From contig NZ_CP139971.1 in the NCBI RefSeq assembly GCF_034424545.1, forward strand, positions 1,178,001 to 1,242,000: a stretch of 64,000 bases of DNA, written 5' to 3'. Shown here piece after piece: positions 1-64,000 of the stretch. This DNA is from Trinickia caryophylli (GTDB lineage: Bacteria; Pseudomonadota; Gammaproteobacteria; Burkholderiales; Burkholderiaceae). The notes beneath the pieces are model-generated. The model made no database searches, was not told the origin of the DNA, and saw nothing but the letters and a program-made list of their open reading frames with translations. Made by a program: the position numbers and the translations under genes. Each line of letters begins with the position of its first letter. Positions within the stretch are counted from its first letter, which is position 1.

Positions 1-365
1 GGTCCGATGGAATCTTTCTCATGGATCAACTTGACGCGATGCGTACGGTTGAGATTCGCGCCACTATGCAGCCCCCAGGATCAGGTGACACTCGAATTCG
101 CGAATGTCTGCCGACCTCGGCGAAAAAATCCGTTGGACTTGTGATTGGCCTGACAACTCCGGCGCGTCGACAAAGTCCCCATCGCCCTTTCACGCCGTAA
201 GGGATTTCGCCAACGGTCTCGGAAAGACGCGCGCGTCACCAGCCCGATTCCCCAGACGAATTATTTTCTTTTTTTGCTGACCGCCGTCTCACTAGACTAA
301 TTTGGCACCTCCCTGCGGCCTCGGCATCCTTGCGCGAGCCTATCGATAACTCGTTCCCGCGATTT
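1..365. other. Upstream region without a confident gene
   Basis: No open frame here looks like a full gene. A weak promoter-like pair is present on the + strand just ahead of the first gene: TTGCTG at 274-279 and ACTAAT about 16 bases later. A short + strand frame from position 21 begins like a LysR regulator (MDQLDAMR) but loses all resemblance after eight residues and stops after about 60 codons. Confidence 0.4.
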
Positions 366-2369
366 ATGAAGATAATTCAAGCCATACTTGCCGCCGCGGT
401 CCTGACTACGGCGATGGTGTCGGAGTGTCCGGCGCAAGTGCAATACACCACCGATTGGGTGGCCAATACGTTCGGCACCGACGCCACCCATGTGGGCAAC
501 ACCGCCCGCTCCATGTGGGTCGCGCCAGAGGGAACGATATACACCGCCTCGATGTGGGACGAACGCGAAGGCGGCGTCGCCATATACCAGAACGGGCAAA
601 GCCAGGGCTCTATCGGGCAGCACAACGAATTCCAGGGCAGCGCTATTGCAGGCAATGCAACCTTTCTCTTCGCGGCACTGCAATACAACACGGGCATTGG
701 CGGCAGCGGCTTCGTCGGTCGCTACAATCGAAGCACCAAAACCCGCGACCTCGTCATTCAAGTCAGCACGGACACCACCGAAAAGCGAGCCGACGTCATT
801 ACCGGACTCACGACATCCGGCAATTTCCTTTACGCAAGCGACTTTCCCGGAAACCGCGTCCGGGTCTTCACGCTCGATGGCTCGCCACAACTCGACATCC
901 CGGTCACTGGACCGGGCGCACTCGCGGTGGATGGCGCAGGCAACATCTGGGTCGCCCAAAAGAGCAAAGGCGTAGTCAGCAAATTCAGTCCGACCGGCAC
1001 GCCGCTCGGCTCGATCCAAATGGGCCCGACGTCGCGCCCCTCCGCGCTCTATTACGACGCACCGAATCGCTATCTCTGGGTGGGCGACGAAGGCCCGGAC
1101 ATGAACGTGAAGTACTACCTCATCACGCACGCCCCCGTTCTGAAAGGCACGTTCGGCGTCCTCGGCGGCTATCTCGACACCAAGTACGGCATCAAAGGTC
1201 AGGTCGGCGACAAGCGATTCACCCGTGTGGTCGGCATCGGCAAGGATGCTTCAGGCAACCTCTACGTACTCAACAATCCTTGGGGCGGCATGTGGGACCT
1301 CGCCCGCGACGGCGGCACCGACATCCACGCATTCGACAGAGCCGGCACCTCTCTCTGGAAGCTCCAATCGCTCGGTTTCGAAACGAACGGCGTTCCCGGC
1401 CCGAGCCCGGAACCGGTCCCGGCTTCGAGCACTTACGGTCAATACTTTTACGGCAGCAGCAATGTCTACACAGGCACCGCCGGAGGAGCGTTCGTAGCAA
1501 ACACCGTCGATCCGATCAAATACCCGTCGGACCCGCGCCTGACGAGTACCACGGGGGATCGTGACGAACGCTTTGCCCAAATGGCCTTCGTGGGACAGCC
1601 GGGCCAACCGCTGCACCGCATTCTGGTGGCCTCGGGCCAGAGCCCCAGCCACTTTTTCTTCTATCACTTCAACGCCGCGAATGGTTATATCGCCGTGCCC
1701 GACGGGGCGCTGCCGAACTATGGCGCCTTCAATACCTTCAATACGACCGCGCTCGTCACAAACGGCTTCTGCCTCGATGCCAATGGCGATGTCTGGGCCG
1801 GCCTTCAGGGAACGAACCAGATCTGGCACTACCCGCTGACGGGCTTCCAAGCCGATGGCACACCGAAATGGGGAGCGGGAATCGCCACGGCTGTCCCCGC
1901 CTCGGTTCAACCGTTGACCCGTATCATCTACCTGCCCGAAAGCGACACGATGATCCTGGCGCAAGGGGTTGCGGCAAGCGCGGACTGGTCGCAGATGGGC
2001 ACGAGAATCGAGGTGTACCGCGGCTGGCGTGCGGGCAACACCTCCACGCCCAATCCGGTCATCAACGTCACGCGCGCCGCCCCAAGATCGATTGCGGCGG
2101 CGGGCAACTATCTCTTCGTCGGATATGTGTACTCGGGCGAACCGGTATCGAGCCGTGCCGTGCTTCAGGACACCGACGCGTTCAACCTCACCACGGGCAC
2201 GCTCGATCTGACGCTCAACAACTCGAATCCGAATGCGATCGACATCGGCGACGAGGTCGATTCCCTGTACAGCCTCAGGTCGTATTTCAATCAGGGGACC
2301 GGGGAATACGTGGTAACCAGAAACAATTTCAACGACTCGAGCATCGTCGTTTACCGTTTTCATCTCTAA
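366..2369 (+). CDS. Secreted beta-propeller / NHL-repeat-like protein of unknown function
   Basis: Encodes 667 residues. The start at 366 is chosen because it opens directly on a cleavable signal peptide (MKIIQAILAAAVLTTAMVSE, predicted cut near CPAQ); an in-frame ATG at 330 would only add a polar leader. The mature protein carries repeated short units of the kind seen in NHL or SMP-30-like propellers, for example 'ALAVDGAGNIWVA', 'GIGKDASGNLYVL' and 'FCLDANGDVWAG', about 90-180 residues apart. No catalytic motif was recognised. Such propellers act in the periplasm or outside the cell as binding or hydrolase scaffolds. It precedes the 572-aa unknown gene on the same strand, separated by 128 bases with a possible hairpin. 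Confidence 0.75.
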   Translation: MKIIQAILAAAVLTTAMVSECPAQVQYTTDWVANTFGTDATHVGNTARSMWVAPEGTIYTASMWDEREGGVAIYQNGQSQGSIGQHNEFQGSAIAGNATFLFAALQYNTGIGGSGFVGRYNRSTKTRDLVIQVSTDTTEKRADVITGLTTSGNFLYASDFPGNRVRVFTLDGSPQLDIPVTGPGALAVDGAGNIWVAQKSKGVVSKFSPTGTPLGSIQMGPTSRPSALYYDAPNRYLWVGDEGPDMNVKYYLITHAPVLKGTFGVLGGYLDTKYGIKGQVGDKRFTRVVGIGKDASGNLYVLNNPWGGMWDLARDGGTDIHAFDRAGTSLWKLQSLGFETNGVPGPSPEPVPASSTYGQYFYGSSNVYTGTAGGAFVANTVDPIKYPSDPRLTSTTGDRDERFAQMAFVGQPGQPLHRILVASGQSPSHFFFYHFNAANGYIAVPDGALPNYGAFNTFNTTALVTNGFCLDANGDVWAGLQGTNQIWHYPLTGFQADGTPKWGAGIATAVPASVQPLTRIIYLPESDTMILAQGVAASADWSQMGTRIEVYRGWRAGNTSTPNPVINVTRAAPRSIAAAGNYLFVGYVYSGEPVSSRAVLQDTDAFNLTTGTLDLTLNNSNPNAIDIGDEVDSLYSLRSYFNQGTGEYVVTRNNFNDSSIVVYRFHL

Positions 2370-2377
2370 CTCAGGCT

Positions 2378-2394
2378 GGTTCCGGCCCGGAACC
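2378..2394 (+). terminator. Possible hairpin after the propeller gene
   Basis: GGTTCCG-GCC-CGGAACC forms a perfect 7-bp stem 8 bases after the stop codon. There is no T-run after it, so termination is uncertain; the position after a stop codon is the main argument. Confidence 0.3.
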
Positions 2395-2497
2395 TTCGCC
2401 GCGCTCCCCGCTATTTCGCCGATGCGGCGCGCGTTCGCGCGCGTCCTTGGCGCAGTATCGGACGGTATCCGCCAGCACTTCACGCAACCGTCCGGCC

Positions 2498-4216
2498 ATG
2501 AACAGAATCCCATCGAAAACCACGGGGGCAGTGCCGCCGGCGAGCAACGATGCGGCGGCAACGCCGCGTGCCAACGCGACAACATCCGCGCCCGAGCGCC
2601 GCCTGCTGTCGCTACCGTTTTTCGGCAGACTCGCGCGCCCCGCGCCCCACTCAACCGGCAACGCCCCGCACGTGCCACAGCCACGCAGCGATATTCGCGC
2701 GCGGGCCGCGAAATCCCCGGACCAAAGCGTGTCGCCGCCCAAGGGCCGGCCAAGCACATCGGCGCCATCGCTGTTTACCGCCGCAGACACCGCTCGATCG
2801 GCAGAGATGGAGGAACGGCTCGATCGATTGCGCGGGCTCACCATCGACCCGAAAGTGGCGAACGACATTCTTGCCCACGCTGACAACGCAGGGGGTCCGG
2901 TGCTGTTCGACGGTTTCGGCCGGATCGAGGATTTTTCGCCGCTGCATCAGATACAGCCGGCGCTGGTGTCGAAACTGGAGAATGCCGTCATAGAGCCGCT
3001 AACGAGCACCAATGCGCGCGGCCCGCGCGACGCGCCGCGCGCCGAGCGGGATATCCTCGTTCGGGCAATGCATCTGCTCGGCATGGAACACAATCCAGTC
3101 AATCAAGCATTGCTCGATGACGCGAAGAAGCTCTTTCTGTCCGGTTCGTTCAGCCGCAACGCCGTTGCGTCGTTCCTCGAGAACGCCGTCGCACGCGTAG
3201 ACGACGTTCTGCTGCACGACCAATTCACGAAGCTCGCCACCGAAATCGCGAAGCCGGTAACCGTCCCGCAGCTTGCGGACAACCTGTATGGCCGGACGTT
3301 CGAGTCCCTTCTCGTCGACGATCTGGTGCGCTGGCCTCCGAACGGCATGCTGCGCGCCACGCGCGAACTCGGGCGAGGCGTCGTCGAAACGCTTCGATCG
3401 TATCCGCCGGCCGTATTCCATGAGATGGTCGACATTCTGCGCAACGACGTGCGGCCTTGGTTCGGGCTTTCGCCGTCGATGGCGCGGTTCCTGGCGCATC
3501 CCTCGATGAGCACGTTCGAGGCGAGTATGAGCGATACATCGAGCGGCATTGAAGCGATCAAGGTCATCAACGTGGCGCAACGTATGGTGCTCGCCATTCA
3601 CAACGTATCGGAGCGCGGCGAAATCGATCGCCCGGGATGGTATCAGCGCTGCTTCGATTTCTACTCCGATTTCCTCAGTTCGCAAAAGCCGGGCGGCAAG
3701 TCGCAACTGTCCGGCGTGTTCGCGCGAAATCCAGGTAACTGGCTGCACTATCAACCGAACGCCGCATCGACCAGGAACCCGTGGCAAGGGACGAGCTGGA
3801 CGCATTCCCGCGTGGTCACTCCGGATCGCCTGTCCCTTTTCGAACAGGACGCGCTCGCACGCGGCCAGCCCATCGTCAATGGCGCATCCGGACAGACCGG
3901 CATGGTCGTCTCGCTCGCTCATCATGTCGGCCAAACCCACCCGAACATGTCCCACCGCGATCTGCATCTGGCGATCATGACGTGCCTCGTGTTCAACGGC
4001 GGGCATTCGACCGAGGAAGTACTGTTCGCACTCGATGCCACCAAAGGACTCTATGCGCCAGCACGGATCGAGCCCGGATGGGCCAGCGGCTTTCGCGGCG
4101 GCTACGAGGCCATAGCCGAACTGGGCGGCACCGAAGCCGACAAGCGCATGCTTCGCGACCGGATGGACACCGCCCTGAAACGGACCATCGCCTATCATGC
4201 AAAATACGCCGCCTGA
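2498..4216 (+). CDS. Unrecognised 572-aa protein, candidate secreted effector
   Basis: The ATG at 2498 is the first start that excludes the tail of the previous gene. Residues 1-105 are rich in Ser, Pro, Ala and Arg and look disordered, as in many type III secreted effectors; there is no Sec signal peptide. From about residue 105 the protein is mostly helical and globular. Conserved-looking features are 'GASGQTG' followed by 'AHHVGQTHPNMSHRDLH' and 'FNGGHSTEEV' in the C-terminal third, a run of His, Ser and Glu that could form an active site. I do not recognise the family. No chaperone or secretion genes lie next to it, and no hrp-box was found. The effector idea rests on composition only. 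Confidence 0.6.
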   Translation: MNRIPSKTTGAVPPASNDAAATPRANATTSAPERRLLSLPFFGRLARPAPHSTGNAPHVPQPRSDIRARAAKSPDQSVSPPKGRPSTSAPSLFTAADTARSAEMEERLDRLRGLTIDPKVANDILAHADNAGGPVLFDGFGRIEDFSPLHQIQPALVSKLENAVIEPLTSTNARGPRDAPRAERDILVRAMHLLGMEHNPVNQALLDDAKKLFLSGSFSRNAVASFLENAVARVDDVLLHDQFTKLATEIAKPVTVPQLADNLYGRTFESLLVDDLVRWPPNGMLRATRELGRGVVETLRSYPPAVFHEMVDILRNDVRPWFGLSPSMARFLAHPSMSTFEASMSDTSSGIEAIKVINVAQRMVLAIHNVSERGEIDRPGWYQRCFDFYSDFLSSQKPGGKSQLSGVFARNPGNWLHYQPNAASTRNPWQGTSWTHSRVVTPDRLSLFEQDALARGQPIVNGASGQTGMVVSLAHHVGQTHPNMSHRDLHLAIMTCLVFNGGHSTEEVLFALDATKGLYAPARIEPGWASGFRGGYEAIAELGGTEADKRMLRDRMDTALKRTIAYHAKYAA

Positions 4217-4420
4217 CGCGCATGCGCCGACGCAGTACGGCGCGATGGCGGTCGCCCGCCGGGCCCGCGGGCGTCGGCGGGCCGGACGAGCGTCGATCGC
4301 ACGGGTATCGTCGGTTATCGTTTTGCGCCGCCATCCCGCCAGGGAGGGCAAATCGTGAGTCGCTGAACCGGTGTGCCGCGCATCGGTCAAGCGTCGTTCG
4401 ACACCTCTCGGGAGCCTTGC

Positions 4421-5410
4421 ATGAAGCCTACGACGCTCGCCCGCGCCGCCTTCTCCTGCTTGACTTGGACTATTGCGCTGCCGCTCGCTTTGGGCCCCGC
4501 ACCGGCGGTAGCCGGCGACGTTTCATTGGGCGCGGACCAACTTTGCGGCCTGATGAACGCCGCCCGCCCCGACCGCGACGGCCGAGTACGGAATGAACTC
4601 GTTCAGGGCAGAAACGGGCCCATCGACACGATTCGCTTCGGGCGGGGCAGCCCGCTGCTGCTCATCACAGGCTATCGGGCGACGCTCCGCGAATGGGACG
4701 CCCGCTTTCTAGGGGAGCTTGCACGGCATCACGAAGTCATCGTGTTCGATAACCGTGGCGTTGGCCGCACGGCAGCAGCCGAAGGCCGCTACGGCTCGAA
4801 CTACCGCATACGCGACATGGCCGCCGATGCCGGCGACGTCATCGCCGCGCTGCGTCTGAAGCACGTGAATGTGATCGGGTGGTCGATGGGCGGCATGATT
4901 GCACAGCAGCTCGCGCTCGATGCGCCCGAGAAAGTCGAATCGCTCACGCTCATTGCAACCGCCCCACCCGGGCCAAGCGCCGCGCCGCTCAGGCCCGAGG
5001 TGCAAGACGTGCTTTCGAGCCACGGACCCGACGCATTCGGGAAGATCATGAAGGTGCTCTTTCCACCGAGTGCCGTTGCGGACGCAACGAAGTGCTTTGT
5101 CAGCGACATGTTCGCACCACCCGGCTACGCGCCCCCCTCGGTACCCGATGCCGTAGCCTCTCAGCAAAAACAGGCGATGGCGGATTGGTTCGAAGATTCA
5201 GCCGCCGCAGCCGCTCTGCGTCACGCGCCTGTGCGTACGCTCGTGATCGCGGGTGCCCAAGACGAGGTACTCGCCGACGTCAATGCGACTCAGTTGGAAC
5301 AGATCGTTCCGCGTGCAGGACTCGACAGGGTCTCGAATGCCGGACATGCGCTGATGTTCCAGTATCCGGCGGCCCTCGCACAGCACATCGACGCGTTCGT
5401 GAAGCAGTGA
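4421..5410 (+). CDS. Exported alpha/beta-fold hydrolase
   Basis: 329 residues. The ATG at 4421 gives a signal peptide of about 32 residues ending 'APAVAG'. The alpha/beta-hydrolase fold is clear: an oxyanion-type 'LLITGYRATLREWDARF' strand-loop, nucleophile elbow GWSMGG with Ser155, an acid candidate in 'GAQDEVL' and a catalytic His in 'NAGHALM' near the C-terminus. The enzyme would act in the periplasm on an ester, lactone or similar bond; the substrate cannot be read from the sequence. It is about 200 bases downstream of the 572-aa unknown gene and may be transcribed separately. Confidence 0.8.
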   Translation: MKPTTLARAAFSCLTWTIALPLALGPAPAVAGDVSLGADQLCGLMNAARPDRDGRVRNELVQGRNGPIDTIRFGRGSPLLLITGYRATLREWDARFLGELARHHEVIVFDNRGVGRTAAAEGRYGSNYRIRDMAADAGDVIAALRLKHVNVIGWSMGGMIAQQLALDAPEKVESLTLIATAPPGPSAAPLRPEVQDVLSSHGPDAFGKIMKVLFPPSAVADATKCFVSDMFAPPGYAPPSVPDAVASQQKQAMADWFEDSAAAAALRHAPVRTLVIAGAQDEVLADVNATQLEQIVPRAGLDRVSNAGHALMFQYPAALAQHIDAFVKQ

Positions 5411-5635
5411 TCCCGCACGGCAACCGACGGAGACAGTCGAGCCGGGCGCCGCAGAGCACCCGAGCCGGAGCGGTGCCTCGTACCGAGGGGTCGGATTTCG
5501 AGCACGATCGTTCTCGATCCAGACATCGGTATGAGCGCGTCGGCAACAATCGCCCCGACTTCGCGTAGACTGCACGCTAACGTGCGTTCGAACGCAGCAG
5601 CGCTCGCCACTCCCCCGATTGAAGGAGACGTCCCG

Positions 5636-6751
5636 ATGTCTGCACAGCCATTGTCCGACAGCGGCACCTTGGAATCGCCCGTGCTCTCGCCGGTACGCGA
5701 TTTGCGCCGCGTCCCGATCCATCCCGATCATTGGTACCCGCTGGCGTGGTCGAAGGAGCTCAAGCCCGGCAAGACGCTCGGCGTGCGTTTCGCCGGCGAG
5801 CCGATCGTGCTCGCGCGCACCGAATCCGGCAAGGTGTTCGCGCTGGAAGACCGCTGCGCGCACCGTCAGGTGCCGCTGCACGCGGGTGTGGTGGACGGGG
5901 AGTCGATTCGCTGCGGCTACCACGGCTGGACCTACGACTGCTCCGGTCGCTGCATCGACGTACCCTACCTCGGTAAAGAGCGCCTGCCCAACGGCGTGCG
6001 CGCCTATCCCTGCCGCGAGGTGGCGGGTCTCGTCTTCGTCTTCCCCGGCAACGCGGCCCTGGCCGAAGAGCGGCCGCTTCCCGAATTCGCCTCGGTGAGC
6101 GACCCGGCCTACAAAACGCGCCGCTTCGGGCGCGAGGTCAAGTGCCATTACTCGTTCATGCATGAAAACCTGATGGACATGAACCATCAGTTCCTGCACC
6201 GGCGTCAGATGGGCCAGATGCAGGCGCGCTCGCTCGGCCGGCGCCGCGGCGACGATTGGGTCGAAGTCGATTACACGTTTTCGCGGCAGGCCGGCAAGCA
6301 GCCCGTTGGAGAGGCACTGGTTTTCGGCTCGAGCAAGGACCGCGATCAGAGCGACAAGAGCGTCATGCGGATCCGCACGGTCTACCCTTATCAGACGCTG
6401 CAGATCCGCTCGACCGAAGGCTCGCTCGTGATGGACCTCTGGATCGCCTACGTGCCGCTCGACGCGCAGCAACGCACCAACCGCACCTTCGGCATGCTCT
6501 CGATCCGCAAACCGGGCATTCCGTTCGCACTCGATCTGGCGTGGCCCCTGCTCGTCTGGTTCACGGAACGCATCTTCAAGGAAGACCGCTGGATCGTCGA
6601 GCGCGAACAGGAAGCACACGACCAGCAAGGTGCCGACTGGAATCACGAGGTCTTCCCCGTCATCAATGAACTGCGCGATCTGCTGCGCAGCTGCGGCGGG
6701 CGCAGCGTCATCCCGATTCGCGAGATCGGATACGACAAAGGCGAATGCTAA
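5636..6751 (+). CDS. Rieske-type aromatic ring-hydroxylating oxygenase, catalytic subunit
   Basis: 371 residues. The start at 5636 follows an AAGGAG Shine-Dalgarno at 5621-5626. The N-terminal Rieske domain (about residues 28-125) has both ligand pairs: Cys74-x-His76 and Cys93-x2-His96 ('RCGYHGWTYD'). The mononuclear iron site is in 'ENLMDMNHQFLH' near residues 180-191, giving E-x3-D-x2-H-x3-H; the family usually has four or five residues between the two histidines. Such enzymes insert oxygen or demethylate aromatic substrates with electrons from a separate reductase, which is not encoded nearby. The AraC gene 57 bases downstream is the likely regulator. Substrate unknown. Confidence 0.87.
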   Translation: MSAQPLSDSGTLESPVLSPVRDLRRVPIHPDHWYPLAWSKELKPGKTLGVRFAGEPIVLARTESGKVFALEDRCAHRQVPLHAGVVDGESIRCGYHGWTYDCSGRCIDVPYLGKERLPNGVRAYPCREVAGLVFVFPGNAALAEERPLPEFASVSDPAYKTRRFGREVKCHYSFMHENLMDMNHQFLHRRQMGQMQARSLGRRRGDDWVEVDYTFSRQAGKQPVGEALVFGSSKDRDQSDKSVMRIRTVYPYQTLQIRSTEGSLVMDLWIAYVPLDAQQRTNRTFGMLSIRKPGIPFALDLAWPLLVWFTERIFKEDRWIVEREQEAHDQQGADWNHEVFPVINELRDLLRSCGGRSVIPIREIGYDKGEC

Positions 6752-6808
6752 AGTAGCGCCATCGTCACCGTATCGCGTATTTGCGCGATCTCAGTCCGCA
6801 ATCTCAGC

Positions 6809-7675
6809 ATGGCCGCTCGAACGAGGACGCAAGCCGCTTTCCCCGCATCCCGCTCGGGCGATGACACGCCCGACGTTCGCATCTGGCGCGCCCCCGATCT
6901 GGGCGCCGAGTTGCTGCGCGGGCGCTTCCACGATTTTTCCTATGACGTGCATACGCACGAAACCGCCTGTTTCGCGCTCATCACGGCAGGCGCCATTCGC
7001 ATTCGTATGCGCGGCACGGAATTCGTCGCGAGGCAAGGCGATCTCTATGCGATCGAAGCGGACGAGCCTCACGCCGGATGGCCTGTGGACGAAGCAGGGT
7101 GGCGGCAAAGAACCGTCTACGTGGATACGGAGCATCTGCGCTCGCTGCTCGGCGCCCGATGGCGGTACGGCACGGGCGGACTCAAAGGCCCGATCATCAG
7201 CGATGCCGCATTGGCAAGCCTCTTCCTCGACGTTCATCACGGCTCGGAGACGCACGGCGAGGCGCTGCAACGCGAAGAGCACTATCTGGCGTTCGCCGCC
7301 CGTTTGTTCGAGCGGCACATGCGCGGGCCGGCGGGGCCGGCCGAACCCGTGCGCGAGCCCCGGGCCGTCAGTGTCGCCCGCGACTTTCTCGATCATCATC
7401 TCGATCGCACGGTGCACCTCGACGATATCGCGCAGGCAGCGGGGCTGCCGATCTACCGGCTGTTTCGCGCATTCGAACGACATACCGGCATGACGCCGCA
7501 TGCATATCAGCGGCAAGCGAGAGTGCGATCGGCTATCGATCTGATCCGCCTGGGCCAGCCGCTCAGCGAGGTGGCCGCGGCAGCGGGTTTCTCGGATCAG
7601 GCGCACCTCACACGCGCGTTTCGCCGGGTCATGGGCGTCACGCCGGGCGCTTATCGCAAAGCCGTACTCGCATAG
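6809..7675 (+). CDS. AraC-family transcriptional regulator
   Basis: 288 residues. The N-terminal half is a cupin-like AraC ligand-binding domain ('HDFSYDVHTHETACFALITAG' style, with the His-rich strand near residue 50). The C-terminal 100 residues hold two helix-turn-helix motifs ('VHLDDIAQAAGLPIYRLFRAF' and 'PLSEVAAAAGFSDQAHLTRAF') and end with 'FRRVMGVTPGAYRK', the standard AraC finish. It follows the Rieske oxygenase gene by 57 bases on the same strand and probably controls it, although the ligand is not evident. Confidence 0.9.
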   Translation: MAARTRTQAAFPASRSGDDTPDVRIWRAPDLGAELLRGRFHDFSYDVHTHETACFALITAGAIRIRMRGTEFVARQGDLYAIEADEPHAGWPVDEAGWRQRTVYVDTEHLRSLLGARWRYGTGGLKGPIISDAALASLFLDVHHGSETHGEALQREEHYLAFAARLFERHMRGPAGPAEPVREPRAVSVARDFLDHHLDRTVHLDDIAQAAGLPIYRLFRAFERHTGMTPHAYQRQARVRSAIDLIRLGQPLSEVAAAAGFSDQAHLTRAFRRVMGVTPGAYRKAVLA

Positions 7676-7677
7676 AC

Positions 7678-7707
7678 GCGTGCCGGCCGTCCCGTCAGCC
7701 GGCACGC
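7678..7707. terminator. Bidirectional terminator hairpin
   Basis: GCGTGCCGGC and GCCGGCACGC form a perfect 10-bp stem around a 10-base loop, starting two bases after the AraC stop codon and ending 21 bases before the stop of the converging DUF2000 gene. Position between convergent genes supports a shared terminator. Confidence 0.7.
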
Positions 7708-7728
7708 TGCCCGCTCACCCGAGGCGCT

Positions 7729-8166
7729 TCATTTGAACAGGCTCAGATTGGCGACGACCTTGCCCACCGGCTTGCGCGCCCCGATCAGTGCCACGCCCAC
7801 GTACCGCAAGTCCCCGGTAGCCACTTGCGCGACGGCGTCGCGAAACGCGCTGTAATCGGTTGTCTGCTGTCCCTGCACAGGAAAATCGACGATATCGCAG
7901 CCCGCCGCGAGCCCTTTCTCGCGGATCTGGGAAAGCGTCGCCTGATCCGCGCTCAAAACCGCGATACCGATGGGGATCAGCCCCGGGTGGGCGACCCCCG
8001 ACGCGTCGATCAACGGCGCCCCCACAAGGCCGGGATGCCTGCCGCCCACGGTCAGGGCGATGACGGCAGCCGCATTGGCGGCGCGTCCGGCGGACAACTC
8101 GCGATCGACGACGATCACGCAGCGCTCAGGTGTGGGCGAGCCTTCGGCAACGGCAAAACCAGACAT
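7729..8166 (-). CDS. DUF2000 family protein
   Basis: 145 residues. The ATG at 8166 is preferred over one six codons upstream because GAGGA sits eight to twelve bases before it. The start 'RCVIVVDRELSAGRAANAAAVIALTVGG' and the later 'GLIPIGIAVLSAD' and 'FPVQGQQTTDY' match the pattern of DUF2000 proteins, small alpha/beta cytoplasmic proteins of unknown function. It lies downstream of the porin gene on the same strand, 132 bases away, so it could be an independent unit. No catalytic residues can be assigned. Confidence 0.75.
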   Translation of the reverse strand: MSGFAVAEGSPTPERCVIVVDRELSAGRAANAAAVIALTVGGRHPGLVGAPLIDASGVAHPGLIPIGIAVLSADQATLSQIREKGLAAGCDIVDFPVQGQQTTDYSAFRDAVAQVATGDLRYVGVALIGARKPVGKVVANLSLFK

Positions 8167-8298
8167 ACATGGATCCTCGAACAAAAATACGTCGATCCAT
8201 GATGAGACTTTGCGCTGCGCCTGTATTGAACGCTATTGCACGGAGGCGGCCCACGCCGCACGAGGCAGCTTCGCCGCCAGGGGCCGAAGGCCACGCGA

Positions 8299-9441
8299 TC
8301 AGAACGAATGACGCATGCCGATTCGAACATCGGCCTGTGTGGCCGTGGTCGACGGCGCAAAGCTGTAGCCGATCACCGCATCCACACCGCTCGATGCTTT
8401 CAGATAGTCCGCGGAGATATAGACGTCGGTCCGCTTCGACAACAGATAATGAAGCGCCGCCGACACCTGATTCCAATGGTGTCCCTCGAAATGCGTGTAC
8501 TGATAGCCACCGACCGCGCTGAAAGCGGGGGTGACCTGCCATGAAGCACCGCCTTCCCCTACGTGCATGTGCGAGGATGCGCCGAATGCCTTGATCGTCG
8601 TATAGGTGTAGTTGCCCATCAGCGTCACCGTGCCGAGCTGGTAGCTCGCCCCAACGCCGAAAGTGCCCTGCTTGTCCACGGGAAACGACGTACTCGAATA
8701 GAGATCGGTGATCGCGCCGGTGGCGGGGTCCACGCTCACGGTGGGTCTGCCAAGGAACGTACGCGTGCCGATCATCGCATAGGGATCGAAAGCGTAGATC
8801 CCATTCGGATTGTTCAACTGTGTGTAGGCGGCACCCATCGTGAAGTCCCCATGCGCATAATGGGCGCCCACGCTGTAAGCGCTGTTCCGATGGAAGTTGC
8901 CGGCCACGTTGCCGAACGACCACATGCCGCCGAACTTGAAGCCGTCGATCTCCTTGGAGACGAATTTGACCGAATTCGGCAGCCTGTCCGCGTTGAAGCG
9001 GTCGAAGTCGCCCTGGTGAATCGCATAGCCGCTCGCCCATGCCGAAATGTTGTAGAGGGACACCATCTCCGCTGTCATATCGAGCTGATTGCCGAACGAC
9101 AACGTTCCCCACGGGTTCGATAATCCCACGTAGGCTTGGCGTCCGAACTCGGCACCGCCGAAGGCAAGCCTGCCCGTGCCGAGCTTGAAGCCGCTTTCGA
9201 GCGCGAAGACCGCGGACAATCCGCCGCCCAGATCTTCGGTGCCTTTCACGCCCCAGCGGTTGCCGTAGGCAATGCCGTCGTCGAATTTGACGACGTGCGA
9301 ACCGCCGGTATTGTTCACATACGTAATGCCGGCATCGAGAATGCCGTAAAGGGTGACGCTGCTTTGAGCGTGACTGACGGCGGGCAGGCTGGCTAGCGCC
9401 AGCGCAACGCCCGACACGAGCGGGGTGCGCGGAGTTTTCAT
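8299..9441 (-). CDS. Outer-membrane porin (Gram-negative trimeric type)
   Basis: 380 residues. Signal peptide 'MKTPRTPLVSGVALALASLPAVSHA', then the typical mature start 'QSSVTLYGILDAGITYVNN'. Further marks are 'DLGGGLSAVFALESGF', 'GRQAYVGLSNPWGTLSFGNQ', and the last residue Phe ('VRIGMRHSF') required for outer-membrane insertion. It should form a 16-strand barrel for small solutes. It is the last gene of the choline-sulfate cluster, 50 bases after choX, so it may be the uptake channel for choline-O-sulfate; that role is inferred from position only. Confidence 0.92.
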   Translation of the reverse strand: MKTPRTPLVSGVALALASLPAVSHAQSSVTLYGILDAGITYVNNTGGSHVVKFDDGIAYGNRWGVKGTEDLGGGLSAVFALESGFKLGTGRLAFGGAEFGRQAYVGLSNPWGTLSFGNQLDMTAEMVSLYNISAWASGYAIHQGDFDRFNADRLPNSVKFVSKEIDGFKFGGMWSFGNVAGNFHRNSAYSVGAHYAHGDFTMGAAYTQLNNPNGIYAFDPYAMIGTRTFLGRPTVSVDPATGAITDLYSSTSFPVDKQGTFGVGASYQLGTVTLMGNYTYTTIKAFGASSHMHVGEGGASWQVTPAFSAVGGYQYTHFEGHHWNQVSAALHYLLSKRTDVYISADYLKASSGVDAVIGYSFAPSTTATQADVRIGMRHSF

Positions 9442-9491
9442 GGAGGGTCTTCTCGTTGTGGTTCGGGTCTCGGTGCTCGATCGGTGCTCGA

Positions 9492-10505
9492 TCAATGCTC
9501 GCTCAGGGCGGCGTTCACGGCATTCAGGCCGTTCGCGCCGCTCGCTGTCGTAACGCCGTCCAGCCAGGCGCCCAGCAGCGCCGGGTTCGCTTTCAAGGCA
9601 TCGCGCGCGGCGGCATGCACATCCACCTTGTTCTGCAGCACGCTCGCAATGATCCGGTTTTCGAGGTCGACGTTGAACGTCATCTGCTTGAAGAGCCTCG
9701 CCACGTTCGTGCATTGCGCGGCAAAGCCTGCGCGCGCAACGGTATTGACCGTCGCCCCGCCATAGTCGGGACCGAAGTAGGCATCCCCGCCGGCCAGATA
9801 AGCGAGGTGGAATTTCGTGTTCATCAGGTGCGGCTCCCACGCGAGAAACACGATCCACCGCTTGTCGCGAATGGCACGCTCGACCTGCGTCAGCATCCCC
9901 GTTTCGCTCGATGCCACGAGCGTCCAGCTGCCGAGGCCGAATGCCTTGTCGCCGATCATGCGCGAGATGTTCTGATTCGCGGGTGCGCCCGGCTCGATGC
10001 CATAGATCTTGTCGTCGAACTTGTCGCCGTATTTCGCGAGGTCGGCGAACGAATGCACGCCGGCCGCCGCAACGTAGTCGGGCACCGCCAGCGTGAACTT
10101 CGCATTCGTCAGGTTCGCATGCAGCAGATCGATGGCATGACTATCGATGAATGGCTTGACGAGCGGTGCCTGCGCGGGCATCCAGTTGCCGAGGAACACG
10201 TCCACCTGCCCTTTCTTCAACCCCTCGTATGTGATCGGCACGGAAAGGTTCGCAACGTTCTGCCGGTAGCCGAGCGCTTTCAGCACGACGCCCGCAACCG
10301 CATTCGTCGCATCGATGTCGGTCCAGCCGGGCGCGGCCATGCGAACCTCGCTGCAGCTTTGAGGCTCCGCCGCCTTTGCCATGACCGGCGTCATGGCCAC
10401 CACTGCCCACATGACCACGCATACCGCCCGCCATGCCGCCGCCGCCCGGCGCAGAGATCCACGATGTCTGCTTCGCTTCATTTCCCACCCCTTGTGTGTG
10501 TTCAT
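9492..10505 (-). CDS. choX: Choline/betaine ABC transporter periplasmic binding protein (ChoX-like)
   Basis: 337 residues. The ATG at 10505 is preferred: AAGGAG lies nine bases before it, while the ATG at 10514 would touch the Shine-Dalgarno. A long signal sequence (ending 'MAKAAEP') is followed by 'VRMAAPGWTDIDATNAVAGVVLKALGY', 'TYEGLKKGQVDVFLGNWMP' and 'WIVFLAWEPHLMN', the pattern of OpuAC/ProX-type quaternary-amine binding proteins, especially choline-specific ChoX. No ATPase or permease partner is encoded beside it, so it must pair with components elsewhere. It sits between betC and the porin in one transcription unit. Confidence 0.85.
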   Translation of the reverse strand: MNTHKGWEMKRSRHRGSLRRAAAAWRAVCVVMWAVVAMTPVMAKAAEPQSCSEVRMAAPGWTDIDATNAVAGVVLKALGYRQNVANLSVPITYEGLKKGQVDVFLGNWMPAQAPLVKPFIDSHAIDLLHANLTNAKFTLAVPDYVAAAGVHSFADLAKYGDKFDDKIYGIEPGAPANQNISRMIGDKAFGLGSWTLVASSETGMLTQVERAIRDKRWIVFLAWEPHLMNTKFHLAYLAGGDAYFGPDYGGATVNTVARAGFAAQCTNVARLFKQMTFNVDLENRIIASVLQNKVDVHAAARDALKANPALLGAWLDGVTTASGANGLNAVNAALSEH

Positions 10506-10552
10506 GTGGTGCATCTCCTTGGCGCCATGGTCGATGACGATGACCGATGGAC

Positions 10553-12094
10553 TTACTCGTGCGCGACACGCGGAAACCGGGCCATCGCTTCGAGCGTATC
10601 GAGTTCGATGTGGTTGCGCATATAGCGCTGGCTCGCATCGGCAAACGGCTGCCAGTCCCACGAGCGGATGCGGCCCTGCGTCGTTGCTTCGTAGTGAAAG
10701 CGCCGTCGGCGCTGGCTCGCGAGCACCGCCTCGTGCAGCGCCTGCACGTTCCACCGCTGCGCGACTTCGGCCCGCAACGCGCCTACCGTCGCCGCATAGG
10801 CCGGATCGCGAGCGAGATTCGTCAGCTCTCGCGGGTCCGCTTCAAGGTCGAATAATTGGTCGGGATCGGCAGGCGTATGAATGAATTTGTAGCGGCCGCG
10901 GCGAATCATCATCATCGGCGCCAGCGCACCTTCGGCCAGATACTCGCCGAACACTTCGTCATGACCGCCGTCGCTGTGCAGATGCGGCAGGAGACTGCGC
11001 CCATCCACCGGGTCGGGCCATGCGGTTTCGCGCCGCCCCGTCGCAAGCTCGACGAGCGTCGGCAGCAGATCGATCGTCGAAACGGATGCCGCCACGCGGT
11101 GGGGCGCGAATTGTCCCGGCGCATGCACGATCAGCGGCACGCGTGCCGCGTTTTCGAAGAACGTCATCTTGTACCAGAGCCCGCGTTCGCCGAGCATGTC
11201 GCCATGATCCGACGTCACGATCACGACCGTATCGTCAGCCATACCCGTCGCCTTCAATGCGTCGAGCATCGCGCCGAATTGGGAATCGACATACGAAAGC
11301 GCGCCGTAGTAGGCACGCCGGGCGTTTCGCACCTGCTGTTCGCTCGGCGGCGTGCGATCGTTCTCGCAGACATGGCGCAGCCGCCGCGAGTGCGGATCGC
11401 TCTCGTCATAGCCGAGGGTTGTCCGCGGCATGTCGATGTCCGCGTCGCGATAGAGGTCCCAATAGGCCGCGGGAATGGCATAGGGATCGTGGGGATGCGT
11501 CAGCGAGGCCACGATGCAAAACGGCCTCGCATCGCTGCCCGCCTGCCGCTCGCGTGCGATGTCGTAGAGCTTCTGACGCACCGTGAACGTGACCTCGTCG
11601 TCGAAATCGAGCTGATTCGTGCGCACGCAAGGGCCCGCGTCGAGCACCGAGCTCATGTTGTGGTACCAGCTCGGTCTGCGCTCCGGATGGTCCCAGTCCG
11701 GCACCCAGCCGAAGTCGGCCGGGTAGATGTCGGTGGTCAGGCGCTCTTCGAAGCCGTGCAATTGATCCGGCCCGCAAAAGTGCATCTTGCCCGACAGCAC
11801 CGTGCGATAACCAGCCGCCCGCAAGTAATGGGCGAACGTCAGCGTTTGCGCCGGCAATTCGGCGGCGTTATCGTATGCGCCAATCTTCGACGGCAGTTTG
11901 CCTGCCATGAAGGCGAAGCGCGACGGCGCGCAGAGCGGGCTCGCGCAGTAGGCGGAATCGAACACCACGCCTTCGCTCGCCAATGCGTCGATGCGAGGTG
12001 TTTTCGAAACCGTATTCCCATACGGGCGCAGCGAGGACGGCGTCATCTGGTCCGCCATCAGGACGAGGATATTCTTTCCGGCGTTGGGCTTCAT
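10553..12094 (-). CDS. betC: Choline-sulfatase
   Basis: 513 residues. Hydrolyses choline-O-sulfate to choline and sulfate in the cytoplasm. The sulfatase signature C-x-P-S-R is present as Cys55-Ala-Pro-Ser-Arg ('SPLCAPSRFAFMAGK'), the cysteine being the formylglycine precursor. Metal ligands are visible in 'LVLMADQM' (residues 11-16) and 'VIVTSDHGDMLGERGLWYKMTFFENAARVPL', the latter very characteristic of BetC. The C-terminal extension 'RRRFHYEATTQGRIRSWDWQPF' also fits the choline-sulfatase group. It is first in the minus-strand unit with choX and a porin, and divergent from a LysR regulator. Confidence 0.93.
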   Translation of the reverse strand: MKPNAGKNILVLMADQMTPSSLRPYGNTVSKTPRIDALASEGVVFDSAYCASPLCAPSRFAFMAGKLPSKIGAYDNAAELPAQTLTFAHYLRAAGYRTVLSGKMHFCGPDQLHGFEERLTTDIYPADFGWVPDWDHPERRPSWYHNMSSVLDAGPCVRTNQLDFDDEVTFTVRQKLYDIARERQAGSDARPFCIVASLTHPHDPYAIPAAYWDLYRDADIDMPRTTLGYDESDPHSRRLRHVCENDRTPPSEQQVRNARRAYYGALSYVDSQFGAMLDALKATGMADDTVVIVTSDHGDMLGERGLWYKMTFFENAARVPLIVHAPGQFAPHRVAASVSTIDLLPTLVELATGRRETAWPDPVDGRSLLPHLHSDGGHDEVFGEYLAEGALAPMMMIRRGRYKFIHTPADPDQLFDLEADPRELTNLARDPAYAATVGALRAEVAQRWNVQALHEAVLASQRRRRFHYEATTQGRIRSWDWQPFADASQRYMRNHIELDTLEAMARFPRVAHE

Positions 12095-12185
12095 GTGCGG
12101 GGATGTTTAGAATGCGATGCAATGGACTTGGGTGACCCTGGCGCCAATATGTCCGCCCACAATTCGCGTGTGAAGACGGCCGTAG

Positions 12186-12200
12186 CTTATGGCCCATAAG
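12186..12200. promoter_or_regulatory. LysR-type box (T-N11-A palindrome) overlapping the regulator's ribosome-binding site
   Basis: CTTATGG-C-CCATAAG is a perfect 15-base palindrome containing TTATGGCCCATAA, which satisfies the T-N11-A rule for LysR-type boxes. Its right arm includes the AAGG that serves as Shine-Dalgarno for the LysR gene at 12209, so binding would block its own translation start or late promoter region. It lies 91 bases upstream of betC on the other side. Confidence 0.6.
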
Positions 12201-12208
12201 GCATGCTT

Positions 12209-13141
12209 ATGTCTGAACATGATCGTTTGCCGCCGCTGCAGGCCCTGTCGGTATTCGAATCCGCCGCACGCTTGATGAGCTTCACGGCCGCCGCGCGGGA
12301 GCTCGGGTCCACGCAGCCCGCCGTCAGCCAGCGCATCGTGCAACTCGAGGTGGACCTCGGCGCCCCGCTGTTCGAACGGGGGCACCGGGGCGTCACGCTG
12401 ACCGCCGACGGGCAGCGGCTCTACGAAGCCGTGCGCCAGAGCATTGCGGCGTTGCGCGGCGCGGCCTCCGAAATCCGTGCGCGGCGCACCAAGGGCGCGC
12501 TCACGATCCTCACCGACGCCGGCTTCGCGACCTACTGGCTCGTGCCGCGGCTCATGGACCTGCGGCGCCTGCTGCCCGACATCAACGTGAGCGTGGTTAC
12601 GTCGCAGCAGACGTTCGATCCGCGCCGCGACCATGCCGACGTGGCCATCGCGTTCGGCGATGGCGACTGGTCGCCCTGCACGGCCACGCGCCTTTTTCCC
12701 GAGCAAGTCGTTGCCGTCTGCTCGGCGCAGTTTCGCGCGGCCCACCCTCACATCGCGGCGCCGGCCGACCTGCGCGCGGTGCCGTTGCTGCACGTGCAAC
12801 CCACGGAGCCCGAGCGCTGGCTCGGGTGGAACGGCTGGTTTGCCGCGCACGGTCTATCTGCGCCCCCCGACGAGCAGGCGTCCACGTTCAACAGCTATGC
12901 GCTCGTGATGCATGCGGCGCTCACGCATCAAGGTGTGGCGCTCGGCTGGCTGCCGCTCGTAGACGAGTTGATCGCGACGGGGCAGCTCGTTGCGCTCTTC
13001 GACGAACCCGTAACGACGGCACGCGGCTATTTCCTCGTCTGTCCGCAAGCGAGGCCCGAAGCGCCGGCGGCGCCGGCATTCCGGCGCTGGTTGTTCGCGG
13101 CATGCGCCAATGACGGCGTGCCGGCTGTATCGCCCACTTGA
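12209..13141 (+). CDS. LysR-family regulator of choline-sulfate utilisation
   Basis: 310 residues from the ATG at 12209, which has AAGG seven bases upstream; the ATG at 12203 has no room for a ribosome-binding site. The N-terminal winged helix 'SFTAAARELGSTQPAVSQRIVQLEVDLGAPLFERGHRGVTLT' is clear and the effector domain is of the GcvA type ('RLMDLRRLLPDINVSVVTSQ', 'DVAIAFGDGDW'). Divergent transcription from betC and the box at 12186 make it the probable regulator of betC-choX-porin, matching the known pairing of choline-sulfatase genes with a dedicated LysR protein. Confidence 0.9.
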   Translation: MSEHDRLPPLQALSVFESAARLMSFTAAARELGSTQPAVSQRIVQLEVDLGAPLFERGHRGVTLTADGQRLYEAVRQSIAALRGAASEIRARRTKGALTILTDAGFATYWLVPRLMDLRRLLPDINVSVVTSQQTFDPRRDHADVAIAFGDGDWSPCTATRLFPEQVVAVCSAQFRAAHPHIAAPADLRAVPLLHVQPTEPERWLGWNGWFAAHGLSAPPDEQASTFNSYALVMHAALTHQGVALGWLPLVDELIATGQLVALFDEPVTTARGYFLVCPQARPEAPAAPAFRRWLFAACANDGVPAVSPT

Positions 13142-13289
13142 TCGGCAAACGATGACCGGCGGTGCTCCGCCTGCGTGGGCGCCGGCCAGTCCCGCGGCGC
13201 GAGCGCACCGCCTCTCTCGCTTCATACGTCTCGCTTCATACGCCAAGGTACGGCCGCGGCCGCTGCATGCGTGCCGGTTCGCCACCGGC

Positions 13290-13343
13290 GAAATGCATTT
13301 CCTTTAGAAATGAAATCATTTCAAAACATTCACTTTTTATAAT
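13290..13343. promoter_or_regulatory. Two palindromes and a TATAAT upstream of acetoacetate decarboxylase
   Basis: GAAATGCATTTC (13290-13301) and TGAAATCATTTCA (13311-13323) are perfect palindromes sharing a GAAAT half. A consensus TATAAT stands at 13338-13343 on the + strand, with no good -35, which suggests activated or overlapping control. The stretch 13142-13497 (356 bases) otherwise holds no gene; the AT-rich patch is unusual against its G+C-rich surroundings. Confidence 0.5.
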
Positions 13344-13497
13344 GCTCCAATAGGCATAAATTGCTGCCTGTCAGCAGGAATATCAGCAGGAAAACTGCAC
13401 GGGTCGAACGAGACTCCGGTTCATTCCCCCCGACACGTCCCACCATTGGCGGACGACGCGACCCAGCCAGCCGTGCCTTCCGCGAAAGAGAACCGCC

Positions 13498-14310
13498 ATG
13501 AAAATCAGTGATATTCGGGCAAGCGCATACGCTATGCCGCTTACAAGCCCCGCCTATTCCCGCGGGCCTTTTCGCTTCGTCGATCGCGAATTTCTGATCG
13601 TGACCTACCGGACCGATCCCGAGCGCCTGCGAGCGCTCGTGCCGGAGCCGCTGGAAATCGACGTCGACAATCCGATCGTCAAATACGAGTTCATCCGTAT
13701 GCCGGATTCGTCGGGATTCGGCGATTACACCGAGTCCGGCCAAGTCATTCCGGTCACGTTCGAGGGCCGCCGAGGCGCGTACGTTCATTCGATGTATCTC
13801 GACTGCCATGCCCCGACGGCAGGTGGGCGCGAACTCTGGGGCTTCCCCAAAAAGATGGCCGCCCCCACGCTCGAAGTCGACGGCGACGTTCTGCTCGGCG
13901 AACTGCGCTACGGCAAATCGCTCGTCGCCACGGCCACGATGGGCTTCAAATATGCGGCACTCAACGCCGCGCAAGCTCAACGTGCCCTCGAAACCCCGGG
14001 TTTTCTGCTGAAGATCGTGCCGCACGTGGACGGTACCCCCCGCGTGCTCGAACTCGTCGAATACCACTGTGTGGACGTGGCGATAAAAGGCGCGTGGTCG
14101 GGCCCGGCCGCGCTGCAGCTCAATGCGCACGCACTTGCGCCCGTGGCCGACTTGCCCGTGCACGAGATCGTGTCGGGCACGCATATTCTTGCCGATCTCA
14201 CGCTCGATCTGGGCAAAGTCGCCTACGACTATCTCGCCCCTGAGTCGAGCCGCGCAACGCGTGCGGGTGCGCCGGCCGCTGCCCTTCGACACGAACCCGA
14301 GTACGCATGA
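13498..14310 (+). CDS. adc: Acetoacetate decarboxylase
   Basis: 270 residues. Converts acetoacetate to acetone and CO2 through a Schiff base. The active-site segment '[11 protein letters not shown]' places the lysine pair at 118-119, corresponding to Lys115/Lys116 of the clostridial enzyme. Other family blocks are 'LVPEPLEID', '[24 protein letters not shown]' and '[18 protein letters not shown]'. Length is about 20 residues above the clostridial protein because of an Ala/Arg-rich tail. It stands alone with its own promoter region; the LysR gene 196 bases downstream may regulate it. No partner CoA-transferase is adjacent. Confidence 0.92.
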
Positions 14311-14506
14311 CATCCGCGTGCCGCGGCGCGCAGCGTCCCGGAGCGAGCGCGGGTATAAGGTACGGGCGAGGATAAAGTCGTAAAGAAAGTCATGCTCGGA
14401 AACGCAGCGGATGGGTAATATTCGCAGGCACACGCCGGCAGTTGCGCTGGGCGCACCGCGCCCGAACCTGCCGGCGTCATTCGGAAGCTTGCCCGAGGTG
14501 ACGTCG

Positions 14507-15421
14507 ATGGATCTGAAAGCGCTGCGCTATTTCACCGAGATCGTCCGCCAGGGCAGTTTTGCGCGTGCGTCCGAAGCCATTCCGCTCTCGCAGCCGGCGC
14601 TCAGCAAATCGATCAACGGGCTCGAAGAAGAACTCGGGGAACGCCTGCTCGAACGCGGCAGGCGAGGCGTGAGCGTGAGAATGACGGCGGCCGGCGAACT
14701 CGTGATGCGGCGCGCCGAAGCCATGCTGCAGGAGAGAAATGCGCTCCTCGCCGATCTCGAGGCGCTGCGCGGCCTGCAGCGCGGCACACTGCGCATCGGC
14801 GTGGCGCCCGTGGGCAGCGCCGAAATCTTCGCCAATCTCATCGCTCAATTTCACGAACGCTACCCCACGATCGAACTCGTGCTGCGCGAGCAAGGCAGCG
14901 AAGACCTCGAGGAAGCGGTGCGCTCCGGGGAAATCGAAGTTGCTGTCACATTGCTGCCGGTTCGGCCCGATCTCGCGGCGCTTTTTATCGTGAAGTCCCC
15001 GATCGTCGTGGCCGTGCCGCGAAATCATCCGCTGGCCGAGCGCAAGCGCGTGCGCCTCGAAGACTTGCGCGATACCTCGTTCGTCATGCTCGAGTCGGGC
15101 TTTCTGTTGAATCGACGCATTCGCGACGCCTGTGTGGCGTGCGGCTTCACACCGCGGGAAGTCGCGCACAGCGCGCATCCGAACTTCGCGCTCGCACTCG
15201 TGGCCGCCGGTGCCGGCATCATGTGCATTCCCCAGCTCATCGCCGATCGCAATGCGAACGACGGTATCCGCCTGCTCACGCTCGTCAGCCGCGGCCTCGA
15301 TTGGAGACTCGCGTTCGCCTGGCGCAAGGAAGCGGTGCTGTCCGTTGCCGCGAAGGCCTGGCTCGATCTGATCCGCGAGTATTACCCCCAGCCGCAGGCA
15401 ATTGGCGTGGGCACGCGCTAA
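14507..15421 (+). CDS. LysR-family transcriptional regulator
   Basis: 304 residues from the ATG at 14507, preceded by GAGGTG. HTH: 'GSFARASEAIPLSQPALSKSINGLEEELGERLLERGRRGVSV'. The effector-binding half ('GTLRIGVAPVGSAEIFANLIAQFHERYP', 'PIVVAVPRNHPLAERKRVRLEDL') resembles the CbbR/CatR-like and GltC-like majority. It is on the same strand as adc and converges on the IclR gene, with which it overlaps by four bases at the stop codons. Target is unproven; adc is the simplest candidate. Confidence 0.88.
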   Translation: MDLKALRYFTEIVRQGSFARASEAIPLSQPALSKSINGLEEELGERLLERGRRGVSVRMTAAGELVMRRAEAMLQERNALLADLEALRGLQRGTLRIGVAPVGSAEIFANLIAQFHERYPTIELVLREQGSEDLEEAVRSGEIEVAVTLLPVRPDLAALFIVKSPIVVAVPRNHPLAERKRVRLEDLRDTSFVMLESGFLLNRRIRDACVACGFTPREVAHSAHPNFALALVAAGAGIMCIPQLIADRNANDGIRLLTLVSRGLDWRLAFAWRKEAVLSVAAKAWLDLIREYYPQPQAIGVGTR

Positions 15422-16314
15422 GCCGCATTCCTTCCCGCGAGCCCATGCATCGGCCGCCGCAGCGCGGCGTCGAACGGATTCGTGCACGGCCCGATCGCAT
15501 CGGCCTGCCGCCTGAGCAACTCCACGACCATCGGCAGGCGGTCATCGCCAAGGCGCGAGGCGAGCGTACCGACGCTCAACGCACCTACTGGATAACCGGT
15601 GCGATCGAGGATCGGTACCGCGGCGCCCGCCATGCCATCCAGCACGCCGCTGTTGCGCGCCGCATAGCCGAGCTGCCGCACGCGCTCGATCTCGGTGCGC
15701 AGATAGACCTCGTCGAGCACGCCATAACCGCGGATACGCGGCACATTGAAGCGGATGACCTCCTCGCGCTCGGCCTCGGGCAAATAGGCGAGAATCGCGA
15801 GGCTCCCCTGCCCGACACCGAGTGCAATGCGTCCGCCGATGTCGCCCGTGAACGAGCGGATCGGAAAAGGGCCCTCGCACAGGTCGAGGCAAACCGCATC
15901 GAAGCCGCTCTTCACGAGCAGGAAGATGGTCTCGCCCAGGCTCGCGCACAGCCGCAGCAGCGCGGGGCGGCAAAGCGTGCGCATGCTGCTCGGGTTACCC
16001 GCCTGCGCCGCGAGCGCAAAGAAATCGACGCTCAGCCGGTACAGCTTCGACTGCTCGTCCTGCTCGACCATCCCTTCCGCGATCAGCGACTGCAGGATCC
16101 GGTGCGCCGTGCCCTGCGTGAGCCCGACAGTTTTCGCCAGATGCGTGACGCGCACGCCATCCTGCTGCACGGCGGCCAACGCGCGCAGTAACGCGAATGC
16201 GCGCTGCAGCATGCCGGGGCCGGGCGCGGCGGATCGGTCGGCATCGGCAGTGGCAACGACGACGCCCGTCGCGCGCTCGGGCAGCGATGTTTCAGGCGAA
16301 GCGGGGTCCCGCAT
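15418..16314 (-). CDS. IclR-family transcriptional regulator
   Basis: 298 residues from the ATG at 16314, which has GAGGAG seven bases upstream; an ATG at 16338 lacks any ribosome-binding site. The N-terminal winged helix spans about residues 30-95 ('VTHLAKTVGLTQGTAHRILQSLIAEGMVEQDEQSKLYRLS'). The C-terminal effector domain is complete ('GETIFLLVKSGFDAVCLDLCEGPFPIRSF', 'GVGQGSLAILAYL', 'AAVPILDRTGYPVGALSV'). It is divergent from the importer/dehydrogenase operon beginning at 16609, and two related operator-like sequences lie in the 294 bases between, so it very likely controls that operon and itself. Confidence 0.9.
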   Translation of the reverse strand: MRDPASPETSLPERATGVVVATADADRSAAPGPGMLQRAFALLRALAAVQQDGVRVTHLAKTVGLTQGTAHRILQSLIAEGMVEQDEQSKLYRLSVDFFALAAQAGNPSSMRTLCRPALLRLCASLGETIFLLVKSGFDAVCLDLCEGPFPIRSFTGDIGGRIALGVGQGSLAILAYLPEAEREEVIRFNVPRIRGYGVLDEVYLRTEIERVRQLGYAARNSGVLDGMAGAAVPILDRTGYPVGALSVGTLASRLGDDRLPMVVELLRRQADAIGPCTNPFDAALRRPMHGLAGRNAA

Positions 16315-16333
16315 GCCGGCTCTCCTCGGGGGT

Positions 16334-16348
16334 TTCATTCAACGGAAT
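16334..16348. promoter_or_regulatory. Second copy of the IclR operator-like sequence, next to the iclR-type gene
   Basis: TTCATTCAACGGAAT matches the reverse complement of the palindrome at 16476-16492 at 13 of 15 positions. It begins 20 bases upstream of the regulator's start codon, a good place for autoregulation. Confidence 0.5.
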
Positions 16349-16475
16349 ACGGCAACCGCCATTGTCGCCTCGGCAAAATTCGGGTGGCATTCGGGTGAGC
16401 ACGGGATTGACGGGCGCATTTCATGGCTTGCCCGTGCCCGACCATCGGAACGATTCGATACCCTTCCGGATATTC

Positions 16476-16492
16476 ATTCCGTTCAATGGAAT
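16476..16492. promoter_or_regulatory. IclR-type operator palindrome
   Basis: ATTCCGTTCAATGGAAT is a 17-base near-perfect palindrome (one mismatched pair, single central base) of the ATTCC...GGAAT form typical of IclR-family operators. It lies 117 bases before the importer operon. Two copies of TTCGAAATT follow at 16497-16505 and 16523-16530, adding further repeat structure to this promoter. Confidence 0.6.
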
Positions 16493-16608
16493 TTTTTCGA
16501 AATTCATCCCATTGGGCAGAATTCGAAATTGACGCCCCGAAATATGGCTGGCTAGAGTCCGGCTCAGTGACGCACCGGCCCATGCGGTGTGCGAACCCCG
16601 AGGCTCCC

Positions 16609-17691
16609 ATGTCGTTTCTCACGCTCACGGATCTGACGAAATCGTTCGGCGAACTCGTTGCGGTTGCCGACGTCAACCTGTCGGTCGAAAAAGGCGAATT
16701 CGTGTCGCTGCTCGGGCCGTCGGGTTGCGGCAAGACGACGACGCTGCAGATGATCGCCGGCTTTCTCGACGTCACACACGGGCGCATTACCCTTGACGGG
16801 CGGGATATCACGCACGTGAAGCCAAACCGCCGCGGGCTCGGCATCGTGTTCCAGAGCTACGCGCTCTTTCCGCACATGAGCGTGGCCGAGAACGTCGGCT
16901 TCGGACTCGACATGCGCGGCGTCGAGAAGGCCGAGCGCGCCGAGCGCATCGGCGCGGCCTTGTCGCTCGTACGCCTCGATACGCTCGCACACCGTTTCCC
17001 GCGCGAATTGTCGGGTGGCCAGCGCCAGCGTGTCGCCATCGCGCGCGCCGTCGTCATCGAGCCGCCTGTGCTGTTGCTCGACGAACCGATGTCGAATCTC
17101 GACGCCAAACTGCGCGAGGAGATGCAGTTCGAGCTGCGCGCGATCCAGCGCAAGATCGGCACCACCACGATCATGGTCACGCACGATCAGTCGGAGGCGC
17201 TGTCTATCAGCGACCGCGTCGTTGTCATGGATTCGGGCCGCATTACGCAGATCGATACGCCCTACCATGCGTACGAACGCCCCGAAAACCATTTCGTGTC
17301 GCAGTTCATCGGCAAGGCGAATCTGCTGCCAGGCACCGTCGTCGCGCACGACGGCGAGGCGATCCGCATCGATCTCGGTCACGATCTGGCCGAAACGGGC
17401 CGCACCGCCCACCTGCCGCCGCGCGAGCGCGACATACGCATCGGCGAGCGCGTGTCGCTGTGCATCCGCCCAGAGAAGCTGCGGCTGTGCGCGCCCGGCG
17501 CGGGCCGCCTCGCCGCCACCGTCACGAGCCGCTTTTTCCTCGGCAGCCAATGGCTCTACCGCGTGGACAGCGCGCTCGGCGAAGTGCTCGTGTGCTGCCA
17601 GAACGAAGGCACGGAGCCGCTCGCGGAGGGCGCGCCGGTAAGCGTCGACTGGCACAGCGACGCGGTGCGCGTGATGCGTCGGGAGGCCTGA
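16609..17691 (+). CDS. ABC importer ATPase, spermidine/putrescine (PotA) type
   Basis: 360 residues. Walker A GPSGCGKT at 36-43, Q-loop 'FQSYALFPH', signature LSGGQ at 134-138, Walker B 'LLLDEP' at 155-160 and switch His in 'IMVTHDQSEAL'. Residues 250-360 are a TOBE regulatory domain. Start at 16609, after the operator region. The stop codon is immediately followed by the ATG of the first permease. It powers uptake through the two following permeases. With the dehydrogenase subunits in the same operon the substrate is probably an amine, amino acid derivative or opine. Confidence 0.9.
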   Translation: MSFLTLTDLTKSFGELVAVADVNLSVEKGEFVSLLGPSGCGKTTTLQMIAGFLDVTHGRITLDGRDITHVKPNRRGLGIVFQSYALFPHMSVAENVGFGLDMRGVEKAERAERIGAALSLVRLDTLAHRFPRELSGGQRQRVAIARAVVIEPPVLLLDEPMSNLDAKLREEMQFELRAIQRKIGTTTIMVTHDQSEALSISDRVVVMDSGRITQIDTPYHAYERPENHFVSQFIGKANLLPGTVVAHDGEAIRIDLGHDLAETGRTAHLPPRERDIRIGERVSLCIRPEKLRLCAPGAGRLAATVTSRFFLGSQWLYRVDSALGEVLVCCQNEGTEPLAEGAPVSVDWHSDAVRVMRREA

Positions 17692-18687
17692 ATGGCTCAG
17701 CCTTCCCGTCCGCTGCCGGCCGAAGGCGCGGCAGCCGGCCTCGCACAGCCGAAAACCGATACGGCCGAGGAGAACGCCCAGGGCATCGCCGTCGCCCGGG
17801 TGCCGCGCGTATCGATGCGTGCCACGTGGTCCGCTTATGCACCGCTATGGTTGATGTGCGCACCCGCATTCGCGCTCTTCGCGGCACTCGTGCTCGTGCC
17901 GCTTGCGATGACGTTCCTGCTCGCGCTTTATCGGTTCGATCCGGCCACGGGCCCGATTGCCGCGCTCCAGTTCGGCAACTACGCGGAAGTGCTCGGCTCC
18001 TCCTACTTCCATACGATCTTTGCCCGCACATTCGGCATCGCCGCCCTGACCACCGCGATCTGCGTCGCGATCGGTACGCCGGAAGCCTACGTGCTCGCGC
18101 GGATGCGCGACCCCTGGCGCTCGCTCTTTCTGCTCGCGATCCTGGCGCCGCTGCTCGTATCGGTGGTCGTACGCGCCTTCGGATGGAGCATGCTGCTCAA
18201 CACGAATGGGCTCGTGAATCACGCGCTGAGCGTGATCGGCCTCGGCCCATACAAGCTCGAATACACCACGTTCGCAATCGTGATCGCACTCGTGCACGTC
18301 ATGCTGCCGTTCATGGTGATCCCGGTATGGACCGCGCTGCAGCGGCTCGATCCACAAACCGAGCACGCGGCGCTCTCGCTCGGCGCGTCCCCATTCACGA
18401 CGCTGCGCCGCATCGTGCTGCCGCAGCTCGCGCCGGGCGTACTGTCCGGCAGCCTGATGGTATTCGGGCTCTCCGCAAGCGCGTTCGCGATTCCCGGGCT
18501 GCTCGGCGGCCGCCGGCTCAAGGTCGCGGCCACGGCCGTCTACGACGAGTTCCTCGGCTCGCTCAACTGGCCGCTCGGCGCGGCGATCGCGATGCTGCTG
18601 TTGGTCGCGAACCTTGCGATCATGCTCACGTATTACCGCGTGCTCGAACGCCGCTACGCGCGCAGCCTCGGAGGCGCATCCCGATGA
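17692..18687 (+). CDS. ABC importer permease, PotB/PotH type
   Basis: 331 residues. The ATG directly abuts the stop of the ATPase gene and GGGAGG precedes it. A 50-residue hydrophilic N-terminus is followed by six predicted membrane segments beginning 'LWLMCAPAFALFAALVLVPLAMTFLL'. The cytoplasmic EAA loop that contacts the ATPase is 'EHAALSLGASPFTTLRRIVLPQLAPGV' near residues 226-252. It forms the membrane channel with the next gene product, which it overlaps by four bases (ATGA). Confidence 0.9.
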   Translation: MAQPSRPLPAEGAAAGLAQPKTDTAEENAQGIAVARVPRVSMRATWSAYAPLWLMCAPAFALFAALVLVPLAMTFLLALYRFDPATGPIAALQFGNYAEVLGSSYFHTIFARTFGIAALTTAICVAIGTPEAYVLARMRDPWRSLFLLAILAPLLVSVVVRAFGWSMLLNTNGLVNHALSVIGLGPYKLEYTTFAIVIALVHVMLPFMVIPVWTALQRLDPQTEHAALSLGASPFTTLRRIVLPQLAPGVLSGSLMVFGLSASAFAIPGLLGGRRLKVAATAVYDEFLGSLNWPLGAAIAMLLLVANLAIMLTYYRVLERRYARSLGGASR

Positions 18688-19478
18688 GAAAAAACGGCCC
18701 GTTCGCGCTCGCGTTCCACACGCTCGTGATGCTTTTCGTGCTGGCGCCGCTCGCCATCGTCGTGCTCGTTGCGTTCACGCCCGACGAAACGCTGACGCTG
18801 CCGGCGCACGGTCTCTCGCTGCGCTGGTTCCGCGCGATTCTCGACTATCCCGACTTCGTCACCGCATTCGGCAACAGCGTGAAGCTCGCGTTCGCTTCGG
18901 CCACGCTGTCGCTCGCGATCGCGCTGCCTGCCGGTCTCGCGATCGGCCGCGCGACGTTTCCGGGCCGCGCATTCCTGAACGCGCTGCTGCTCTCGCCGCT
19001 CGTGATTCCGGGCCTCGTGCTCGGCATCGCGCTGTTGCGCTTCTTCGCCCTGATCGGCGCAACCGGCTCGTTTTCGTGGCTCGTGCTCGCACACATGATC
19101 ATCATCACGCCGTTCGTCATGCGGCTCGTGCTTGCATCCGTCACCGGCCTCGATCGCAGTGTCGAGCAGGCCGCATGCTCGCTCGGCGCAGATGCGTGGA
19201 CCACGTTTCGCCGCGTCACGCTGCCGATGATTCTGCCCGGCATCACGGGCGGCTGGCTGCTCGCATTCATCAACAGCTTCGACGAGTTGACGATGTCGAT
19301 TTTCATCACGTCGCCGCAGACGGTCACGCTGCCCGTGCGCATGTACATGTATGCGACCGAGTCGATCGATCCGATGATGGCGTCGGTATCGGCGCTCGTC
19401 ATCTTCATCACGGCCGGCGCGATGCTGCTGCTCGATCGCGTGTACGGCCTCAACCGCATCCTGATCGGCCAACATTGA
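18684..19478 (+). CDS. ABC importer permease, PotC/PotI type
   Basis: 264 residues with six predicted membrane helices. Opening helix 'LAFHTLVMLFVLAPLAIVVLVAF', followed by the PotC-like periplasmic 'FTPDETLTLPAHGLSLRWFRAIL'. The EAA loop is 'EQAACSLGADAWTTFRRVTLPMILPGI'. It overlaps the preceding permease by four bases and shares one base (TGATG) with the following 2Fe-2S gene, so translation of the whole set is coupled. Confidence 0.9.
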   Translation: MRKNGPFALAFHTLVMLFVLAPLAIVVLVAFTPDETLTLPAHGLSLRWFRAILDYPDFVTAFGNSVKLAFASATLSLAIALPAGLAIGRATFPGRAFLNALLLSPLVIPGLVLGIALLRFFALIGATGSFSWLVLAHMIIITPFVMRLVLASVTGLDRSVEQAACSLGADAWTTFRRVTLPMILPGITGGWLLAFINSFDELTMSIFITSPQTVTLPVRMYMYATESIDPMMASVSALVIFITAGAMLLLDRVYGLNRILIGQH

Positions 19479-19828
19479 TGACGACGACACCCGTTTTTCG
19501 TCCAGCCGCCACCGCGATCGACGATGCTCAGTTCGTACGCCTGGCCGAATGCGACCGCCCGAGCGTTGCCTTCTCGCTCGACGGCCGGCCCGCGCAGGCA
19601 CTCGCTGGCGATACCGTGCTGACGGCGATCCTCCTCGCCCAGCGCCGCGTGCGCACGAGCGAATTCGGCGGGAGGCCGCGCGCCGGCTTCTGCCTGATCG
19701 GCGCATGCCAGGACTGCTGGGTACGCACGGAAGACGGCGCCCGCGTGCGCGCCTGTTCCACGCCGATCGCGGACGGCATGCGGATCCTGACCGACGCGCC
19801 CGGGGCAACCAGCGGGGGCGTGCGATGA
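19478..19828 (+). CDS. Small 2Fe-2S subunit of amine/opine-type dehydrogenase (HcnA-like)
   Basis: 116 residues. A Fer2_4-type plant-ferredoxin fold: 'FSLDGRPAQALAGDTVLTAILLA' and the cluster-binding 'GFCLIGACQDCWV' plus 'RVRACSTP', giving four cysteines in the usual C-x4-C-x2-C...C spacing. Such small subunits pair with two flavoproteins in hydrogen cyanide synthase, D-hydroxyproline dehydrogenase and octopine/nopaline oxidases. Here the two flavoproteins follow directly. It overlaps the next gene by four bases. Confidence 0.85.
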   Translation: MTTTPVFRPAATAIDDAQFVRLAECDRPSVAFSLDGRPAQALAGDTVLTAILLAQRRVRTSEFGGRPRAGFCLIGACQDCWVRTEDGARVRACSTPIADGMRILTDAPGATSGGVR

Positions 19829-21264
19829 ACGGCACGCTCAAGCCCGTGATCGTCGGCGCTGGGCCGGCCGGCGTGCGGGCGGCGGAAGCGCTCGTCGACG
19901 CGGGGCTGCGCCCGGTCGTGATCGACGAGAACGCCCGCTGGGGCGGGCAAATCTATCGGCAGCCGCCAGCCGACGGCGGCTTTGTGCGCGGCAAAGCCGC
20001 GCTCTATGGCTTCGAGGCCGCGAAGGCCGACGCTGTGCATCGGACGATGGCCGCCTTGCTGCCGCACATCGATTACCGGCCGAACACGCTCGCATGGGCC
20101 TGCGGCGCGGGGCGGCTCGACACGCTGCAAGACGGCCGCGAGGCAACCGTGCCGTTCTCGCATCTGATCATCGCCAGCGGCGCGACCGATCGCGTGCTGC
20201 CCGTGCCGGGCTGGACGCTCCCGGGCGTCTACACGCTGGGCGGCGCGCAAGTGGCACTCAAGGCCCAGGGCTGCGCGATCGGCCACCGTGTGGTGTTCGC
20301 CGGCACAGGCCCCCTGCTGTACCTCGTGGCCTATCAATATGCGAAGGCAGGCGCGCTGGTCGCGGCCGTGCTCGATACGAGCGCATTAAGGCAGCAGGCC
20401 ACCGCCGCGCCCGCGCTGCTGCGGGTGCCGTCGACGTTCGCCAAAGGTCTTTACTACATCGGCTGGCTGCGCGCGCATGGCGTCAGGATCGAGACGGGCG
20501 TCATGCTCGAGCGCGTGCTCGGCGAGCGGCACGTGAGCGGCCTCGTGTGGCGGCCGGCCGCCGCCAACAGCGATACGCCGCGAGGCACGCTCGAGTGCGA
20601 CGCGCTGGGCCTCGGCTTCGGCCTGCGTTCGGAAACGCAACTGGCCGATCTGGCCGGCTGCCGCTTTCGCTTCGATCCGCTGAACCGCGCCTGGCTGCCC
20701 GAGCGCGACACGGCCGGCCGCACGTCGGTGCGTGGCATCTATGTCGCCGGAGACGGCGCCGGCATCGCGGGCGCCGATGCGGCCGAAGCGTCCGGGCGCC
20801 GAGCGGCGCTCGCGCTGCTCGGCGATGCCGGCGTCGCATCGCCCGCGCCCGCCGGCAAGCCCGATGCAGCCGCGCTCGAACGCACGCTCGCGCGGCTCGG
20901 CGCATTCCGCGCCGGCCTGGAAGCTGCGTTCGCGCCGCCAGTCGGGCAGGTGACACACTGCCCCGACGAGACGATCGTCTGCCGTTGCGAGGAAGTCGAT
21001 GCCGGCACCTTGCGCCGCTGCATCCGGAGCGGACAGGCAACGGAACTCAACCGGCTGAAGGCACTGACGCGCGTGGGAATGGGGCGCTGCCAGGGCCGCA
21101 TGTGCGGCGACGCGGCCGCGCTCGTGCTCGCCGCCGAGACGGGGCGGCCGCTCGCCGACGTGGGCCGGCTGCGCGCGCAGCCGCCCGTGAAGCCGTTTCC
21201 GATTGCGGCCGCGCTCGCGGGCGACGAAGTCGCGGCGATTCCCGACGAGGCTCGCGATGAATGA
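19825..21264 (+). CDS. FAD/2Fe-2S flavoprotein subunit (HcnB/OoxA-like)
   Basis: 479 residues. N-terminal FAD-binding GxGxxG ('VIVGAGPAGVRAAEAL') and a pyridine-nucleotide-disulfide-type fold with the second nucleotide site 'VVFAGTGPLLYLVAYQY'. The C-terminal 100 residues form a BFD-like 2Fe-2S domain with 'VCRCEEVDAGTLRRCIRSG' and 'GMGRCQGRMCG' cysteines. This architecture is that of HcnB and OoxA subunits. It passes electrons from the DAO-type subunit to a membrane acceptor. Substrate is not readable. Confidence 0.87.
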   Translation: MNGTLKPVIVGAGPAGVRAAEALVDAGLRPVVIDENARWGGQIYRQPPADGGFVRGKAALYGFEAAKADAVHRTMAALLPHIDYRPNTLAWACGAGRLDTLQDGREATVPFSHLIIASGATDRVLPVPGWTLPGVYTLGGAQVALKAQGCAIGHRVVFAGTGPLLYLVAYQYAKAGALVAAVLDTSALRQQATAAPALLRVPSTFAKGLYYIGWLRAHGVRIETGVMLERVLGERHVSGLVWRPAAANSDTPRGTLECDALGLGFGLRSETQLADLAGCRFRFDPLNRAWLPERDTAGRTSVRGIYVAGDGAGIAGADAAEASGRRAALALLGDAGVASPAPAGKPDAAALERTLARLGAFRAGLEAAFAPPVGQVTHCPDETIVCRCEEVDAGTLRRCIRSGQATELNRLKALTRVGMGRCQGRMCGDAAALVLAAETGRPLADVGRLRAQPPVKPFPIAAALAGDEVAAIPDEARDE

Positions 21265-22423
21265 GGGCCGCCATTACGATGTTGCGATCGTCGGTGGCGG
21301 GCTCGTTGGCGCATCGGCCGCGCTGGCCCTCGCGCGGCGCGGCTTGCGCGTGGGACTGTTCGAGCGGCGCGATTGCGGCGCACAGGCAAGCGGCGTGAAC
21401 TACGGGGGCGTGCGCTGCCAGGGACGCCCGGCCGAACAGCTGCCACTCGCGCTGCGCGCGCGCCGGATCTGGGACCGCCTGCCCGAGCTGATCGGAACCG
21501 ACGGCGAATTCGTCGTATCGGGCCACCTGAGGCTTGCGCGCAGCGACGCCGACCTCGATGCGCTCCACGACTACGCCGTGCTCGCCGGCGAACACGGACT
21601 GCCGCTGCAGGTCATGAGCGGCAGCACCTTTCGCGCGCGCTATCCGTGGCTCGGCCGCGCGGCGCTCGGCGGCTCGCTTTGCGCGACCGACGGCCATGCG
21701 AACCCGCGCCTCGTGTCGCCCGCGTTCGCGCGCGCGGCCCGCACAGCGGGTGCGGACATCTTCGAACACACCGACGTAAAAGATGTTCGCCACGACGGCG
21801 AACGCTTTTATCTGCGCGCCGCGGACCGTACGAGCACCGCCTCGTGGTTGATCAACTCGGCCGGCGCATGGGCGAACACGATCGCCGGGCGCTTCGGCGA
21901 AGCGGTACCGATGCAGCCGATTTATCCAAACATGTGGGTGACCGAGCCGCTGCCTCCGTTCATTACGCACAATCTGGGCGTGTACGGCGGCGGGGTGTAC
22001 GCACGGCAGGTCGCGCGCGGCAACTGCGTGATCGGCGGCGGACGCGGCCAGGGCGACGGCGAATTCGCACAACCCTCCGTCGACACCACCCGTGCGGTAA
22101 TGCGCGATGCCTGCGCCCTGCTGCCCGCACTACGCGACGCGCTGCTGATTCGCACCTGGAGCGGCGTGGAAGGCTGCACGCCCGACCACAACCCGATTAT
22201 CGGCGCGAGCCGTACGACGCCGCGCCTGCTGCATGCGTTCGGTTTTTCCGGCGGCGGCTTCCTGCTCGCGCCGGGTGTTGGCGAAGTCCTTGCAGACCTC
22301 GTCACGGCCGGCGAAACGGCGACGCCGCTCGACGCATTCTCGATCGGCCGGTTCATCGGCCGTCCCGTGGTGCCGCAGGCCGCACCGGCTGCCCCTTTCC
22401 CTCAAGAGGAGACCCCTCGATGA
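21257..22423 (+). CDS. DAO-type FAD oxidoreductase subunit (HcnC/OoxB-like)
   Basis: 388 residues. FAD motif 'VAIVGGGLVGASAALALARRGLRVGLFERR' at 8-37 and the C-terminal FAD region 'EGCTPDHNPIIGASRTTPRLLHAFGFSGGGFLLAPGVGEVLADL', standard for glycine/D-amino-acid oxidase relatives. It would be the substrate-oxidising subunit of the three-part dehydrogenase formed with the two preceding genes. It overlaps the gene before by eight bases and the binding-protein gene after by four. Confidence 0.88.
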   Translation: MNEGRHYDVAIVGGGLVGASAALALARRGLRVGLFERRDCGAQASGVNYGGVRCQGRPAEQLPLALRARRIWDRLPELIGTDGEFVVSGHLRLARSDADLDALHDYAVLAGEHGLPLQVMSGSTFRARYPWLGRAALGGSLCATDGHANPRLVSPAFARAARTAGADIFEHTDVKDVRHDGERFYLRAADRTSTASWLINSAGAWANTIAGRFGEAVPMQPIYPNMWVTEPLPPFITHNLGVYGGGVYARQVARGNCVIGGGRGQGDGEFAQPSVDTTRAVMRDACALLPALRDALLIRTWSGVEGCTPDHNPIIGASRTTPRLLHAFGFSGGGFLLAPGVGEVLADLVTAGETATPLDAFSIGRFIGRPVVPQAAPAAPFPQEETPR

Positions 22424-23466
22424 AACTGCTCGGAACGATCGCGGCGGCCGCCGCATTCTGTGTCGCGGGCGCGAGTGCCCCCGCGTTCGCGCAAACGAAG
22501 ACGATCTACATCGGCATGAACGGCGGGCCGATGGAAAAGGCCTACACGAGCCAGGTCCTGCCCGACTTCGAGAAGGCGAACGGCGTGAAGGTGGTCGTCG
22601 TGCCCGGCACCTCGTCGGACGTGCTGGCTAAACTGCTGGCGAACCGCAACAAGCCACAGATCCACGTTGCGTTCCTCGACGACGGCGTGATGGCGCGCGC
22701 GGTCAGCCTGGGCGTGTGCCAGAAGCTCGACGATTCGCCTGTACTCAAGGAACTGTATCCGTTCGCGCGGATGAAGGACGACATGGGCGCGGGCGTGCAG
22801 TTGGGGATGACCGGCATCGCTTACAACAAGAAACTGTTCACCGAGAAGGGCTGGGCAGCGCCGACGTCGTGGATGGATTTCGCGGACCCGAAGTACAAGG
22901 GCAAGGTCGTGTTCCAATCGGCGTCCAGCAGCACGTTCGGGTTGCATGGCTTTCTTGCCATCAACCGATTGCTGGGCGGCAGCGAACAGAACGTCGAACC
23001 GGCGTTCAGCAAATGGGCCACCACGGTGGGGCCGAACGTCGTCGAATACATTCCGAATTCGGCGAAGATCTCCGAAATGGTTCAGACAGGCGAGGCCGGG
23101 CTCTTTCCGCTGACGCCGACCGCGGTGAGCGACTTGCAGGACAAGGGTATTCCTGTCGCCTATGCGAACCCGAAGGAAGGGCCTGTGCTGCTGCTCGTGG
23201 ACTTGTGCGTGGTTGCGAACAATCCCGATCCGCAACTGGCGCAAAAACTCGCGCAGTTTCTGCTTTCCGCGCCGGCACAGGCCAAGGCGGCCGAGGCCGG
23301 CAAACAGATCCCGACGAATCGTCAGGCCAGGATGCCGCCTGCGATGCAGCAAAGCCTCGGCAATATCGACGATCTCGTCCGCAAGGCCACGGTGGTGGAT
23401 TGGACTGCGATCAACGCACGGCGCGCGCAGTGGGACACGCGCTGGAACCGGCAGATCGAGCAGTAA
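22420..23466 (+). CDS. Periplasmic binding protein of the polyamine-type importer
   Basis: 348 residues with signal peptide 'MKLLGTIAAAAAFCVAGASAPAFA'. Family 1 / PotD-like solute-binding fold: 'VLPDFEKANGVKVVVVPGTSSDVLAKLLA', 'GIAYNKKLFTEKGWAAPTSWMDFADPKYKGKV', 'PILLVDLCVV'-type strand. AAGAGGAGA upstream is a strong ribosome-binding site, fitting the high dosage needed for a binding protein. Encoding it last, after the catabolic enzyme subunits, ties uptake and oxidation of one compound together. Confidence 0.9.
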   Translation: MKLLGTIAAAAAFCVAGASAPAFAQTKTIYIGMNGGPMEKAYTSQVLPDFEKANGVKVVVVPGTSSDVLAKLLANRNKPQIHVAFLDDGVMARAVSLGVCQKLDDSPVLKELYPFARMKDDMGAGVQLGMTGIAYNKKLFTEKGWAAPTSWMDFADPKYKGKVVFQSASSSTFGLHGFLAINRLLGGSEQNVEPAFSKWATTVGPNVVEYIPNSAKISEMVQTGEAGLFPLTPTAVSDLQDKGIPVAYANPKEGPVLLLVDLCVVANNPDPQLAQKLAQFLLSAPAQAKAAEAGKQIPTNRQARMPPAMQQSLGNIDDLVRKATVVDWTAINARRAQWDTRWNRQIEQ

Positions 23467-23502
23467 GGCTGCGTGACACGCGTGGCAGCGGGCCTGACGC
23501 CA

Positions 23503-23518
23503 GGGCGGAGGGCCGCCC
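23503..23518. terminator. Possible terminator between convergent genes
   Basis: GGGCGG-AGGG-CCGCCC makes a 6-bp G+C stem 36 bases after the importer operon and before the stop of the converging HlyIII-type gene. No T-run follows. Confidence 0.4.
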
Positions 23519-23570
23519 GTTCAGATGCCTCGGCCTGGGCACGGCCCGAACTGCCGCGCGGCGGCCTGCG

Positions 23571-24191
23571 TCATGCGACGTAGCGCGCGACGCTGACGAA
23601 CTGGCAAAGGCTGCCTGCCAACACGAACAAATGCCAGATGCCGTGGCCGTGGCGGATGCGCTCGTCATTGAGGAAAAAATAGATCCCGGCGCTATAGACG
23701 ATGCCGCCGGTCACGAGCCAGGCGGTCCCGCCGGGCGGCAACGCGTGAGTCAGCGGCCCGATGGCGATAAGCGCGAGCCACCCCATTACGACGTATAGCG
23801 TCATCGACAAAATACGTGTGCGCCGGCCCAGCGTCAGCTCTTGAGCGATGCCGAGTGCCGCGAGCCCCCAGCTCGCGCCAAACAGCGACCAGCCCCAGGG
23901 GCCGCGCAGCGTGACGAGCGTGAAAGGGGTGTAGCTGCCGGCGATCAAGAGGTAGATCGCCGAGTGGTCGCACTTCTGCAGAATGGCTTTGAGGCGCTCG
24001 CCGCGCACGCTGTGGTAAAGCGTGGATATGGCGTACAGGACGATCAGCATTGCGCCATAGACGCTGAAGCTCACGACCTTGTAAGCGTCGCCGTCGAGCG
24101 CACCCAGCGTCACGAGCGTGACCAGCCCCGCCACCGACAATACGGCGCCAACGAGATGGCTGATGCTGTTGAAACGCTCGCCGACGTGCAC
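23571..24191 (-). CDS. PAQR / hemolysin III family membrane protein
   Basis: 206 residues, seven predicted membrane helices. Starts 'MHVGERFNSISHLVGAVLSVAG' as in YqfA/TrhA proteins. Metal-binding signature residues of the PAQR superfamily are present: Ser-x3-His in 'ISTLYHS', Asp in 'KCDHSAIYLLIAGSYTPF', and His-x3-His in 'HGHGIWHLF'. Bacterial members affect membrane lipid homeostasis or act as hydrolases on lipids; the hemolysin name is historical. It is a monocistronic gene converging on the importer operon. Confidence 0.88.
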   Translation of the reverse strand: MHVGERFNSISHLVGAVLSVAGLVTLVTLGALDGDAYKVVSFSVYGAMLIVLYAISTLYHSVRGERLKAILQKCDHSAIYLLIAGSYTPFTLVTLRGPWGWSLFGASWGLAALGIAQELTLGRRTRILSMTLYVVMGWLALIAIGPLTHALPPGGTAWLVTGGIVYSAGIYFFLNDERIRHGHGIWHLFVLAGSLCQFVSVARYVA

Positions 24192-24394
24192 GTCGCTCTT
24201 CCTTTTTGCAGTTTCTTGAACGGAGTGCTCACATGATACCGACTGCCGCGCGGGAGAAGAAGTAACTTGCTGTCACGTGCGGCTCGATTTGTATCCGATT
24301 CTTGCTTCGGATGCGTGTTTCGACCGCTCTCCTTCATCCGGCGCGCAGAGGCGGCCGCTTCGTTTTGTCGCAGGGGCAGGCATAGGCGGGCCGC

Positions 24395-25078
24395 TCATCG
24401 GCGCCGTTGCCGATCCTCCAACGTAGCGCGGCAGCGACCATACTCCGCTACGTACATCGCGATACCTTGAACGTTCTCCTGGAAAACCGTGATCTCCTCA
24501 TCGCTCAGAACAGGCTGTGAGGCTTGCTCTTCCTTACGTGTGCGCGCCACTGCAACGAGCGTCAGCGCAGCCATCGTGCTCGTAAAATCGTTCAGCAGCC
24601 TGCTCGTACGCCACAGTTGCTCGGTGGCCGAAAGCAGCCCTTGTTGAGCTTCGGTAAAGCGCTTCATCTCGGCAGCTAAATCACGCACGCTGTTGTGCAC
24701 GTTCCAAAGGGGGTAAAACCGATCACCAAACAAGGCTTCCATACGCGCCGGATCGTGCGTTTCGAAAATATGCGGGTCCTCGCGGGCAAAGAATGCCGCC
24801 TTTTCAGGCGGCACTGGGGGGATGCGGTTGCCGAGGTCGTTCAGCGACTCCTCTGCTTCGGAGAGATTGGTTTTGACTTTCTCATCGCATGGCTTATATG
24901 GCCTCATTCCGAATGGATCATCGCCTGTCGGCTTGCAGAACGCGGTTGGCGATACCGATAATAGGCCCGCAACCACGACCGCCAGCGCGCCGATGGCAAC
25001 CTGCTTTTGCCGCCATCGCTTTCGTTGCTTGCGCTGCGCCGGAAGGGAGGCCGGTAAGCCTGCATCGGTCGAGTACAT
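24395..25078 (-). CDS. Unrecognised inner-membrane-anchored protein, last gene of the PAAR locus
   Basis: 227 residues from the ATG at 25078, which has AGGAG ten bases upstream. A basic cytoplasmic N-terminus ('RKQRKRWRQKQ') is followed by one membrane segment at about residues 28-46, so the remaining 180 residues should lie in the periplasm. The body is helical, with long amphipathic stretches around 'LAAEMKRFTEAQQGLLSATEQLWRTSRLL'. It follows the 498-aa unknown gene by 34 bases. A periplasmic anchored small protein downstream of a PAAR gene and a possible effector is the classical place for an immunity protein, but no family was recognised. Confidence 0.65.
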   Translation of the reverse strand: MYSTDAGLPASLPAQRKQRKRWRQKQVAIGALAVVVAGLLSVSPTAFCKPTGDDPFGMRPYKPCDEKVKTNLSEAEESLNDLGNRIPPVPPEKAAFFAREDPHIFETHDPARMEALFGDRFYPLWNVHNSVRDLAAEMKRFTEAQQGLLSATEQLWRTSRLLNDFTSTMAALTLVAVARTRKEEQASQPVLSDEEITVFQENVQGIAMYVAEYGRCRATLEDRQRRR

Positions 25079-25112
25079 GACGAATCTGCTCCTGACGTCG
25101 CAACGAGTGTGA

Positions 25113-26609
25113 TTAAAGCCCCAATCGGTCCGACCGCACGATGGTGGGCCCGATAAAAACGAGCTTGCGCAACGACGCATTCGGTCCGTGCGGCTGCATT
25201 TTGAAATGCGGGCGCCGCCAGTGGCCACGAACTTCTCGATGCTCAGTGCAATCTGGCGGCAACAATGCGACAGGGGCCATATCGAGAATCGCGGGCCCGA
25301 CGATGTGCTTGTCGTACAGCATGTCTATCTCTGCCAGCCGCTCCACGCGCCGGCGTTTTCCCAATCCATTGAAATCGCGCGGCGCGCTCGAATAGGCACG
25401 ATCGTGCACGACCTGTGCATCGCGTGCGTTCAGATATAGCAGCATCTTGAGGGCGTAGTCGAGTGCGTTGCGCCAAATCTCCTTCGCCTGCTCGTTTTCA
25501 GAACTCGCGCTGCCGAACTCTTCATCGATCAGCTGACGGAGTGTCTTATCCGGCTCGCCGGTCGGCAAATTGAGTGCCTCCATATAAAGTTCACTGTTTT
25601 CGTCGAACGCCCCCATCCAGGCTACGAAGCTTATCGACTGCGCATATCGGAAAATTCCGATCGCTTCGACACCCTTCGGACGCCCCCATCGGCCCGGCTC
25701 TGGAATGATGCACAGCGTCTCCACGGGCAAACTCAGCATGCCGATAGGCACGTCGTCGGCAATGTACGCGGCATCGAGCAGCCGGTGCAGCGGCGGCGTC
25801 GGCTCATAAAAGATACCGCTGCGAACCTCGAATGCCAGCCACACAGCGCTGTACGACGCAGCGGTTGCAATTTGAAAAGCGGAAAAACCTTCGGCTCCGA
25901 TTGGCAACAAGTCTTTCGCCTGTAGTTGAACCCGCCTCATCATGCGCGGAATGGGCATCGCCTTCAGCGTTTCCGTCATCGGCTGCGACGGAAGCAGCGC
26001 ATCGACCGCTTCGCGCCATGCGTGCCACGCCGCCATCGCTCCGGTCACACGGTACCGAACCAGTCCCGGCAGTCGCGCGAGCCGCTGTGCGCTCGCCGCT
26101 CGAGTCGGGAACATCGCATCGATAAGGCAATGTCTGACCTTGGACCATCGTCTATCGTGGAGTTCTTCGGCCGTCATGGAGCGCTCTATCAGCGGGCGCT
26201 GCCGACGCTGGCGCGTGTAGGCTGTCACTGTGGACGGCTCGTGCGTCACGACAACATCCATCGCCCCTGGAGCGATGACGGTCCGCGCGTCCCAGCCGAT
26301 CTCGATCCATAGGTCGGCCAGCCGCATCGTCACGCCGGCCGGTGGTGCGAGCATCTGTAGCCACTCCGTCAACTTCGGCGCAATGAGTGCCCAAACGTCT
26401 GCGGCCAGCGATTCTGCCTCTCCTCCGTGCTGCGGCCGCAATCCGCCACTGCTGATCAACATCGTGACGCCCGGAACCAAGCCGCTGCATCGGACCGGCT
26501 TGCCCTTGAGCGCCATCGAGGCAACGATGGCCGTCGAGAAAATGTCGCGTGTTGCGGGGTTCTCGTTGCCGGGAATGACGAAGCGTGCTCCTTCGTGGAA
26601 ATCGCTCAA
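25113..26609 (-). CDS. Unrecognised 498-aa protein downstream of PAAR; candidate effector
   Basis: The start is a TTG at 26609, supported by AGGAGGAG exactly seven bases upstream and by the lack of any nearby ATG in frame with a comparable site. There is no signal peptide or obvious membrane helix. The N-terminal part ('GVTMLISSGGLRPQHGGE') and middle are not recognisable. The last 40 residues contain 'VRGHWRRPHFKMQPHG' and 'LRKLVFIGPTI', a Trp/His/Arg pattern I associate with proteins of mobile elements, without being able to name the family. Located after a PAAR gene and before a membrane-anchored small protein, it could be a type VI cargo effector. Function unknown. Confidence 0.6.
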   Translation of the reverse strand: MSDFHEGARFVIPGNENPATRDIFSTAIVASMALKGKPVRCSGLVPGVTMLISSGGLRPQHGGEAESLAADVWALIAPKLTEWLQMLAPPAGVTMRLADLWIEIGWDARTVIAPGAMDVVVTHEPSTVTAYTRQRRQRPLIERSMTAEELHDRRWSKVRHCLIDAMFPTRAASAQRLARLPGLVRYRVTGAMAAWHAWREAVDALLPSQPMTETLKAMPIPRMMRRVQLQAKDLLPIGAEGFSAFQIATAASYSAVWLAFEVRSGIFYEPTPPLHRLLDAAYIADDVPIGMLSLPVETLCIIPEPGRWGRPKGVEAIGIFRYAQSISFVAWMGAFDENSELYMEALNLPTGEPDKTLRQLIDEEFGSASSENEQAKEIWRNALDYALKMLLYLNARDAQVVHDRAYSSAPRDFNGLGKRRRVERLAEIDMLYDKHIVGPAILDMAPVALLPPDCTEHREVRGHWRRPHFKMQPHGPNASLRKLVFIGPTIVRSDRLGL

Positions 26610-26782
26610 CCGTGTTCTCCTCCTGGGATGGTTGGCCTCTTAGTGTGGCTCGCCGGGCGGGAGCCGATGCGTTTCCCCGCTGTAGTGCCCGATCGCTGCG
26701 CGTTAACGCATAGTCGTGGCCGTTATGTCGTTGTTTTGTTTTCGTCGTGGCGCTATATGCAAGAGGCAGACAAAGTCTCGCC

Positions 26783-26960
26783 TTACAGGTTTGCACCCCG
26801 CTGCGGTCTCGGTCGTGCAGTCACGGCCTTCGCTTCGTCGATCAGCGTTTTGACATTGCCGTTCCATTCCGGTAAGGGCACGGGGCTAGCGGCAAAGCCT
26901 TCGAGCCGCGAACAGCATCGCAATCGCGACGAACAACGACTTGCCGGCCCAAGTCATCAT
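26783..26960 (-). pseudogene. Frameshifted remnant related to the Sel1/DUF6396 protein
   Basis: Reading from the ATG at 26960 gives a short signal-peptide-like segment (MMTWAGKSLFVAIAMLFAA) that stops after 24 codons. A neighbouring frame continues 'AASPVPLPEWNGNVKTLID' and 'EAKAVT' to a stop at 26783. That part matches 'APLPKWDGNGRTLVDGAKAVT' in the Sel1 protein encoded just upstream. The rest of 26610-26994 (385 bases) holds no gene. It is best read as the decayed start and middle of a second copy. Confidence 0.55.
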
Positions 26961-26994
26961 TTGAGCCCTCATCAGATGGCGAAAAGATGCGCCT

Positions 26995-27258
26995 TCATCC
27001 CATGGAAATCGTAGATCCCCGGCTCACCAGCGTGCACCCACATGTCACGCGGTGTCCGTGCAACGCTACCGGGCTGCCGCTGAGCATGCTTGCTTCATCG
27101 CCCTCCGCGATGGTCTGCTGGCCGTGCTCTTTGCATTCCACTGTGTCGCCCTTGCGCGCGATGGGCTTGCCGTCGACGATGTCTTCTTTCGATCCCGTCG
27201 TAACGGTCCCCCCATGCGGTGCCAGCGTGTCACCTACGACAATAACCTGACGAGACAA
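26995..27258 (-). CDS. PAAR-domain protein (type VI secretion spike tip)
   Basis: 87 residues from a TTG at 27258 preceded by AAAGGAG six bases away; this gives the usual PAAR beginning 'SRQVIVVGDTLAPHGGTV'. An ATG seven codons upstream (27279) is possible but puts the Shine-Dalgarno inside the gene. The fold is shown by the repeating 'GGTVTTGS', 'GKPIARKGDTVECKEHG' and 'VALHGHRVTCGCTLVS' strands with the Pro-Ala-Ala-Arg-like turns and conserved Cys/His pair for metal. PAAR proteins sharpen the VgrG spike and carry effectors. No VgrG or T6SS structural gene is in the window. Confidence 0.88.
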   Translation of the reverse strand: MSRQVIVVGDTLAPHGGTVTTGSKEDIVDGKPIARKGDTVECKEHGQQTIAEGDEASMLSGSPVALHGHRVTCGCTLVSRGSTISMG

Positions 27259-27317
27259 TACGTTCTCCTTTACGGTCATGTTTCCCTGATGCTGGCAGCA
27301 ATCGAGCGTCGCAGGAA

Positions 27318-28985
27318 CTACAGCCGGATATTTAGGACACCCGGCGTACCCGTTTCCTCGTTCGGGCTACCCAGGTAGGTCCATCGGATGTCCGTCACGC
27401 CAATATCGATGAACCGTGCGGCAGGGTTTGGAAACGCCGCATCCTTTTCGACGAAAGCCTGCTGGTCCCACCGGTTGTATAGCCCAGCAAGAGGATGATC
27501 GTCTACGACGCGACCCTCCCATATTCCAATTTTCGGGCAAAGCTGCCCGCCGTTGCATTGAATCCGCGAACTTGGCTTCGCGACTTCACGCAGCAGTCCG
27601 ACGTTGACCATATGGGTCACAAAGTCCGCTCGTTGCGGAGGCAATGCATACGCCTCACCGAGATAGTGCCACTGCACCCGCTCGGCTGGCAGCCAGTCGT
27701 GTTTCGATGGTTCGAAGCGCTCTCCAGCCGCGTACCACTCGGGAACATTATGGCGGGCGGGCAGCAATTGCGACTTCGGCAGCGACTCTGCGCCGTACAG
27801 TGCAAGCCAGTACCCGTCTTGCGGCACGAGTTGGTCGCCTGCGACTTTACCAGCACTTTGTCCTAGCGGTGCCACGGCATAGCCTTGTGGGATACGCTCG
27901 CGCTCATTTAACGATTCCCCCTGTTGCGACCTCTGGGACGATGGCGTCACAGCCTTTGCACCATCCACCAGCGTCCTCCCATTACCATCCCATTTGGGTA
28001 ACGGAGCGGGCGGTAGCGGCAGGACCTTGTCTAGATTGGGTAACTTTAAACGACCACCGTAGAATTCGAGTGCGTCGCCAAGTTTGCTGTACCGCTCCGC
28101 ACGAGCCTTGTCGAGGTGGCCTACGATATTGCGGCCATTCGTGAGGTTCATACCATTAAACTCGGAATATAGCGTGTTTGCACATTTTGCACTGCCGAGT
28201 TTTACCCCCTCATGAAACACCCTTAAGGCCCGGAGCTTGGATTCAGGCGTGGTGCCCTTGTAGAGGTATCCCAACGCTTCCGCAGCATCTCCATACCCCT
28301 GTGCCAATGCGCACTGCAGCATTTCAGTTGCTACGGGAACATTGCTCCAAAATCCCTGGCTGGGATCGTCATAGGTCGCAGCAAGTTTGTCGCCGAGAAA
28401 AGTCATGGCCGCTGGGCTACCCAGCTCGGCCGCGCGTTGGAAGAACGCATAAGCACTTGTGGCGCCCCCTCCCTTGACAAGCCCGTTCTGGTGGTAGACA
28501 CCCATCACGTCATATGCATCCGGCACCTTCAATTTCATCGCCTTTTCCACCCAGCGAATCGCCACCTCAGGATCGTGTTCTGGAACCGCGTAGTCACTGA
28601 GGATCAACGACGCGAGGTTGAGCATCGCCCTCCAATGGTTACGCTCCGCAGCTTGCGTATAGAGCTGATAGATCTTCGGGTAGTCGCGTTTCTGATAGAA
28701 GATATCCGGATCGTCGAGTGCCAGCGCCTGCTGAAACCATTGCTCCGCTTGCGGGTCGACGGCAGGGACGTGCTGATCTTGATAGACGCAGGTAAACGCC
28801 TTGCGATGAGGGTTGAACGGCGGCAACTTCTCGTAGCGCGGCAGCTCGGACATACTGTTACTCAGCTTGTTGGTCAAAGTGGTAAACGAAACGGCCTGCG
28901 AACCGGCTGGCGGTACAAGACCCACAACTAACAGTCGCAAAACCAGGGTGATCAGTGCTGCGTGAAAGCCATGCTTGTCAGGCAT
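27318..28985 (-). CDS. Sel1-repeat (TPR-like) protein with C-terminal DUF6396-type domain
   Basis: 555 residues. A hydrophobic signal segment at 8-30 predicts export. Residues about 95-300 hold Sel1-like repeats ('YTQAAERNHWRAMLNLASL', 'FFQRAAELGSPAAMTFLGDKL', 'LQCALAQGYGDAAEALGYLY', 'FHEGVKLGSAKCANTL'). The C-terminal 170 residues ('CPKIGIWEGRVVDDHPLAGLYNRWDQQAFVEKDAAFP') look like a domain repeatedly seen beside type VI lipase effectors in Burkholderiaceae. It lies between a truncated gene upstream and the PAAR gene, so an immunity or adaptor role is likely. The upstream fragment overlaps it by eight bases. Confidence 0.78.
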   Translation of the reverse strand: MPDKHGFHAALITLVLRLLVVGLVPPAGSQAVSFTTLTNKLSNSMSELPRYEKLPPFNPHRKAFTCVYQDQHVPAVDPQAEQWFQQALALDDPDIFYQKRDYPKIYQLYTQAAERNHWRAMLNLASLILSDYAVPEHDPEVAIRWVEKAMKLKVPDAYDVMGVYHQNGLVKGGGATSAYAFFQRAAELGSPAAMTFLGDKLAATYDDPSQGFWSNVPVATEMLQCALAQGYGDAAEALGYLYKGTTPESKLRALRVFHEGVKLGSAKCANTLYSEFNGMNLTNGRNIVGHLDKARAERYSKLGDALEFYGGRLKLPNLDKVLPLPPAPLPKWDGNGRTLVDGAKAVTPSSQRSQQGESLNERERIPQGYAVAPLGQSAGKVAGDQLVPQDGYWLALYGAESLPKSQLLPARHNVPEWYAAGERFEPSKHDWLPAERVQWHYLGEAYALPPQRADFVTHMVNVGLLREVAKPSSRIQCNGGQLCPKIGIWEGRVVDDHPLAGLYNRWDQQAFVEKDAAFPNPAARFIDIGVTDIRWTYLGSPNEETGTPGVLNIRL

Positions 28986-29238
28986 AGTCAGTGTTCCCTG
29001 AGGATGGAATGGTCACCGAGGCATGCATTGCCTCCGTGGAACGATGATCCTCGAATGGCAAAAGAAATCCTGTCATTGGTTGCCCCTTCTTCATCTGTGT
29101 AAAGTTGTCTCTCATACGAGAGATCCAATCCTTAAACACATTCGGCAAATCGGCGGCACGCCCGCTACCAAGCGCCCCCCCTCCAGAGTTCAGACCAAAT
29201 ACCCTCTCTCGAAGCTCGGCCACAGATCCAACCCCGGT
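28978..29238 (-). pseudogene. C-terminal fragment of a gene cut off by the IS407-type element
   Basis: An open frame enters directly from the IS boundary at 29238 and ends at 28978, overlapping the Sel1 gene by eight bases, which marks it as the 3' end of a translationally coupled upstream gene. Residues include 'DWISRMRDNFTQMKKGQPM' and 'FLLPFEDHRSTEAMHASV'. In similar loci the upstream gene is often a type VI lipase effector, but this fragment is too short to confirm that. A GTG at 29223 could start an 81-residue remnant. Confidence 0.6.
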
Positions 29239-29285
29239 TGACCTGCCCCCTTCGGTAGGGCCAACCGGCTTCTAGCAAAGTCCCT

Positions 29286-30149
29286 TTAAACCAGCTCCTG
29301 GAAAGTGGCAGGAGCATCCGCTGTTGCCCGATGTTTCGCCGCGAACTCTGCTGGCGAAAGATAATTCAATGCGCTGTGGGGCCGGTCCTCGTTGTAGTCC
29401 TGACGCCACGCCGCGATGACCGCTCGGGCATGTGCAAGGCTCTTGAACCAATGCTCGTTAAGGCATTCGTCGCGGAACTTGCCGTTGAACGATTCGATGT
29501 ACGCATTCTGCGTCGGCTTGCCCGGTTGAATCAATTTCAACGTAACGCCACTGGCGTAGGCCCATTGGTCAAGCGCCCGGCTCGTAAATTCCGGTCCCTG
29601 GTCCGTTCGCAGCGCTTTGGGATAGCCCCGGAAACGTGCTGCCCGGTCTAACGCTCGTGCGACGTACAAGCCGGACATGCCGTGGTCCACGACGATATCA
29701 ACAGACTCCTTGGTGAAGTCATCGACGATAGTCAGGCACTTCAGACGCCGCCCGTTCGACAGCGCATCCATCACGAAATCGATTGACCAAACCTCATTGG
29801 GACCGCCCGGCAAAGCCAACTGCTCACGTTCAATCATGACGCCGTGGCGCCGACGACGGCGTCGCACGGCCAGCCCAGCCTCACGGTAAAGGCGATGCAC
29901 GCGCTTGTGGTTCGCGTGAATGCCCTCGCGCTCCACGAGTGCATGCAGCCGCCGGTAGCCGAACCGCCGGCGCTCATGCGCCAGTTCCACCAGGCGCGCC
30001 GTTAGCGCTTCGTTCTCGTGGTCCGGTTTCGACTCGTAATGCAACACGCTGCGAGACAGCCCAACAAGCCGGCAGACACGGCGCTCCGAGATGTCGACCT
30101 TCTCCCGAATCGCCGCCACTGCCTCGCGCTTGGCTTGTGGGCTCAGGGC
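29286..30149 (-). CDS. IS407-type transposase OrfB (DDE integrase core)
   Basis: About 287 residues read from the frameshift region next to orfA; the frame is open further upstream but that part is antisense to orfA-coded sequence. Contains the HTH_21 segment 'RRFGYRRLHALVEREG' and the rve catalytic triad: Asp in 'VWSIDFVMDAL', Asp in 'LRTDQGPEFTS' and Glu in 'NGKFRDECLNEHWF'. Expression is probably as an OrfAB fusion by -1 slippage at AAAGGGAAAG. No internal stop, so the transposase may be functional. Confidence 0.88.
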   Translation of the reverse strand, partial: ALSPQAKREAVAAIREKVDISERRVCRLVGLSRSVLHYESKPDHENEALTARLVELAHERRRFGYRRLHALVEREGIHANHKRVHRLYREAGLAVRRRRRRHGVMIEREQLALPGGPNEVWSIDFVMDALSNGRRLKCLTIVDDFTKESVDIVVDHGMSGLYVARALDRAARFRGYPKALRTDQGPEFTSRALDQWAYASGVTLKLIQPGKPTQNAYIESFNGKFRDECLNEHWFKSLAHARAVIAAWRQDYNEDRPHSALNYLSPAEFAAKHRATADAPATFQELV

Positions 30150-30406
30150 TTTCCCTTGACGACCACCTTCAGCGCTTCCATGTCGAGCATCGCTTCGGCC
30201 AGTAGCTTCTTCAGCCGCGCGTTCTCGACTTCCAGGTCCTTCAACCGGCGCGCTTCCGGCACCTCCATGCCGCCGAACTTCGCGCGCCACGTGTAGAACG
30301 ACGCGTCACTGAAGCCGTGCTTCCTGCACAGCTCCTTCACCGGCATGCCGGCCTCGGCTTCCTTCAGAAACCCGATGATTTGTTCTTCCGTAAAGCGCTT
30401 CTTCAT
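30143..30406 (-). CDS. IS407-type transposase OrfA (HTH_8)
   Basis: 87 residues. 'KKRFTEEQIIGFLKEAEAG' followed by the helix-turn-helix 'VKELCRKHGFSDASFYTWRAKFGG' and a leucine-zipper-like end 'LKDLEVENARLKKLLAEAMLD'. This is the DNA-binding subunit of the IS3-family transposase. It overlaps the OrfB frame at its 3' end. Confidence 0.9.
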   Translation of the reverse strand: MKKRFTEEQIIGFLKEAEAGMPVKELCRKHGFSDASFYTWRAKFGGMEVPEARRLKDLEVENARLKKLLAEAMLDMEALKVVVKGKP

Positions 30407-30474
30407 GTTCGTCTTCCTCTCCGAAAACGAACTTTACTAGGTTCCGACTGGCCCGGTTTGATGGGGGCAGGTCA

Positions 30475-31264
30475 GTGGAAGTTAAAGGCGCGGCCGACGT
30501 GCGCGCTGCCGACCGCAACATCGCCGCGCTGGCCGTCGATGGCGTGTACCGCACCGATCATCCCCCTGGCCGTCGCCCAAGGCCAAGCGGTGCCCGACCG
30601 CGACCTGCGCGAGGTAGTGGCCGCGTATGTGCGCCGGCTCGAAGCCCTGCGCCGCGCCGGTATCGTGGAGTGAGAAAGCCGAAGGCGTCTGGCGTGTCCC
30701 TGGTGACCTGGCCGAACGAGGCCGCCAGTACGACGCGCAACGTCTCGGCGGCGGCGTGGCGTTGGAACTGAAATCGCACCTGCCCATCGAGCGGCAGGTC
30801 CACGTCATCGGCGCCACCTGGCTCGACCAGCAGTTGATCGCCGGCGGCAAGGAGTTGGGCAATCTGGGCTTTGGGGCCGAGGTCCAGAACGCGCTAAGCG
30901 AGCGCGCGGACTTCTTGGCCGGACAAGGACTGGCCGAGCGTCGCGGGCAGCGTGTCGACCTCGCCCGCAACCTGCTGGCGACGCTGCGCGGGCGGGAGGT
31001 GGCACAGGCTGCGAAGGACATCGCCATAGAAACCGGCCTGGGACATCGGCCGGTGGCCGACGGGCAGCGCATGGCCGGCATCTACCGACGCAGCGTCATG
31101 CACGCCAGTGGGCGCCACGCCATGCTCGATGACGGCAACACGGATTTTCGCTCGTGCCGTGGAAGCCATTATTCGAGCAGCGGCTGGGACAGCAGCTGGC
31201 TGCGACTGTGCGTGGCGGCGTGTCTTGGGAATCGGGTCGGCAGCGCGGCCCTTCCGTTGGGTAA
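30475..31264 (+). pseudogene. 3' remnant of a conjugative relaxase with DUF3363 domain (Tn4371-like ICE)
   Basis: Begins exactly at the IS407 end and terminates at TAA 31262-31264. Three frames must be joined: 'DVRAADRNIAALAVDGVYR' (to about 30562, extra C in a C-run), then 'AVAQGQAVPDRDLREVVAAY' with 'RRLEALRRAGIVE' (stop at 30673). The third is 'EGVWRVPGDLAERGRQYDAQ' through 'MAGIYRRSVMHASGRHAMLDDG'. A last shift at about 31138 gives 'GFSLVPWKPLFEQRLGQQLA' and 'SWESGRQRGPSVG'. These are the hallmark segments of DUF3363 relaxases of Tn4371-family integrative conjugative elements. The nuclease half is missing, so mobilisation by this protein is impossible. Confidence 0.8.
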
Positions 31265-31273
31265 CAGATTCTC

Positions 31274-31450
31274 ATGCTGCCAGGCGTTGTCACTGGCCCT
31301 CTCGTCGGAAAGCTTATTGCATGTTTCGGCGTGCGCCGAGTTTGTCTGTTGGGCTATCGGGCCAATGCGTCGGTTATTCGCTTCTGGCGCTCAATCCCGG
31401 ATCGCTTGCCATTGGGTATCTGGGCGCGGAACGGGAGTCGCTGCCGCCTT
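31274..31450 (+). pseudogene. Fragment of an MFS transporter
   Basis: 'LPGVVTGPLVGKLIACFGVR' and, after a one-base frame change, 'GYSLLALNPGSLAIGYLGA' are typical of major-facilitator helices and the RxGxR loop. Neither end is complete. It lies directly after the relaxase remnant and is another sign of rearrangement. The following 31450-31653 shows no clear gene. Confidence 0.5.
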
Positions 31451-31653
31451 GGCGCCGCTGGATCTCCGATTCGAACTCGACACCTTCGGATCACGTCTAA
31501 CTGATGCCAGCTTGGGACTCATCGCATTTGTGCTGGCAAGCGTTGTAGTCCCGAGCTTCACACGCAGCACGCGCGCAGCGGCAAGCTGTCGACCAGAATG
31601 GAATGTCTTCAAGCCAAGCGCCTTGGCTGATGCCTCATAGCTCCAAGTGGGTG

Positions 31654-32067
31654 CTATCGGTTCTGTTCGGTTGTTTGCTGTGCGTCGAATACTGAGCGCG
31701 CAGCTTCAATTTCTGGCTGGTGTGACTGTACCCATCGAACCAGCATGCACAGCGGGTCGATCAGCGAGTGTCCCAAGGGCGTCAGCTCGTATTCCACCTT
31801 CGGAGGAATCGTTAGAAAGGCTCGACGAACGACCAGGCCATCACGCTCAAGACCGCGCAGCGTCAAAGTCAGCATGCGGTGCGAAACGCCAATGATGGCC
31901 CGCTTCATCGCGTTGAAGCGCATCGGGCCATTTGCCAGGGCGCCAATCACCATGATGGCCCACTTATCGCCCACGCGGTCGAGGATCTGGATGATCGCGC
32001 GACACGACGCCTGGCCTGCCTCCCCAAGCTCCGTGATCGTTGGTTGCTTCGTCGGTCCCGTGCCCAT
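31654..32067 (-). CDS. HxlR-family transcriptional regulator
   Basis: 137 residues. Winged helix of the HxlR/MarR-like type: 'CRAIIQILDRVGDKWAIMVIGALANGPMRFNAMKRAIIGVSHRMLTLTLRGLERDGLVVR' covers about residues 22-80, with the wing 'AFLTIPPKVEYELTPLGHSL'. The single cysteine near the N-terminus (about residue 22) is where redox- or quinone-sensing members such as YodB and HypR carry their sensor. It is divergent from two NmrA-type oxidoreductase genes whose leaders carry GAACA palindromes, so it probably represses them. Confidence 0.9.
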   Translation of the reverse strand: MGTGPTKQPTITELGEAGQASCRAIIQILDRVGDKWAIMVIGALANGPMRFNAMKRAIIGVSHRMLTLTLRGLERDGLVVRRAFLTIPPKVEYELTPLGHSLIDPLCMLVRWVQSHQPEIEAARSVFDAQQTTEQNR

Positions 32068-32118
32068 TGTTCCTACCTATTAAAAGCGAGCAGCACGCAG
32101 TCCGGCTACCGCATTAAA

Positions 32119-32189
32119 GGAACATGGATGTTCCTGGAGAACATCCGCGTGCGTTCTTGTGCCGTCGAGTTTACAGGAACAAAATGTTC
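32119..32189. promoter_or_regulatory. GAACA-type palindromes, probable HxlR operators (copy 1)
   Basis: GGAACAT-GG-ATGTTCC at 32119-32134 has perfect 7-bp arms. GAACA-AAA-TGTTC follows at 32177-32189, with a half site GAGAACATCC between. They occupy the 154-base space between the divergent HxlR gene and the first oxidoreductase. Confidence 0.65.
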
Positions 32190-32221
32190 TCTATGAATAT
32201 TTATAACTCGGAAGGTGCTAA

Positions 32222-33070
32222 ATGAAAGTCGGTGTCAGTGGCGCGAGCGGTCAGCTCGGCAAAGCAATCGTTCAGGATCTCATCGCCAGCCACGCCGGGC
32301 ACGGCGTCGTCGGCATCACGCGCAACACGGAAAACATCCCGGCCCCGGCGGAAAGCCGGTTTGGCGACTACGATCAGCCGGCCAGCCTTGCAGCGGCCTA
32401 TCAGGGTCTCGACGCCGTCGTCCTCATCCCAAGCGTTGATGTCATGCCCGGCGCGCGGGCCAAGCAATTCGTGGCGGCGATCGACGCCGCCGTCGAAGCG
32501 GGCGTGAAGCACATCGTCCTGGTGTCGAACGCGGGCACCAAGGACCTTCCTGTGCCGTCGATGCACGTTGATTTCTGGGTTGCCGAACAGCACCTGATCC
32601 GTGCTGATGCAGCTTGGACCATTCTGCGCATGAACCTCTACGCGGAGGTCGTCGCCCAGGAGGCGCAAATGCTGATCGCCAGCGGCGCGCTGATCGGCCT
32701 TGGCGAGGAGTCGGCTGGCTTTGTGGCGCGCGAGGACCTGGCGGCCGCCACGGCTGCCGTGCTGGTCAGCGGCAGACATGCGGGTGCGATCTACGACATT
32801 ACCGGGCCCGAGCGTCTCACCGGCGCGGAGAAAGCGGCGATCGTTGCCGAGGTCACCGGCAAGCCACTCGGCTTCGCGGTTGTCACCGAGGACCAGTTTC
32901 GTGGCGGCATGGCGCAAGCGGGTCTTCCCGGGCCGATCGTGGACTTCCTCGTCCAGGTCAAGCAGGGTATGGTCGGGCACGCCTACGACATCGTCACCGG
33001 CCATTTTGAACTGATCACTGGCCGCAAGCCCCGCCCGCTGCGCGACGTCATCGTCGCCGCTTTCTCGTGA
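32222..33070 (+). CDS. NmrA/QorB-type NAD(P)H-binding oxidoreductase (copy 1)
   Basis: 282 residues. Atypical short-chain dehydrogenase fold with the N-terminal dinucleotide motif 'VGVSGASGQLGKAIVQDL' (G-x-x-G-x-x-G) and 'VVLIPSVDVMPGARAKQF', 'HIVLVSNAGTKD' strands. It lacks the classical Tyr-x3-Lys pair, as do QorB-like quinone reductases and NmrA sensors. AAGG lies before the start. Pairing with an HxlR regulator is common for quinone or electrophile detoxification; substrate not proven. Confidence 0.85.
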   Translation: MKVGVSGASGQLGKAIVQDLIASHAGHGVVGITRNTENIPAPAESRFGDYDQPASLAAAYQGLDAVVLIPSVDVMPGARAKQFVAAIDAAVEAGVKHIVLVSNAGTKDLPVPSMHVDFWVAEQHLIRADAAWTILRMNLYAEVVAQEAQMLIASGALIGLGEESAGFVAREDLAAATAAVLVSGRHAGAIYDITGPERLTGAEKAAIVAEVTGKPLGFAVVTEDQFRGGMAQAGLPGPIVDFLVQVKQGMVGHAYDIVTGHFELITGRKPRPLRDVIVAAFS

Positions 33071-33076
33071 GGGCAA

Positions 33077-33146
33077 GGAACATGGATGTTCCTGGAGAAC
33101 ATCCGCGTGCGTTCTTGTGCCGCAGAATTTACAGGAACAAATGTTC
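33077..33146. promoter_or_regulatory. GAACA-type palindromes, probable HxlR operators (copy 2)
   Basis: A second GGAACATGGATGTTCC at 33077-33092 and GAACA-AA-TGTTC near 33134-33145 stand before the second oxidoreductase gene. The spacer in the second element is one base shorter than in copy 1, so helical phasing or affinity may differ between copies. Confidence 0.6.
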
Positions 33147-33178
33147 TCGATGAACGTTTCTAACTCGGAAGGTGCCAA

Positions 33179-34027
33179 ATGAAAATCGGTGTCAGTGGTG
33201 CGAGCGGCCAGCTCGGCAAAGCAATCGTTCAGGATCTGATCGCCAGCCACGCTGGTCACGGCGTCGTCGGCATCTCGCGCAGCCTGGGAAACATCCATGC
33301 CCCGGCGGAAGGCCGGTTCGGCGACTACGATCAGCCGGCCAGCCTTGCAGCGGCCTATCAGGGTCTCGACGCGGTCGTCCTCATCCCGAGCGACAATATC
33401 GAGCCCGGCGCGCGGGTGAAGCAGTTTGTGACGGCGATCGACGCCGCCGTCGAGGCGGGCGTGAAGCACATCGTTCTCGTGTCGGTGGCGGGTACGAAGG
33501 ACCTCGCCGCGCCGTCGATGTACGTCGAGTTCTGGGGGGCCGAGCAGCACCTGATGAGCGCTGCGGCAAGCTGGACCATCCTGCGCATGAACCTCTACGC
33601 GGAGGTCGTCGTCCAGGAGGCGCAGATGTTGATGGCCAGCGGCGCGCTGATCGGCCTCGGTGAGGAATCGGTCGGCTATGTGGCGCGCGAGGACCTGGCG
33701 TCCGCCGCTGCCGCCGTGCTGGTCAGCGGCAGCCATGCGGGTGCGATCTACGAGATCACCGGGCCCGAGCGTCTCGCCGGCGCGGAGAAAGCGGCCATCG
33801 TCGCCGAGGTCACCGGCAAGCCGCTCGGCTTCGCGGTTGTCACCGAGGACCAGTTTCGAGGCGGCATGGCGCAAGCGGGTCTTCCCGGGCGGGTCGTGGA
33901 CCTGGTCGTCCAGATCAAGAAGGGCATGGTCGGGCACGCCTACGACATCGTCACCGGCCATTTCGAGCTGATCAGCGGGCGCAAGCCGCGGCCTCTGCGC
34001 GACGTAATCGTCGCCGCCTTTTCGTGA
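33179..34027 (+). CDS. NmrA/QorB-type NAD(P)H-binding oxidoreductase (copy 2)
   Basis: 282 residues, a close paralogue of the product at 32222-33070 with the same 'IGVSGASGQLGKAIVQDLIA' motif. Differences cluster in surface segments, e.g. 'DNIEPGARVKQF' for 'DVMPGARAKQF' and 'SMYVEFWGAEQHLMSAAAS' for 'SMHVDFWVAEQHLIRADAA'. Both copies are intact, so each may still be used. The next gene begins 10 bases after its stop. Confidence 0.85.
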   Translation: MKIGVSGASGQLGKAIVQDLIASHAGHGVVGISRSLGNIHAPAEGRFGDYDQPASLAAAYQGLDAVVLIPSDNIEPGARVKQFVTAIDAAVEAGVKHIVLVSVAGTKDLAAPSMYVEFWGAEQHLMSAAASWTILRMNLYAEVVVQEAQMLMASGALIGLGEESVGYVAREDLASAAAAVLVSGSHAGAIYEITGPERLAGAEKAAIVAEVTGKPLGFAVVTEDQFRGGMAQAGLPGRVVDLVVQIKKGMVGHAYDIVTGHFELISGRKPRPLRDVIVAAFS

Positions 34028-34037
34028 GGACCGCGCC

Positions 34038-34766
34038 ATGCTGGACAAGGACCAAACCATGACGGATGCGCTGACGGTCGAAATCTGGCACGACGTGATC
34101 TGCCCGATCTGTCCCATCGGCGTCCGCCGCTTCCGCAAGGCCCTCGACCAGTTCGATGGCCGTGACCGGGTCAAAGTCGTCTACCGCTCGTATCGGCTGA
34201 TGCGTAACGTCGTGCCGCACAGCGTGGACGAGCACATCGCCCACAAGTTCGGCCGAGGTCAGAAAGCCGCGCCGATCCTGAAGCAGGTCTCGCAGGTCGC
34301 CGCCCAGGAGGGCATAACCTACGATCTCGAGAATACGCTGGCGGGCGATACGCTGGATGCCCATCGGCTCCTTTATCTGGCTGGTGCTGACGGCAAGCAG
34401 AAGGCGTTGATCGAGCGTTTCCATCGGGGCTACTTCTCCGAGCACGCCAACCTGTTCGATCCGGACGCGCTCCTGCGCCTCGCGGTCGAGGCCGGGCTCG
34501 ACGAACCGAGCGTTGCGGACGTCCTCGACGGCGACCGCTTCACAGCCAATGTTGAGGCGGACCAGGCCGAAGCGCATGCGCGCGGCATCCGGAGCGTGCC
34601 GCACTTCCTGATTGATCGCCGCATCTCCGTCAGCGGGGGGCAGGCGCCGGAAGATTTCCTCGCGGCGCTGAATAGCACGTGGACATCGCGGCCGCCACTG
34701 GAAGGTAACTCGTCCGCCGAACTCTCATGCGGCGACGACGGCTGCTACGCCCCGATCAGATCCTGA
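34038..34766 (+). CDS. DsbA-family (FrnE-like) thiol oxidoreductase
   Basis: 242 residues. DsbA-like thioredoxin fold with an inserted helical domain. The active-site region is 'WHDVICPICPIGVRRFRKAL': C-P-I-C instead of the common C-P-W-C-Y of FrnE proteins. The cis-proline loop is 'GIRSVPHFLIDRRISVSGGQAPEDFL'. No signal peptide, so cytoplasmic. Starts at 34038 or 34059 are both possible, each with a GGA-type site. It forms a unit with the two oxidoreductases, consistent with a response to thiol-reactive compounds. Confidence 0.87.
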   Translation: MLDKDQTMTDALTVEIWHDVICPICPIGVRRFRKALDQFDGRDRVKVVYRSYRLMRNVVPHSVDEHIAHKFGRGQKAAPILKQVSQVAAQEGITYDLENTLAGDTLDAHRLLYLAGADGKQKALIERFHRGYFSEHANLFDPDALLRLAVEAGLDEPSVADVLDGDRFTANVEADQAEAHARGIRSVPHFLIDRRISVSGGQAPEDFLAALNSTWTSRPPLEGNSSAELSCGDDGCYAPIRS

Positions 34767-34953
34767 CGACCGATTCGAATCCGCAGAGCGACGCGGACTG
34801 CCCTTCTTCCGCGCATTCTCAGCCAACCGAGAACCACTTCGACCTGGCTCTTGTGTTCTCTGCAAGTCCAATGCGCGCGAGGCGCCGATGGACCATTCCT
34901 CAATTGCGCAGTTCCGATTTGCCAAGCGGAAATGATTATTCGGTGGAGTGTGT

Positions 34954-35949
34954 ATGGAGCTACGTCATCTTCGGTGCTTTATCGCAGTGGCAGAGGAGCT
35001 TCATTTCGCGCGCGCGGCCGAGCGACTGCATATCGAGCAGTCGCCACTGTCGCGCGCGATCAAGGAGTTGGAAGAAGAACTGGGAACACGGCTCTTCGTG
35101 CGCACTACACGCAGCACTCGCTTGACTCGCGCAGGTCAGTTGTTCTCGGAGAATGTGGCGTGTGTCTTTACTGCCCTGCAGCAGGCCGACAGCGTGCAAA
35201 CTACGACCCATGGCTACCACGGTCAGTTGCGAGTCGCGTTATCTGATGGCATCCCGTCATCGCAATTCTCGACCTTTCTCGCGCTGTGTCGCCAAGAGGA
35301 ACCCGAGATCGAGATACGCCTGTTCGAGGTTCCCTTGGCGCAACAGATCAAGGGGTTACACGATGACCTGTATGACGTAGGCTTCGCGCGGTCGGATGAA
35401 GCCGGCGATGGAGTCGTTGCTGAGGCGGTGTCGAACGAGCCCTTGATGGTTGCCGTGCCCGCTCGACATCCTCTGCTGACACACAAGCGGATTCCGTTAA
35501 AAGAGGTGTTGCGCTATCCGTTGGTTCTCAAGGATCTTCATGACTGCGAGGGCTACGCGCGGCAGATCGAGCGTGTGCTGCGACGGGTCGATCAAAAGCC
35601 GTTGATTGTGGAGCGTGTTGCGTCCAACGACCTGATGCTTGCGCTAGTTGCGGCCGGCTATCAAGTACGCCTTGGCTCGCCTTGGTTCGACTTTCTTGGC
35701 ACACACAGGTCTATCACCCCTGGGGCTTGTTTGAGTGGTGGTTTTCCTTTGATGCCTACGCGCCGCGCATCTTCGATACGGCATCCGCAGTTTCCTCATC
35801 GCACAGTCGATCAAGCAGATCGACAAGCTGCCAATACAGCCACCGACTCGGGCGACTTGCCGCGCAGGAAGAGATCCGTCGTGGCCAGCCCGGGCTGGGC
35901 GCAAACAATTGCAAGAGCCGCGATAGGCATCCCGCGGCCTAACGGCTAA
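34954..35949 (+). pseudogene. LysR-family regulator truncated and fused to a TraG fragment
   Basis: From the ATG at 34954 (GGTGGAG upstream) the first 233 residues or so are a normal LysR protein (HTH 'LHFARAAERLHIEQSPLSRAIKELEEEL', effector domain to 'SNDLMLALVAAG'). At about 35655 the sequence turns into the beginning of a conjugation coupling protein TraG. This reads 'YQVRLGSPWFDFLGT' and, one frame over, 'VYHPWGLFEWWFSFDAYAP' and 'RIFDTAS'. The frame then runs on with unrelated residues to 35949. The last third of the LysR effector domain is lost, so it is probably inactive. Confidence 0.75.
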
Positions 35950-37243
35950 TGTGATCCGCCCCGTCCATCTCCCTGACGAAGGCGACCAGGCGCTCGCTGA
36001 GCCTGACCGGCTGCTCCTGCTGGATCCAGTGACCGGCACCGTCAATCAGCTCGATGTCCCTCATTCCCGTCGTCGCCTTCGTCGTCATCATATCGAGCGC
36101 GCCCGGCGCCGACCAGGTGCCCCAATCGCTCCTGCCTCCGATGAAAAGTGACGGTACATCGATCGTCCTGCCCGAGAACAGGCGCAACTCAGCGTTTTGG
36201 TCAGGATCGGAAAAAACGCGGTACGCCTGCAGCGCGCCCTGGAACCCCGTGCGGTCATACTCCTGCGTGTACACCTCAAGTTCCGGCTCGGTGAGCCATT
36301 TGCTGGCCAGCACCTCGGCGGCGGAAGGCTGAAATGGAGCGACCGTCTCCGGCATCGTCTTGCCGAGGTCCATGACGTAATAGGTGGGCATCTGTGCAAG
36401 TTCTGCGGCGGTTAGCGCCTTCAACGGATGCGGCTTGTTTCCCGGCCAGTCGGCGCTCTTGACGTAGAAAAATGCACGAAGGAACGCGTGTAAGCCCTGA
36501 GGCGGGTGCCACATGTCCTGGTTCGCCTGACGACTGCTCAGATACTGCTGGTAATACTTCCTGGGCGGGTCAAGCGCCGCCAGCGCGGCCGCCAGCTTCT
36601 GGTTGCCCGTGTTCGATTGAACCGGCGATACCCCGCTTTCCGCAGTGTTGAACGCAAGCGCCGGCGGACCGGGGAACGGTGCGCTCATCAGCACCACCGA
36701 GGGAAAGACGTCAGCTCGCGCTAGCGCGCAATAGGCCGCCACGGGCGAGCCGAGGTCGTGCCCGACGAGCATGGCCGTGCGCCTATACCCCAACGCCAGA
36801 ATCAGACCGAGGGCGTCACGCGTCATATTCAGGAGGCTGAAGGGCGCCAGCGGGGTGTCATAGTCGTTCACCCAACCGGTCGTGCGGCCAAAACCCCGCT
36901 GGTCAGGCGCCACGACATGGTAGCCGGCGTCAGCAAGAATCGGCATCACGTGTCGCCAGCCGTAAGCCAGATCGGGAAAGCCGTGCAGAAGCAGTGCAAG
37001 CGGCCGGCCTGCCCTTTCGTAACCGGCCTCGAGAATATGGACATCGAGCCCGTTGACGCCATGGATCATGCGTGAGCGGACCCCATTGGGGAGCGTTCCC
37101 TCACCATATGTTGACGTAGTCAAATCGATTCCTCCTGGGGGGTTTGCGCGGGCGGGCCGAATTAAAGAGGCAACCAGGCCGACCGCGCCCATCGCCAGAA
37201 CGGCTCGTCGGGACATCGATGGCGTCAATGGGTCGGGAGGCAT
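35939..37243 (-). CDS. Exported epoxide-hydrolase-like alpha/beta hydrolase
   Basis: 434 residues from the ATG at 37243. A twin-arginine signal 'SRRAVLAMGAVGLVASLI' predicts Tat export. Family marks of epoxide hydrolases are the HGxP motif 'LLHGFPDLAYGWRHVM', 'APDQRGFGRT' and the nucleophile elbow 'VGHDLGSPVAAY' with Asp as nucleophile. The catalytic His is in 'IDGAGHWIQQEQP'. An ATG ten codons upstream lies inside the operator palindrome and is less likely. It is divergent from a TetR gene with two operators between them, so induction by a hydrophobic substrate is probable. The chemistry (epoxide, ester or halide) is open. Confidence 0.82.
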   Translation of the reverse strand: MPPDPLTPSMSRRAVLAMGAVGLVASLIRPARANPPGGIDLTTSTYGEGTLPNGVRSRMIHGVNGLDVHILEAGYERAGRPLALLLHGFPDLAYGWRHVMPILADAGYHVVAPDQRGFGRTTGWVNDYDTPLAPFSLLNMTRDALGLILALGYRRTAMLVGHDLGSPVAAYCALARADVFPSVVLMSAPFPGPPALAFNTAESGVSPVQSNTGNQKLAAALAALDPPRKYYQQYLSSRQANQDMWHPPQGLHAFLRAFFYVKSADWPGNKPHPLKALTAAELAQMPTYYVMDLGKTMPETVAPFQPSAAEVLASKWLTEPELEVYTQEYDRTGFQGALQAYRVFSDPDQNAELRLFSGRTIDVPSLFIGGRSDWGTWSAPGALDMMTTKATTGMRDIELIDGAGHWIQQEQPVRLSERLVAFVREMDGADHISR

Positions 37244-37252
37244 CGCTCGTAC

Positions 37253-37284
37253 CCATAATATGGTGATCGCCATAGTATGGCGAT
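37253..37284. promoter_or_regulatory. Tandem CCATA-N-TATGG operators between hydrolase and TetR genes
   Basis: CCATA-A-TATGG at 37253-37263 and, 17 bases on, CCATA-G-TATGG at 37270-37280 inside the longer perfect palindrome ATCGCCATAGTATGGCGAT (37266-37284). Size, symmetry and position between divergent genes fit a TetR-family repressor. The spacing of about 1.6 helical turns allows two dimers on offset faces. Confidence 0.75.
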
Positions 37285-37324
37285 TGACATAGCCGGGTCA
37301 AGCTAAACGTGGTACGTTTCTGGT

Positions 37325-37906
37325 ATGACACGCAAGACTGACGCGCGCGCTCGCGCGATCGCCGCGGCCGAACGGCTGTTTCGCATCCAGGGCTACACCG
37401 CGACGGGACTGACCCAGATCCTTGAAGAAAGCGGTGCGCCTAAAGGATCGTTTTACTTTCACTTTCCCCGCGGCAAGGCACAACTCGCCGAAGAAGCCAT
37501 CGACAATTACGTTGCGAACCGGATTGCGGTGCTACGGGACATCTCGGCGAATACGACGGGTGATCCGCTGAAGTTCGTTCGTCAGATTTTTCGGACATTC
37601 GCGGCCGAAATGGTCGCCTCTGATTTCCAGTACGGGTGTCTGATGCAAAATCTGGCGAACGAGTTGCCCGCGCTCGATGCTGAACTGACCGAACGGGTAG
37701 CGCGCGGATTTGCTGAGTCGACCGGAATTATCAGGGAGCATTTCAGGCAGTGCGGCTTCACTCCCGCGCGCGCGTCCTCTACTGCAACCGCCCTGGTAGC
37801 CGCCCTCGAAGGGGCACGGACGATCGCCCGCCTGGAACGCACGCCGGCTGTGTTCGGCGCGCTGGCAAAGGTGAGTGTCCAAAGGTGCGCTGCCCCCTCA
37901 AAGTGA
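37325..37906 (+). CDS. TetR/AcrR-family repressor
   Basis: 193 residues. N-terminal HTH 'RARAIAAAERLFRIQGYTATGLTQILEESGAPKGSFYFHFPRGKAQLAEEAI' is typical of the YxaF/LmrA branch, as is 'DFQYGCLMQNLANELPA' in the ligand domain. It is divergent from the hydrolase gene, and the tandem operators are 41 to 72 bases upstream of its start. The C-terminal eight residues ('RCAAPSK') look unusual for the family; an IS66 terminus lies 45 bases after the stop, so the end may have been altered by insertion-related changes. Confidence 0.87.
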   Translation: MTRKTDARARAIAAAERLFRIQGYTATGLTQILEESGAPKGSFYFHFPRGKAQLAEEAIDNYVANRIAVLRDISANTTGDPLKFVRQIFRTFAAEMVASDFQYGCLMQNLANELPALDAELTERVARGFAESTGIIREHFRQCGFTPARASSTATALVAALEGARTIARLERTPAVFGALAKVSVQRCAAPSK

Positions 37907-38060
37907 TCGGGTGCGAGGTTTCCATCGGACGGAACTGACACCGATCATGTGTAAGCGCGCGATCTAGCACACCGAGCTCATAGGGGTGCACGGAGGTTGA
38001 CGTGCCAGGCGGCGGCGCATCGATCGGCAAGGCGCTTCGAATGCATCGACCAGATCAAGC

Positions 38061-39638
38061 TTAGCGAGCGGCGGTGGTCAGTTTTGCGAGATTGAACGGC
38101 AAGAGGTCGGTCACGTCAGCATCCGGTTCTCGCTTCGGTAGTTCGGTGAGTACGTGCACGAGGTAGGCGTAGGGTTCGACGTTGGAAGCCCTGCAGGTCA
38201 GCATAAGACTGTAGATCATGGCGCTTGCCTTCGCGCCGGCAACCGTGTCACTGAACAGCCATGAATTTCTGCCGGTACAGAATGGACGGATGTCTCGCTC
38301 GATGACGTTATTGTCGATGGGGGCCAGCCCGTCGCTCACGTAGCGACACAGATACGTCCACTGGTTTCGCGTGTATGGGATTGCCTTGCCCAGCAGACTT
38401 TCTGGCAGGACTTGCGGCGCCTGGTCGTCCAGCCACTTTCTGAATGCCTCGAGTAGTGGCACGCTGTGTTGCTGACGCAGGCGGTATGTGTAGTCAGCGC
38501 GCGTCTCGCGTTCGGGCAGATCGGCTTTGGTGAGCGTTTCGACCTGATACAGCGCCTTGAAGTATTCCAGCGCCTGCGCGGCACGGCCACCGGGTTTCTT
38601 CATGCCCTTGAGCGCTTCAACGAAGGCGCGACGGGCGTGAGCCAGGCAGCCGAAGTGCGTGGGGCCTTCGAGTGTGCGCCAGGCGGCATAGCCATCCGTC
38701 ATCAGCAGGCCTTGATAGCCCGCGAGGAACGCTTGAGGATATTCCTGCCCGCGCCCCGGCTGGTAGTCGAACAGCACAACCGGCTGCGTGCTGCCGTCGG
38801 CACTGCGATACGTCCACATATAGGAGGTGCTCTGCGCACGGCCGGGTTCCTTGAGTACCTGCACCGTTGTCTCGTCACCGTGAATCAGCGGCTGCGACAG
38901 CAGTGTCCTGTGTAGAGCCTCATAGAGCCGGCTATAGTGCAGCTCGGCGGCCCGGATGATCCAGTTGGCCACTGTGCCGCGTCCCACTTCAATGTCGGCG
39001 CGCCCCAATGCGTTGGCCATCCGGTATAGAGGTGTTCCGTCGACATACTTGCCGGCAGTCACGGTGGCGATCATCGCCGCACTCGCGTTGCTGCCCGGCA
39101 ATGGCTGCGCCGGCATCGGTGAGGTGATCACCGGCGTGCGTTCGGCGTGGCGCTCGCAGTGCCGGCACGCGTACTTGAAACGTACATGCTGCAGCACCGA
39201 GGCCTTTGCCTCGATATGCAGCTGTTCGCTGATCTCTTCACCCATACGGTGAAGCCCGTGTGCGCAGCACGGACATATCTTCTGGTCATCAGGCAGGTCG
39301 TATTCGATGCGCTGACGTGGCAGATGGGCCGGTAGCGGTTTGCGCCCAGGACTGCGCCGTGGCGGTTGCGGCGCATCGGGCAGGCCAGTATCGGGCAGTG
39401 TGAAGGTGTCGGCAGCGACGTCCGCGTCATGCGCTTCGGTCGCAGCGATCTGCTCTGCCTCGTCGAACACACGATCGCGTAGCTTCTCACTGCTCGGGGC
39501 GAAGCGTTGGCTCTGCGCCAGGCGGAACTGCTCCTCTAGTTGGGCAATACGTTCGCCCAGCTGCCGGTTGCGTGACTCCAGTTCACGGATATAGGCCTGG
39601 GCGGCGGACGGCAATCGGGAGAAGTCGTCTTCATTCAT
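38061..39638 (-). CDS. tnpC: IS66 transposase TnpC
   Basis: 525 residues. Coiled-coil N-terminus ('AYIRELESRNRQLGERIAQLEEQFRLAQ'), zinc-binding segment 'CPCCAHGLHRMGEEISEQLHI', and the DDE catalytic core with 'LIHGDETTVQVLKEPGRAQS', 'GLLMTDGYAAWRTLEGPTHFGCLAHARRAF' and 'IDNNVIERDIRPFCTGRNSWLFSDT'. Full length and uninterrupted. Confidence 0.93.
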   Translation of the reverse strand: MNEDDFSRLPSAAQAYIRELESRNRQLGERIAQLEEQFRLAQSQRFAPSSEKLRDRVFDEAEQIAATEAHDADVAADTFTLPDTGLPDAPQPPRRSPGRKPLPAHLPRQRIEYDLPDDQKICPCCAHGLHRMGEEISEQLHIEAKASVLQHVRFKYACRHCERHAERTPVITSPMPAQPLPGSNASAAMIATVTAGKYVDGTPLYRMANALGRADIEVGRGTVANWIIRAAELHYSRLYEALHRTLLSQPLIHGDETTVQVLKEPGRAQSTSYMWTYRSADGSTQPVVLFDYQPGRGQEYPQAFLAGYQGLLMTDGYAAWRTLEGPTHFGCLAHARRAFVEALKGMKKPGGRAAQALEYFKALYQVETLTKADLPERETRADYTYRLRQQHSVPLLEAFRKWLDDQAPQVLPESLLGKAIPYTRNQWTYLCRYVSDGLAPIDNNVIERDIRPFCTGRNSWLFSDTVAGAKASAMIYSLMLTCRASNVEPYAYLVHVLTELPKREPDADVTDLLPFNLAKLTTAAR

Positions 39639-39727
39639 GCTCCCAGGATAGTCGAATGCCGCGCGCTACAGGTTTACGGAGATTTGTAACAGTCATTCGC
39701 GCGCGTTGCTGCCCGGCAAACCGGTCA

Positions 39728-40081
39728 TTAGCTGGCGTGGCGATACCGCCGCGCCGGATGACGGCGCATTGCATCGATGTCTATACCCTCGAGCAGCCAG
39801 CGTAGCTGCTCGGTCGTCAGTTCGATCACCGCCTGTTGCCGGCGCGGCCAGATGAAGTGATCTTCTTCCAGACGCCGCACCATCAGCCAGAAACCGTTGC
39901 GCTCGTAAAGTAGCAGCTTGATCCGGTTGCGTCTGCGGTTGTGGAAGGCGTACACGGCACGCGCAAACGGGTCCAGTTGCATGGATTGCTCGACCAGCAT
40001 CACCAGGCTGTTGATGCCTGCCCGGAAGTCGATCGGCTCGCGGTGCAGGAACACCTTCAAATCAGCTTCGAAGCGAAACAT
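39728..40081 (-). CDS. tnpB: IS66 accessory protein TnpB
   Basis: 117 residues from the ATG at 40081, which shares a base with the tnpA stop (TGATG). 'DLKVFLHREPIDFRAGINSLVMLVEQSM' and 'LYERNGFWLMVRRLEEDHFIWP' are the standard TnpB ('IS66 Orf2') blocks. Required with TnpA and TnpC for IS66 transposition. Confidence 0.92.
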   Translation of the reverse strand: MFRFEADLKVFLHREPIDFRAGINSLVMLVEQSMQLDPFARAVYAFHNRRRNRIKLLLYERNGFWLMVRRLEEDHFIWPRRQQAVIELTTEQLRWLLEGIDIDAMRRHPARRYRHAS

Positions 40082-40142
40082 CAGCGCCGTCCCAGTGCCG
40101 CGATCATGGCGCTCACGAGCGCGGCGTCGCGTTCCGAGCATT
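40081..40142 (-). pseudogene. 3' end of IS66 tnpA
   Basis: Only 'SERDAALVSAMIAALGRR' and its stop remain, matching the end of the complete TnpA encoded at 56191-56670 ('DAPLLSAMIETLGR'). Upstream the reading frame crosses into vanillin dehydrogenase sequence at 40143. Confidence 0.75.
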
Positions 40143-40496
40143 CTGAGTGGTCATGGCGGCGGCCTCACGCAGCATCTTGGCCGCCAACATCACGTTGAAG
40201 CCGTACCAGTTGGCCATTGCACCCGTTTCCGCCGCGCCGATTCGCACGAAGTCCCCAGCGCGAGCGTCCATGATGTCCGCGGCCACGAGCAGACGCTTTC
40301 GACGCTCGCTGGGCGAAATAACAGCCCAGGATGGAAACGCACGGGACGCAGCGGCCACGGCCGCGTCAGCATCGTCCACGCTAGCCGCCGCCGCTCGTGT
40401 CGCCACCTTTCCTGTTGCGGGGTTCGTCCGCTCGAATGTCTTACCGTTAGACGCGGCTTGCTTTGCGCCGGCAATCAAAAGACTGCTTTCGTGCAT
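40143..40496 (-). pseudogene. vdh: Vanillin dehydrogenase, 5' fragment
   Basis: The first 118 codons of an NAD-dependent aldehyde dehydrogenase are left: 'KTFERTNPATGKVATRAAAA' and 'GETGAMANWYGFNV'-like 'AAETGAMANWYGFNVMLAAK', ending at 'AAAMTTQ'. That region is distinctive for vanillin/salicylaldehyde dehydrogenases. The ATG at 40496 has GAGGAG eight bases upstream and lies 38 bases after ech. Catalytic Cys and Glu domains are absent, so the gene is dead. The cut coincides with the broken end of the IS66 element. Confidence 0.85.
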
Positions 40497-40534
40497 ATCG
40501 TCGTCTCCTCTGCGCGCGCTGCTCGACAAACCGC

Positions 40535-41362
40535 TTAGCGCTTATAAGCCTGAAGGCCGGGTTTAATCGCCTTGTCGTCGAGAAATTGCTTGAGCCCCTG
40601 CTCGCGGCCGCCTTCGGTATCGCGATGGTTCGCTTGATCGAGCTTCGCGTAGAGATAGTCTTCGTTCTGTTCCCACGTAAGCTCGCGACAGCGCTTGAAG
40701 CCGTGCTTTGCATTTCGCAGCACTACTGGGTTCTTATCGAGCAGCTTCGCCGCGAACGCAACAGTCTCTTCGCGCAACTGCGCAAGCGGAACACTCTTGT
40801 TGACAAGCCCCATTTTGGCCGCTTGCTGACCTGTGAACGTATCGCCGGTCATGATGTAGTACAGCGCCTCACGATGTCCGACCGTGTCGGCCATCGCCTT
40901 GCTCACCAGATTTCCAGGCGGAATGCCCCAGTTGATCTCCGAAAGCCCGAACACTGCTTCGTCCGCCGCGATCGCGAGGTCGCACGCGACAAGTGGCGAA
41001 AATCCGCCACCGAAGCACCACCCGTTGACCATCGCAATCGTCGGCTTCGAATACATCCGCAGCAGTTGCCATTGCCAGCGGCTCGCGTCGCGTCGAATGC
41101 GCTCTTGCAGCACGTCGGGGCCTGTGTCGACTTCGCGGAAATACTCTTTGAGGTCCATTCCAGCTGTCCATGCCGACCCTTCGCCGGTCAACACCAGTAC
41201 CTGCGCATCCGCGTCGAGTTCGACTGTCTCCAACACATCGATCATTTCCTTGTTAAGTGTCGGGCTCATCGCGTTGCGTTTCTCGGGGCGATTCAACGTC
41301 ACCCAGGCGATGCCGCCATCAACCACAACCTTGACTGTTTTCCAGCGACCTTCATAGCTCAT
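40535..41362 (-). CDS. ech: Hydroxycinnamoyl-CoA hydratase-lyase (feruloyl-CoA to vanillin)
   Basis: 275 residues from the ATG at 41362 (GGAG seven bases upstream). A crotonase that hydrates feruloyl-, caffeoyl- or p-coumaroyl-CoA and cleaves off acetyl-CoA to give vanillin or the matching aldehyde. Very close to the Pseudomonas enzyme: 'RPEKRNAMSPTLNKEMIDVLE', 'AWTAGMDLKEYFREVD', 'NGWCFGGGFSPLVACDLAI' and 'RELTWEQNEDYLYAKLDQ'. Catalytic Glu142 ('FGLSEINWGIPPGN') and Ser122 correspond to Glu143 and Ser123 of the pseudomonad protein. Its natural partner vdh follows but is truncated. A MarR gene is divergent. The CoA ligase is not in the window. Confidence 0.93.
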   Translation of the reverse strand: MSYEGRWKTVKVVVDGGIAWVTLNRPEKRNAMSPTLNKEMIDVLETVELDADAQVLVLTGEGSAWTAGMDLKEYFREVDTGPDVLQERIRRDASRWQWQLLRMYSKPTIAMVNGWCFGGGFSPLVACDLAIAADEAVFGLSEINWGIPPGNLVSKAMADTVGHREALYYIMTGDTFTGQQAAKMGLVNKSVPLAQLREETVAFAAKLLDKNPVVLRNAKHGFKRCRELTWEQNEDYLYAKLDQANHRDTEGGREQGLKQFLDDKAIKPGLQAYKR

Positions 41363-41411
41363 CTCATTTCTCCGTAAACCCGTCCGCACTTGCGGCTTAT
41401 CATCAATTTAC

Positions 41412-41428
41412 TATCAGGCCACCTGATA
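41412..41428. promoter_or_regulatory. MarR-type operator between ech and its regulator
   Basis: TATCAGG-CCA-CCTGATA is a perfect palindrome with 7-bp arms, 50 bases before ech and 54 bases before the regulator. A second, weaker symmetric element GTAAA-GTGG-TTTAC lies at 41430-41443. Regulators of ferulate/p-coumarate genes such as FerC, CouR and HcaR bind comparable sites and release on hydroxycinnamoyl-CoA. Confidence 0.65.
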
Positions 41429-41481
41429 TGTAAAGTGGTTTACGATGGCGTTCGTACAAGCCCTCACGTCGTGTGTCGACT

Positions 41482-41991
41482 ATGACTAAAAAATCCTCCG
41501 CCGGCGCCTCGGTCGCCCTTGCTAAAACGGCGCCCCTCGCGCGTACCGCTCGCTCGTCGCAGCGCAGAGCGCCGCGCATGCGGATCAGTTACCTGATCGG
41601 GCAGCTCGATCGCGTGATTTCGCGGCGCCTGACCGAGGCGCCCGCGCGTCATCGGCTCACGTTGCCTCAATACACCGCGCTCTCGGTGTTGCGGGCGAGT
41701 GGTCGCTCTTCGAACGCGCAGATCGTGGAGCGCTCGTTCATTACTCCGCAGTCGGCCAATGAGGTGCTGAAGACGATGGAAGCGCAAGGCTGGGTGACGC
41801 GCGAAGCCGATCCGATGAATCGCCGCGTGGTGCTGCTGTCGCTTACCAGGTCCGGGGAAGCCTTGTTGCTTGCCTGCGACGAGGCCTCGAATCACGTCGA
41901 GACAGCCATGCTCGACGGCCTGGGCGACGACGCCGAGCCTGCGCTTCAGTCGTTATTACACGCGTGCGTGCGCAACCTGCGCGCGTTTTGA
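41482..41991 (+). CDS. MarR-family regulator of hydroxycinnamate catabolism
   Basis: 169 residues from the ATG at 41482; a GTG three codons upstream is possible. Winged helix: 'LPQYTALSVLRASGRSSNAQIVERSFITPQSANEVLKTMEAQGWVTREADPMNRRVVLLSLT'. An Arg/Ala-rich N-terminal extension of about 30 residues precedes it. Divergent from ech with a palindromic operator in between, so it probably represses ech-vdh until a CoA-thioester inducer appears. Confidence 0.88.
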   Translation: MTKKSSAGASVALAKTAPLARTARSSQRRAPRMRISYLIGQLDRVISRRLTEAPARHRLTLPQYTALSVLRASGRSSNAQIVERSFITPQSANEVLKTMEAQGWVTREADPMNRRVVLLSLTRSGEALLLACDEASNHVETAMLDGLGDDAEPALQSLLHACVRNLRAF

Positions 41992-42102
41992 GTCGCGTGC
42001 GGTTGCCATCACAATAAAGGGAAACAACGATGAGCCAAGGTTGCCTCATTGCGAAATCGCAGCACGGCAATAAACTCTTCGTACTCAGCTACAGATGAGC
42101 TT

Positions 42103-42678
42103 TCATTGCGGATCATTGGCTATTGCATTCGAATAACCGGAGACGAACGTTTTCGAAGTACTGGTCTTCTGATCGAATACATGTCGTGAAATGCGGCCGA
42201 TGTTTCCGCCATAGACGTGCACGCTGATCGAGACCTGGTCGCGATAGACGTTTGCCACACGATGTATGTCGCCGATCACCGGAGAGACCTCGCTCACTTT
42301 GCCCGGATACAGCGTCGACTCTCCAAGGAGGCACATAGGCCACCCCTCCTCACGGCACTCGTAGCGCTCTTCTCGCTCGGCACCTCGTAGCATGCCGATA
42401 AGTCCCCACACCGTATGGTCGTGTAATGGCGTGCTTTGCCCTGGCCCCCACACGAAACTCACCACGGAAAAGCGTTCGAGAGGGTCGGCGTGCAACAGGT
42501 ATTGGCGGTAATAGTGACGATCAGGTTGCGCAAAAGTTTCGGGCAACCAGTCATCCTGTGTCACCAACGCTTCCAGTAGTCGACGACCACCAAAGCGCAG
42601 CGATGCCTCATTTCCGCCACTTTCCACGAGCCGGGTCATGGCTTCGACGAAATTCTCGAAGCGCGCGAAGTTTTTCAT
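42103..42678 (-). CDS. Thiol dioxygenase (cysteine / 3-mercaptopropionate dioxygenase family)
   Basis: 191 residues, CDO_I cupin fold. Iron ligands: His86 and His88 in 'PLHDHTVWGLIGMLRG' and His139 in 'GDIHRVAN'. The conserved Ser-x-His-x-Tyr network is Ser152-His154-Tyr156 ('ISVHVYGG'). The position that forms the Cys-Tyr crosslink in mammalian CDO is Gly, as in bacterial mercaptopropionate-type enzymes. It oxidises a thiol to a sulfinic acid with O2. It lies 61 bases after an enoyl-CoA hydratase gene and a CoA-transferase in the same direction, a context favouring an organic thiol acid rather than cysteine itself. Confidence 0.85.
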   Translation of the reverse strand: MKNFARFENFVEAMTRLVESGGNEASLRFGGRRLLEALVTQDDWLPETFAQPDRHYYRQYLLHADPLERFSVVSFVWGPGQSTPLHDHTVWGLIGMLRGAEREERYECREEGWPMCLLGESTLYPGKVSEVSPVIGDIHRVANVYRDQVSISVHVYGGNIGRISRHVFDQKTSTSKTFVSGYSNAIANDPQ

Positions 42679-42739
42679 GTTGAATCGTTCTCCATGAAAT
42701 GGGATGGCAGCACCGGCGCCCAGCCGTCTCTTCGCACAT

Positions 42740-43486
42740 TCAGTGAGAAGGCGGGTTTTTGAACGCTCGCGAATGTTGATAGGAGAGAAGCCGTTCCTTT
42801 AAACCCGGACGGGCGGCGGATCGCACGAGGTCGGTTAGATCCGCTTCGAATCCCGCAGACGTCAACACGCGATAAAGATCTGCGCGTGCGACTTCGTCGA
42901 GGACAGTGGTCTTTTCACGGACGTTTTCTATCACGTCGTCCCATTCGTAGAGAGCACATAGTTTGTGTGCGACGCCGAGTCTATGCGCCTCCTCTGCTCC
43001 GAACGCGCGGGTCTCCTCCAGGATGTGCCGCGCTCTCTCGGTGCCGACGACCGCGGCGAATCGTCGCGTGCCAAGCACAATGCCGAACCTTAGACCGGGC
43101 ATCCGAAATACGGTATCGGGTGCTGCAATGCGATGACGGCAAACCGCGAAAAGATCAACCCCTGCGCCGAACACTTTGCCGTGCGCAAGTCCCATTGTCT
43201 GCGCGGAAGACTTTGCAATCGTCTGCAACAGCATCTCGATCCGAATGAATCGCAGCGTCAGATCGCCATCGCTTTGCGCATCCAGTCCGGTCATATCGAA
43301 CCCCGCGCAGAAGCTCTTGCCCTCGCCGCGAAATATCAGCAGCCTGGCTCCGCTTGCATTGGCCTGATCGACAGAATCCAGCAGCCTGTCGACAAGTTCC
43401 ACGTTCAATGAATTGAGTTTCTCAGGACGGTTGAGCGTGAACCTCCAGACGCCGTCGCGCGTCTCGACTTTCAGCACATCGTTCAC
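42740..43486 (-). CDS. Enoyl-CoA hydratase/isomerase family protein (operon A)
   Basis: 248 residues from a GTG at 43486, with AGGAGG seven bases upstream and a four-base GTGA overlap with the CoA-transferase gene. Crotonase blocks: 'WRFTLNRPEKLNSLNVELVDRLL', 'GKSFCAGFDMTGLD' (oxyanion strand) and 'AHGKVFGAGVDLFAVCRHRIAA'. The usual catalytic glutamates near 'RMPGLRFGIVLGTRR' are not evident, so it may be an isomerase, a thioesterase-like lyase or act on an unusual CoA ester. Located between CoA-transferase and thiol dioxygenase. Confidence 0.85.
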   Translation of the reverse strand: MNDVLKVETRDGVWRFTLNRPEKLNSLNVELVDRLLDSVDQANASGARLLIFRGEGKSFCAGFDMTGLDAQSDGDLTLRFIRIEMLLQTIAKSSAQTMGLAHGKVFGAGVDLFAVCRHRIAAPDTVFRMPGLRFGIVLGTRRFAAVVGTERARHILEETRAFGAEEAHRLGVAHKLCALYEWDDVIENVREKTTVLDEVARADLYRVLTSAGFEADLTDLVRSAARPGLKERLLSYQHSRAFKNPPSH

Positions 43487-44655
43487 CGTTGAGCCTCCTG
43501 TTCCGCCGTTGCTCGCAGCGGATCGAGTACTTCGGCGTTGTGCTCGCCCAAAGCCGGCGGCCGCAAACGGATCGGCAAACTGTGGGCATCGATCTGCACG
43601 GGCGAGCCGAAGGTTTTCGTCCTGATTCCGTTCGGCAGTTCGATGGGCTGCACCCAAGCCATATGCTCCACCTGAGGATCGGCCAGGACCTGTGAGAACG
43701 AATTGATCGGGGCGCAAGGCACGCGTGCCGCGCGGAATCGTTCGAGCCATTCGGACGTATTCCCGTTGGCAAACTCCGCCTCCAGGATCTGCAAAAGCGC
43801 ATCCTGGTGCTGGGCCCGACTGCCAGGCGACATGAATCGTTTGTCCGTTAGCAGATCGCTTCTGCCCAATACGTCGCAGACTGAACGCCACAGCGAATTG
43901 TTGCCGGCCGCCATGCCGAAATAGCCGTCCTTGCAGCGAAATACGCGGTAAGGCGCATTGCGCGGATGAGCGGACCCCAACGGCTTGGGATCCCGCCCGC
44001 TGCCGAAAAACTCGGACGTCTGCAAAGCGGCGATCCCTAACGTAGCGCCCAGCATGGGGACGCCGACGTGACAGCCGATTCCGTTGATTGCTGCCGAACG
44101 AAGAGCAGCGAGCACGGTGAATGCCCCATACAGACCTGCAGAAAAATCGGCCAATGGAACCCCACATTTGACTGGCGCGCCACCGGCCTCTCCCGTGACG
44201 CTCATGATCCCACTCATGGCTTGAATGGTCAGATCGAACCCGCCCTCTCCGGCGCGCGGCCCCGACTGCCCGTACGCCGAGATCGAGCAGTACACCAGCT
44301 TCGGATTGAGCGCGGAGAGTGCTTCGTAGCCCACACCCAAACGCTCCATGACACCGGGCCGATTATTTTCGATCAGTACATCGGCATCTTGCGCAAGAGC
44401 ACGCAAGAGTTGCAGATCCGCGGGATTCTTCAGGTCGAGCGTTACCGAACGTTTGTTGCGATTGAGCGCGGCGAAATTCTCACTGTAGCCTCCGGAAAGA
44501 GGTGGCCAACTGCGTAGCGTGTCACCTCCTTCCGGATTTTCCACTTTGATCACGTCGGCACCCATATCGGCCAGCAACATGGCACAGTACGGCCCCGCGG
44601 CGACGTTGCATACCTCGATCACCCGGATGCCGCTCAAGGGTAGCGGATTAGTCAT
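43483..44655 (-). CDS. CaiB/BaiF class III CoA-transferase (operon A)
   Basis: 390 residues. 'GIRVIEVCNVAAGPYCAMLLADMGADVIKVENPEGGDTLR' is the family start and the catalytic Asp141 is in 'GGFDLTIQAMSG'. Further blocks: 'CSISAYGQSGP', 'FGMAAGNNSLWRSVCDVLGR', 'ARVPCAPINSFSQVLADPQV'. It moves CoA from a donor thioester to a carboxylic acid, probably activating the substrate taken up by the porin and MFS transporter encoded upstream. Coupled to the following hydratase by a four-base overlap. Confidence 0.9.
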   Translation of the reverse strand: MTNPLPLSGIRVIEVCNVAAGPYCAMLLADMGADVIKVENPEGGDTLRSWPPLSGGYSENFAALNRNKRSVTLDLKNPADLQLLRALAQDADVLIENNRPGVMERLGVGYEALSALNPKLVYCSISAYGQSGPRAGEGGFDLTIQAMSGIMSVTGEAGGAPVKCGVPLADFSAGLYGAFTVLAALRSAAINGIGCHVGVPMLGATLGIAALQTSEFFGSGRDPKPLGSAHPRNAPYRVFRCKDGYFGMAAGNNSLWRSVCDVLGRSDLLTDKRFMSPGSRAQHQDALLQILEAEFANGNTSEWLERFRAARVPCAPINSFSQVLADPQVEHMAWVQPIELPNGIRTKTFGSPVQIDAHSLPIRLRPPALGEHNAEVLDPLRATAEQEAQR

Positions 44656-44751
44656 TCAAGCTCCTCTTCGTTTTCCAACGACATCGACCACCCGGCGTCC
44701 CACTCACTATATTGGCTATCGAATTGCCGTTTTACATCCAATCCGTCGACC

Positions 44752-45996
44752 TCAGAATCGATGACGCAATCCTACCGTGAATGCAACCTGATGCGAATTC
44801 GACGAGGGCGCATCGAGTGTGATCTGCGCCGCGTTACCTCGTCCGGCTGCGCTCTCGTAGGCGAGGGCTGCATATACGTCGGTACGTTTTGACAACAGAT
44901 AGTCGTTGCCAAGTCCGAATTGCCACCAGTGGAGTGACATGTCGCCGGCACCCGTTCTCAGGCTCGCGTTGGAAAACTTGCCCATCAAGCCGACAATGTA
45001 ACTTGGCGTTAGATAGTCACTGGCACTTAACTCCAGCGAGTCGATATCGAAGCGTCCATTCGCTGTATTGAAGTCCGGCGTACTGGCGCCAGAGATGCTC
45101 AACTTGCCGATCAGCGTGCGAGAGATGACGGAGCCAAGCTCGATATTGCCGATCCGATAAAGACCGCCGGCGGTAATCACCTGTTCGGTGCCGATCGCCA
45201 GCGCCGCGCTGGATGTCTTGCCCGACAGGTTACTGTCGAGCCGCTTGAACCAGAGCGGAAATGCGCCGGGATAATCGCCGTAGGTTGCACCGTTCGTATT
45301 CGAAGCGGCGTTGGGCCCATCTAGACGCGCATAGCCGATTGCCGCGCGCAAGCCGCCGCGCAGATACTTGATCGCGGCCCCGAATTCGCGGTTATTGGCG
45401 AAACCCAAACCTCCCGCCGAGGCAGCCTGATTACTGAACGCATATTGCACGCTGTAGGTCAACCCGCGATAGTCCGGGCTTTCATAGGTGACCGCATTGT
45501 TAAAGCGCACCGAGCCACCAAGCATGTTCAGATCGAACGGGTCGGTCATCAAGGATGTGCCGAAGCGGATGCCAGCCGTCAGATAGCCGACGTACAGCTC
45601 GAACGGACTGTACTGGCGCCCCAGCATGATCTTGCCCAATGACGTCTGACCGATACCGACATACCCCTGACGGCCAAATAGACGCGAGCCTTGCTGCAAA
45701 GCACCGGAATTGGCAGAGAAGCCGTTTTCGAGCACAAAGAACGCGTTGTAACCACCACCCAGGTCTTCGTTGCCCTTAAAGCCAAATCGGCTCCCAGATA
45801 ATTTGCCAGTCGTCGTTTCATAGTTGCTATGTCCGTTCTGGTTACTCACATACATGAGTCCAGAATCGATGATCCCATACAGGGTGACCGAATTCTCGGC
45901 GCGAGCAGTCGTAGCGAAAAGGGTTAGCACTGCGATTGCGATGGGTATGTTCACGCGGATGAATTTGCGGATTTGCTGCCTGCGAATCTCTTTCAT
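44752..45996 (-). CDS. Outer-membrane porin (operon A)
   Basis: 414 residues. Signal peptide ends 'FATTARA'; the mature chain begins 'ENSVTLYGIIDSGLMYVSNQ'. 'SRFGFKGNEDLGGGYNAFFVLENGF', 'RLFGRQGYVGIGQTSLGKIMLGRQYSPFE' and C-terminal Phe ('VGLRHRF') define the Burkholderiaceae porin family. It lies between the transporter and CoA-transferase genes and probably admits the same substrate. A second porin in the window (8299-9441) is a distant paralogue. Confidence 0.92.
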   Translation of the reverse strand: MKEIRRQQIRKFIRVNIPIAIAVLTLFATTARAENSVTLYGIIDSGLMYVSNQNGHSNYETTTGKLSGSRFGFKGNEDLGGGYNAFFVLENGFSANSGALQQGSRLFGRQGYVGIGQTSLGKIMLGRQYSPFELYVGYLTAGIRFGTSLMTDPFDLNMLGGSVRFNNAVTYESPDYRGLTYSVQYAFSNQAASAGGLGFANNREFGAAIKYLRGGLRAAIGYARLDGPNAASNTNGATYGDYPGAFPLWFKRLDSNLSGKTSSAALAIGTEQVITAGGLYRIGNIELGSVISRTLIGKLSISGASTPDFNTANGRFDIDSLELSASDYLTPSYIVGLMGKFSNASLRTGAGDMSLHWWQFGLGNDYLLSKRTDVYAALAYESAAGRGNAAQITLDAPSSNSHQVAFTVGLRHRF

Positions 45997-46077
45997 ATAT
46001 CAACTCTAAAGTTAATTAGGATTCCCTTATATATGGATAGCATCATGATCGATGCTCGAACGCCTGGCCTAACCAGA

Positions 46078-47409
46078 TCAGGCGTTCGACTTCCTGACAA
46101 GAATGCTCGCGGGAATCAATCCGATGACGACGCACGCTGCCATCACGAGCAGCGCAGCCACCAGGACGAAGGCAGGAGAAAAGCTGCCGGTTGCAGCCTT
46201 GATATGGCCGATCGCAACGGGGGCGAGAAATCCGCCAACCTGTCCACACGCACTCACTAGCGCAAGCCCGCCAGCAGCGGCAGTGCCGGACAGGAACGCC
46301 GTTGGAATCGTGAAAAAGAGCGCAGCGATGCACAGATAACCGATGTTCAGCACGCACAACGCAATCATCATCGCCACGAGACTGTGGCCGGACATCGTCA
46401 GCGCGATGGACGCGCAGGCCGTCAGTATCGCGCTGACTGCCCAGTGCCAGCGTCGCTCGAGTTTCTTGTCCGAGTGATGGCACACGAGCAGCATGCCGAC
46501 CGCACCAATGGTCGAAGGAATCGCGAGCAACAGGCCGATGTTCAGCACGTTCCCGCCTGCCAGATGCCTGATCAACGCTGGCGCCCAGTAGTTGAGCACA
46601 TTGCCCGCCCACGCAACTGGAAAATAAGCAAGTGCGACGATGTAGAGTCGCGGCGACCGGATCGCAGCCGAAAAATGCTTCGTTTTATCGTCGTGTCCTT
46701 TCGCGCTGTGTTCTTCCTGAATGGCGCTCACCACGACTTCCCGTTCTTCCTGCGACAGCCATTCGGCGCTCTCCGGCTTATCGGTGAGCAGAAAGTACAT
46801 GAGCACCCCCACGACGACCGGCAGCATGCCTTCGATCAGGAAGATCCACTGCCAGTCCTTTAAACCGCCCACGCCGTTGAACGTCTGCATGATCCAGCCG
46901 GAAAGCGGGCTCCCGATCATACCCGCCAGCGGCACCGCCAGCGAAAAGAGCGCAATCACCCTGGCCCGCTTTTGTGCCGGATACCAGTACGTGAGTATGA
47001 GCATCGCGCCGGGAAAGAAGCCAGCTTCCGCGACACCCAGTGCGAGCCGGGTGACATAGAACTGCATCGGCGTCTGCACGAACATGGTTGCCGAAGAGGC
47101 GAGCCCCCACAGCACCATGATGCGAGAAATGGTTTTCTTCGCACCCACACGGGTTAGCAGCAGATTGCTCGGCACCTCAAACAGCGTATAGCTGATGAAA
47201 AACAGCCCAACACCGATCCCAAATGCAGCCTCGTCGAGGCCCACGTCGGTTTTCATATGCAGGTAAGCAAACCCCACATTGATACGATCTAAAAACGCCA
47301 GCATGAAACATAAACCCAGCGGAATCAGTATTCGCAGGTTCACCTTCGCGTACGCAGATTTCTCGGCAGATACCGTATCCGCGCCAATGTCGCGTGCGGT
47401 TGGCAACAT
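46078..47409 (-). CDS. MFS transporter, anion:cation symporter (ACS) type
   Basis: 443 residues from the ATG at 47409, preceded by AAGGAGGAG. Twelve predicted helices; 'ILIPLGLCFMLAFLDRINVGFAYLHM' and 'SYTLFEVPSNLLLTRVGAKKTISRIMVLWG' are the ACS-family signature (phthalate, tartrate and glucarate permease relatives). Transports organic anions into the cytoplasm. First gene of operon A, divergent from the LysR gene at 47648. Carboxylate substrates of this family fit a cluster that begins with CoA activation. Confidence 0.92.
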   Translation of the reverse strand: MLPTARDIGADTVSAEKSAYAKVNLRILIPLGLCFMLAFLDRINVGFAYLHMKTDVGLDEAAFGIGVGLFFISYTLFEVPSNLLLTRVGAKKTISRIMVLWGLASSATMFVQTPMQFYVTRLALGVAEAGFFPGAMLILTYWYPAQKRARVIALFSLAVPLAGMIGSPLSGWIMQTFNGVGGLKDWQWIFLIEGMLPVVVGVLMYFLLTDKPESAEWLSQEEREVVVSAIQEEHSAKGHDDKTKHFSAAIRSPRLYIVALAYFPVAWAGNVLNYWAPALIRHLAGGNVLNIGLLLAIPSTIGAVGMLLVCHHSDKKLERRWHWAVSAILTACASIALTMSGHSLVAMMIALCVLNIGYLCIAALFFTIPTAFLSGTAAAGGLALVSACGQVGGFLAPVAIGHIKAATGSFSPAFVLVAALLVMAACVVIGLIPASILVRKSNA

Positions 47410-47647
47410 TCCTGTCTCCTCCTTTTCGATTTCGTTTCTGCGCGGATTCTTGTTGGCGGGTAACGCGCTGTAAAGCACGTCTCTGGAATCTCGCGACCGT
47501 CTCCTTCCGTTTGCGCCCTATTGTTTGTGCATCGAGCGCGTCGGGTGAGGTCCAATGTAGTGCGGCGATCCCTAATATACAATCAAGGAATATCGCGTCA
47601 TTGTTTTGCCCTAGGTTAACAGTGCAGCGATTGAGGGGAAGCAGGCC

Positions 47648-48550
47648 ATGAGTTCTACCAACCTTCGACATCTGCGGGTTTTCGAAGCGGTCGCCCGGTT
47701 AAGCAGTTTCGTCGAAGCATCCAAGGCTTTGCACATGACGCCGGCAGCGGTCAGTCTCGCGATCCGCGATCTGGAAACGAGCCTCGAATTCCGGGTTTTC
47801 GACCGTACCACACGTTATGTGCGTCTCACGGAAGCCGGCAAACAGTATTTCGAACGGGTGGTTCGCGTGCTGACAGAAGTGCGTGCAGCAGAGAGCTGTG
47901 CGTCGTCGCTTAGAAAAGGCTCCTACGAAACCGTCCGCATTGCGACTACGCCAACCGTCATCACTTCGCTACTCGGCGTGGCGTTCGAACGGGCGCCCAC
48001 GTTGTGGCCCAACGTCAGGATCAACTGCATCGAGGTGATGTCGCATCAGTTGCCGGAGGTCGTAGACGCGGGCATCGCCGATATCGCCATCGGCGTGCGT
48101 TTGCCCAATAACGAGAGCACGGAGAGCCAGCTTCTCTTCGCGTCCCGATGGACGGCGCTGATCCGGCGAGACAACAAGCTCGCGCGCAAGCATCCGCTGA
48201 CCTGGCGGGAGGTGGTCGCGGAAACAGTCGTGGTGACGAATCAATCGTCGCGCCTCGCGATCCAGAAAGCCTTACCCGCGGACGTCACGATCGAACTGGC
48301 TCACGAGGTCAGCACCGCCATGTCGGCCATAGCCTATGCGGCCAGCGGCCAGGGCATAGCGATCGTGCCGGGCTATATGCGGCAGCTCGCGAAGGCACAC
48401 AAACTGGTTGCGGTGCCGATCGTCGAGCCCGAAGTGTTGCATATGCTTGAAATCGCCAATGCGCGGCGGCCAAAGCCTGAGCCTCACGTGCTGCGAATCC
48501 GCGATTTTCTGCTCAGCGAGGTTCCGTCTGTCTATCGGAAGCTGGTGTAG
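47648..48550 (+). CDS. LysR-family regulator of the catabolic island
   Basis: 300 residues. HTH 'LSSFVEASKALHMTPAAVSLAIRDLETSLEFRVFDRTTRYVRLT'; effector domain with 'ETVRIATTPTVITSLLGVAFERAPTLWPNVRINCIEVMS'. Divergent from operon A (238-base gap) and convergent with operon B, which places it between the two and makes it the best candidate regulator of at least operon A. The ligand would be the substrate or an intermediate. Confidence 0.88.
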   Translation: MSSTNLRHLRVFEAVARLSSFVEASKALHMTPAAVSLAIRDLETSLEFRVFDRTTRYVRLTEAGKQYFERVVRVLTEVRAAESCASSLRKGSYETVRIATTPTVITSLLGVAFERAPTLWPNVRINCIEVMSHQLPEVVDAGIADIAIGVRLPNNESTESQLLFASRWTALIRRDNKLARKHPLTWREVVAETVVVTNQSSRLAIQKALPADVTIELAHEVSTAMSAIAYAASGQGIAIVPGYMRQLAKAHKLVAVPIVEPEVLHMLEIANARRPKPEPHVLRIRDFLLSEVPSVYRKLV

Positions 48551-48569
48551 GCGGAAGCAGGGTTCCGCC
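48550..48569. terminator. Terminator hairpin between convergent LysR and operon B
   Basis: GGCGGAA-GCAGGG-TTCCGCC, perfect 7-bp stem with a 6-base loop, begins on the last base of the LysR stop codon and ends nine bases before the stop of the metallo-hydrolase gene. Confidence 0.6.
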
Positions 48570-48577
48570 GGAACACA

Positions 48578-49513
48578 TCAGATCTGGTTAAGCGGCACCT
48601 TCAGGTAGCGCACGCCATTGCGTTCAGCTGCTGGAAGGCGTCCGCCGTGCATGTTGACCTGCACGGCGGAAAAAAGCATTCGCGGCATCGCGAGCGTTCG
48701 ATCGCGGCTTTCGCGCATGGCCACGAACGCATCTTCGTCGATCCCATCGCGCACGTGGATGTTCTGGCGTTTTTGCGCGCCTACAGTGGTTTCCCACGCA
48801 TAGGCGGTGCGTTCGGCCGGCAAATAATCGTGGCAAAGATAAAGCCGCGTAGGATCGGGAAGCGAGAGCAGACGGCGAATCGAACGATAAAGTTTGCGTG
48901 CGTCGCCGCCCGGGAAATCGCAGCGCGCCGTGCCGTAGTCGGGCATGAAGAGCGTGTCGCCCGGAAACACCGCGTCGCCAATCACGTAGGCGACGCATGC
49001 AGGGGTATGCCCCGGCACGTGAAGCACCGTTGCTTCAAGGCTTCCAATACAGAAGTGATCGCCGTCGGCGAATAGCTGGTCGAACGAAGGACTGGTCGCA
49101 TCGGGATCGGCCTGCACGTTCAGCATGCGTTCGAAATACTGCTGGGTGTCGACGACATGCTCACCGATCGCGGTCGCGCCGCCGCACTGTCGCTGCACGT
49201 AAGGTGCGGCGCAAAGATGATCGGCGTGGATGTGCGTTTCGAGAACCCATCTTACGTCGAGCTTTTCGCTTTCAATGAAGCGTACGAGTTCGTCGGCGGT
49301 CCGGGTCGATGTGCGCCCCGCAGCCAGATCAAAATCGAGCACCGAATCGATGACCGCGCAGGCCTCGCTGTCCGGATCGCCAACCACATAGCTCACCGTG
49401 CAACTGCCAGGTTCGAAAAATGCATGCACATACGGCTGTTGGCCGGGGTTGGTCAAGGCACGCGCAATCTGGCCATCGGCGCGCTCGAGTACCGGGTCGA
49501 AAGTTGAAGTCAT
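48578..49513 (-). CDS. MBL-fold hydrolase, persulfide dioxygenase (ETHE1/Blh)-like
   Basis: 311 residues from the ATG at 49513. Metallo-beta-lactamase signature T-H-I-H-A-D-H at 93-99, further ligands in 'LHVPGHTPACVAYVIGDAVFPGDTLF' (His and Asp) and 'RLYLCHDY'. The 'PGSCTVSYVVGDPDSEACAVIDSVLDFD' beginning and 'ETHIHADHL' are those of ETHE1/Blh proteins, which oxidise glutathione persulfide to sulfite. Last gene of operon B, downstream of a sulfurtransferase gene: the two activities are often linked in sulfide and persulfide removal. Confidence 0.87.
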   Translation of the reverse strand: MTSTFDPVLERADGQIARALTNPGQQPYVHAFFEPGSCTVSYVVGDPDSEACAVIDSVLDFDLAAGRTSTRTADELVRFIESEKLDVRWVLETHIHADHLCAAPYVQRQCGGATAIGEHVVDTQQYFERMLNVQADPDATSPSFDQLFADGDHFCIGSLEATVLHVPGHTPACVAYVIGDAVFPGDTLFMPDYGTARCDFPGGDARKLYRSIRRLLSLPDPTRLYLCHDYLPAERTAYAWETTVGAQKRQNIHVRDGIDEDAFVAMRESRDRTLAMPRMLFSAVQVNMHGGRLPAAERNGVRYLKVPLNQI

Positions 49514-49596
49514 GCTGGGCCCACTATCAAACGAACGTGCGGGACAACCCGCCAGGCGAAGCCGAACGATTTGTCCCGCGCGACAAAGATCACTGA

Positions 49597-49941
49597 TCAG
49601 CCTTGCTGAAAGGCCTTGTGGGCATCCATTGCTTTGAGCGAATAGACATACGCCGCCCCTGCGTTGAGCGCTATTGCCGTAGACAACGCCTCCGCCAGTT
49701 CCGCCTCGGTTACACCAGCCGTGCGGGCCGCTTGGGCATGCGACGCGATGCAACCCTCGCAGCGCGTCGTGACAGCCACGGCGAGTGCGATCAGTTCGCG
49801 CGTTTTTGCATCCAGCGTACCGGTCGCGCCTTGCGACTCGTTCAATCCACGAAAGCCGGCGATCAGCTTGGGGTGGTGCTCCATCAACGCGCCCGAAGCC
49901 GCACGGTTCTTCTTCAACATTTCAAGCCAGTCGTTCAACAT
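49597..49941 (-). CDS. AhpD-like / carboxymuconolactone decarboxylase family protein
   Basis: 114 residues, all helical. The redox/metal motif E-x2-C-x2-C-x3-H-like 'TTRCEGCIASHAQAARTAGVTEAELAEAL' is that of AhpD-type peroxidase-related proteins rather than true lactone decarboxylases. 'SGALDAKTRELIALAVAV'-type helix precedes it. Sits between the sulfurtransferase and the MBL hydrolase and may handle peroxide or a thiol disulfide step. Confidence 0.88.
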   Translation of the reverse strand: MLNDWLEMLKKNRAASGALMEHHPKLIAGFRGLNESQGATGTLDAKTRELIALAVAVTTRCEGCIASHAQAARTAGVTEAELAEALSTAIALNAGAAYVYSLKAMDAHKAFQQG

Positions 49942-49990
49942 CGTCGTTCTCTCCTGAAGGTAAGACCCATTTCCCGGTTGCTGCCGCGGT

Positions 49991-50848
49991 TTATGTGAGT
50001 GCCGGGCCGGTCTCGATGGGACGCAGCGGATCGCTGCACCACTCGCTCCATGAGCCGGGATAGAGACGTGCCGAGGGCATGCCTGCGATTTCCATCGCCA
50101 GAAGGTTGTGGCACGCGGTCACGCCCGACCCGCATTGCGCGACGACCTGGGTACTGTCTCGCCCGTTCAATACATTGACCCACTCGCGAGCCAGCTCCGC
50201 CGAGGATTTAAAGCGGCCGCTTTCGGCGAGGTTGTCGGTAAAAGGACGGTTGACCGCTCCGGGAATGTGGCCTGCGCGCGGGTCGATCGGCTCCGTTTCG
50301 CCGCGGAACCGGGGCGCTCCTCGCCCGTCGACGATCAATGTCTCGCGCGTCGTCAGGTTGCGTGTGACGAATGCGGCGTCCACATGGCGCTCATCGGAGC
50401 CCCGGGCCTCGCCATACTGCACCGGCGACACTTGTGTCATGCCTTTGATGAAAGGACGGTCTGCTTCGGTCCACGCCTGCCAGCCGCCGTCCAGAACGCG
50501 TACGTCACGGTGGCCGATCCAGCGCAACAGCCACCACAGGCGCGCGGCATACGCTCCTCCCGACCGATCGTATGCCACGACCGGCGTCGCCGGATCGATG
50601 CCCACACTGCCGAGCCAGCGCGTAAAGTCCACTACCGACGGAAGCGGATGCCTGCCGTTCAGACCGGTCTTGCGGCCCGACAGATCGCGGTCGAGATGAG
50701 CATGCACCCCGCCGTCGATATGCCCCGCGCGATAGGCATTGACACCCGCCTCGGTTCGTTCGAGATCGTGACTGCAATCGATCACCCGCATGGCCGACAG
50801 TTGGCTGGCCAACGTGTCTGCATCAATCAAGACGTTCGATGCAGGCAT
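49991..50848 (-). CDS. Sulfurtransferase (3-mercaptopyruvate sulfurtransferase / thiosulfate type)
   Basis: 285 residues from the ATG at 50848, which shares one base with the CoA-transferase stop (TGATG). Two rhodanese domains: the first, inactive, has 'VVAYDRSGGAYAARLWWLLRW'; the second has the persulfide-forming Cys239 in 'AQCGSGVTACHNLLA'. The CGSGVT loop is the SseA type that uses 3-mercaptopyruvate. Position in the operon with an ETHE1-like enzyme suggests it handles sulfane sulfur released from the substrate. Confidence 0.9.
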   Translation of the reverse strand: MPASNVLIDADTLASQLSAMRVIDCSHDLERTEAGVNAYRAGHIDGGVHAHLDRDLSGRKTGLNGRHPLPSVVDFTRWLGSVGIDPATPVVAYDRSGGAYAARLWWLLRWIGHRDVRVLDGGWQAWTEADRPFIKGMTQVSPVQYGEARGSDERHVDAAFVTRNLTTRETLIVDGRGAPRFRGETEPIDPRAGHIPGAVNRPFTDNLAESGRFKSSAELAREWVNVLNGRDSTQVVAQCGSGVTACHNLLAMEIAGMPSARLYPGSWSEWCSDPLRPIETGPALT

Positions 50849-52068
50849 CAGATGACTCCCGCGCCACGCAACTCGTCGAGTTGCGACGCCGAAAGACCGA
50901 GCACCGTTTCGAGTACCGGCACGGTATCGGCACCAAGCTGCGGCGGCGCTTTCAATTCGATCGGTGTCAGCGAAAAGCGGAACGGACTGCGCAGCACCGG
51001 AATGACGCCATGCGCCGGATGGTCGACTTCGGCACGCAAGCCGCGATGAATCACCTGTTCGTGATTGAACGCCTCCGCGATCGTATTCACCGGGCCGCAC
51101 GGCACGCCCATGGCGTTCAGCGACGCGGCCAGGTCGTTGCGCTTGAGCTTTGAGGTCACCGCCTGGATTTCGGAATCGAGTTCCACGACATGTTCGAGGC
51201 GCGCTCCGTTGCTTGCGAAGCGGGGATCTTTCATCCACGCCTCGCGGTCGATCGCTTTGCAGAGCTTGGCCCATTGACCGTCATTGCCGATCTGGATCAG
51301 CAACGGGCCGTCAGCACAGGGATAGCAGTTAGACGGCGCGAACAGCCGGCTGCCGTTGCCGATACGCGCTGCCACATGGCCGGTCGACAGGAAGTTCTGC
51401 GACATGTAAGTCGTTGCGGCCACGGCCACGTCGAGCAGCGCGACATCGACGTATTGTCCTTCGCCCGTGCGTTGCTGGTGATACAGCGCGGCGAGAACCG
51501 ACGAAGTTGAGATCATTCCCGTCATCACGTCGACGAGGGGTACCATCGAGCGGACCGGGCCGGCGCCCGGCTGGCCGTCAGGCAGCCCGCACGTGCTCAT
51601 GATGCCGGACACGGCTTGCAGCACGGGGTCATAGCCGGGAAAACGCGACATCGGACCATCTTGGCCGTAGCCCGTCACCGAGCAATAGACGACCCGCGGA
51701 TTGATCTTCCGTACCGTTTCGTAGTCGAGACCGTAGCGCTTCAGATCGCCGACCTTGAAGTTTTCGATGAACACGTCGCACTGCGCGGCCAGATCCAGAA
51801 CGACCTTCTGGCCGGCTTCTTTGGTGAAATCAATCGTCAATGAGCGCTTGCCGCGATTCACGCTAAAAAACGCGGGCGTGTCGTTGGTGGTTTCGCCGTC
51901 GAGATTCTTCAGAAAGGGGGGGGACTGGCGCATTTCGTCGCCCACGCCGGGACGTTCGATCTTGAACACCTGCGCCCCCATGTCGGCGAGCGCCTGGGTG
52001 CACCATGGACCAGCCAGCACGCGTGTCAGGTCGAGTACTTTGACACCCGAGAGAATTTTGTCGTTCAT
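50848..52068 (-). CDS. CaiB/BaiF class III CoA-transferase (operon B)
   Basis: 406 residues from the ATG at 52068 (CAGGAAGG eight bases upstream). 'GVKVLDLTRVLAGPWCTQALADMGAQVFKIERPGVGDEMR' and catalytic Asp147 ('FPGYDPVLQAVSG'). 'MGVPCGPVNTIAEAFNHEQV' and 'VPVLRSPFRFS' are typical of succinyl- or acetyl-CoA-dependent members. A second CoA-transferase in the island, only distantly like the one in operon A, so the two may act on different intermediates. Confidence 0.9.
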   Translation of the reverse strand: MNDKILSGVKVLDLTRVLAGPWCTQALADMGAQVFKIERPGVGDEMRQSPPFLKNLDGETTNDTPAFFSVNRGKRSLTIDFTKEAGQKVVLDLAAQCDVFIENFKVGDLKRYGLDYETVRKINPRVVYCSVTGYGQDGPMSRFPGYDPVLQAVSGIMSTCGLPDGQPGAGPVRSMVPLVDVMTGMISTSSVLAALYHQQRTGEGQYVDVALLDVAVAATTYMSQNFLSTGHVAARIGNGSRLFAPSNCYPCADGPLLIQIGNDGQWAKLCKAIDREAWMKDPRFASNGARLEHVVELDSEIQAVTSKLKRNDLAASLNAMGVPCGPVNTIAEAFNHEQVIHRGLRAEVDHPAHGVIPVLRSPFRFSLTPIELKAPPQLGADTVPVLETVLGLSASQLDELRGAGVI

Positions 52069-52151
52069 AGTGGAAACCTTCCTGTGATCCGATAGCCCGT
52101 TGGTTGTCGACGCGACGGCCGGGCGCAGCCCGGCAGCGTGCAATGCATCGC

Positions 52152-53552
52152 CTAGAAAATCTTGTCAGGATTGAGAATGCCGTGGGGATCGAGTGCCGTC
52201 TTGATTCGCTGCATCAATTGCACAGCGGCATCGCCAGCCTCGCGCCGTAAAAACGCTTTCTTGTGAAAGCCGATTCCGTGTTCACCCGTGCAGGTTCCGC
52301 CCAGACCAATCGCGAGTTCGACGATCGCTTCGTTCAGCTTTTCCGCCTCTTCCCGCTCGGCTTCGCTGCCCGGGTCGATCACCATCAGCACGTGAAAATT
52401 GCCGTCGCCGATATGACCGAACGTCATGTGCGGGAAGTGCGCTCGCGCCATGATCCGCTCGGCACCATCGATGGATTCGGCCAGTCTGGATCGCGGCACA
52501 CAGGTGTCGGTCGCGATGATCATTGAACCGGCCCGCGAAAGCTGACAGCTGAAATACGCGTGATGGCGCGCATGCCAAAGACGGCTGCGCTCTTCCGGCC
52601 GATCGGCCCATTGGAAGTCTTCGCCGCCGTGCTGCAACGCAATTTCGCGCAGCAATTCGGTTTGCTCCTGCAATGAGCCCGGAGAACCATGAAACTCCAT
52701 AAAGAGCGTCGGCCGCTCGCGCAACGCGAGCTCGCGCGAATTGGCGTTGATCGCGCGGATCGAATTGGTGCACAGGTACTCGCTGCGCGCGATGGGCAGT
52801 CCCGATTGAATCGCATCGATGACCGTCGTCACCGCGGCATCCGCATCCTCAAAGGTGATGACCGCGGCGGACATCGCCTCAGGCAACGGAAACAGCTTCA
52901 GCGTGACTTCGGTCACGATCCCAAGCGTGCCCTCCGAGCCGACGAACAGACGCGTCAGGTCGTAGCCCGCAGACGATTTCACCGCCGACGTGCCGGTGTG
53001 GACGAGCGTTCCGTCGGCGGTGACCACCTTGAGCGCGAGTACGTTTTCGCGCATCGATCCATAGCGAACGGTATTGGTGCCGGACGCGCGCGTCGCGACC
53101 ATTCCGCCGAGCGTCGCATGCGCACCGGGATCGACCGGAAAGAACAGGCCGTCGCCGCGAAGCACTGCGTTGAGCGCTTCTTTCGTTACACCCGCCTGCA
53201 CGCTAGCCGTGAAATCGCCGGCATTCACGCCGATGATGCGATCCATCCGCGACAGGTCGATACATACGCCGCCTTTCGTGGCGAGCAGATGACCTTCCAG
53301 CGAAGAACCCGCACCAAACGCTATGGCGGGCACACGATGGGCATTGCAGAGCTTCAGGACCTCGCACACTTCATCGGTGGATTCCACGAACACCACAGCA
53401 TCGGGCGGCATGGCCCGAAACGGCGATTCACCCCGGCCGTGCTGTTCCCGCACCACGGCCGCCGTGGACAGACGCTGCCCGAACATGGCACGCAGCGTTT
53501 CGATCAGACTGTCGCTGACGCGCGACAAGGTTTCTGCGCGATGTGCCTGCAT
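52152..53552 (-). CDS. FAD-linked oxidase, D-lactate dehydrogenase / GlcD type
   Basis: 466 residues from the ATG at 53552, one base after the hydratase stop; a GTG at 53561 would touch its own Shine-Dalgarno. FAD_binding_4 domain 'VPAIAFGAGSSLEGHLLATKGGVCIDLSRMDRI', 'VDPGAHATLGGMVATRASGTNTVRYG', 'LFVGSEGTLGIVTEVTLKLFP'. The C-terminal FAD-oxidase_C domain has 'FGHIGDGNFHV' and 'GTCTGEHGIGFHKKAFL'. Oxidises a 2-hydroxy acid, or cleaves a related C-S or C-O compound by alpha-oxidation. Tightly coupled to the hydratase gene before it. Confidence 0.9.
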   Translation of the reverse strand: MQAHRAETLSRVSDSLIETLRAMFGQRLSTAAVVREQHGRGESPFRAMPPDAVVFVESTDEVCEVLKLCNAHRVPAIAFGAGSSLEGHLLATKGGVCIDLSRMDRIIGVNAGDFTASVQAGVTKEALNAVLRGDGLFFPVDPGAHATLGGMVATRASGTNTVRYGSMRENVLALKVVTADGTLVHTGTSAVKSSAGYDLTRLFVGSEGTLGIVTEVTLKLFPLPEAMSAAVITFEDADAAVTTVIDAIQSGLPIARSEYLCTNSIRAINANSRELALRERPTLFMEFHGSPGSLQEQTELLREIALQHGGEDFQWADRPEERSRLWHARHHAYFSCQLSRAGSMIIATDTCVPRSRLAESIDGAERIMARAHFPHMTFGHIGDGNFHVLMVIDPGSEAEREEAEKLNEAIVELAIGLGGTCTGEHGIGFHKKAFLRREAGDAAVQLMQRIKTALDPHGILNPDKIF

Positions 53553-53553
53553 G

Positions 53554-54294
53554 TCAGACACCCTTGAAATCTGGACGGCGCTTTTCGTGGAACGAACGCA
53601 CGCCTTCGATCGCGTCCTCGCTCTTTGTCACGCGTTCGACAAGTGCCGTGGTCCGGTACATCGTCTCCGCCGGGCTGGTGGGCAACGTCGCGGCCACCAG
53701 CGTCTTCAGTTGGGCGAGAACGAGCGGTGCGGACGACGCGAGCGTGCAGGCCATCTCCTGCGCGGCCTCGAATTGCTGACCTGGCAGCGTCAACTGATTG
53801 ACGAAGCCGACATCGAAAGCACGCGCCGCGGAAATCGGACCGCCGAGCAGCATCATTTCCATCGCGAATTTGTGGGGCACGCGTGCGCACAGCGCCGAGA
53901 TCAAGCCTTTCGAGAGGCCGATCTTCGCCTCGGGATAGATGAAACGCGCGTCTTCCGAAGCGACGCACAGATCGCAAAACGCCATGATGGCTACAGCCAT
54001 GCCGACCACCGGTCCTTGCACCGCGGCGATGAGCGGCTTGGTCAATGTCACGCCGACGCCAGGTACGCAACGCCAGAAATGTTCGGGGGGCGCACTCAGG
54101 TCGGCGCCTGCACAAAACGTCGCGCCATTTGCACATAGCAGACCGACGCGTTCATCGCCCGATTCGAGACGCGCCAGCGCGTCGGAAAGCTGATCGCACA
54201 TGGCGGCAGTCAGTGCATTGCGCTTCTCGGGCCGATCGATGGTGATGATCGCGATTCCATCCTGGGCGCGATAGCTGACGCTTCCTTCCTGCAT
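53554..54294 (-). CDS. Enoyl-CoA hydratase/isomerase family protein (operon B)
   Basis: 246 residues from the ATG at 54294, with GGGAG seven bases upstream. Crotonase segments: 'GIAIITIDRPEKRNALTAAMCDQL', 'NGATFCAGADLSAP', 'AAVQGPVVGMAVAIMAFCDLCVASEDARFIYPEAKIGLSKGL'. First gene of operon B. As in many isomerase-type members the second catalytic glutamate is not obvious. A palindrome GTAGC-T-GCTAC at 54314-54324 lies just upstream of its ribosome-binding site. Confidence 0.88.
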   Translation of the reverse strand: MQEGSVSYRAQDGIAIITIDRPEKRNALTAAMCDQLSDALARLESGDERVGLLCANGATFCAGADLSAPPEHFWRCVPGVGVTLTKPLIAAVQGPVVGMAVAIMAFCDLCVASEDARFIYPEAKIGLSKGLISALCARVPHKFAMEMMLLGGPISAARAFDVGFVNQLTLPGQQFEAAQEMACTLASSAPLVLAQLKTLVAATLPTSPAETMYRTTALVERVTKSEDAIEGVRSFHEKRRPDFKGV

Positions 54295-54940
54295 TGCAAT
54301 GTCTCCCTTGTTCGTAGCTGCTACCGTGAGAGTCACTGTAGAGAGATACGCCGCAGCGGAGAAGCAAGTTATTTTCGGTTTTTATTAACTAAAATCGAAT
54401 CAATCTGGACAGACCGCGCAGCGTCAGGCTCAGGCGGGAAAGCGCCGACCGGCAACTGCGGCGGCGGCCGGGCGGCTGCCTGCAAAGAACTCATAGCTGA
54501 GGCAGCGGGTTCGCGCACAGTTCGATCGATGGTCCACCTTCGTTTTGCAATATCTCTGGAAGCGGTAAATCCTTGTGGTGCGGCACGCGGTCGATGGCGT
54601 AAATAGCCACGGTAATGGGAGGTGCGCAGAGCGATCGCCCGGCACATGCACGCGCCACCGGCGTTCTGGCAATTACGCGGCGGGAACGTTGTCACCAACC
54701 TCGCCGATGATTTCGAATGCGCGCGGTTTAATGTGCAGACCAATATGGCCGCGGCGCGCCGGATAACCTGCTCGACGCCTGGCGGCAAAATGACAGCTTC
54801 AGCTGCGGAAAGCCTGGAACTCGCGTTTCGGCGCGCCGGCAACGCCGTCGACCTCTTGCGCGACAGCAAGCGTCGTGCTTTTTCACAGCAAGCGCGCAGA
54901 AATGGACGTCTGGAACTCTTTGATCTGAGCGTGCAGGCTA
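54295..54940. other. Intergenic region with no supported gene
   Basis: 646 bases between operon B and an IS element. It contains the short palindrome at 54314-54324 and the AT-rich stretch ATTTTCGGTTTTTATTAACTA near 54371, a plausible promoter area for operon B. Open frames exist on both strands but have low-complexity Arg/Ala composition or run into the IS end, and none resembles a known family. Confidence 0.5.
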
Positions 54941-54999
54941 TGTCCACTGTTTTCGATGAACTGACCCCACGAAGTTGGACACCCTTTTAGAGGTTCTGG

Positions 55000-55539
55000 G
55001 TGAAATACAGCGAGAAGAAGAAACTGTCGGCGACGAAGGATTACTGCACCGGCCACGCCGGGGTGAAGAGAGTTGCGGCCCGCCACAACGTGGATGTTTC
55101 GTCACTTCGGAAGTGGATAGCGGCATATCAAGCGCACGGCGAGGAAGGTCTACGAACAAGAACTAGCCGCGTGCGGTATAGCGCTGAGTTCAAGGCCGCA
55201 GTTGTGAAGCGGATGCGGAAGGAAGGCCTTTCATTCCGTCAGGTCGCAGCGCTCGCGAACGTTCGCAATTTCAATATCATTGCAGTTTGGGAGCGGCAGT
55301 ATGATGACGGTAGTCTGGCCGCGGGACGTTCGCGGCCTGCAACCTACACCCTCAGAATGCCGAAACCACCGACATCAGAAAACAAGCCGGCAGCGGATGC
55401 AGACCGCAGCCGCGAGGATCTGCTTGCTGAAGTGCAGCAGCTGCGCATGGAGAACGAATATTTAAAAAAGCTCGACGCCTTGGTTCAAGCGAAGACGAAA
55501 GCAGCTCGGCAGAAAAAGCGCAAATCGTACTTGAACTGA
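55000..55539 (+). CDS. IS3-family transposase OrfA (InsJ-like double HTH)
   Basis: 179 residues from a GTG at 55000. Two helix-turn-helix units: 'YCTGHAGVKRVAARHNVDVSSLRKWIAAYQAHGEEGLR' and 'GLSFRQVAALANVRNFNIIAVWERQYDDG', followed by a coiled-coil 'LLAEVQQLRMENEYLKKLDALVQ'. Intact, but its OrfB partner is broken, so it has no enzymatic function of its own. Confidence 0.85.
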   Translation: MKYSEKKKLSATKDYCTGHAGVKRVAARHNVDVSSLRKWIAAYQAHGEEGLRTRTSRVRYSAEFKAAVVKRMRKEGLSFRQVAALANVRNFNIIAVWERQYDDGSLAAGRSRPATYTLRMPKPPTSENKPAADADRSREDLLAEVQQLRMENEYLKKLDALVQAKTKAARQKKRKSYLN

Positions 55540-56135
55540 GGCAGCGTTACCCCCTTGCAGCCGTCCTTAAAGGGCGAGCTGTCCCTGAAGTCATGCATTC
55601 GACGCAAGATCGCTCCCAACGTTCTGAAGCGGAAATTTGGTGCATCTCGCCCCAATCAGAAGTGGGTAACGGACGTGACTGAGTTCAACGTCGGCGGCCA
55701 GAAGCTCTATCTTTCTCCGGTTCTTGATCTTTACAACGGCGAAATTATCGCCTACGAGACGGCACGACGTCCGCTATTCGACATGGTCAACACGATGCTA
55801 AGTAAGGCCTTTGTGAAGCTTGGGCCACGTGACAAGCCGATATTGCATTCCGATCAAGGCTGGCAGTACCAGATGCCTGTTTATAGCCGTCGACTAAAAC
55901 AGCAGAGAGTCAGACAGAGCATGTCGCGTAAAGGAAATTGCCTTGTAACGCCACGATGGAAAGCTTCTTCGGAACGATCAAGTCCGAATTCTTCCACCCA
56001 AACAGGTTTCGCAACATCGTCGAACTGCAAGCTGGCATCAAAGACTACATTCACTATTACAACCATGATCGAATCAAGCTAAGATTACGCGGACTTAGTC
56101 CAGTTCAATACCGGATGAAATATAAGCACCACTAA
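55503..56135 (+). pseudogene. IS3-family transposase OrfB, deleted and frameshifted
   Basis: The N-terminus 'SAEKAQIVLELRQRYPLAAV' is joined near 55600 to the middle segment 'KIAPNVLKRKFGASRPNQKW' without the roughly 75 residues between. The rve core ('VTDVTEFNVGGQKLYLSPVLD', 'ILHSDQGWQYQM') then runs to about 55945. There a lost base moves the frame, and the end resumes as 'NATMESFFGTIKSEFFHPNR' to 56135. Non-functional. Confidence 0.85.
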
Positions 56136-56190
56136 CGTCAACGTGTCCAACATTCCGGGGTCAGTTCATTCGAATCAGTGGACACCTTTC

Positions 56191-56670
56191 ATGACAGAAG
56201 AACACTCAGAAACGACTGGGGTGAAGGTCATCAACGTCGGTCGGGACGGCAAGCGCAGATATGACCGGCAAACCAAACAGAAGTTGGTGGAAGCGTGTCT
56301 TGAACCAGGTGCTTCGGTCGCCGGGCTCGCACTCAAGCATGGGGTCAACGCCAACTTGCTGCGCAAGTGGATCAAGCTGCATCAGCAGCGACTGGCTGGC
56401 ACGTCCCCACAGCCAGCGCCGACTGGCACAGCTTTCGTTCCGGTGGTCGAAGTCGATAGTCACGAAGCGGTGGTCGCGCCCGCATCTGCGAAGGCACACC
56501 GCCACACCCCCGCAGCAAGGGCGTCGTCGCCGGCGATGACTTCGGCACGGTTGATGGTGCAGATGCCCAACGGCGTCACACTCCGGTTTGAATGCAGCGG
56601 CAATGACGCGCCGTTGCTATCGGCCATGATCGAGACGCTAGGACGGTGCGATGTTCCGCCTGGACGATGA
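56191..56670 (+). CDS. tnpA: IS66 accessory protein TnpA
   Basis: 159 residues from the ATG at 56191. HTH: 'RYDRQTKQKLVEACLEPGASVAGLALKHGVNANLLRKWIKLHQQRL'. The C-terminal block 'VQMPNGVTLRFECSGNDAPLLSAMIETLGRC' is the conserved TnpA end. Overlaps tnpB by 20 bases, as usual in IS66. Confidence 0.9.
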   Translation: MTEEHSETTGVKVINVGRDGKRRYDRQTKQKLVEACLEPGASVAGLALKHGVNANLLRKWIKLHQQRLAGTSPQPAPTGTAFVPVVEVDSHEAVVAPASAKAHRHTPAARASSPAMTSARLMVQMPNGVTLRFECSGNDAPLLSAMIETLGRCDVPPGR

Positions 56671-57001
56671 ACTGAAGGTCTATGTGCATCGTGACGCCGT
56701 TGACTTCCGCAAGAGCATCAACGGTCTCGCAGCCATCGTCGAGCAGTCAACGAAGCTCGACCCATTTGCGCGTGCGGTTTATGTGTTCAGCAATCAGCGG
56801 CGCGACCGCATCAAGATGCTGCTGTGGGACCGTAACGGCTTCTGGCTTCTCATGAAACGCCTCGAGCAGGACCGCTTCGTATGGCCGCGCAAGGAAGCGG
56901 TGCTCGTGCTGCGAACAGAGCAACTTCACTGGCTGCTGGAGGGCATCGACATCGAAGCGATGCGCGCGCATCCGAGGCGTTATTATCAGCGCGTGACCTG
57001 A
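56651..57001 (+). CDS. tnpB: IS66 accessory protein TnpB
   Basis: 116 residues. 'ELKVYVHRDAVDFRKSINGLAAIVEQSTKLDPFARAVYVFSNQRRDRIKMLLWDRNGFWLLMKRLEQDRFVWP' is the standard TnpB sequence. Complete. Confidence 0.92.
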   Translation: MFRLDDELKVYVHRDAVDFRKSINGLAAIVEQSTKLDPFARAVYVFSNQRRDRIKMLLWDRNGFWLLMKRLEQDRFVWPRKEAVLVLRTEQLHWLLEGIDIEAMRAHPRRYYQRVT

Positions 57002-57034
57002 AACGAGAACCGGCATCGCTGGTCTAATTCAGCG

Positions 57035-57883
57035 ATGTCGCCGTCATCCTCTTCCTCTACCGACGAACTGCAGGCGCTGCGCGCAGAACTCGCTGCCATG
57101 AAGGGCGAGTTGCGTGTGGTGACAGTCGAACGCGATTTGTTGCGCGAGAGACTTAAGGCCTATCAGCGGCAGTTGTTTGCTTCCAGGAGCGAAGTGCGCG
57201 GTGCTGAGCAACGCGACCTCTTCCTGAACGAAGCAGAAGCGCTCGCAACGGGTTGCGAACCGGCGCAACAGGCCGAAACAGAACAGAGCGTCGAAGTCGG
57301 CGCGCATGAACGCAGGAAGCGTGGGCGCAAACCGTTAAACCCGATGCTGCCTCGCGAGGTCGTGCGCCATGAGTTGCCCGAATCAGAACGCGTCTGCGCA
57401 CATGACGGCCACGCACTGGTCGAGATCGGCGCCGAGATCAGCGAGCAACCCGATATCGTGCCGCAGCAGGTTCGCGTCATTCAGCACCAGCGAATCAAAC
57501 ACGCATGCCCTTGCTGCGACCTTGGCATCAAGGTGACGCCGGCACCTTCGCGCATCATCCCGAAGGGCCTACTCACTGAATCAGCGCTTGCATGGGTGGT
57601 TGTGAGTAAGTTTGCTGACGCGCTGCCGCTGTACCGGATCGCCGCGTTGCTGCACCGTTTCGGTGGCGATCTCTCACGCGGTACGCTGGCAGCAAGCGTA
57701 GTGCGCGTCGGCATGGCAGTGCAGCCGCTGATTAACCTGATGCGCGACCACCTGCTCGAGGCCGACATCGTCTACGGCGATGAAACGACGGTGCAGGTAC
57801 TAAAAGAGCCAGGCCGTGCTGCACAACGCAAGAGCTACATGTGGGCGCAGATGAACGGTACCGGACCACCAGTGCGAATGTTC
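57035..57883 (+). pseudogene. IS66 transposase TnpC, truncated
   Basis: 283 codons remain: coiled coil, 'GRKPLNPMLPREVVRHELPESERVC' and the start of the catalytic core up to 'VYGDETTVQVLKEPGRAAQRKSYMWAQMNGTGPPVRMF'. The frame then enters the 54-bp IS66 terminus and stops at 57916. The second and third catalytic acids are lost. Confidence 0.88.
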
Positions 57884-57937
57884 GTAAGCGCGCGATCTAG
57901 CACACCGAGCTCATAGGGGTGCACGGAGGTTGACGTG
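57884..57937 (+). repeat. 54-bp IS66 terminus, identical to 37951-38004
   Basis: Begins GTAAGCGCGCGATCTAGCAC and ends GGAGGTTGACGTG, base for base the same as the outer end of the IS66 at 37951, in the same orientation. To its left is the tnpC of another IS66, to its right the interior of an ABC ATPase gene, so it marks an insertion followed by deletion of nearly all of that element. Confidence 0.92.
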
Positions 57938-57939
57938 TC

Positions 57940-59301
57940 GCGCCCACCGAAGGTCAGGTCACGGTGCGCGGCACCCCGGTGCGATTCTCGTCTCCACTCG
58001 ACGCGCTCAACGCAGGCATCTCGACCGTGTTTCAGGAGTTTTCGCTGGTCCGCAATCTGACCGTGGCCGAGACGATGTTCCTCGGCCGCGAGCCGAAGCG
58101 CGGACTTTATAGCGTGGACCGCAGGCGCATGGAGGAAGAAGCGCGCGCGGCGCTCGGCTATATCGGCCTGAAGATCGATCCGCGCCGCCTGGTGAGTTCG
58201 CTCACCGTCGCGGAGCAGCAATCGGTCGAGATCGCGAAGGGACTGGCGGTCAGCGCGGACATCTTCATCTTCGACGAGCCGACCGCCGCGCTCAACACAA
58301 AGGACGTAGAGCGTATCGAATCGTTGCTGCTCAAGCTGCGCGATCAGGGCAAGTGCATCTTCTACATCTCACATCGGATGCGGGAAATTTTCGATCTGTG
58401 CGATACGGCGACGGTGCTCAAGGACGGCAAGCTGGTCGGCTCATACGCCACCGCCGACTTGACCCCCGACCGTCTGCTCTCTCTCATGGTGGGACGTGAT
58501 GTGGAGCATCTCTATCCGCCGCGTGCGGCGTATCACAACGGCGCGGCGCTGAAAGTGAGCGCGCTGAGCACCGCACCGGGCCGCACCGGTGTGGATTTCG
58601 ATGTGAGGCGCGGCGAAATTGTCGCGCTCGGCGGACTCGAAGGTCAGGGACAGCGCGATATCGTTCGCTCACTCGCGGGCGTGATGAAAGGCTGCACGGG
58701 CAAGCTCGAACTGCAACGCCGTTCGGGCGCGGCGATCTCGTTGCGACCGCGTGCGGGCGTACGCCGCGCGCTGTCGAATGGGCTGGCCTTCATGCCGGAA
58801 GACCGCAAGGGCGAAGGCCTCTATCTCGACTTGCCGATTCGCGACAACCTCACGCTCGGCGTGCATCAACGCAAGCATCCGTGGGACATCGCGCGGCCAC
58901 TCGCGGCGCTTGTCAAGCGGCTCTCCGACGAACTACGGATTCGCTCTGCCAGCGCGGCGCAAGCGGTCGTGAGCCTGTCCGGCGGCAATCAGCAGAAGGT
59001 GATGCTCGGACGCTGGATCGCCATTGACGCCGATGTACTGCTGATCGAAGAGCCGACACGCGGCGTCGATGTCGGGGCGAAAGTCGAAATCTACAACGCG
59101 TTGCGCACTTTCTGCGAGCGTGGTGGCGCGGTGATCTTCACGTCCCGCGAATTGCCCGAAGTGATCGGCTTGGCCGACCGCGTTCTGGTCGTGAGCGATC
59201 ATCGCATCGTCAAGGAAATCGATGCGAAAGACGCCACCGAGGAGGACATTCTCCAGGCCGCCGTCGCCCGTACCGAAACGCTTGCAGGAGCCACAGCATG
59301 A
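57940..59301 (+). pseudogene. Sugar/polyol ABC importer ATPase (RbsA-like), N-terminus deleted
   Basis: The frame is open from the IS66 scar. It starts in mid-domain at 'APTEGQVTVRGTPVRFSSPL', about 55 residues into a normal RbsA-type protein, so the first Walker A (GxNGAGKST) is gone. Remaining are the first-domain signature and Walker B ('SSLTVAEQQSVEIAKGLAVSADIFIFDEPTAAL') and the whole second domain with 'LSGGNQQKVMLGRWIAIDADVLLIEEPTRGVDVG'. A GTG at 57964 could give a 445-residue product. RbsA-like proteins need the first site, so import is probably impaired. Overlaps the permease gene by four bases. Confidence 0.85.
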
Positions 59302-60236
59302 TTCAGCGCCTTACTTCGTTCCGGGCCGATCGCACCGGCGGCCAGTATGTGTCGGGCGCACTCCTGGTCCTCGCGATCGTCGCTCTGGCGGTCTCGTTCG
59401 CGAGCTTCCGGACGCCCCAGAACCTCGGCAATCTTATCGTGCAGGCCACGCCGCTGATGGTCGTCGCACTCGGCCAGACCTTGCCGATTCTCACCGGCGG
59501 TCTCGATCTGTCGGTCGGTGTCGTCATGAGTCTGTCGACATGCATTCTCGCCACCACCGGCTCGCCCGCGCTCGCGATCACGCTGACCATCCTGAGCGCC
59601 GCGCTCCTCGGCATCGTGAACGGTGTCGGCGTGACGCGATTTCGCGTGCATCCGATCATCATGACCTTGTCCACCGGAACGGTGCTGCAAGGCATCGTGC
59701 TGCTCGTGCAGCCGTCGCCCGGCGGCAGCGTCTGGCCGATGCTTCCCGCCGCTGTGGGCAACTCGGTGATGGGCGTGCCGATCGCGCTGCTGTGGGTCGC
59801 GCTGGCGATCTGGTTCGCGTGGTCGCTGCTGCATCGCTCGCGGCTCGGCCTGCATGTCTATGCGGTCGGCGGCGGCGCGGACAACGCGGCGCTCGCGGGC
59901 GTGTCCGTTACGCGCATGACCATCGCGTCATATGTTATTTGTGCGCTGTTCGCGGCGGTCGCCGGCATTTTCCTCGCCGGGCGCATCTCCTCTGGCGATC
60001 CGTGGGTCGGCGCCTCGTACGGACTCGACTCGGTGGCCGCCGTCGCACTCGGCGGCACGCAACTGAGCGGCGGGATCGGCGGGCCGCTCGGCACGGCCTT
60101 CGGCGCGTTGCTGCTAAGTATCGTCGGCAACGCGATGAATATCGTGCAGATCAACCCATTCCTTCTGTCCGTGGTCAACGGCGCGCTGCTGTTGTTCGCC
60201 GTCTGTCTGCGTCGCCGCAAAGAAATCGGAATCTAA
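59298..60236 (+). CDS. Sugar/polyol ABC importer permease 1 (RbsC-like)
   Basis: 312 residues with eight to ten predicted membrane helices. 'LGQTLPILTGGLDLSVGVVMSLSTCILA' is the BPD_transp_2 hallmark ('GGIDLSVG') and 'GGTQLSGGIGGPLGTAFGALLLSIVGNAMNIV' the conserved C-terminal block. Coupled to the truncated ATPase by an ATGA overlap and followed by a second permease after four bases. Confidence 0.9.
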   Translation: MIQRLTSFRADRTGGQYVSGALLVLAIVALAVSFASFRTPQNLGNLIVQATPLMVVALGQTLPILTGGLDLSVGVVMSLSTCILATTGSPALAITLTILSAALLGIVNGVGVTRFRVHPIIMTLSTGTVLQGIVLLVQPSPGGSVWPMLPAAVGNSVMGVPIALLWVALAIWFAWSLLHRSRLGLHVYAVGGGADNAALAGVSVTRMTIASYVICALFAAVAGIFLAGRISSGDPWVGASYGLDSVAAVALGGTQLSGGIGGPLGTAFGALLLSIVGNAMNIVQINPFLLSVVNGALLLFAVCLRRRKEIGI

Positions 60237-60240
60237 AGTC

Positions 60241-61236
60241 ATGCCCGTCCAACCTATCTCCGAAGCCGGAAACCTTTCGATGCGCGCCGCGCCACGCTTC
60301 GAACTCCGCAGGCTCTTCGTCGCGGTGCCGCCGTCCATCTTCGTGCTCGCCGCCCTGCTGCTGTTCTGTGTGTTCTTTCGCCCCGTGCTGTTGCAACTGC
60401 CGTTTCAGATGGTGATCGCGCGTCAGGCCGCCCCGCTCGGCCTGGCCGTCGCCGCGCAAATGATCGTGATGCGATGCCGCTCCATCGACCTGTCTGTGGG
60501 CGGCGTCTTCGTGATGACGAACTATCTGATCACCACCGCGCCTCTCAACGACATGTCCGCGCCAATGCTGATTTTCGGCGCGCTCGCGATAGGCGCGCTG
60601 ATCGGCCTCGTCAACGGCGTGCTCATTACGAAGTTCCGCGCGTCCGCCGTGATCGCCACGCTGGCGATAGCCTCCATTCTCACCGGCACCGTACTGTTCC
60701 TGAGCTCCGGCAGCAGCCCGGGATCGGTGCCGGACGCGGTGCAGGTACTCGGCAGCGCGAAGCTCGGCATCGTGCCGATCGCAACGGTGATCTGGGTGGG
60801 CGTGCTGCTGCTCCTCGCGATTCCGTTGCGCTTCATGGTGTTCGGCCGTCTGCTCAAAGCGGTCGGCAGCAATCCGGTCGCGGCCACGTTGTCGGGTCTG
60901 CCGGTCGAGGGCGTGTTTATCGCCTCGCATGTCGCTGCGGGACTGCTCGCGGCGGCGGGCGGTCTGCTGTTGTCGGGCTACGTCGGCGTGAGCACGACCA
61001 GCGTGGGCACCGATGTCGTGATGAATTCGATCGCAGGCGTGATCCTCGGCGGCATTACGTTTGGCGGCGGTCGCGGCGGATTGATCGGCCCGTGCGCGGC
61101 TGCCTTCGCGCTCACGCTCCTCTTCAATGTGCTCAACGCGTATGGCGCGGGCGAGTCGGGCAAGCTGATCGTACAAGGTCTGGCGATCGCGGGCGCTGCC
61201 ATTCTTGCGGGCATGGCTGGGCGCACGCGTCGTTGA
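60241..61236 (+). CDS. Sugar/polyol ABC importer permease 2 (RbsC-like)
   Basis: 331 residues; an internal ATG at 60280 is an alternative start. 'AAQMIVMRCRSIDLSVGGVFVMTNYLI' and 'IAGVILGGITFGGGRGGLIGPCAAAFALTLLFNVLNAYG' mark a BPD_transp_2 permease. Two different permease genes with one double-domain ATPase imply a heterodimeric channel. No periplasmic binding protein gene is visible; it may have been upstream of the deleted segment. Confidence 0.9.
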   Translation: MPVQPISEAGNLSMRAAPRFELRRLFVAVPPSIFVLAALLLFCVFFRPVLLQLPFQMVIARQAAPLGLAVAAQMIVMRCRSIDLSVGGVFVMTNYLITTAPLNDMSAPMLIFGALAIGALIGLVNGVLITKFRASAVIATLAIASILTGTVLFLSSGSSPGSVPDAVQVLGSAKLGIVPIATVIWVGVLLLLAIPLRFMVFGRLLKAVGSNPVAATLSGLPVEGVFIASHVAAGLLAAAGGLLLSGYVGVSTTSVGTDVVMNSIAGVILGGITFGGGRGGLIGPCAAAFALTLLFNVLNAYGAGESGKLIVQGLAIAGAAILAGMAGRTRR

Positions 61237-61284
61237 ATGTTGGCGACGGATCACGTCGCTTCTAAAGGTTCCAGATTTCGAGTT

Positions 61285-62976
61285 ATGGCCAAGGCATCGA
61301 CACACTACGATTTCATCGTGATTGGCGCGGGCGCGGCGGGCTGTCTGACCGCCGGGCGGCTCGTGCGCGATCATGGCGCGCGGGTTCTGCTCGTCGAAGC
61401 GGGCGCACGCGACCGTAATCCGCTCATTCACATGCCCGCGGGCTTCGTCAAGCTGCTAACGAATCGCGACTACATGACGTTTCATCGCAGCGCGGAGCAT
61501 GCGCATCTGGACGGCCGGCAGCCATCGATTCCGCAGGGCAAGGTGCTTGGCGGCGGCAGTTCCGTCAACGCAATGGTCTATATCCGCGGCCAGGCGCGCG
61601 ACTACGACGACTGGGTGTCGATCACCGGTGATGAGTCCTTGAATTACCGTCGTCTGCTGCCGCACTTTATCCGGCTCGAAGGCAACTCCACTTTCAACAA
61701 CGCGGCGCACGGCATCAATGGCCCTCTGAAGGTGTCTGACGGCGCAAATCTAAGCGACGTATCGCGCGCATTCGTGCTGGCGGCGCAGCAAACGGGCTTG
61801 CGCTTCAACGCTGATTTCAACAGCGGCACGCAGATGGGCGCAGGCTTCTACCAGACGACGACTTATCGCGGCCGCCGATGCAGCGGCGTCGACGCGTTCC
61901 TTGCGCCCGTCATGGGCGACCCGCGTCTGGAGATCCGCACGGGTACCACGGTCACGCGCATTGTGATCGAAGGCAACGTGGCGCGCGGTATCGAAGTGCA
62001 GAGCGGATCGCAGCGTGAGCAAATTTTCGGCGGACAGGTGATTCTGACCGCGGGCGCGCTCGTGACGCCCAAGCTACTTATGTTGTCGGGCATCGGCGCG
62101 GCAGGCGAACTGGCGCGTCTGGATATTCCGGTGAAGGCCGATCTACCCGGTGTCGGCGAGAACCTTCAGGATCATCATGAAGTGCCCGTCGTTGCGTTCT
62201 GCAAGGGACGATACGGCTACTTCAATCAGGATCGCGGCTGGAATCAGATACGCAACGGGCTGCAGTATCTCGCGTTCCACAACGGCCCCGTCGCATCGAA
62301 CGCGGTGGAAGCCGGTGCGTTCTTCAATCCCGACGACGCGTCCGGTGCGCCGTCCATTCAGGTTTTCTGCCTGCCGACCGTCTATCTCGACCCCGATGTC
62401 ACGTCGACACGCGCTACCTACGGCTTCACGCTGAACAGTTGCGTGATGCGTCCGAAAAGCCGTGGCCGCGTCTCACTACCGACAGCCGATCCTGCCGCGA
62501 CCCCGATTGTCTATCCGAACTATCTGCATCACCCCGATGATCTTCGGCTGTCCATCGCGGGCATGCGTCGCGCCGCGCGCATCATGCGCGCAGGCCCGCT
62601 CGAAAGTATGGTCGAACAAATCGTGTTGCCCGACGAACGCGCGTTGTCGGATGCATCAGTTGAGTCGGACGAGGCGCTCGCGGAACATTGCCGCCGCACG
62701 GTCAAGACGGTCTATCACCCAGCGGGCACCGCGCGTATGGGCCGTGACAACGATCCGATGGCGGTCCTGCATTCGGACATGACCGTGCGCGGCATCGAGG
62801 GCCTGCGCGTGTTCGATACCTCGTCGTGGCCCACCATTATCAGCGGCAATACCGTTGCGACGACTTATGCCGTCGCCGACCGTGGCGTGTCGCGGATGAT
62901 GGGCGAGACCATGCCCGAAGAAGCGCGGAAGCGCGACATCGAATCCGCCGATCCTCTGTTGACATACGCGACCTGA
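61285..62976 (+). CDS. GMC-family FAD oxidoreductase (choline/alcohol dehydrogenase type)
   Basis: 563 residues from the ATG at 61285, which puts the FAD motif 'DFIVIGAGAAGCLTAGRLV' at the normal N-terminal place; an ATG at 61237 directly after the permease stop is possible. GMC signature 1 'GKVLGGGSSVNAMVYIRG' and signature 2 'GALVTPKLLMLSGIGAAGEL' are complete. Active-site His and Asn are in 'YHPAGTARMG' and 'PTIISGNTVATTYAVADRG'. Oxidises an alcohol group of the imported polyol or sugar. Part of the same operon as the ABC genes. Confidence 0.9.
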   Translation: MAKASTHYDFIVIGAGAAGCLTAGRLVRDHGARVLLVEAGARDRNPLIHMPAGFVKLLTNRDYMTFHRSAEHAHLDGRQPSIPQGKVLGGGSSVNAMVYIRGQARDYDDWVSITGDESLNYRRLLPHFIRLEGNSTFNNAAHGINGPLKVSDGANLSDVSRAFVLAAQQTGLRFNADFNSGTQMGAGFYQTTTYRGRRCSGVDAFLAPVMGDPRLEIRTGTTVTRIVIEGNVARGIEVQSGSQREQIFGGQVILTAGALVTPKLLMLSGIGAAGELARLDIPVKADLPGVGENLQDHHEVPVVAFCKGRYGYFNQDRGWNQIRNGLQYLAFHNGPVASNAVEAGAFFNPDDASGAPSIQVFCLPTVYLDPDVTSTRATYGFTLNSCVMRPKSRGRVSLPTADPAATPIVYPNYLHHPDDLRLSIAGMRRAARIMRAGPLESMVEQIVLPDERALSDASVESDEALAEHCRRTVKTVYHPAGTARMGRDNDPMAVLHSDMTVRGIEGLRVFDTSSWPTIISGNTVATTYAVADRGVSRMMGETMPEEARKRDIESADPLLTYAT

Positions 62977-63039
62977 CGCATGCACCGATCCCCCGTCACA
63001 CGGTAATCAACGTAAGGATGACTAATCGGAAGACGCCCT

Positions 63040-63792
63040 ATGAATGACATACTTTCTTGCTTCGCATCGGATGTTCTCGCAGGAAAAACTGCACTCGTTT
63101 CAGGTGGCACCAGCGGTATCGGTCTCGATATCGCCAAAGGACTCGCGGGACTTGGCGCGCGCGTCACGGCGACCGGCAGTTCCCTCGACAAGATCGCACA
63201 ACTCAGGCGTGCCAAGGCGACGGATCAGATCGCTTTCGATCATCTCGATGTGACGGATCTCGAAGCGATAGGGTCGTTCGTGCAGCGCTTCGAGCGCCTT
63301 GACATTCTCGTGAATTCGCAAGGAATCTCGCGTCCCGGTCAGGAATACGACGACGCCACGTTTTTGAACGTGATGGACATCAACCTGATCAGCGCCATGC
63401 GCTTGTCCAGCGCGGCGATTTCGCTTCTGACGCACTCGCAAGGCACGATCATCAACATTGCTTCCATGCTCAGTTATCTTGCCGATGCAGAAGTGCCCGC
63501 CTATTGCGCGAGTAAGAGCGGCGTTCTCGGGTTGACGCGCGCATTGGCGCATCGTCATGGGCGCAATGGCGTGCGCGTCAATGCCATCGCGCCGGGTTAC
63601 CACCGCACGGCGATGACGCACGGGCTATGGAGCGAGGACGCGGCCGCGAAGAAGATCGCCGAGCGCACGGCGCTCAAGCGCTGGGGCGAAGCCGACGATC
63701 TCGTGGGCGCCGCCATCTTTCTGTCGACGCCCGCCGCGCGCTATATCACCGGCGCGATCATCGCCGTGGACGGCGGCTACGTCGTCGGTTGA
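63040..63792 (+). CDS. Short-chain dehydrogenase/reductase
   Basis: 250 residues. Rossmann motif 'ALVSGGTSGIGLDIAKGLAGLGARV', 'LDILVNSQGIS' in place of the NAG motif, catalytic Ser142, Tyr155 and Lys159 ('IASMLSYLADAEVPAYCASKSG') and the end 'ARYITGAIIAVDGGYVVG'. NAD(P)-dependent oxidation or reduction of a polyol or keto sugar. Follows the GMC gene by 63 bases. Confidence 0.92.
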   Translation: MNDILSCFASDVLAGKTALVSGGTSGIGLDIAKGLAGLGARVTATGSSLDKIAQLRRAKATDQIAFDHLDVTDLEAIGSFVQRFERLDILVNSQGISRPGQEYDDATFLNVMDINLISAMRLSSAAISLLTHSQGTIINIASMLSYLADAEVPAYCASKSGVLGLTRALAHRHGRNGVRVNAIAPGYHRTAMTHGLWSEDAAAKKIAERTALKRWGEADDLVGAAIFLSTPAARYITGAIIAVDGGYVVG

Positions 63793-63806
63793 ACAAGGAC
63801 TCCCAA

Positions 63807-64000
63807 ATGAACCCGTCCTCCGTCATGCTGCGCACAAGCGTGTTCCCATCGCGCTACGTGCAGGGCGCGGGCGCATTGAGCACGCTCGATGATGAACTCG
63901 CGCGTTACGGTTCATCGGCCGCGTGCCTGCTCGATGCGAACGTGTCTGCGCTGCTCGAAGACGTGACGGCGCGCGCGCAGCGAGTGAAGATCAATGCGCG
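63807..64000 (+). CDS. Iron-containing alcohol / glycerol dehydrogenase, 5' part only
   Basis: An ATG at 63807 begins a frame open to the window end: MNPSSVMLRTSVFPSRYVQG, then 'AGALSTLDDELARYGSSAAC'. The 'RYVQGAGAL..L' opening is that of GldA-type and other Fe-ADH proteins. AAGGA at 63794-63798 serves as ribosome-binding site. Only 64 codons are seen, so the assignment is by the N-terminal pattern and by operon context (polyol oxidation). Confidence 0.7.
   Translation, partial: MNPSSVMLRTSVFPSRYVQGAGALSTLDDELARYGSSAACLLDANVSALLEDVTARAQRVKINA

Follow-up and report, generated by a model that had tools for sequence, protein, structure and literature searches.

We propose that an interval of the Trinickia caryophylli genome is a catabolic island, probably horizontally acquired, that breaks down a small carboxylic acid bearing a thiol or thioether group. 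The interval occupies positions 42103–54294 of the 64,000 nt analysed (NZ_CP139971.1, positions 1,178,001 to 1,242,000; hereafter the window, in whose positions all coordinates are given). An organosulfur role for the island is well supported; to the full reading, in which the crotonase crotA would act as a desulfinase and operon B would follow the scheme set out below, we assign a probability of about 0.45.

Gene content and organisation

Profile searches confirmed every gene of the set that a preliminary description of this DNA had listed: all twelve are present, arranged as two operons on the minus strand that are separated by a LysR gene. Operon A comprises, in transcription order, an MFS transporter with a probable role in acid uptake (46078–47409; PF07690; TIGR00893 at 341 bits and HpaX at 315 bits, both below cut-off), a Gram-negative porin, probably for outer-membrane uptake (44752–45996; Porin_4, PF13609, 145 bits), the family III CoA-transferase CaiB-A (43483–44655; CoA_transf_3, PF02515), crotA, a crotonase of a 3isa-like uncharacterised subfamily (42740–43486; ECH_1), and a thiol dioxygenase of the 3-mercaptopropionate-dioxygenase type (42103–42678; CDO_I, PF05995). 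The gaps between these genes are 81, 96, −4 and 61 bases, the CaiB-A and crotA genes overlapping by 4 bases. The LysR regulator (47648–48550, plus strand; PF03466 and PF00126) is divergent from operon A.

Operon B begins with a second crotonase, crotB (53554–54294; PF00378), followed by an FAD-dependent 2-hydroxy-acid dehydrogenase of the GlcD/LDHD type (52152–53561; PF01565 and PF02913), a second family III CoA-transferase, CaiB-B (50848–52068; PF02515), an SseA-type sulfurtransferase (49991–50848; PF00581), an AhpD/CMD-family protein with a conserved CxxC (49597–49941; PF02627, with TIGR00778 over cut-off) and a persulfide-dioxygenase-like MBL enzyme corresponding to the catalytic half of Blh (48578–49513; NF040641). 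Here the gaps are −8, 83, −1, 49 and 83 bases. Both CaiB proteins exceed the PF02515 cut-off (412 bits for CaiB-A, 423 bits for CaiB-B). Judged by gene spacing, each operon is probably a single transcript; promoter and terminator scans gave counts near chance (5 against 4.9 expected and 17 against 13.3 expected, sd 3.8). A third crotonase gene is found at 40535–41389, just beyond the interval.

The thiol dioxygenase

The best solved relatives of the dioxygenase are chains of the 3-mercaptopropionate-dioxygenase type (4qma, 6xb9, 3uss and 4wvz; 188–205 bits by phmmer). Mercaptosuccinate dioxygenase scores 43 bits and cysteine dioxygenases no more than 43, and both of these identities were dropped on those scores. 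Aligned with a partial Av3MDO sequence, the protein retains the three Fe-binding histidines, the Ser-His-Tyr triad and the equivalent of Arg168. In 3-mercaptopropionate dioxygenase the substrate carboxylate is bound by this Arg (PMC8050391); roles of the active-site residues are described there and in PMC10966181. The enzyme is of the 3-mercaptopropionate-dioxygenase type, its substrate preference being a prediction from sequence.

A candidate crotonase-family desulfinase

In the proposed pathway, the porin and MFS transporter would import the acid, the dioxygenase would convert the free thiol acid to a sulfino acid and CaiB-A would load this onto CoA ahead of the crotA step. crotA would then release sulfite (or SO2) from the sulfino-acyl-CoA to leave an ordinary acyl-CoA, by enolate chemistry resembling the loss of CO2 catalysed by methylmalonyl-CoA decarboxylase, and would take the place of the desulfinase Acd of the published 3-mercaptopropionate route. 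The best-fitting substrates for crotA would be alpha-sulfino acids, for example the sulfinoacetate formed from mercaptoacetate. This activating and desulfinating role of the CaiB-A/crotA pair, the identity of the substrate and the joint action of the two operons on one compound are inferred; what the analysis itself shows is the gene content, the families of the proteins, their conserved active-site residues, the consistent pairing of CaiB-A with crotA and the association of that pair with enzymes that produce, or could produce, a sulfinate.

By alignment, crotA lacks both catalytic glutamates of the hydratases, with Asp111 at Glu1 and Gly131 at Glu2. The E. coli methylmalonyl-CoA decarboxylase ScpB likewise has a crotonase fold without the second hydratase Glu, but crotA differs from it in having Asp at Glu1 and Gly at Glu2 and is only 20% identical to it, and the likeness in reaction is one of analogy only. 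A function in ordinary fatty-acid beta-oxidation was considered and dropped, as the window has no acyl-CoA dehydrogenase and the hydratase residues are missing.

The pair recurs in Burkholderiales, Bradyrhizobium and Rhodococcus. At 73 of the 80 named loci, crotA has a CaiB-A relative no more than 150 bases away (75 within 1.5 kb); for the 20 loci from the family the figure is 14 (19 within 1.5 kb), and in these 20, CaiB either adjoins crotA or is separated from it by the dioxygenase alone. The CaiB frame is fragmented at loci L045 and L047. A strong crotA (E ≤ 1e-39) occurs in 25 further genomes of the family, and at least 11 of these (G188 and G195 among them) have a thiol dioxygenase within 4 kb of it, where chance would give about 0.04 if each 6-Mb genome had roughly one dioxygenase at a random position. 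The proposal of organosulfur-acid catabolism in the preliminary description is supported, both by the 3MDO-type residues and by the CaiB and crotonase relatives found beside thiol dioxygenases in many genomes.

Other neighbours of the pair could also deliver a sulfinate. Within 7 kb of crotA, a thiol dioxygenase is found at 42 of the 80 named loci and a Rieske plus SCFA-transporter set at 11, no locus having both. In Bradyrhizobium, CaiB, CDO and crotA are contiguous; in Rhodococcus JS3073, an SfnG-like monooxygenase, CaiB and crotA occupy overlapping frames and are followed by RibBA. Thiol dioxygenase, Rieske system and SfnG-like monooxygenase could each be a sulfinate-producing front end, although methoxy-acid demethylation is an equally possible function of the Rieske loci. 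In a crotA tree (n = 100) the neighbour class changes 21 times, against a minimum of 40 in 200 label shuffles; 17 Rieske loci form a single clade (support 0.986) that has no dioxygenase members, with the Rieske locus L055 placed elsewhere.

At 27 of the 80 loci neither the dioxygenase nor the Rieske set is present within 7 kb, and the pair may therefore act on other or more varied acids. This is one ground for supposing that the acid handled by CaiB-A and crotA contains no sulfur (it might be a malonate-, methoxy- or hydroxy-acid), with crotA as a decarboxylase-like enzyme or other lyase and the dioxygenase a neighbour with a side role. The same reading would account for the malonate decarboxylase alpha subunit downstream in Rhodococcus and for the Rieske protein and formaldehyde-type dehydrogenase, which fit any demethylation. 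It also draws on a pair of CoA-transferase-fold proteins, with relatives among structures of the glutaconate CoA-transferase family, which is present in 53 of the 80 loci; the beta subunit is nearest to the 5mzw series, which we take to be the AibAB decarboxylase. On the sulfur-acid reading, this pair could itself be the desulfinase in those loci. Against the sulfur-free alternative stand the repeated proximity of thiol dioxygenases to crotA, in Bradyrhizobium as well as several other genera, and the SfnG-like enzyme of the Rhodococcus locus; we regard it as unlikely.

A rather better, if still doubtful, alternative is a rearranged form of the published route for 3-mercaptopropionate, thiodipropionate (TDP) and dithiodipropionate (DTDP), in which the dioxygenase would yield 3-sulfinopropionate, CaiB would activate it, an Acd-type desulfinase encoded elsewhere in the genome would release sulfite and the crotonases would cleave a thioether-CoA, as proposed for Ech-20/Ech-30 of strain TBEA6. 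The dioxygenase type agrees with this, as do the similar gene content of TBEA6 and its deletion phenotypes (described below). All 14 PF00441 (acyl-CoA dehydrogenase) matches in the genome lie outside the window, and Acd is possibly among them. Ten of the 14 were scanned with NCBIfam and none received a desulfinase name; two were compared with PDB, one being of the isovaleryl-CoA-dehydrogenase type and the other short-chain, with no desulfinase-named chain among the 60 of 72 matches listed. Against a rearranged route, the window itself has no such gene, and an acyl-CoA dehydrogenase occurs within 7 kb of crotA at just 2 of the 80 loci and at none of the 42 with a dioxygenase. Two loci count against the reading of crotA as a desulfinase: L051, where a dioxygenase and crotA are accompanied, about 4 kb off, by an acyl-CoA dehydrogenase of distant relationship (32%), and L056, where an acyl-CoA dehydrogenase is about 9 kb off.

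On the reading of crotA as a desulfinase, we tentatively suggest, with rather more doubt than belief, that crotA is the founder of a group of crotonase-superfamily sulfino-acyl-CoA desulfinases, forming with its dedicated family III CoA-transferase an exchangeable end module for varied sulfinate-producing enzymes, namely a thiol dioxygenase, a Rieske demethylase acting on methyl sulfones or an SfnG-like sulfone monooxygenase. The known desulfinases of the 3-sulfinopropionate route are of the acyl-CoA-dehydrogenase type (PMC5373536, PMC6370202). If correct, the suggestion would add a second enzyme family for desulfination, acting by enolate chemistry and occurring, together with its CoA-transferase, across many Burkholderiales as well as in Bradyrhizobium and on a plasmid of Rhodococcus. 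It would also provide a marker for the degradation of thiol- and perhaps sulfone-acids in soil genomes, would point to a function for the structure 3isa, which is solved but has no assigned one, and would make the fate of mercapto acids directly testable. Among openly licensed papers, only PMC6370202 and PMC5373536 bore on a crotonase, an enoyl-CoA hydratase or a Rieske enzyme in connection with desulfination or with sulfinates, sulfones or sulfinopropionate, and the same literature yielded no usable report on genes for mercaptoacetate or thiodiglycol degradation.

Operon B and its link to operon A

Operon B resembles a branch for mercaptolactate and persulfide, with an indirect connection to operon A. 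Its LDHD-type enzyme would convert a 2-hydroxy thio acid (3-mercaptolactate, for example) to the 2-oxo acid, SseA would remove the sulfur of the latter as persulfide and the MBL persulfide dioxygenase would convert this to sulfite, with AhpD acting in thiol/disulfide redox and CaiB-B and crotB in a second CoA-dependent step. The FAD enzyme scores 440 bits to LDHD (8jdc) against 228 to glycolate oxidase (9qgz); it falls below the cut-off for the glycolate oxidase GlcD (TIGR00387, 352 bits against 567.9). The active-site loop of SseA, CGSGVTA, is identical to that of E. coli SseA, although the protein falls below the NCBIfam equivalog cut-off (128.7 against 250 bits). Another SseA copy is present at G000:C2:1849372, and a family-wide search was uninformative because 229 of 249 genomes match at E ≤ 1e-60. 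The AhpD CxxC is conserved in 8 of 8 aligned sequences, and crotB, in a single alignment, has Ala at Glu1 and retains Glu2, and so has one of the two glutamates of a hydratase.

The MBL enzyme had been described as ETHE1/Blh-like, which holds for the MBL dioxygenase half and not for full-length Blh: it covers NF040641 positions 139–422 only, with 385 bits against a cut-off of 625. It matches 9g8t at 379 bits, 4ysk (presumably a characterised persulfide dioxygenase) at 349 bits and ETHE1 (4chl) at 67 bits. Two relatives that were examined lie in sulfur-detoxification-type loci with YeeE/YedE, TauE/SafE and SQR genes.

Whether operons A and B stay together elsewhere, a check proposed in the preliminary description, has a divided answer: no second genome with the complete set was found, and single operon-B genes do occur near operon-A-type genes (L050, L108, L123, L134, L208, L210 and L213). 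CaiB-B had no match at E ≤ 1e-130 among the best five candidates per genome in 348 other genomes of the order, the MBL enzyme had none at E ≤ 1e-120 in 248 further genomes of the family, and a plasmid megablast with the whole island returned one 85-base match only. Because no close orthologue of CaiB-B, crotB or the MBL enzyme turned up in the relatives sampled, the coupling of A and B rests on scattered cases. It is a serious possibility, though one we lean against, that the operons are unrelated catabolic modules joined by IS elements. IS66/IS3-type genes and a 54-bp perfect direct repeat flank the island, the two operons together recur nowhere else found, and GC3 is lower in the last genes of operon A (0.615–0.68) than in operon B (0.67–0.75). 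Set against this are a GlcD relative (51%) directly upstream of CaiB-A–crotA in Rhizobacter Root404, and the joint presence of relatives of the dioxygenase, of AhpD and of crotB or CaiB-B at loci of Bordetella genomosp. 2, Achromobacter aestuarii and other Burkholderiaceae. In addition, crotB and a strong crotA are both present in 6 of 9 genomes (about 0.9 expected; P = 4e-5, ignoring genome size and relatedness). Hints at the proposed role of operon B come from other loci too: genes for PatB C-S lyase, AhpD and a CaiB-B-like protein lie opposite close dioxygenase relatives, and a Thioclava plasmid carries a row of hydroxyacid dehydrogenase, rhodanese, SseA, AhpD and permease genes.

Comparison with known systems

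The preliminary description knew of no described pathway with exactly this set of genes; the view that nothing comparable has been reported is not supported, two published clusters being close. The DTDP/3-mercaptopropionate cluster of Advenella mimigardefordensis DPN7 comprises LysR, CaiB, the desulfinase Acd, Mdo, AhpD and two TctC genes (PMC5373536). It shares with the island the 3MDO-type dioxygenase, family III CoA-transferase, AhpD and LysR; in the window, however, Acd is missing, a crotonase adjoins the CoA-transferase instead, and the MFS transporter and porin replace TctC. Operon B genes other than AhpD are absent from the published DPN7 gene list. That 3SP is activated by SucCD in DPN7, despite the family III CoA-transferase gene in the cluster (PMC5373536), counts against activation by CaiB-A. 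Locus L049 has CaiB, CDO, crotA, TctC and AhpD consecutively; its make-up is that of the Advenella cluster, slightly reordered, with crotA and no Acd. In Advenella sp. S44, two of the three dioxygenase loci were inspected by eye in ORF lists, and no Acd-like neighbour was seen at either.

Variovorax paradoxus TBEA6 has a TDP cluster (acdA, act, crotonase, ech-20, ech-30, fox and mdo; PMC6370202) that resembles the island in having a dioxygenase, a CoA-transferase, several crotonases and a 2-hydroxy-acid FAD dehydrogenase. According to the same paper, deletion of ech-20 and ech-30 abolishes growth on TDP and leaves growth on 3-sulfinopropionate intact. The window differs in lacking acdA, and the main text of PMC6370202 does not contain the terms ‘rhodanese’, ‘sulfurtransferase’ or ‘AhpD’. 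A mercaptosuccinate cluster of LysR, Msdo, cystathionine beta-lyase and rhodanese, for which sulfinosuccinate reportedly decomposes with no need of CoA (PMC5373536), shares LysR and the combination of thiol dioxygenase and rhodanese; the window dioxygenase, however, fits 3MDO (188–205 bits) and not Msdo (43 bits). The MBL catalytic domain is common to the window enzyme and the Blh/ETHE1 persulfide dioxygenases, the window enzyme lacking the sulfurtransferase half of Blh. A dioxygenase and a family III CoA-transferase are thus known to be combined with AhpD in one cluster and, in another, with crotonases plus a 2-hydroxy-acid dehydrogenase; what sets the island apart is a crotonase beside the CoA-transferase and no Acd-type gene in the window.

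Gene content and setting of the island

The twelve genes, their strands and their arrangement in two operons are as the preliminary description had them, and a role for them in the catabolism of organosulfur acids is likely (a probability of about 0.8). The dioxygenase of operon A (42103-42678, minus strand) scores 188-205 bits against four solved chains of the 3-mercaptopropionate dioxygenase type, as against 43 bits at most for mercaptosuccinate and cysteine dioxygenases. In alignment it keeps all of the His ligands, the Ser-His-Tyr triad and the carboxylate-binding Arg, residues whose roles in 3-mercaptopropionate dioxygenase are set out in PMC8050391 and PMC10966181. Of the candidate substrates, 3-mercaptopropionate fits best to the dioxygenase family; mercaptoacetate, or a conjugate of mercaptolactate, fits best to the chemistry proposed below. 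Elsewhere in the genome (G000:C2:17615-17935), CDO_I has another match, a weak one of 36 bits.

The annotation of two enzymes of operon B can be made more precise. The supposed GlcD-type oxidase is indeed an FAD enzyme but is closest to the D-lactate dehydrogenase LDHD, which it matches with 440 bits where glycolate oxidase reaches 228. The metallo-beta-lactamase (MBL) enzyme (48578-49513), described as ETHE1/Blh-like, corresponds to the dioxygenase half of Blh. The structure 4ysk, whose file names a beta-lactamase domain protein, we take to be a characterised persulfide dioxygenase. The sulfurtransferase SseA retains the CGSGVTA loop of the E. coli protein.

The host genome comprises 6.59 Mb in two contigs, the window being G000:C2:1178001-1242000. 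To its left the island borders on IS66 genes (38061-40141), to its right on genes of IS3 type and IS66 (55000-57916). A direct repeat of 54 bp without mismatch lies at its outer edges (37951-38004 and 57884-57937) and may mark its insertion; the IS66 tnpC gene beside the repeat is full length in the left copy and shorter in the right. Among the matches listed, none of the ten other genomes sampled from the genus has a relative of the dioxygenase (E<=1e-20), and none of the ten has one of the operon B crotonase crotB (E<=1e-50), so the island looks acquired.

Adjoining the left IS66 genes is a third crotonase (40535-41389, minus strand) that by eye resembles hydroxycinnamoyl-CoA hydratase-lyase; together with the divergent MarR gene (41473-41991, plus strand) it may be what is left of a ferulate-type pathway. 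To the right (57964-63792), inspection by eye showed a sugar-type ABC transporter ATPase, beside the IS66 remnant and apparently missing its start; after it come genes for a pair of permeases, a GMC-type oxidoreductase and an SDR protein.

Relationship between the two operons

The preliminary description had joined both operons in one pathway, and other genomes were searched for a conserved neighbourhood of the two; operons A and B were found together in no other genome, which speaks against a single system. Other observations speak for one. Relatives of crotB (53554-54294; E<=1e-50) occur in nine other Burkholderiaceae genomes, six of which have a strong match to the operon A crotonase crotA where about 0.9 would be expected (hypergeometric 4e-5, a value that ignores genome size and kinship). 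Only in G055, G100 and G189 do the two lie within ~2-18 kb of each other on one contig. Rhizobacter Root404 has a 51% GlcD relative directly ahead of the CaiB-A/crotA pair, and Bordetella genomosp. 2 and Achromobacter aestuarii have relatives of the dioxygenase, crotB and AhpD together. Because relatives of crotB and AhpD are also found in other catabolic clusters, these data are only suggestive of a single system.

The CaiB-A/crotA pair and its neighbours

Among 249 family genomes, crotA (42740-43486) has matches at E<=1e-20 in 31, the window's included, and at E<=1e-39 in 25 besides the window's. In the 20 family loci fetched, the CoA-transferase CaiB-A (43483-44655 in the window) adjoins crotA or is separated from it by the dioxygenase alone, the distance being <=150 bases in 14 and <=1.5 kb in 19 (half-coverage criterion); at L045 and L047 the CaiB-A frame is broken in pieces. 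The dioxygenase is present in eight of the 20, and lies <=4 kb from crotA in at least 11 of the 25 family genomes with strong crotA.

A scan of genome contigs with crotA gave 485 relatives, and the analysis went on with the top 80 as named loci; 32 are from Achromobacter, making the counts redundant, and not all loci have long flanks. A dioxygenase lies within 7 kb of crotA in 42 of these 80 loci, and a Rieske oxygenase accompanied by a short-chain fatty acid transporter in 11; no locus has both, and 27 have neither. A pair of CoA-transferase-fold subunits accompanies crotA in 53 of the 80, the beta subunit being nearest the 5mzw series, which we take to be the AibAB decarboxylase. Such two-subunit proteins adjoin CaiB-A/crotA, often with an AMP-forming ligase (for example L041:10335-11895); none was seen in the window.

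Plasmids carry several variants. The pair is accompanied by a reductase, Rieske oxygenase, transporter and formaldehyde-type dehydrogenase in Paraburkholderia graminis, and by a Rieske set in Bradyrhizobium Ash2021. B. guangxiense has the order CaiB-dioxygenase-crotonase, with an acyl-CoA dehydrogenase ~9 kb away, and in Peribacillus a crotonase only 23% identical accompanies a dioxygenase, an SsuD-like monooxygenase and a sulfonate transporter. In Rhodococcus JS3073 the pair directly follows an SfnG-like monooxygenase, whose 203 bits fall short of the 383 cut-off; after the pair come RibBA and the alpha subunit of a malonate decarboxylase. On a Ciceribacter plasmid (L057:9252-11137), a 58% CaiB-A relative lies with a phosphonate transporter, phosphonate dehydrogenase and MBL enzyme; the CaiB-A subfamily may have phosphonate acids as additional substrates. 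At L048:4883-9929, cytochrome bd oxidase genes separate the dioxygenase from the pair.

Thiol dioxygenases produce sulfinates, and SfnG converts dimethyl sulfone to methanesulfinate and formaldehyde. A Rieske demethylase could likewise act on a methyl sulfone to give a sulfinate and formaldehyde, which would explain the formaldehyde-type dehydrogenase in Rieske loci. Sulfinate would then be a possible common product of all three front ends, with the CaiB/crotonase pair as the common next step. A crotA tree was built from 100 of 110 candidates, ten being left out as short, broken or missing; rooted at the midpoint, it gives no polarity of change. On this tree neighbour class changes 21 times, whereas none of 200 label shuffles gave fewer than 40 changes. 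One clade (support 0.986) holds 17 Rieske loci and another Rieske locus, L055, falls elsewhere; thus the front end has been exchanged more than once whilst the pair persisted.

Operon B and the possible supply of thiol acids

An operon on a Thioclava plasmid, encoding a hydroxyacid dehydrogenase (annotated mmsB), a rhodanese, a 47% SseA relative, a CMD/AhpD protein and a GntP permease, shares three functions with operon B, suggesting that a hydroxy thio acid is first oxidised and its sulfur then transferred. Genes for YeeE/YedE, TauE/SafE, redoxin, SQR/DUF442 or cytochrome bd accompany two relatives of the MBL enzyme.

Nine loci were fetched for the closest dioxygenases elsewhere among the matches listed (60-63%). 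In L210 and L213 the dioxygenase lies opposite an operon encoding a small hotdog-like protein (called by eye, L213 having no NCBIfam match), a transporter of serine/threonine type that scores below its cut-off, a PatB C-S lyase whose score passes the cut-off, AhpD and a CaiB-B-like protein. L208 resembles them by eye but has no AhpD match, and the other six have fewer or none of these genes. The three gene sets point to thiols freed from cysteine conjugates. In Advenella S44 and L049 a lyase of the PurB/XcbD superfamily takes the place of PatB. In S44 (L225:4806-9836), a probable MmgE/PrpD gene (by eye), the PurB/XcbD-like lyase, AhpD, CaiB-A and dioxygenase lie along a single stretch, which looks like an epimerase and lyase front end for succinyl thioethers. 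Various front ends may thus supply thiol acids to one shared chemistry.

A proposed crotonase-type desulfinase and published counterparts

As a control, eight acyl-CoA dehydrogenases from the window's genome were searched for in the crotA loci. Matches lie within 7 kb of crotA in two of the best 80 of 485 relatives, neither of which is among the 42 that have a dioxygenase. One of the 20 family loci has a match (L051, 32% identity, with a dioxygenase also there); L049, where CaiB-A, dioxygenase, crotA, TctC and AhpD are consecutive, has none. The window likewise has no match, all 14 of the genome's acyl-CoA dehydrogenase matches lying elsewhere.

The preliminary description knew of no described pathway with exactly this gene set, but PMC5373536 reports a close counterpart in Advenella mimigardefordensis DPN7, where LysR is followed by a family III CoA-transferase, the desulfinase Acd, Mdo, AhpD and two TctC. 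There, Acd converts 3-sulfinopropionyl-CoA to propionyl-CoA by desulfination, and activation is attributed to SucCD. Our one specific new proposal, made mainly because L049 and the window lack an acyl-CoA dehydrogenase, is that crotA encodes a replacement desulfinase of crotonase type, a tentative reading whose chances we rate somewhat below even. Its main rival is that the crotonases act before the 3-sulfinopropionate stage, as in the Variovorax paradoxus TBEA6 cluster, where, according to PMC6370202, they are required for thiodipropionate and dispensable for 3-sulfinopropionate. For a crotonase-type desulfinase speaks the comparison with DPN7: that cluster includes Acd whereas the window has no acyl-CoA dehydrogenase, and L049, without a match to one, has the same parts as DPN7 in slightly changed order, together with crotA.
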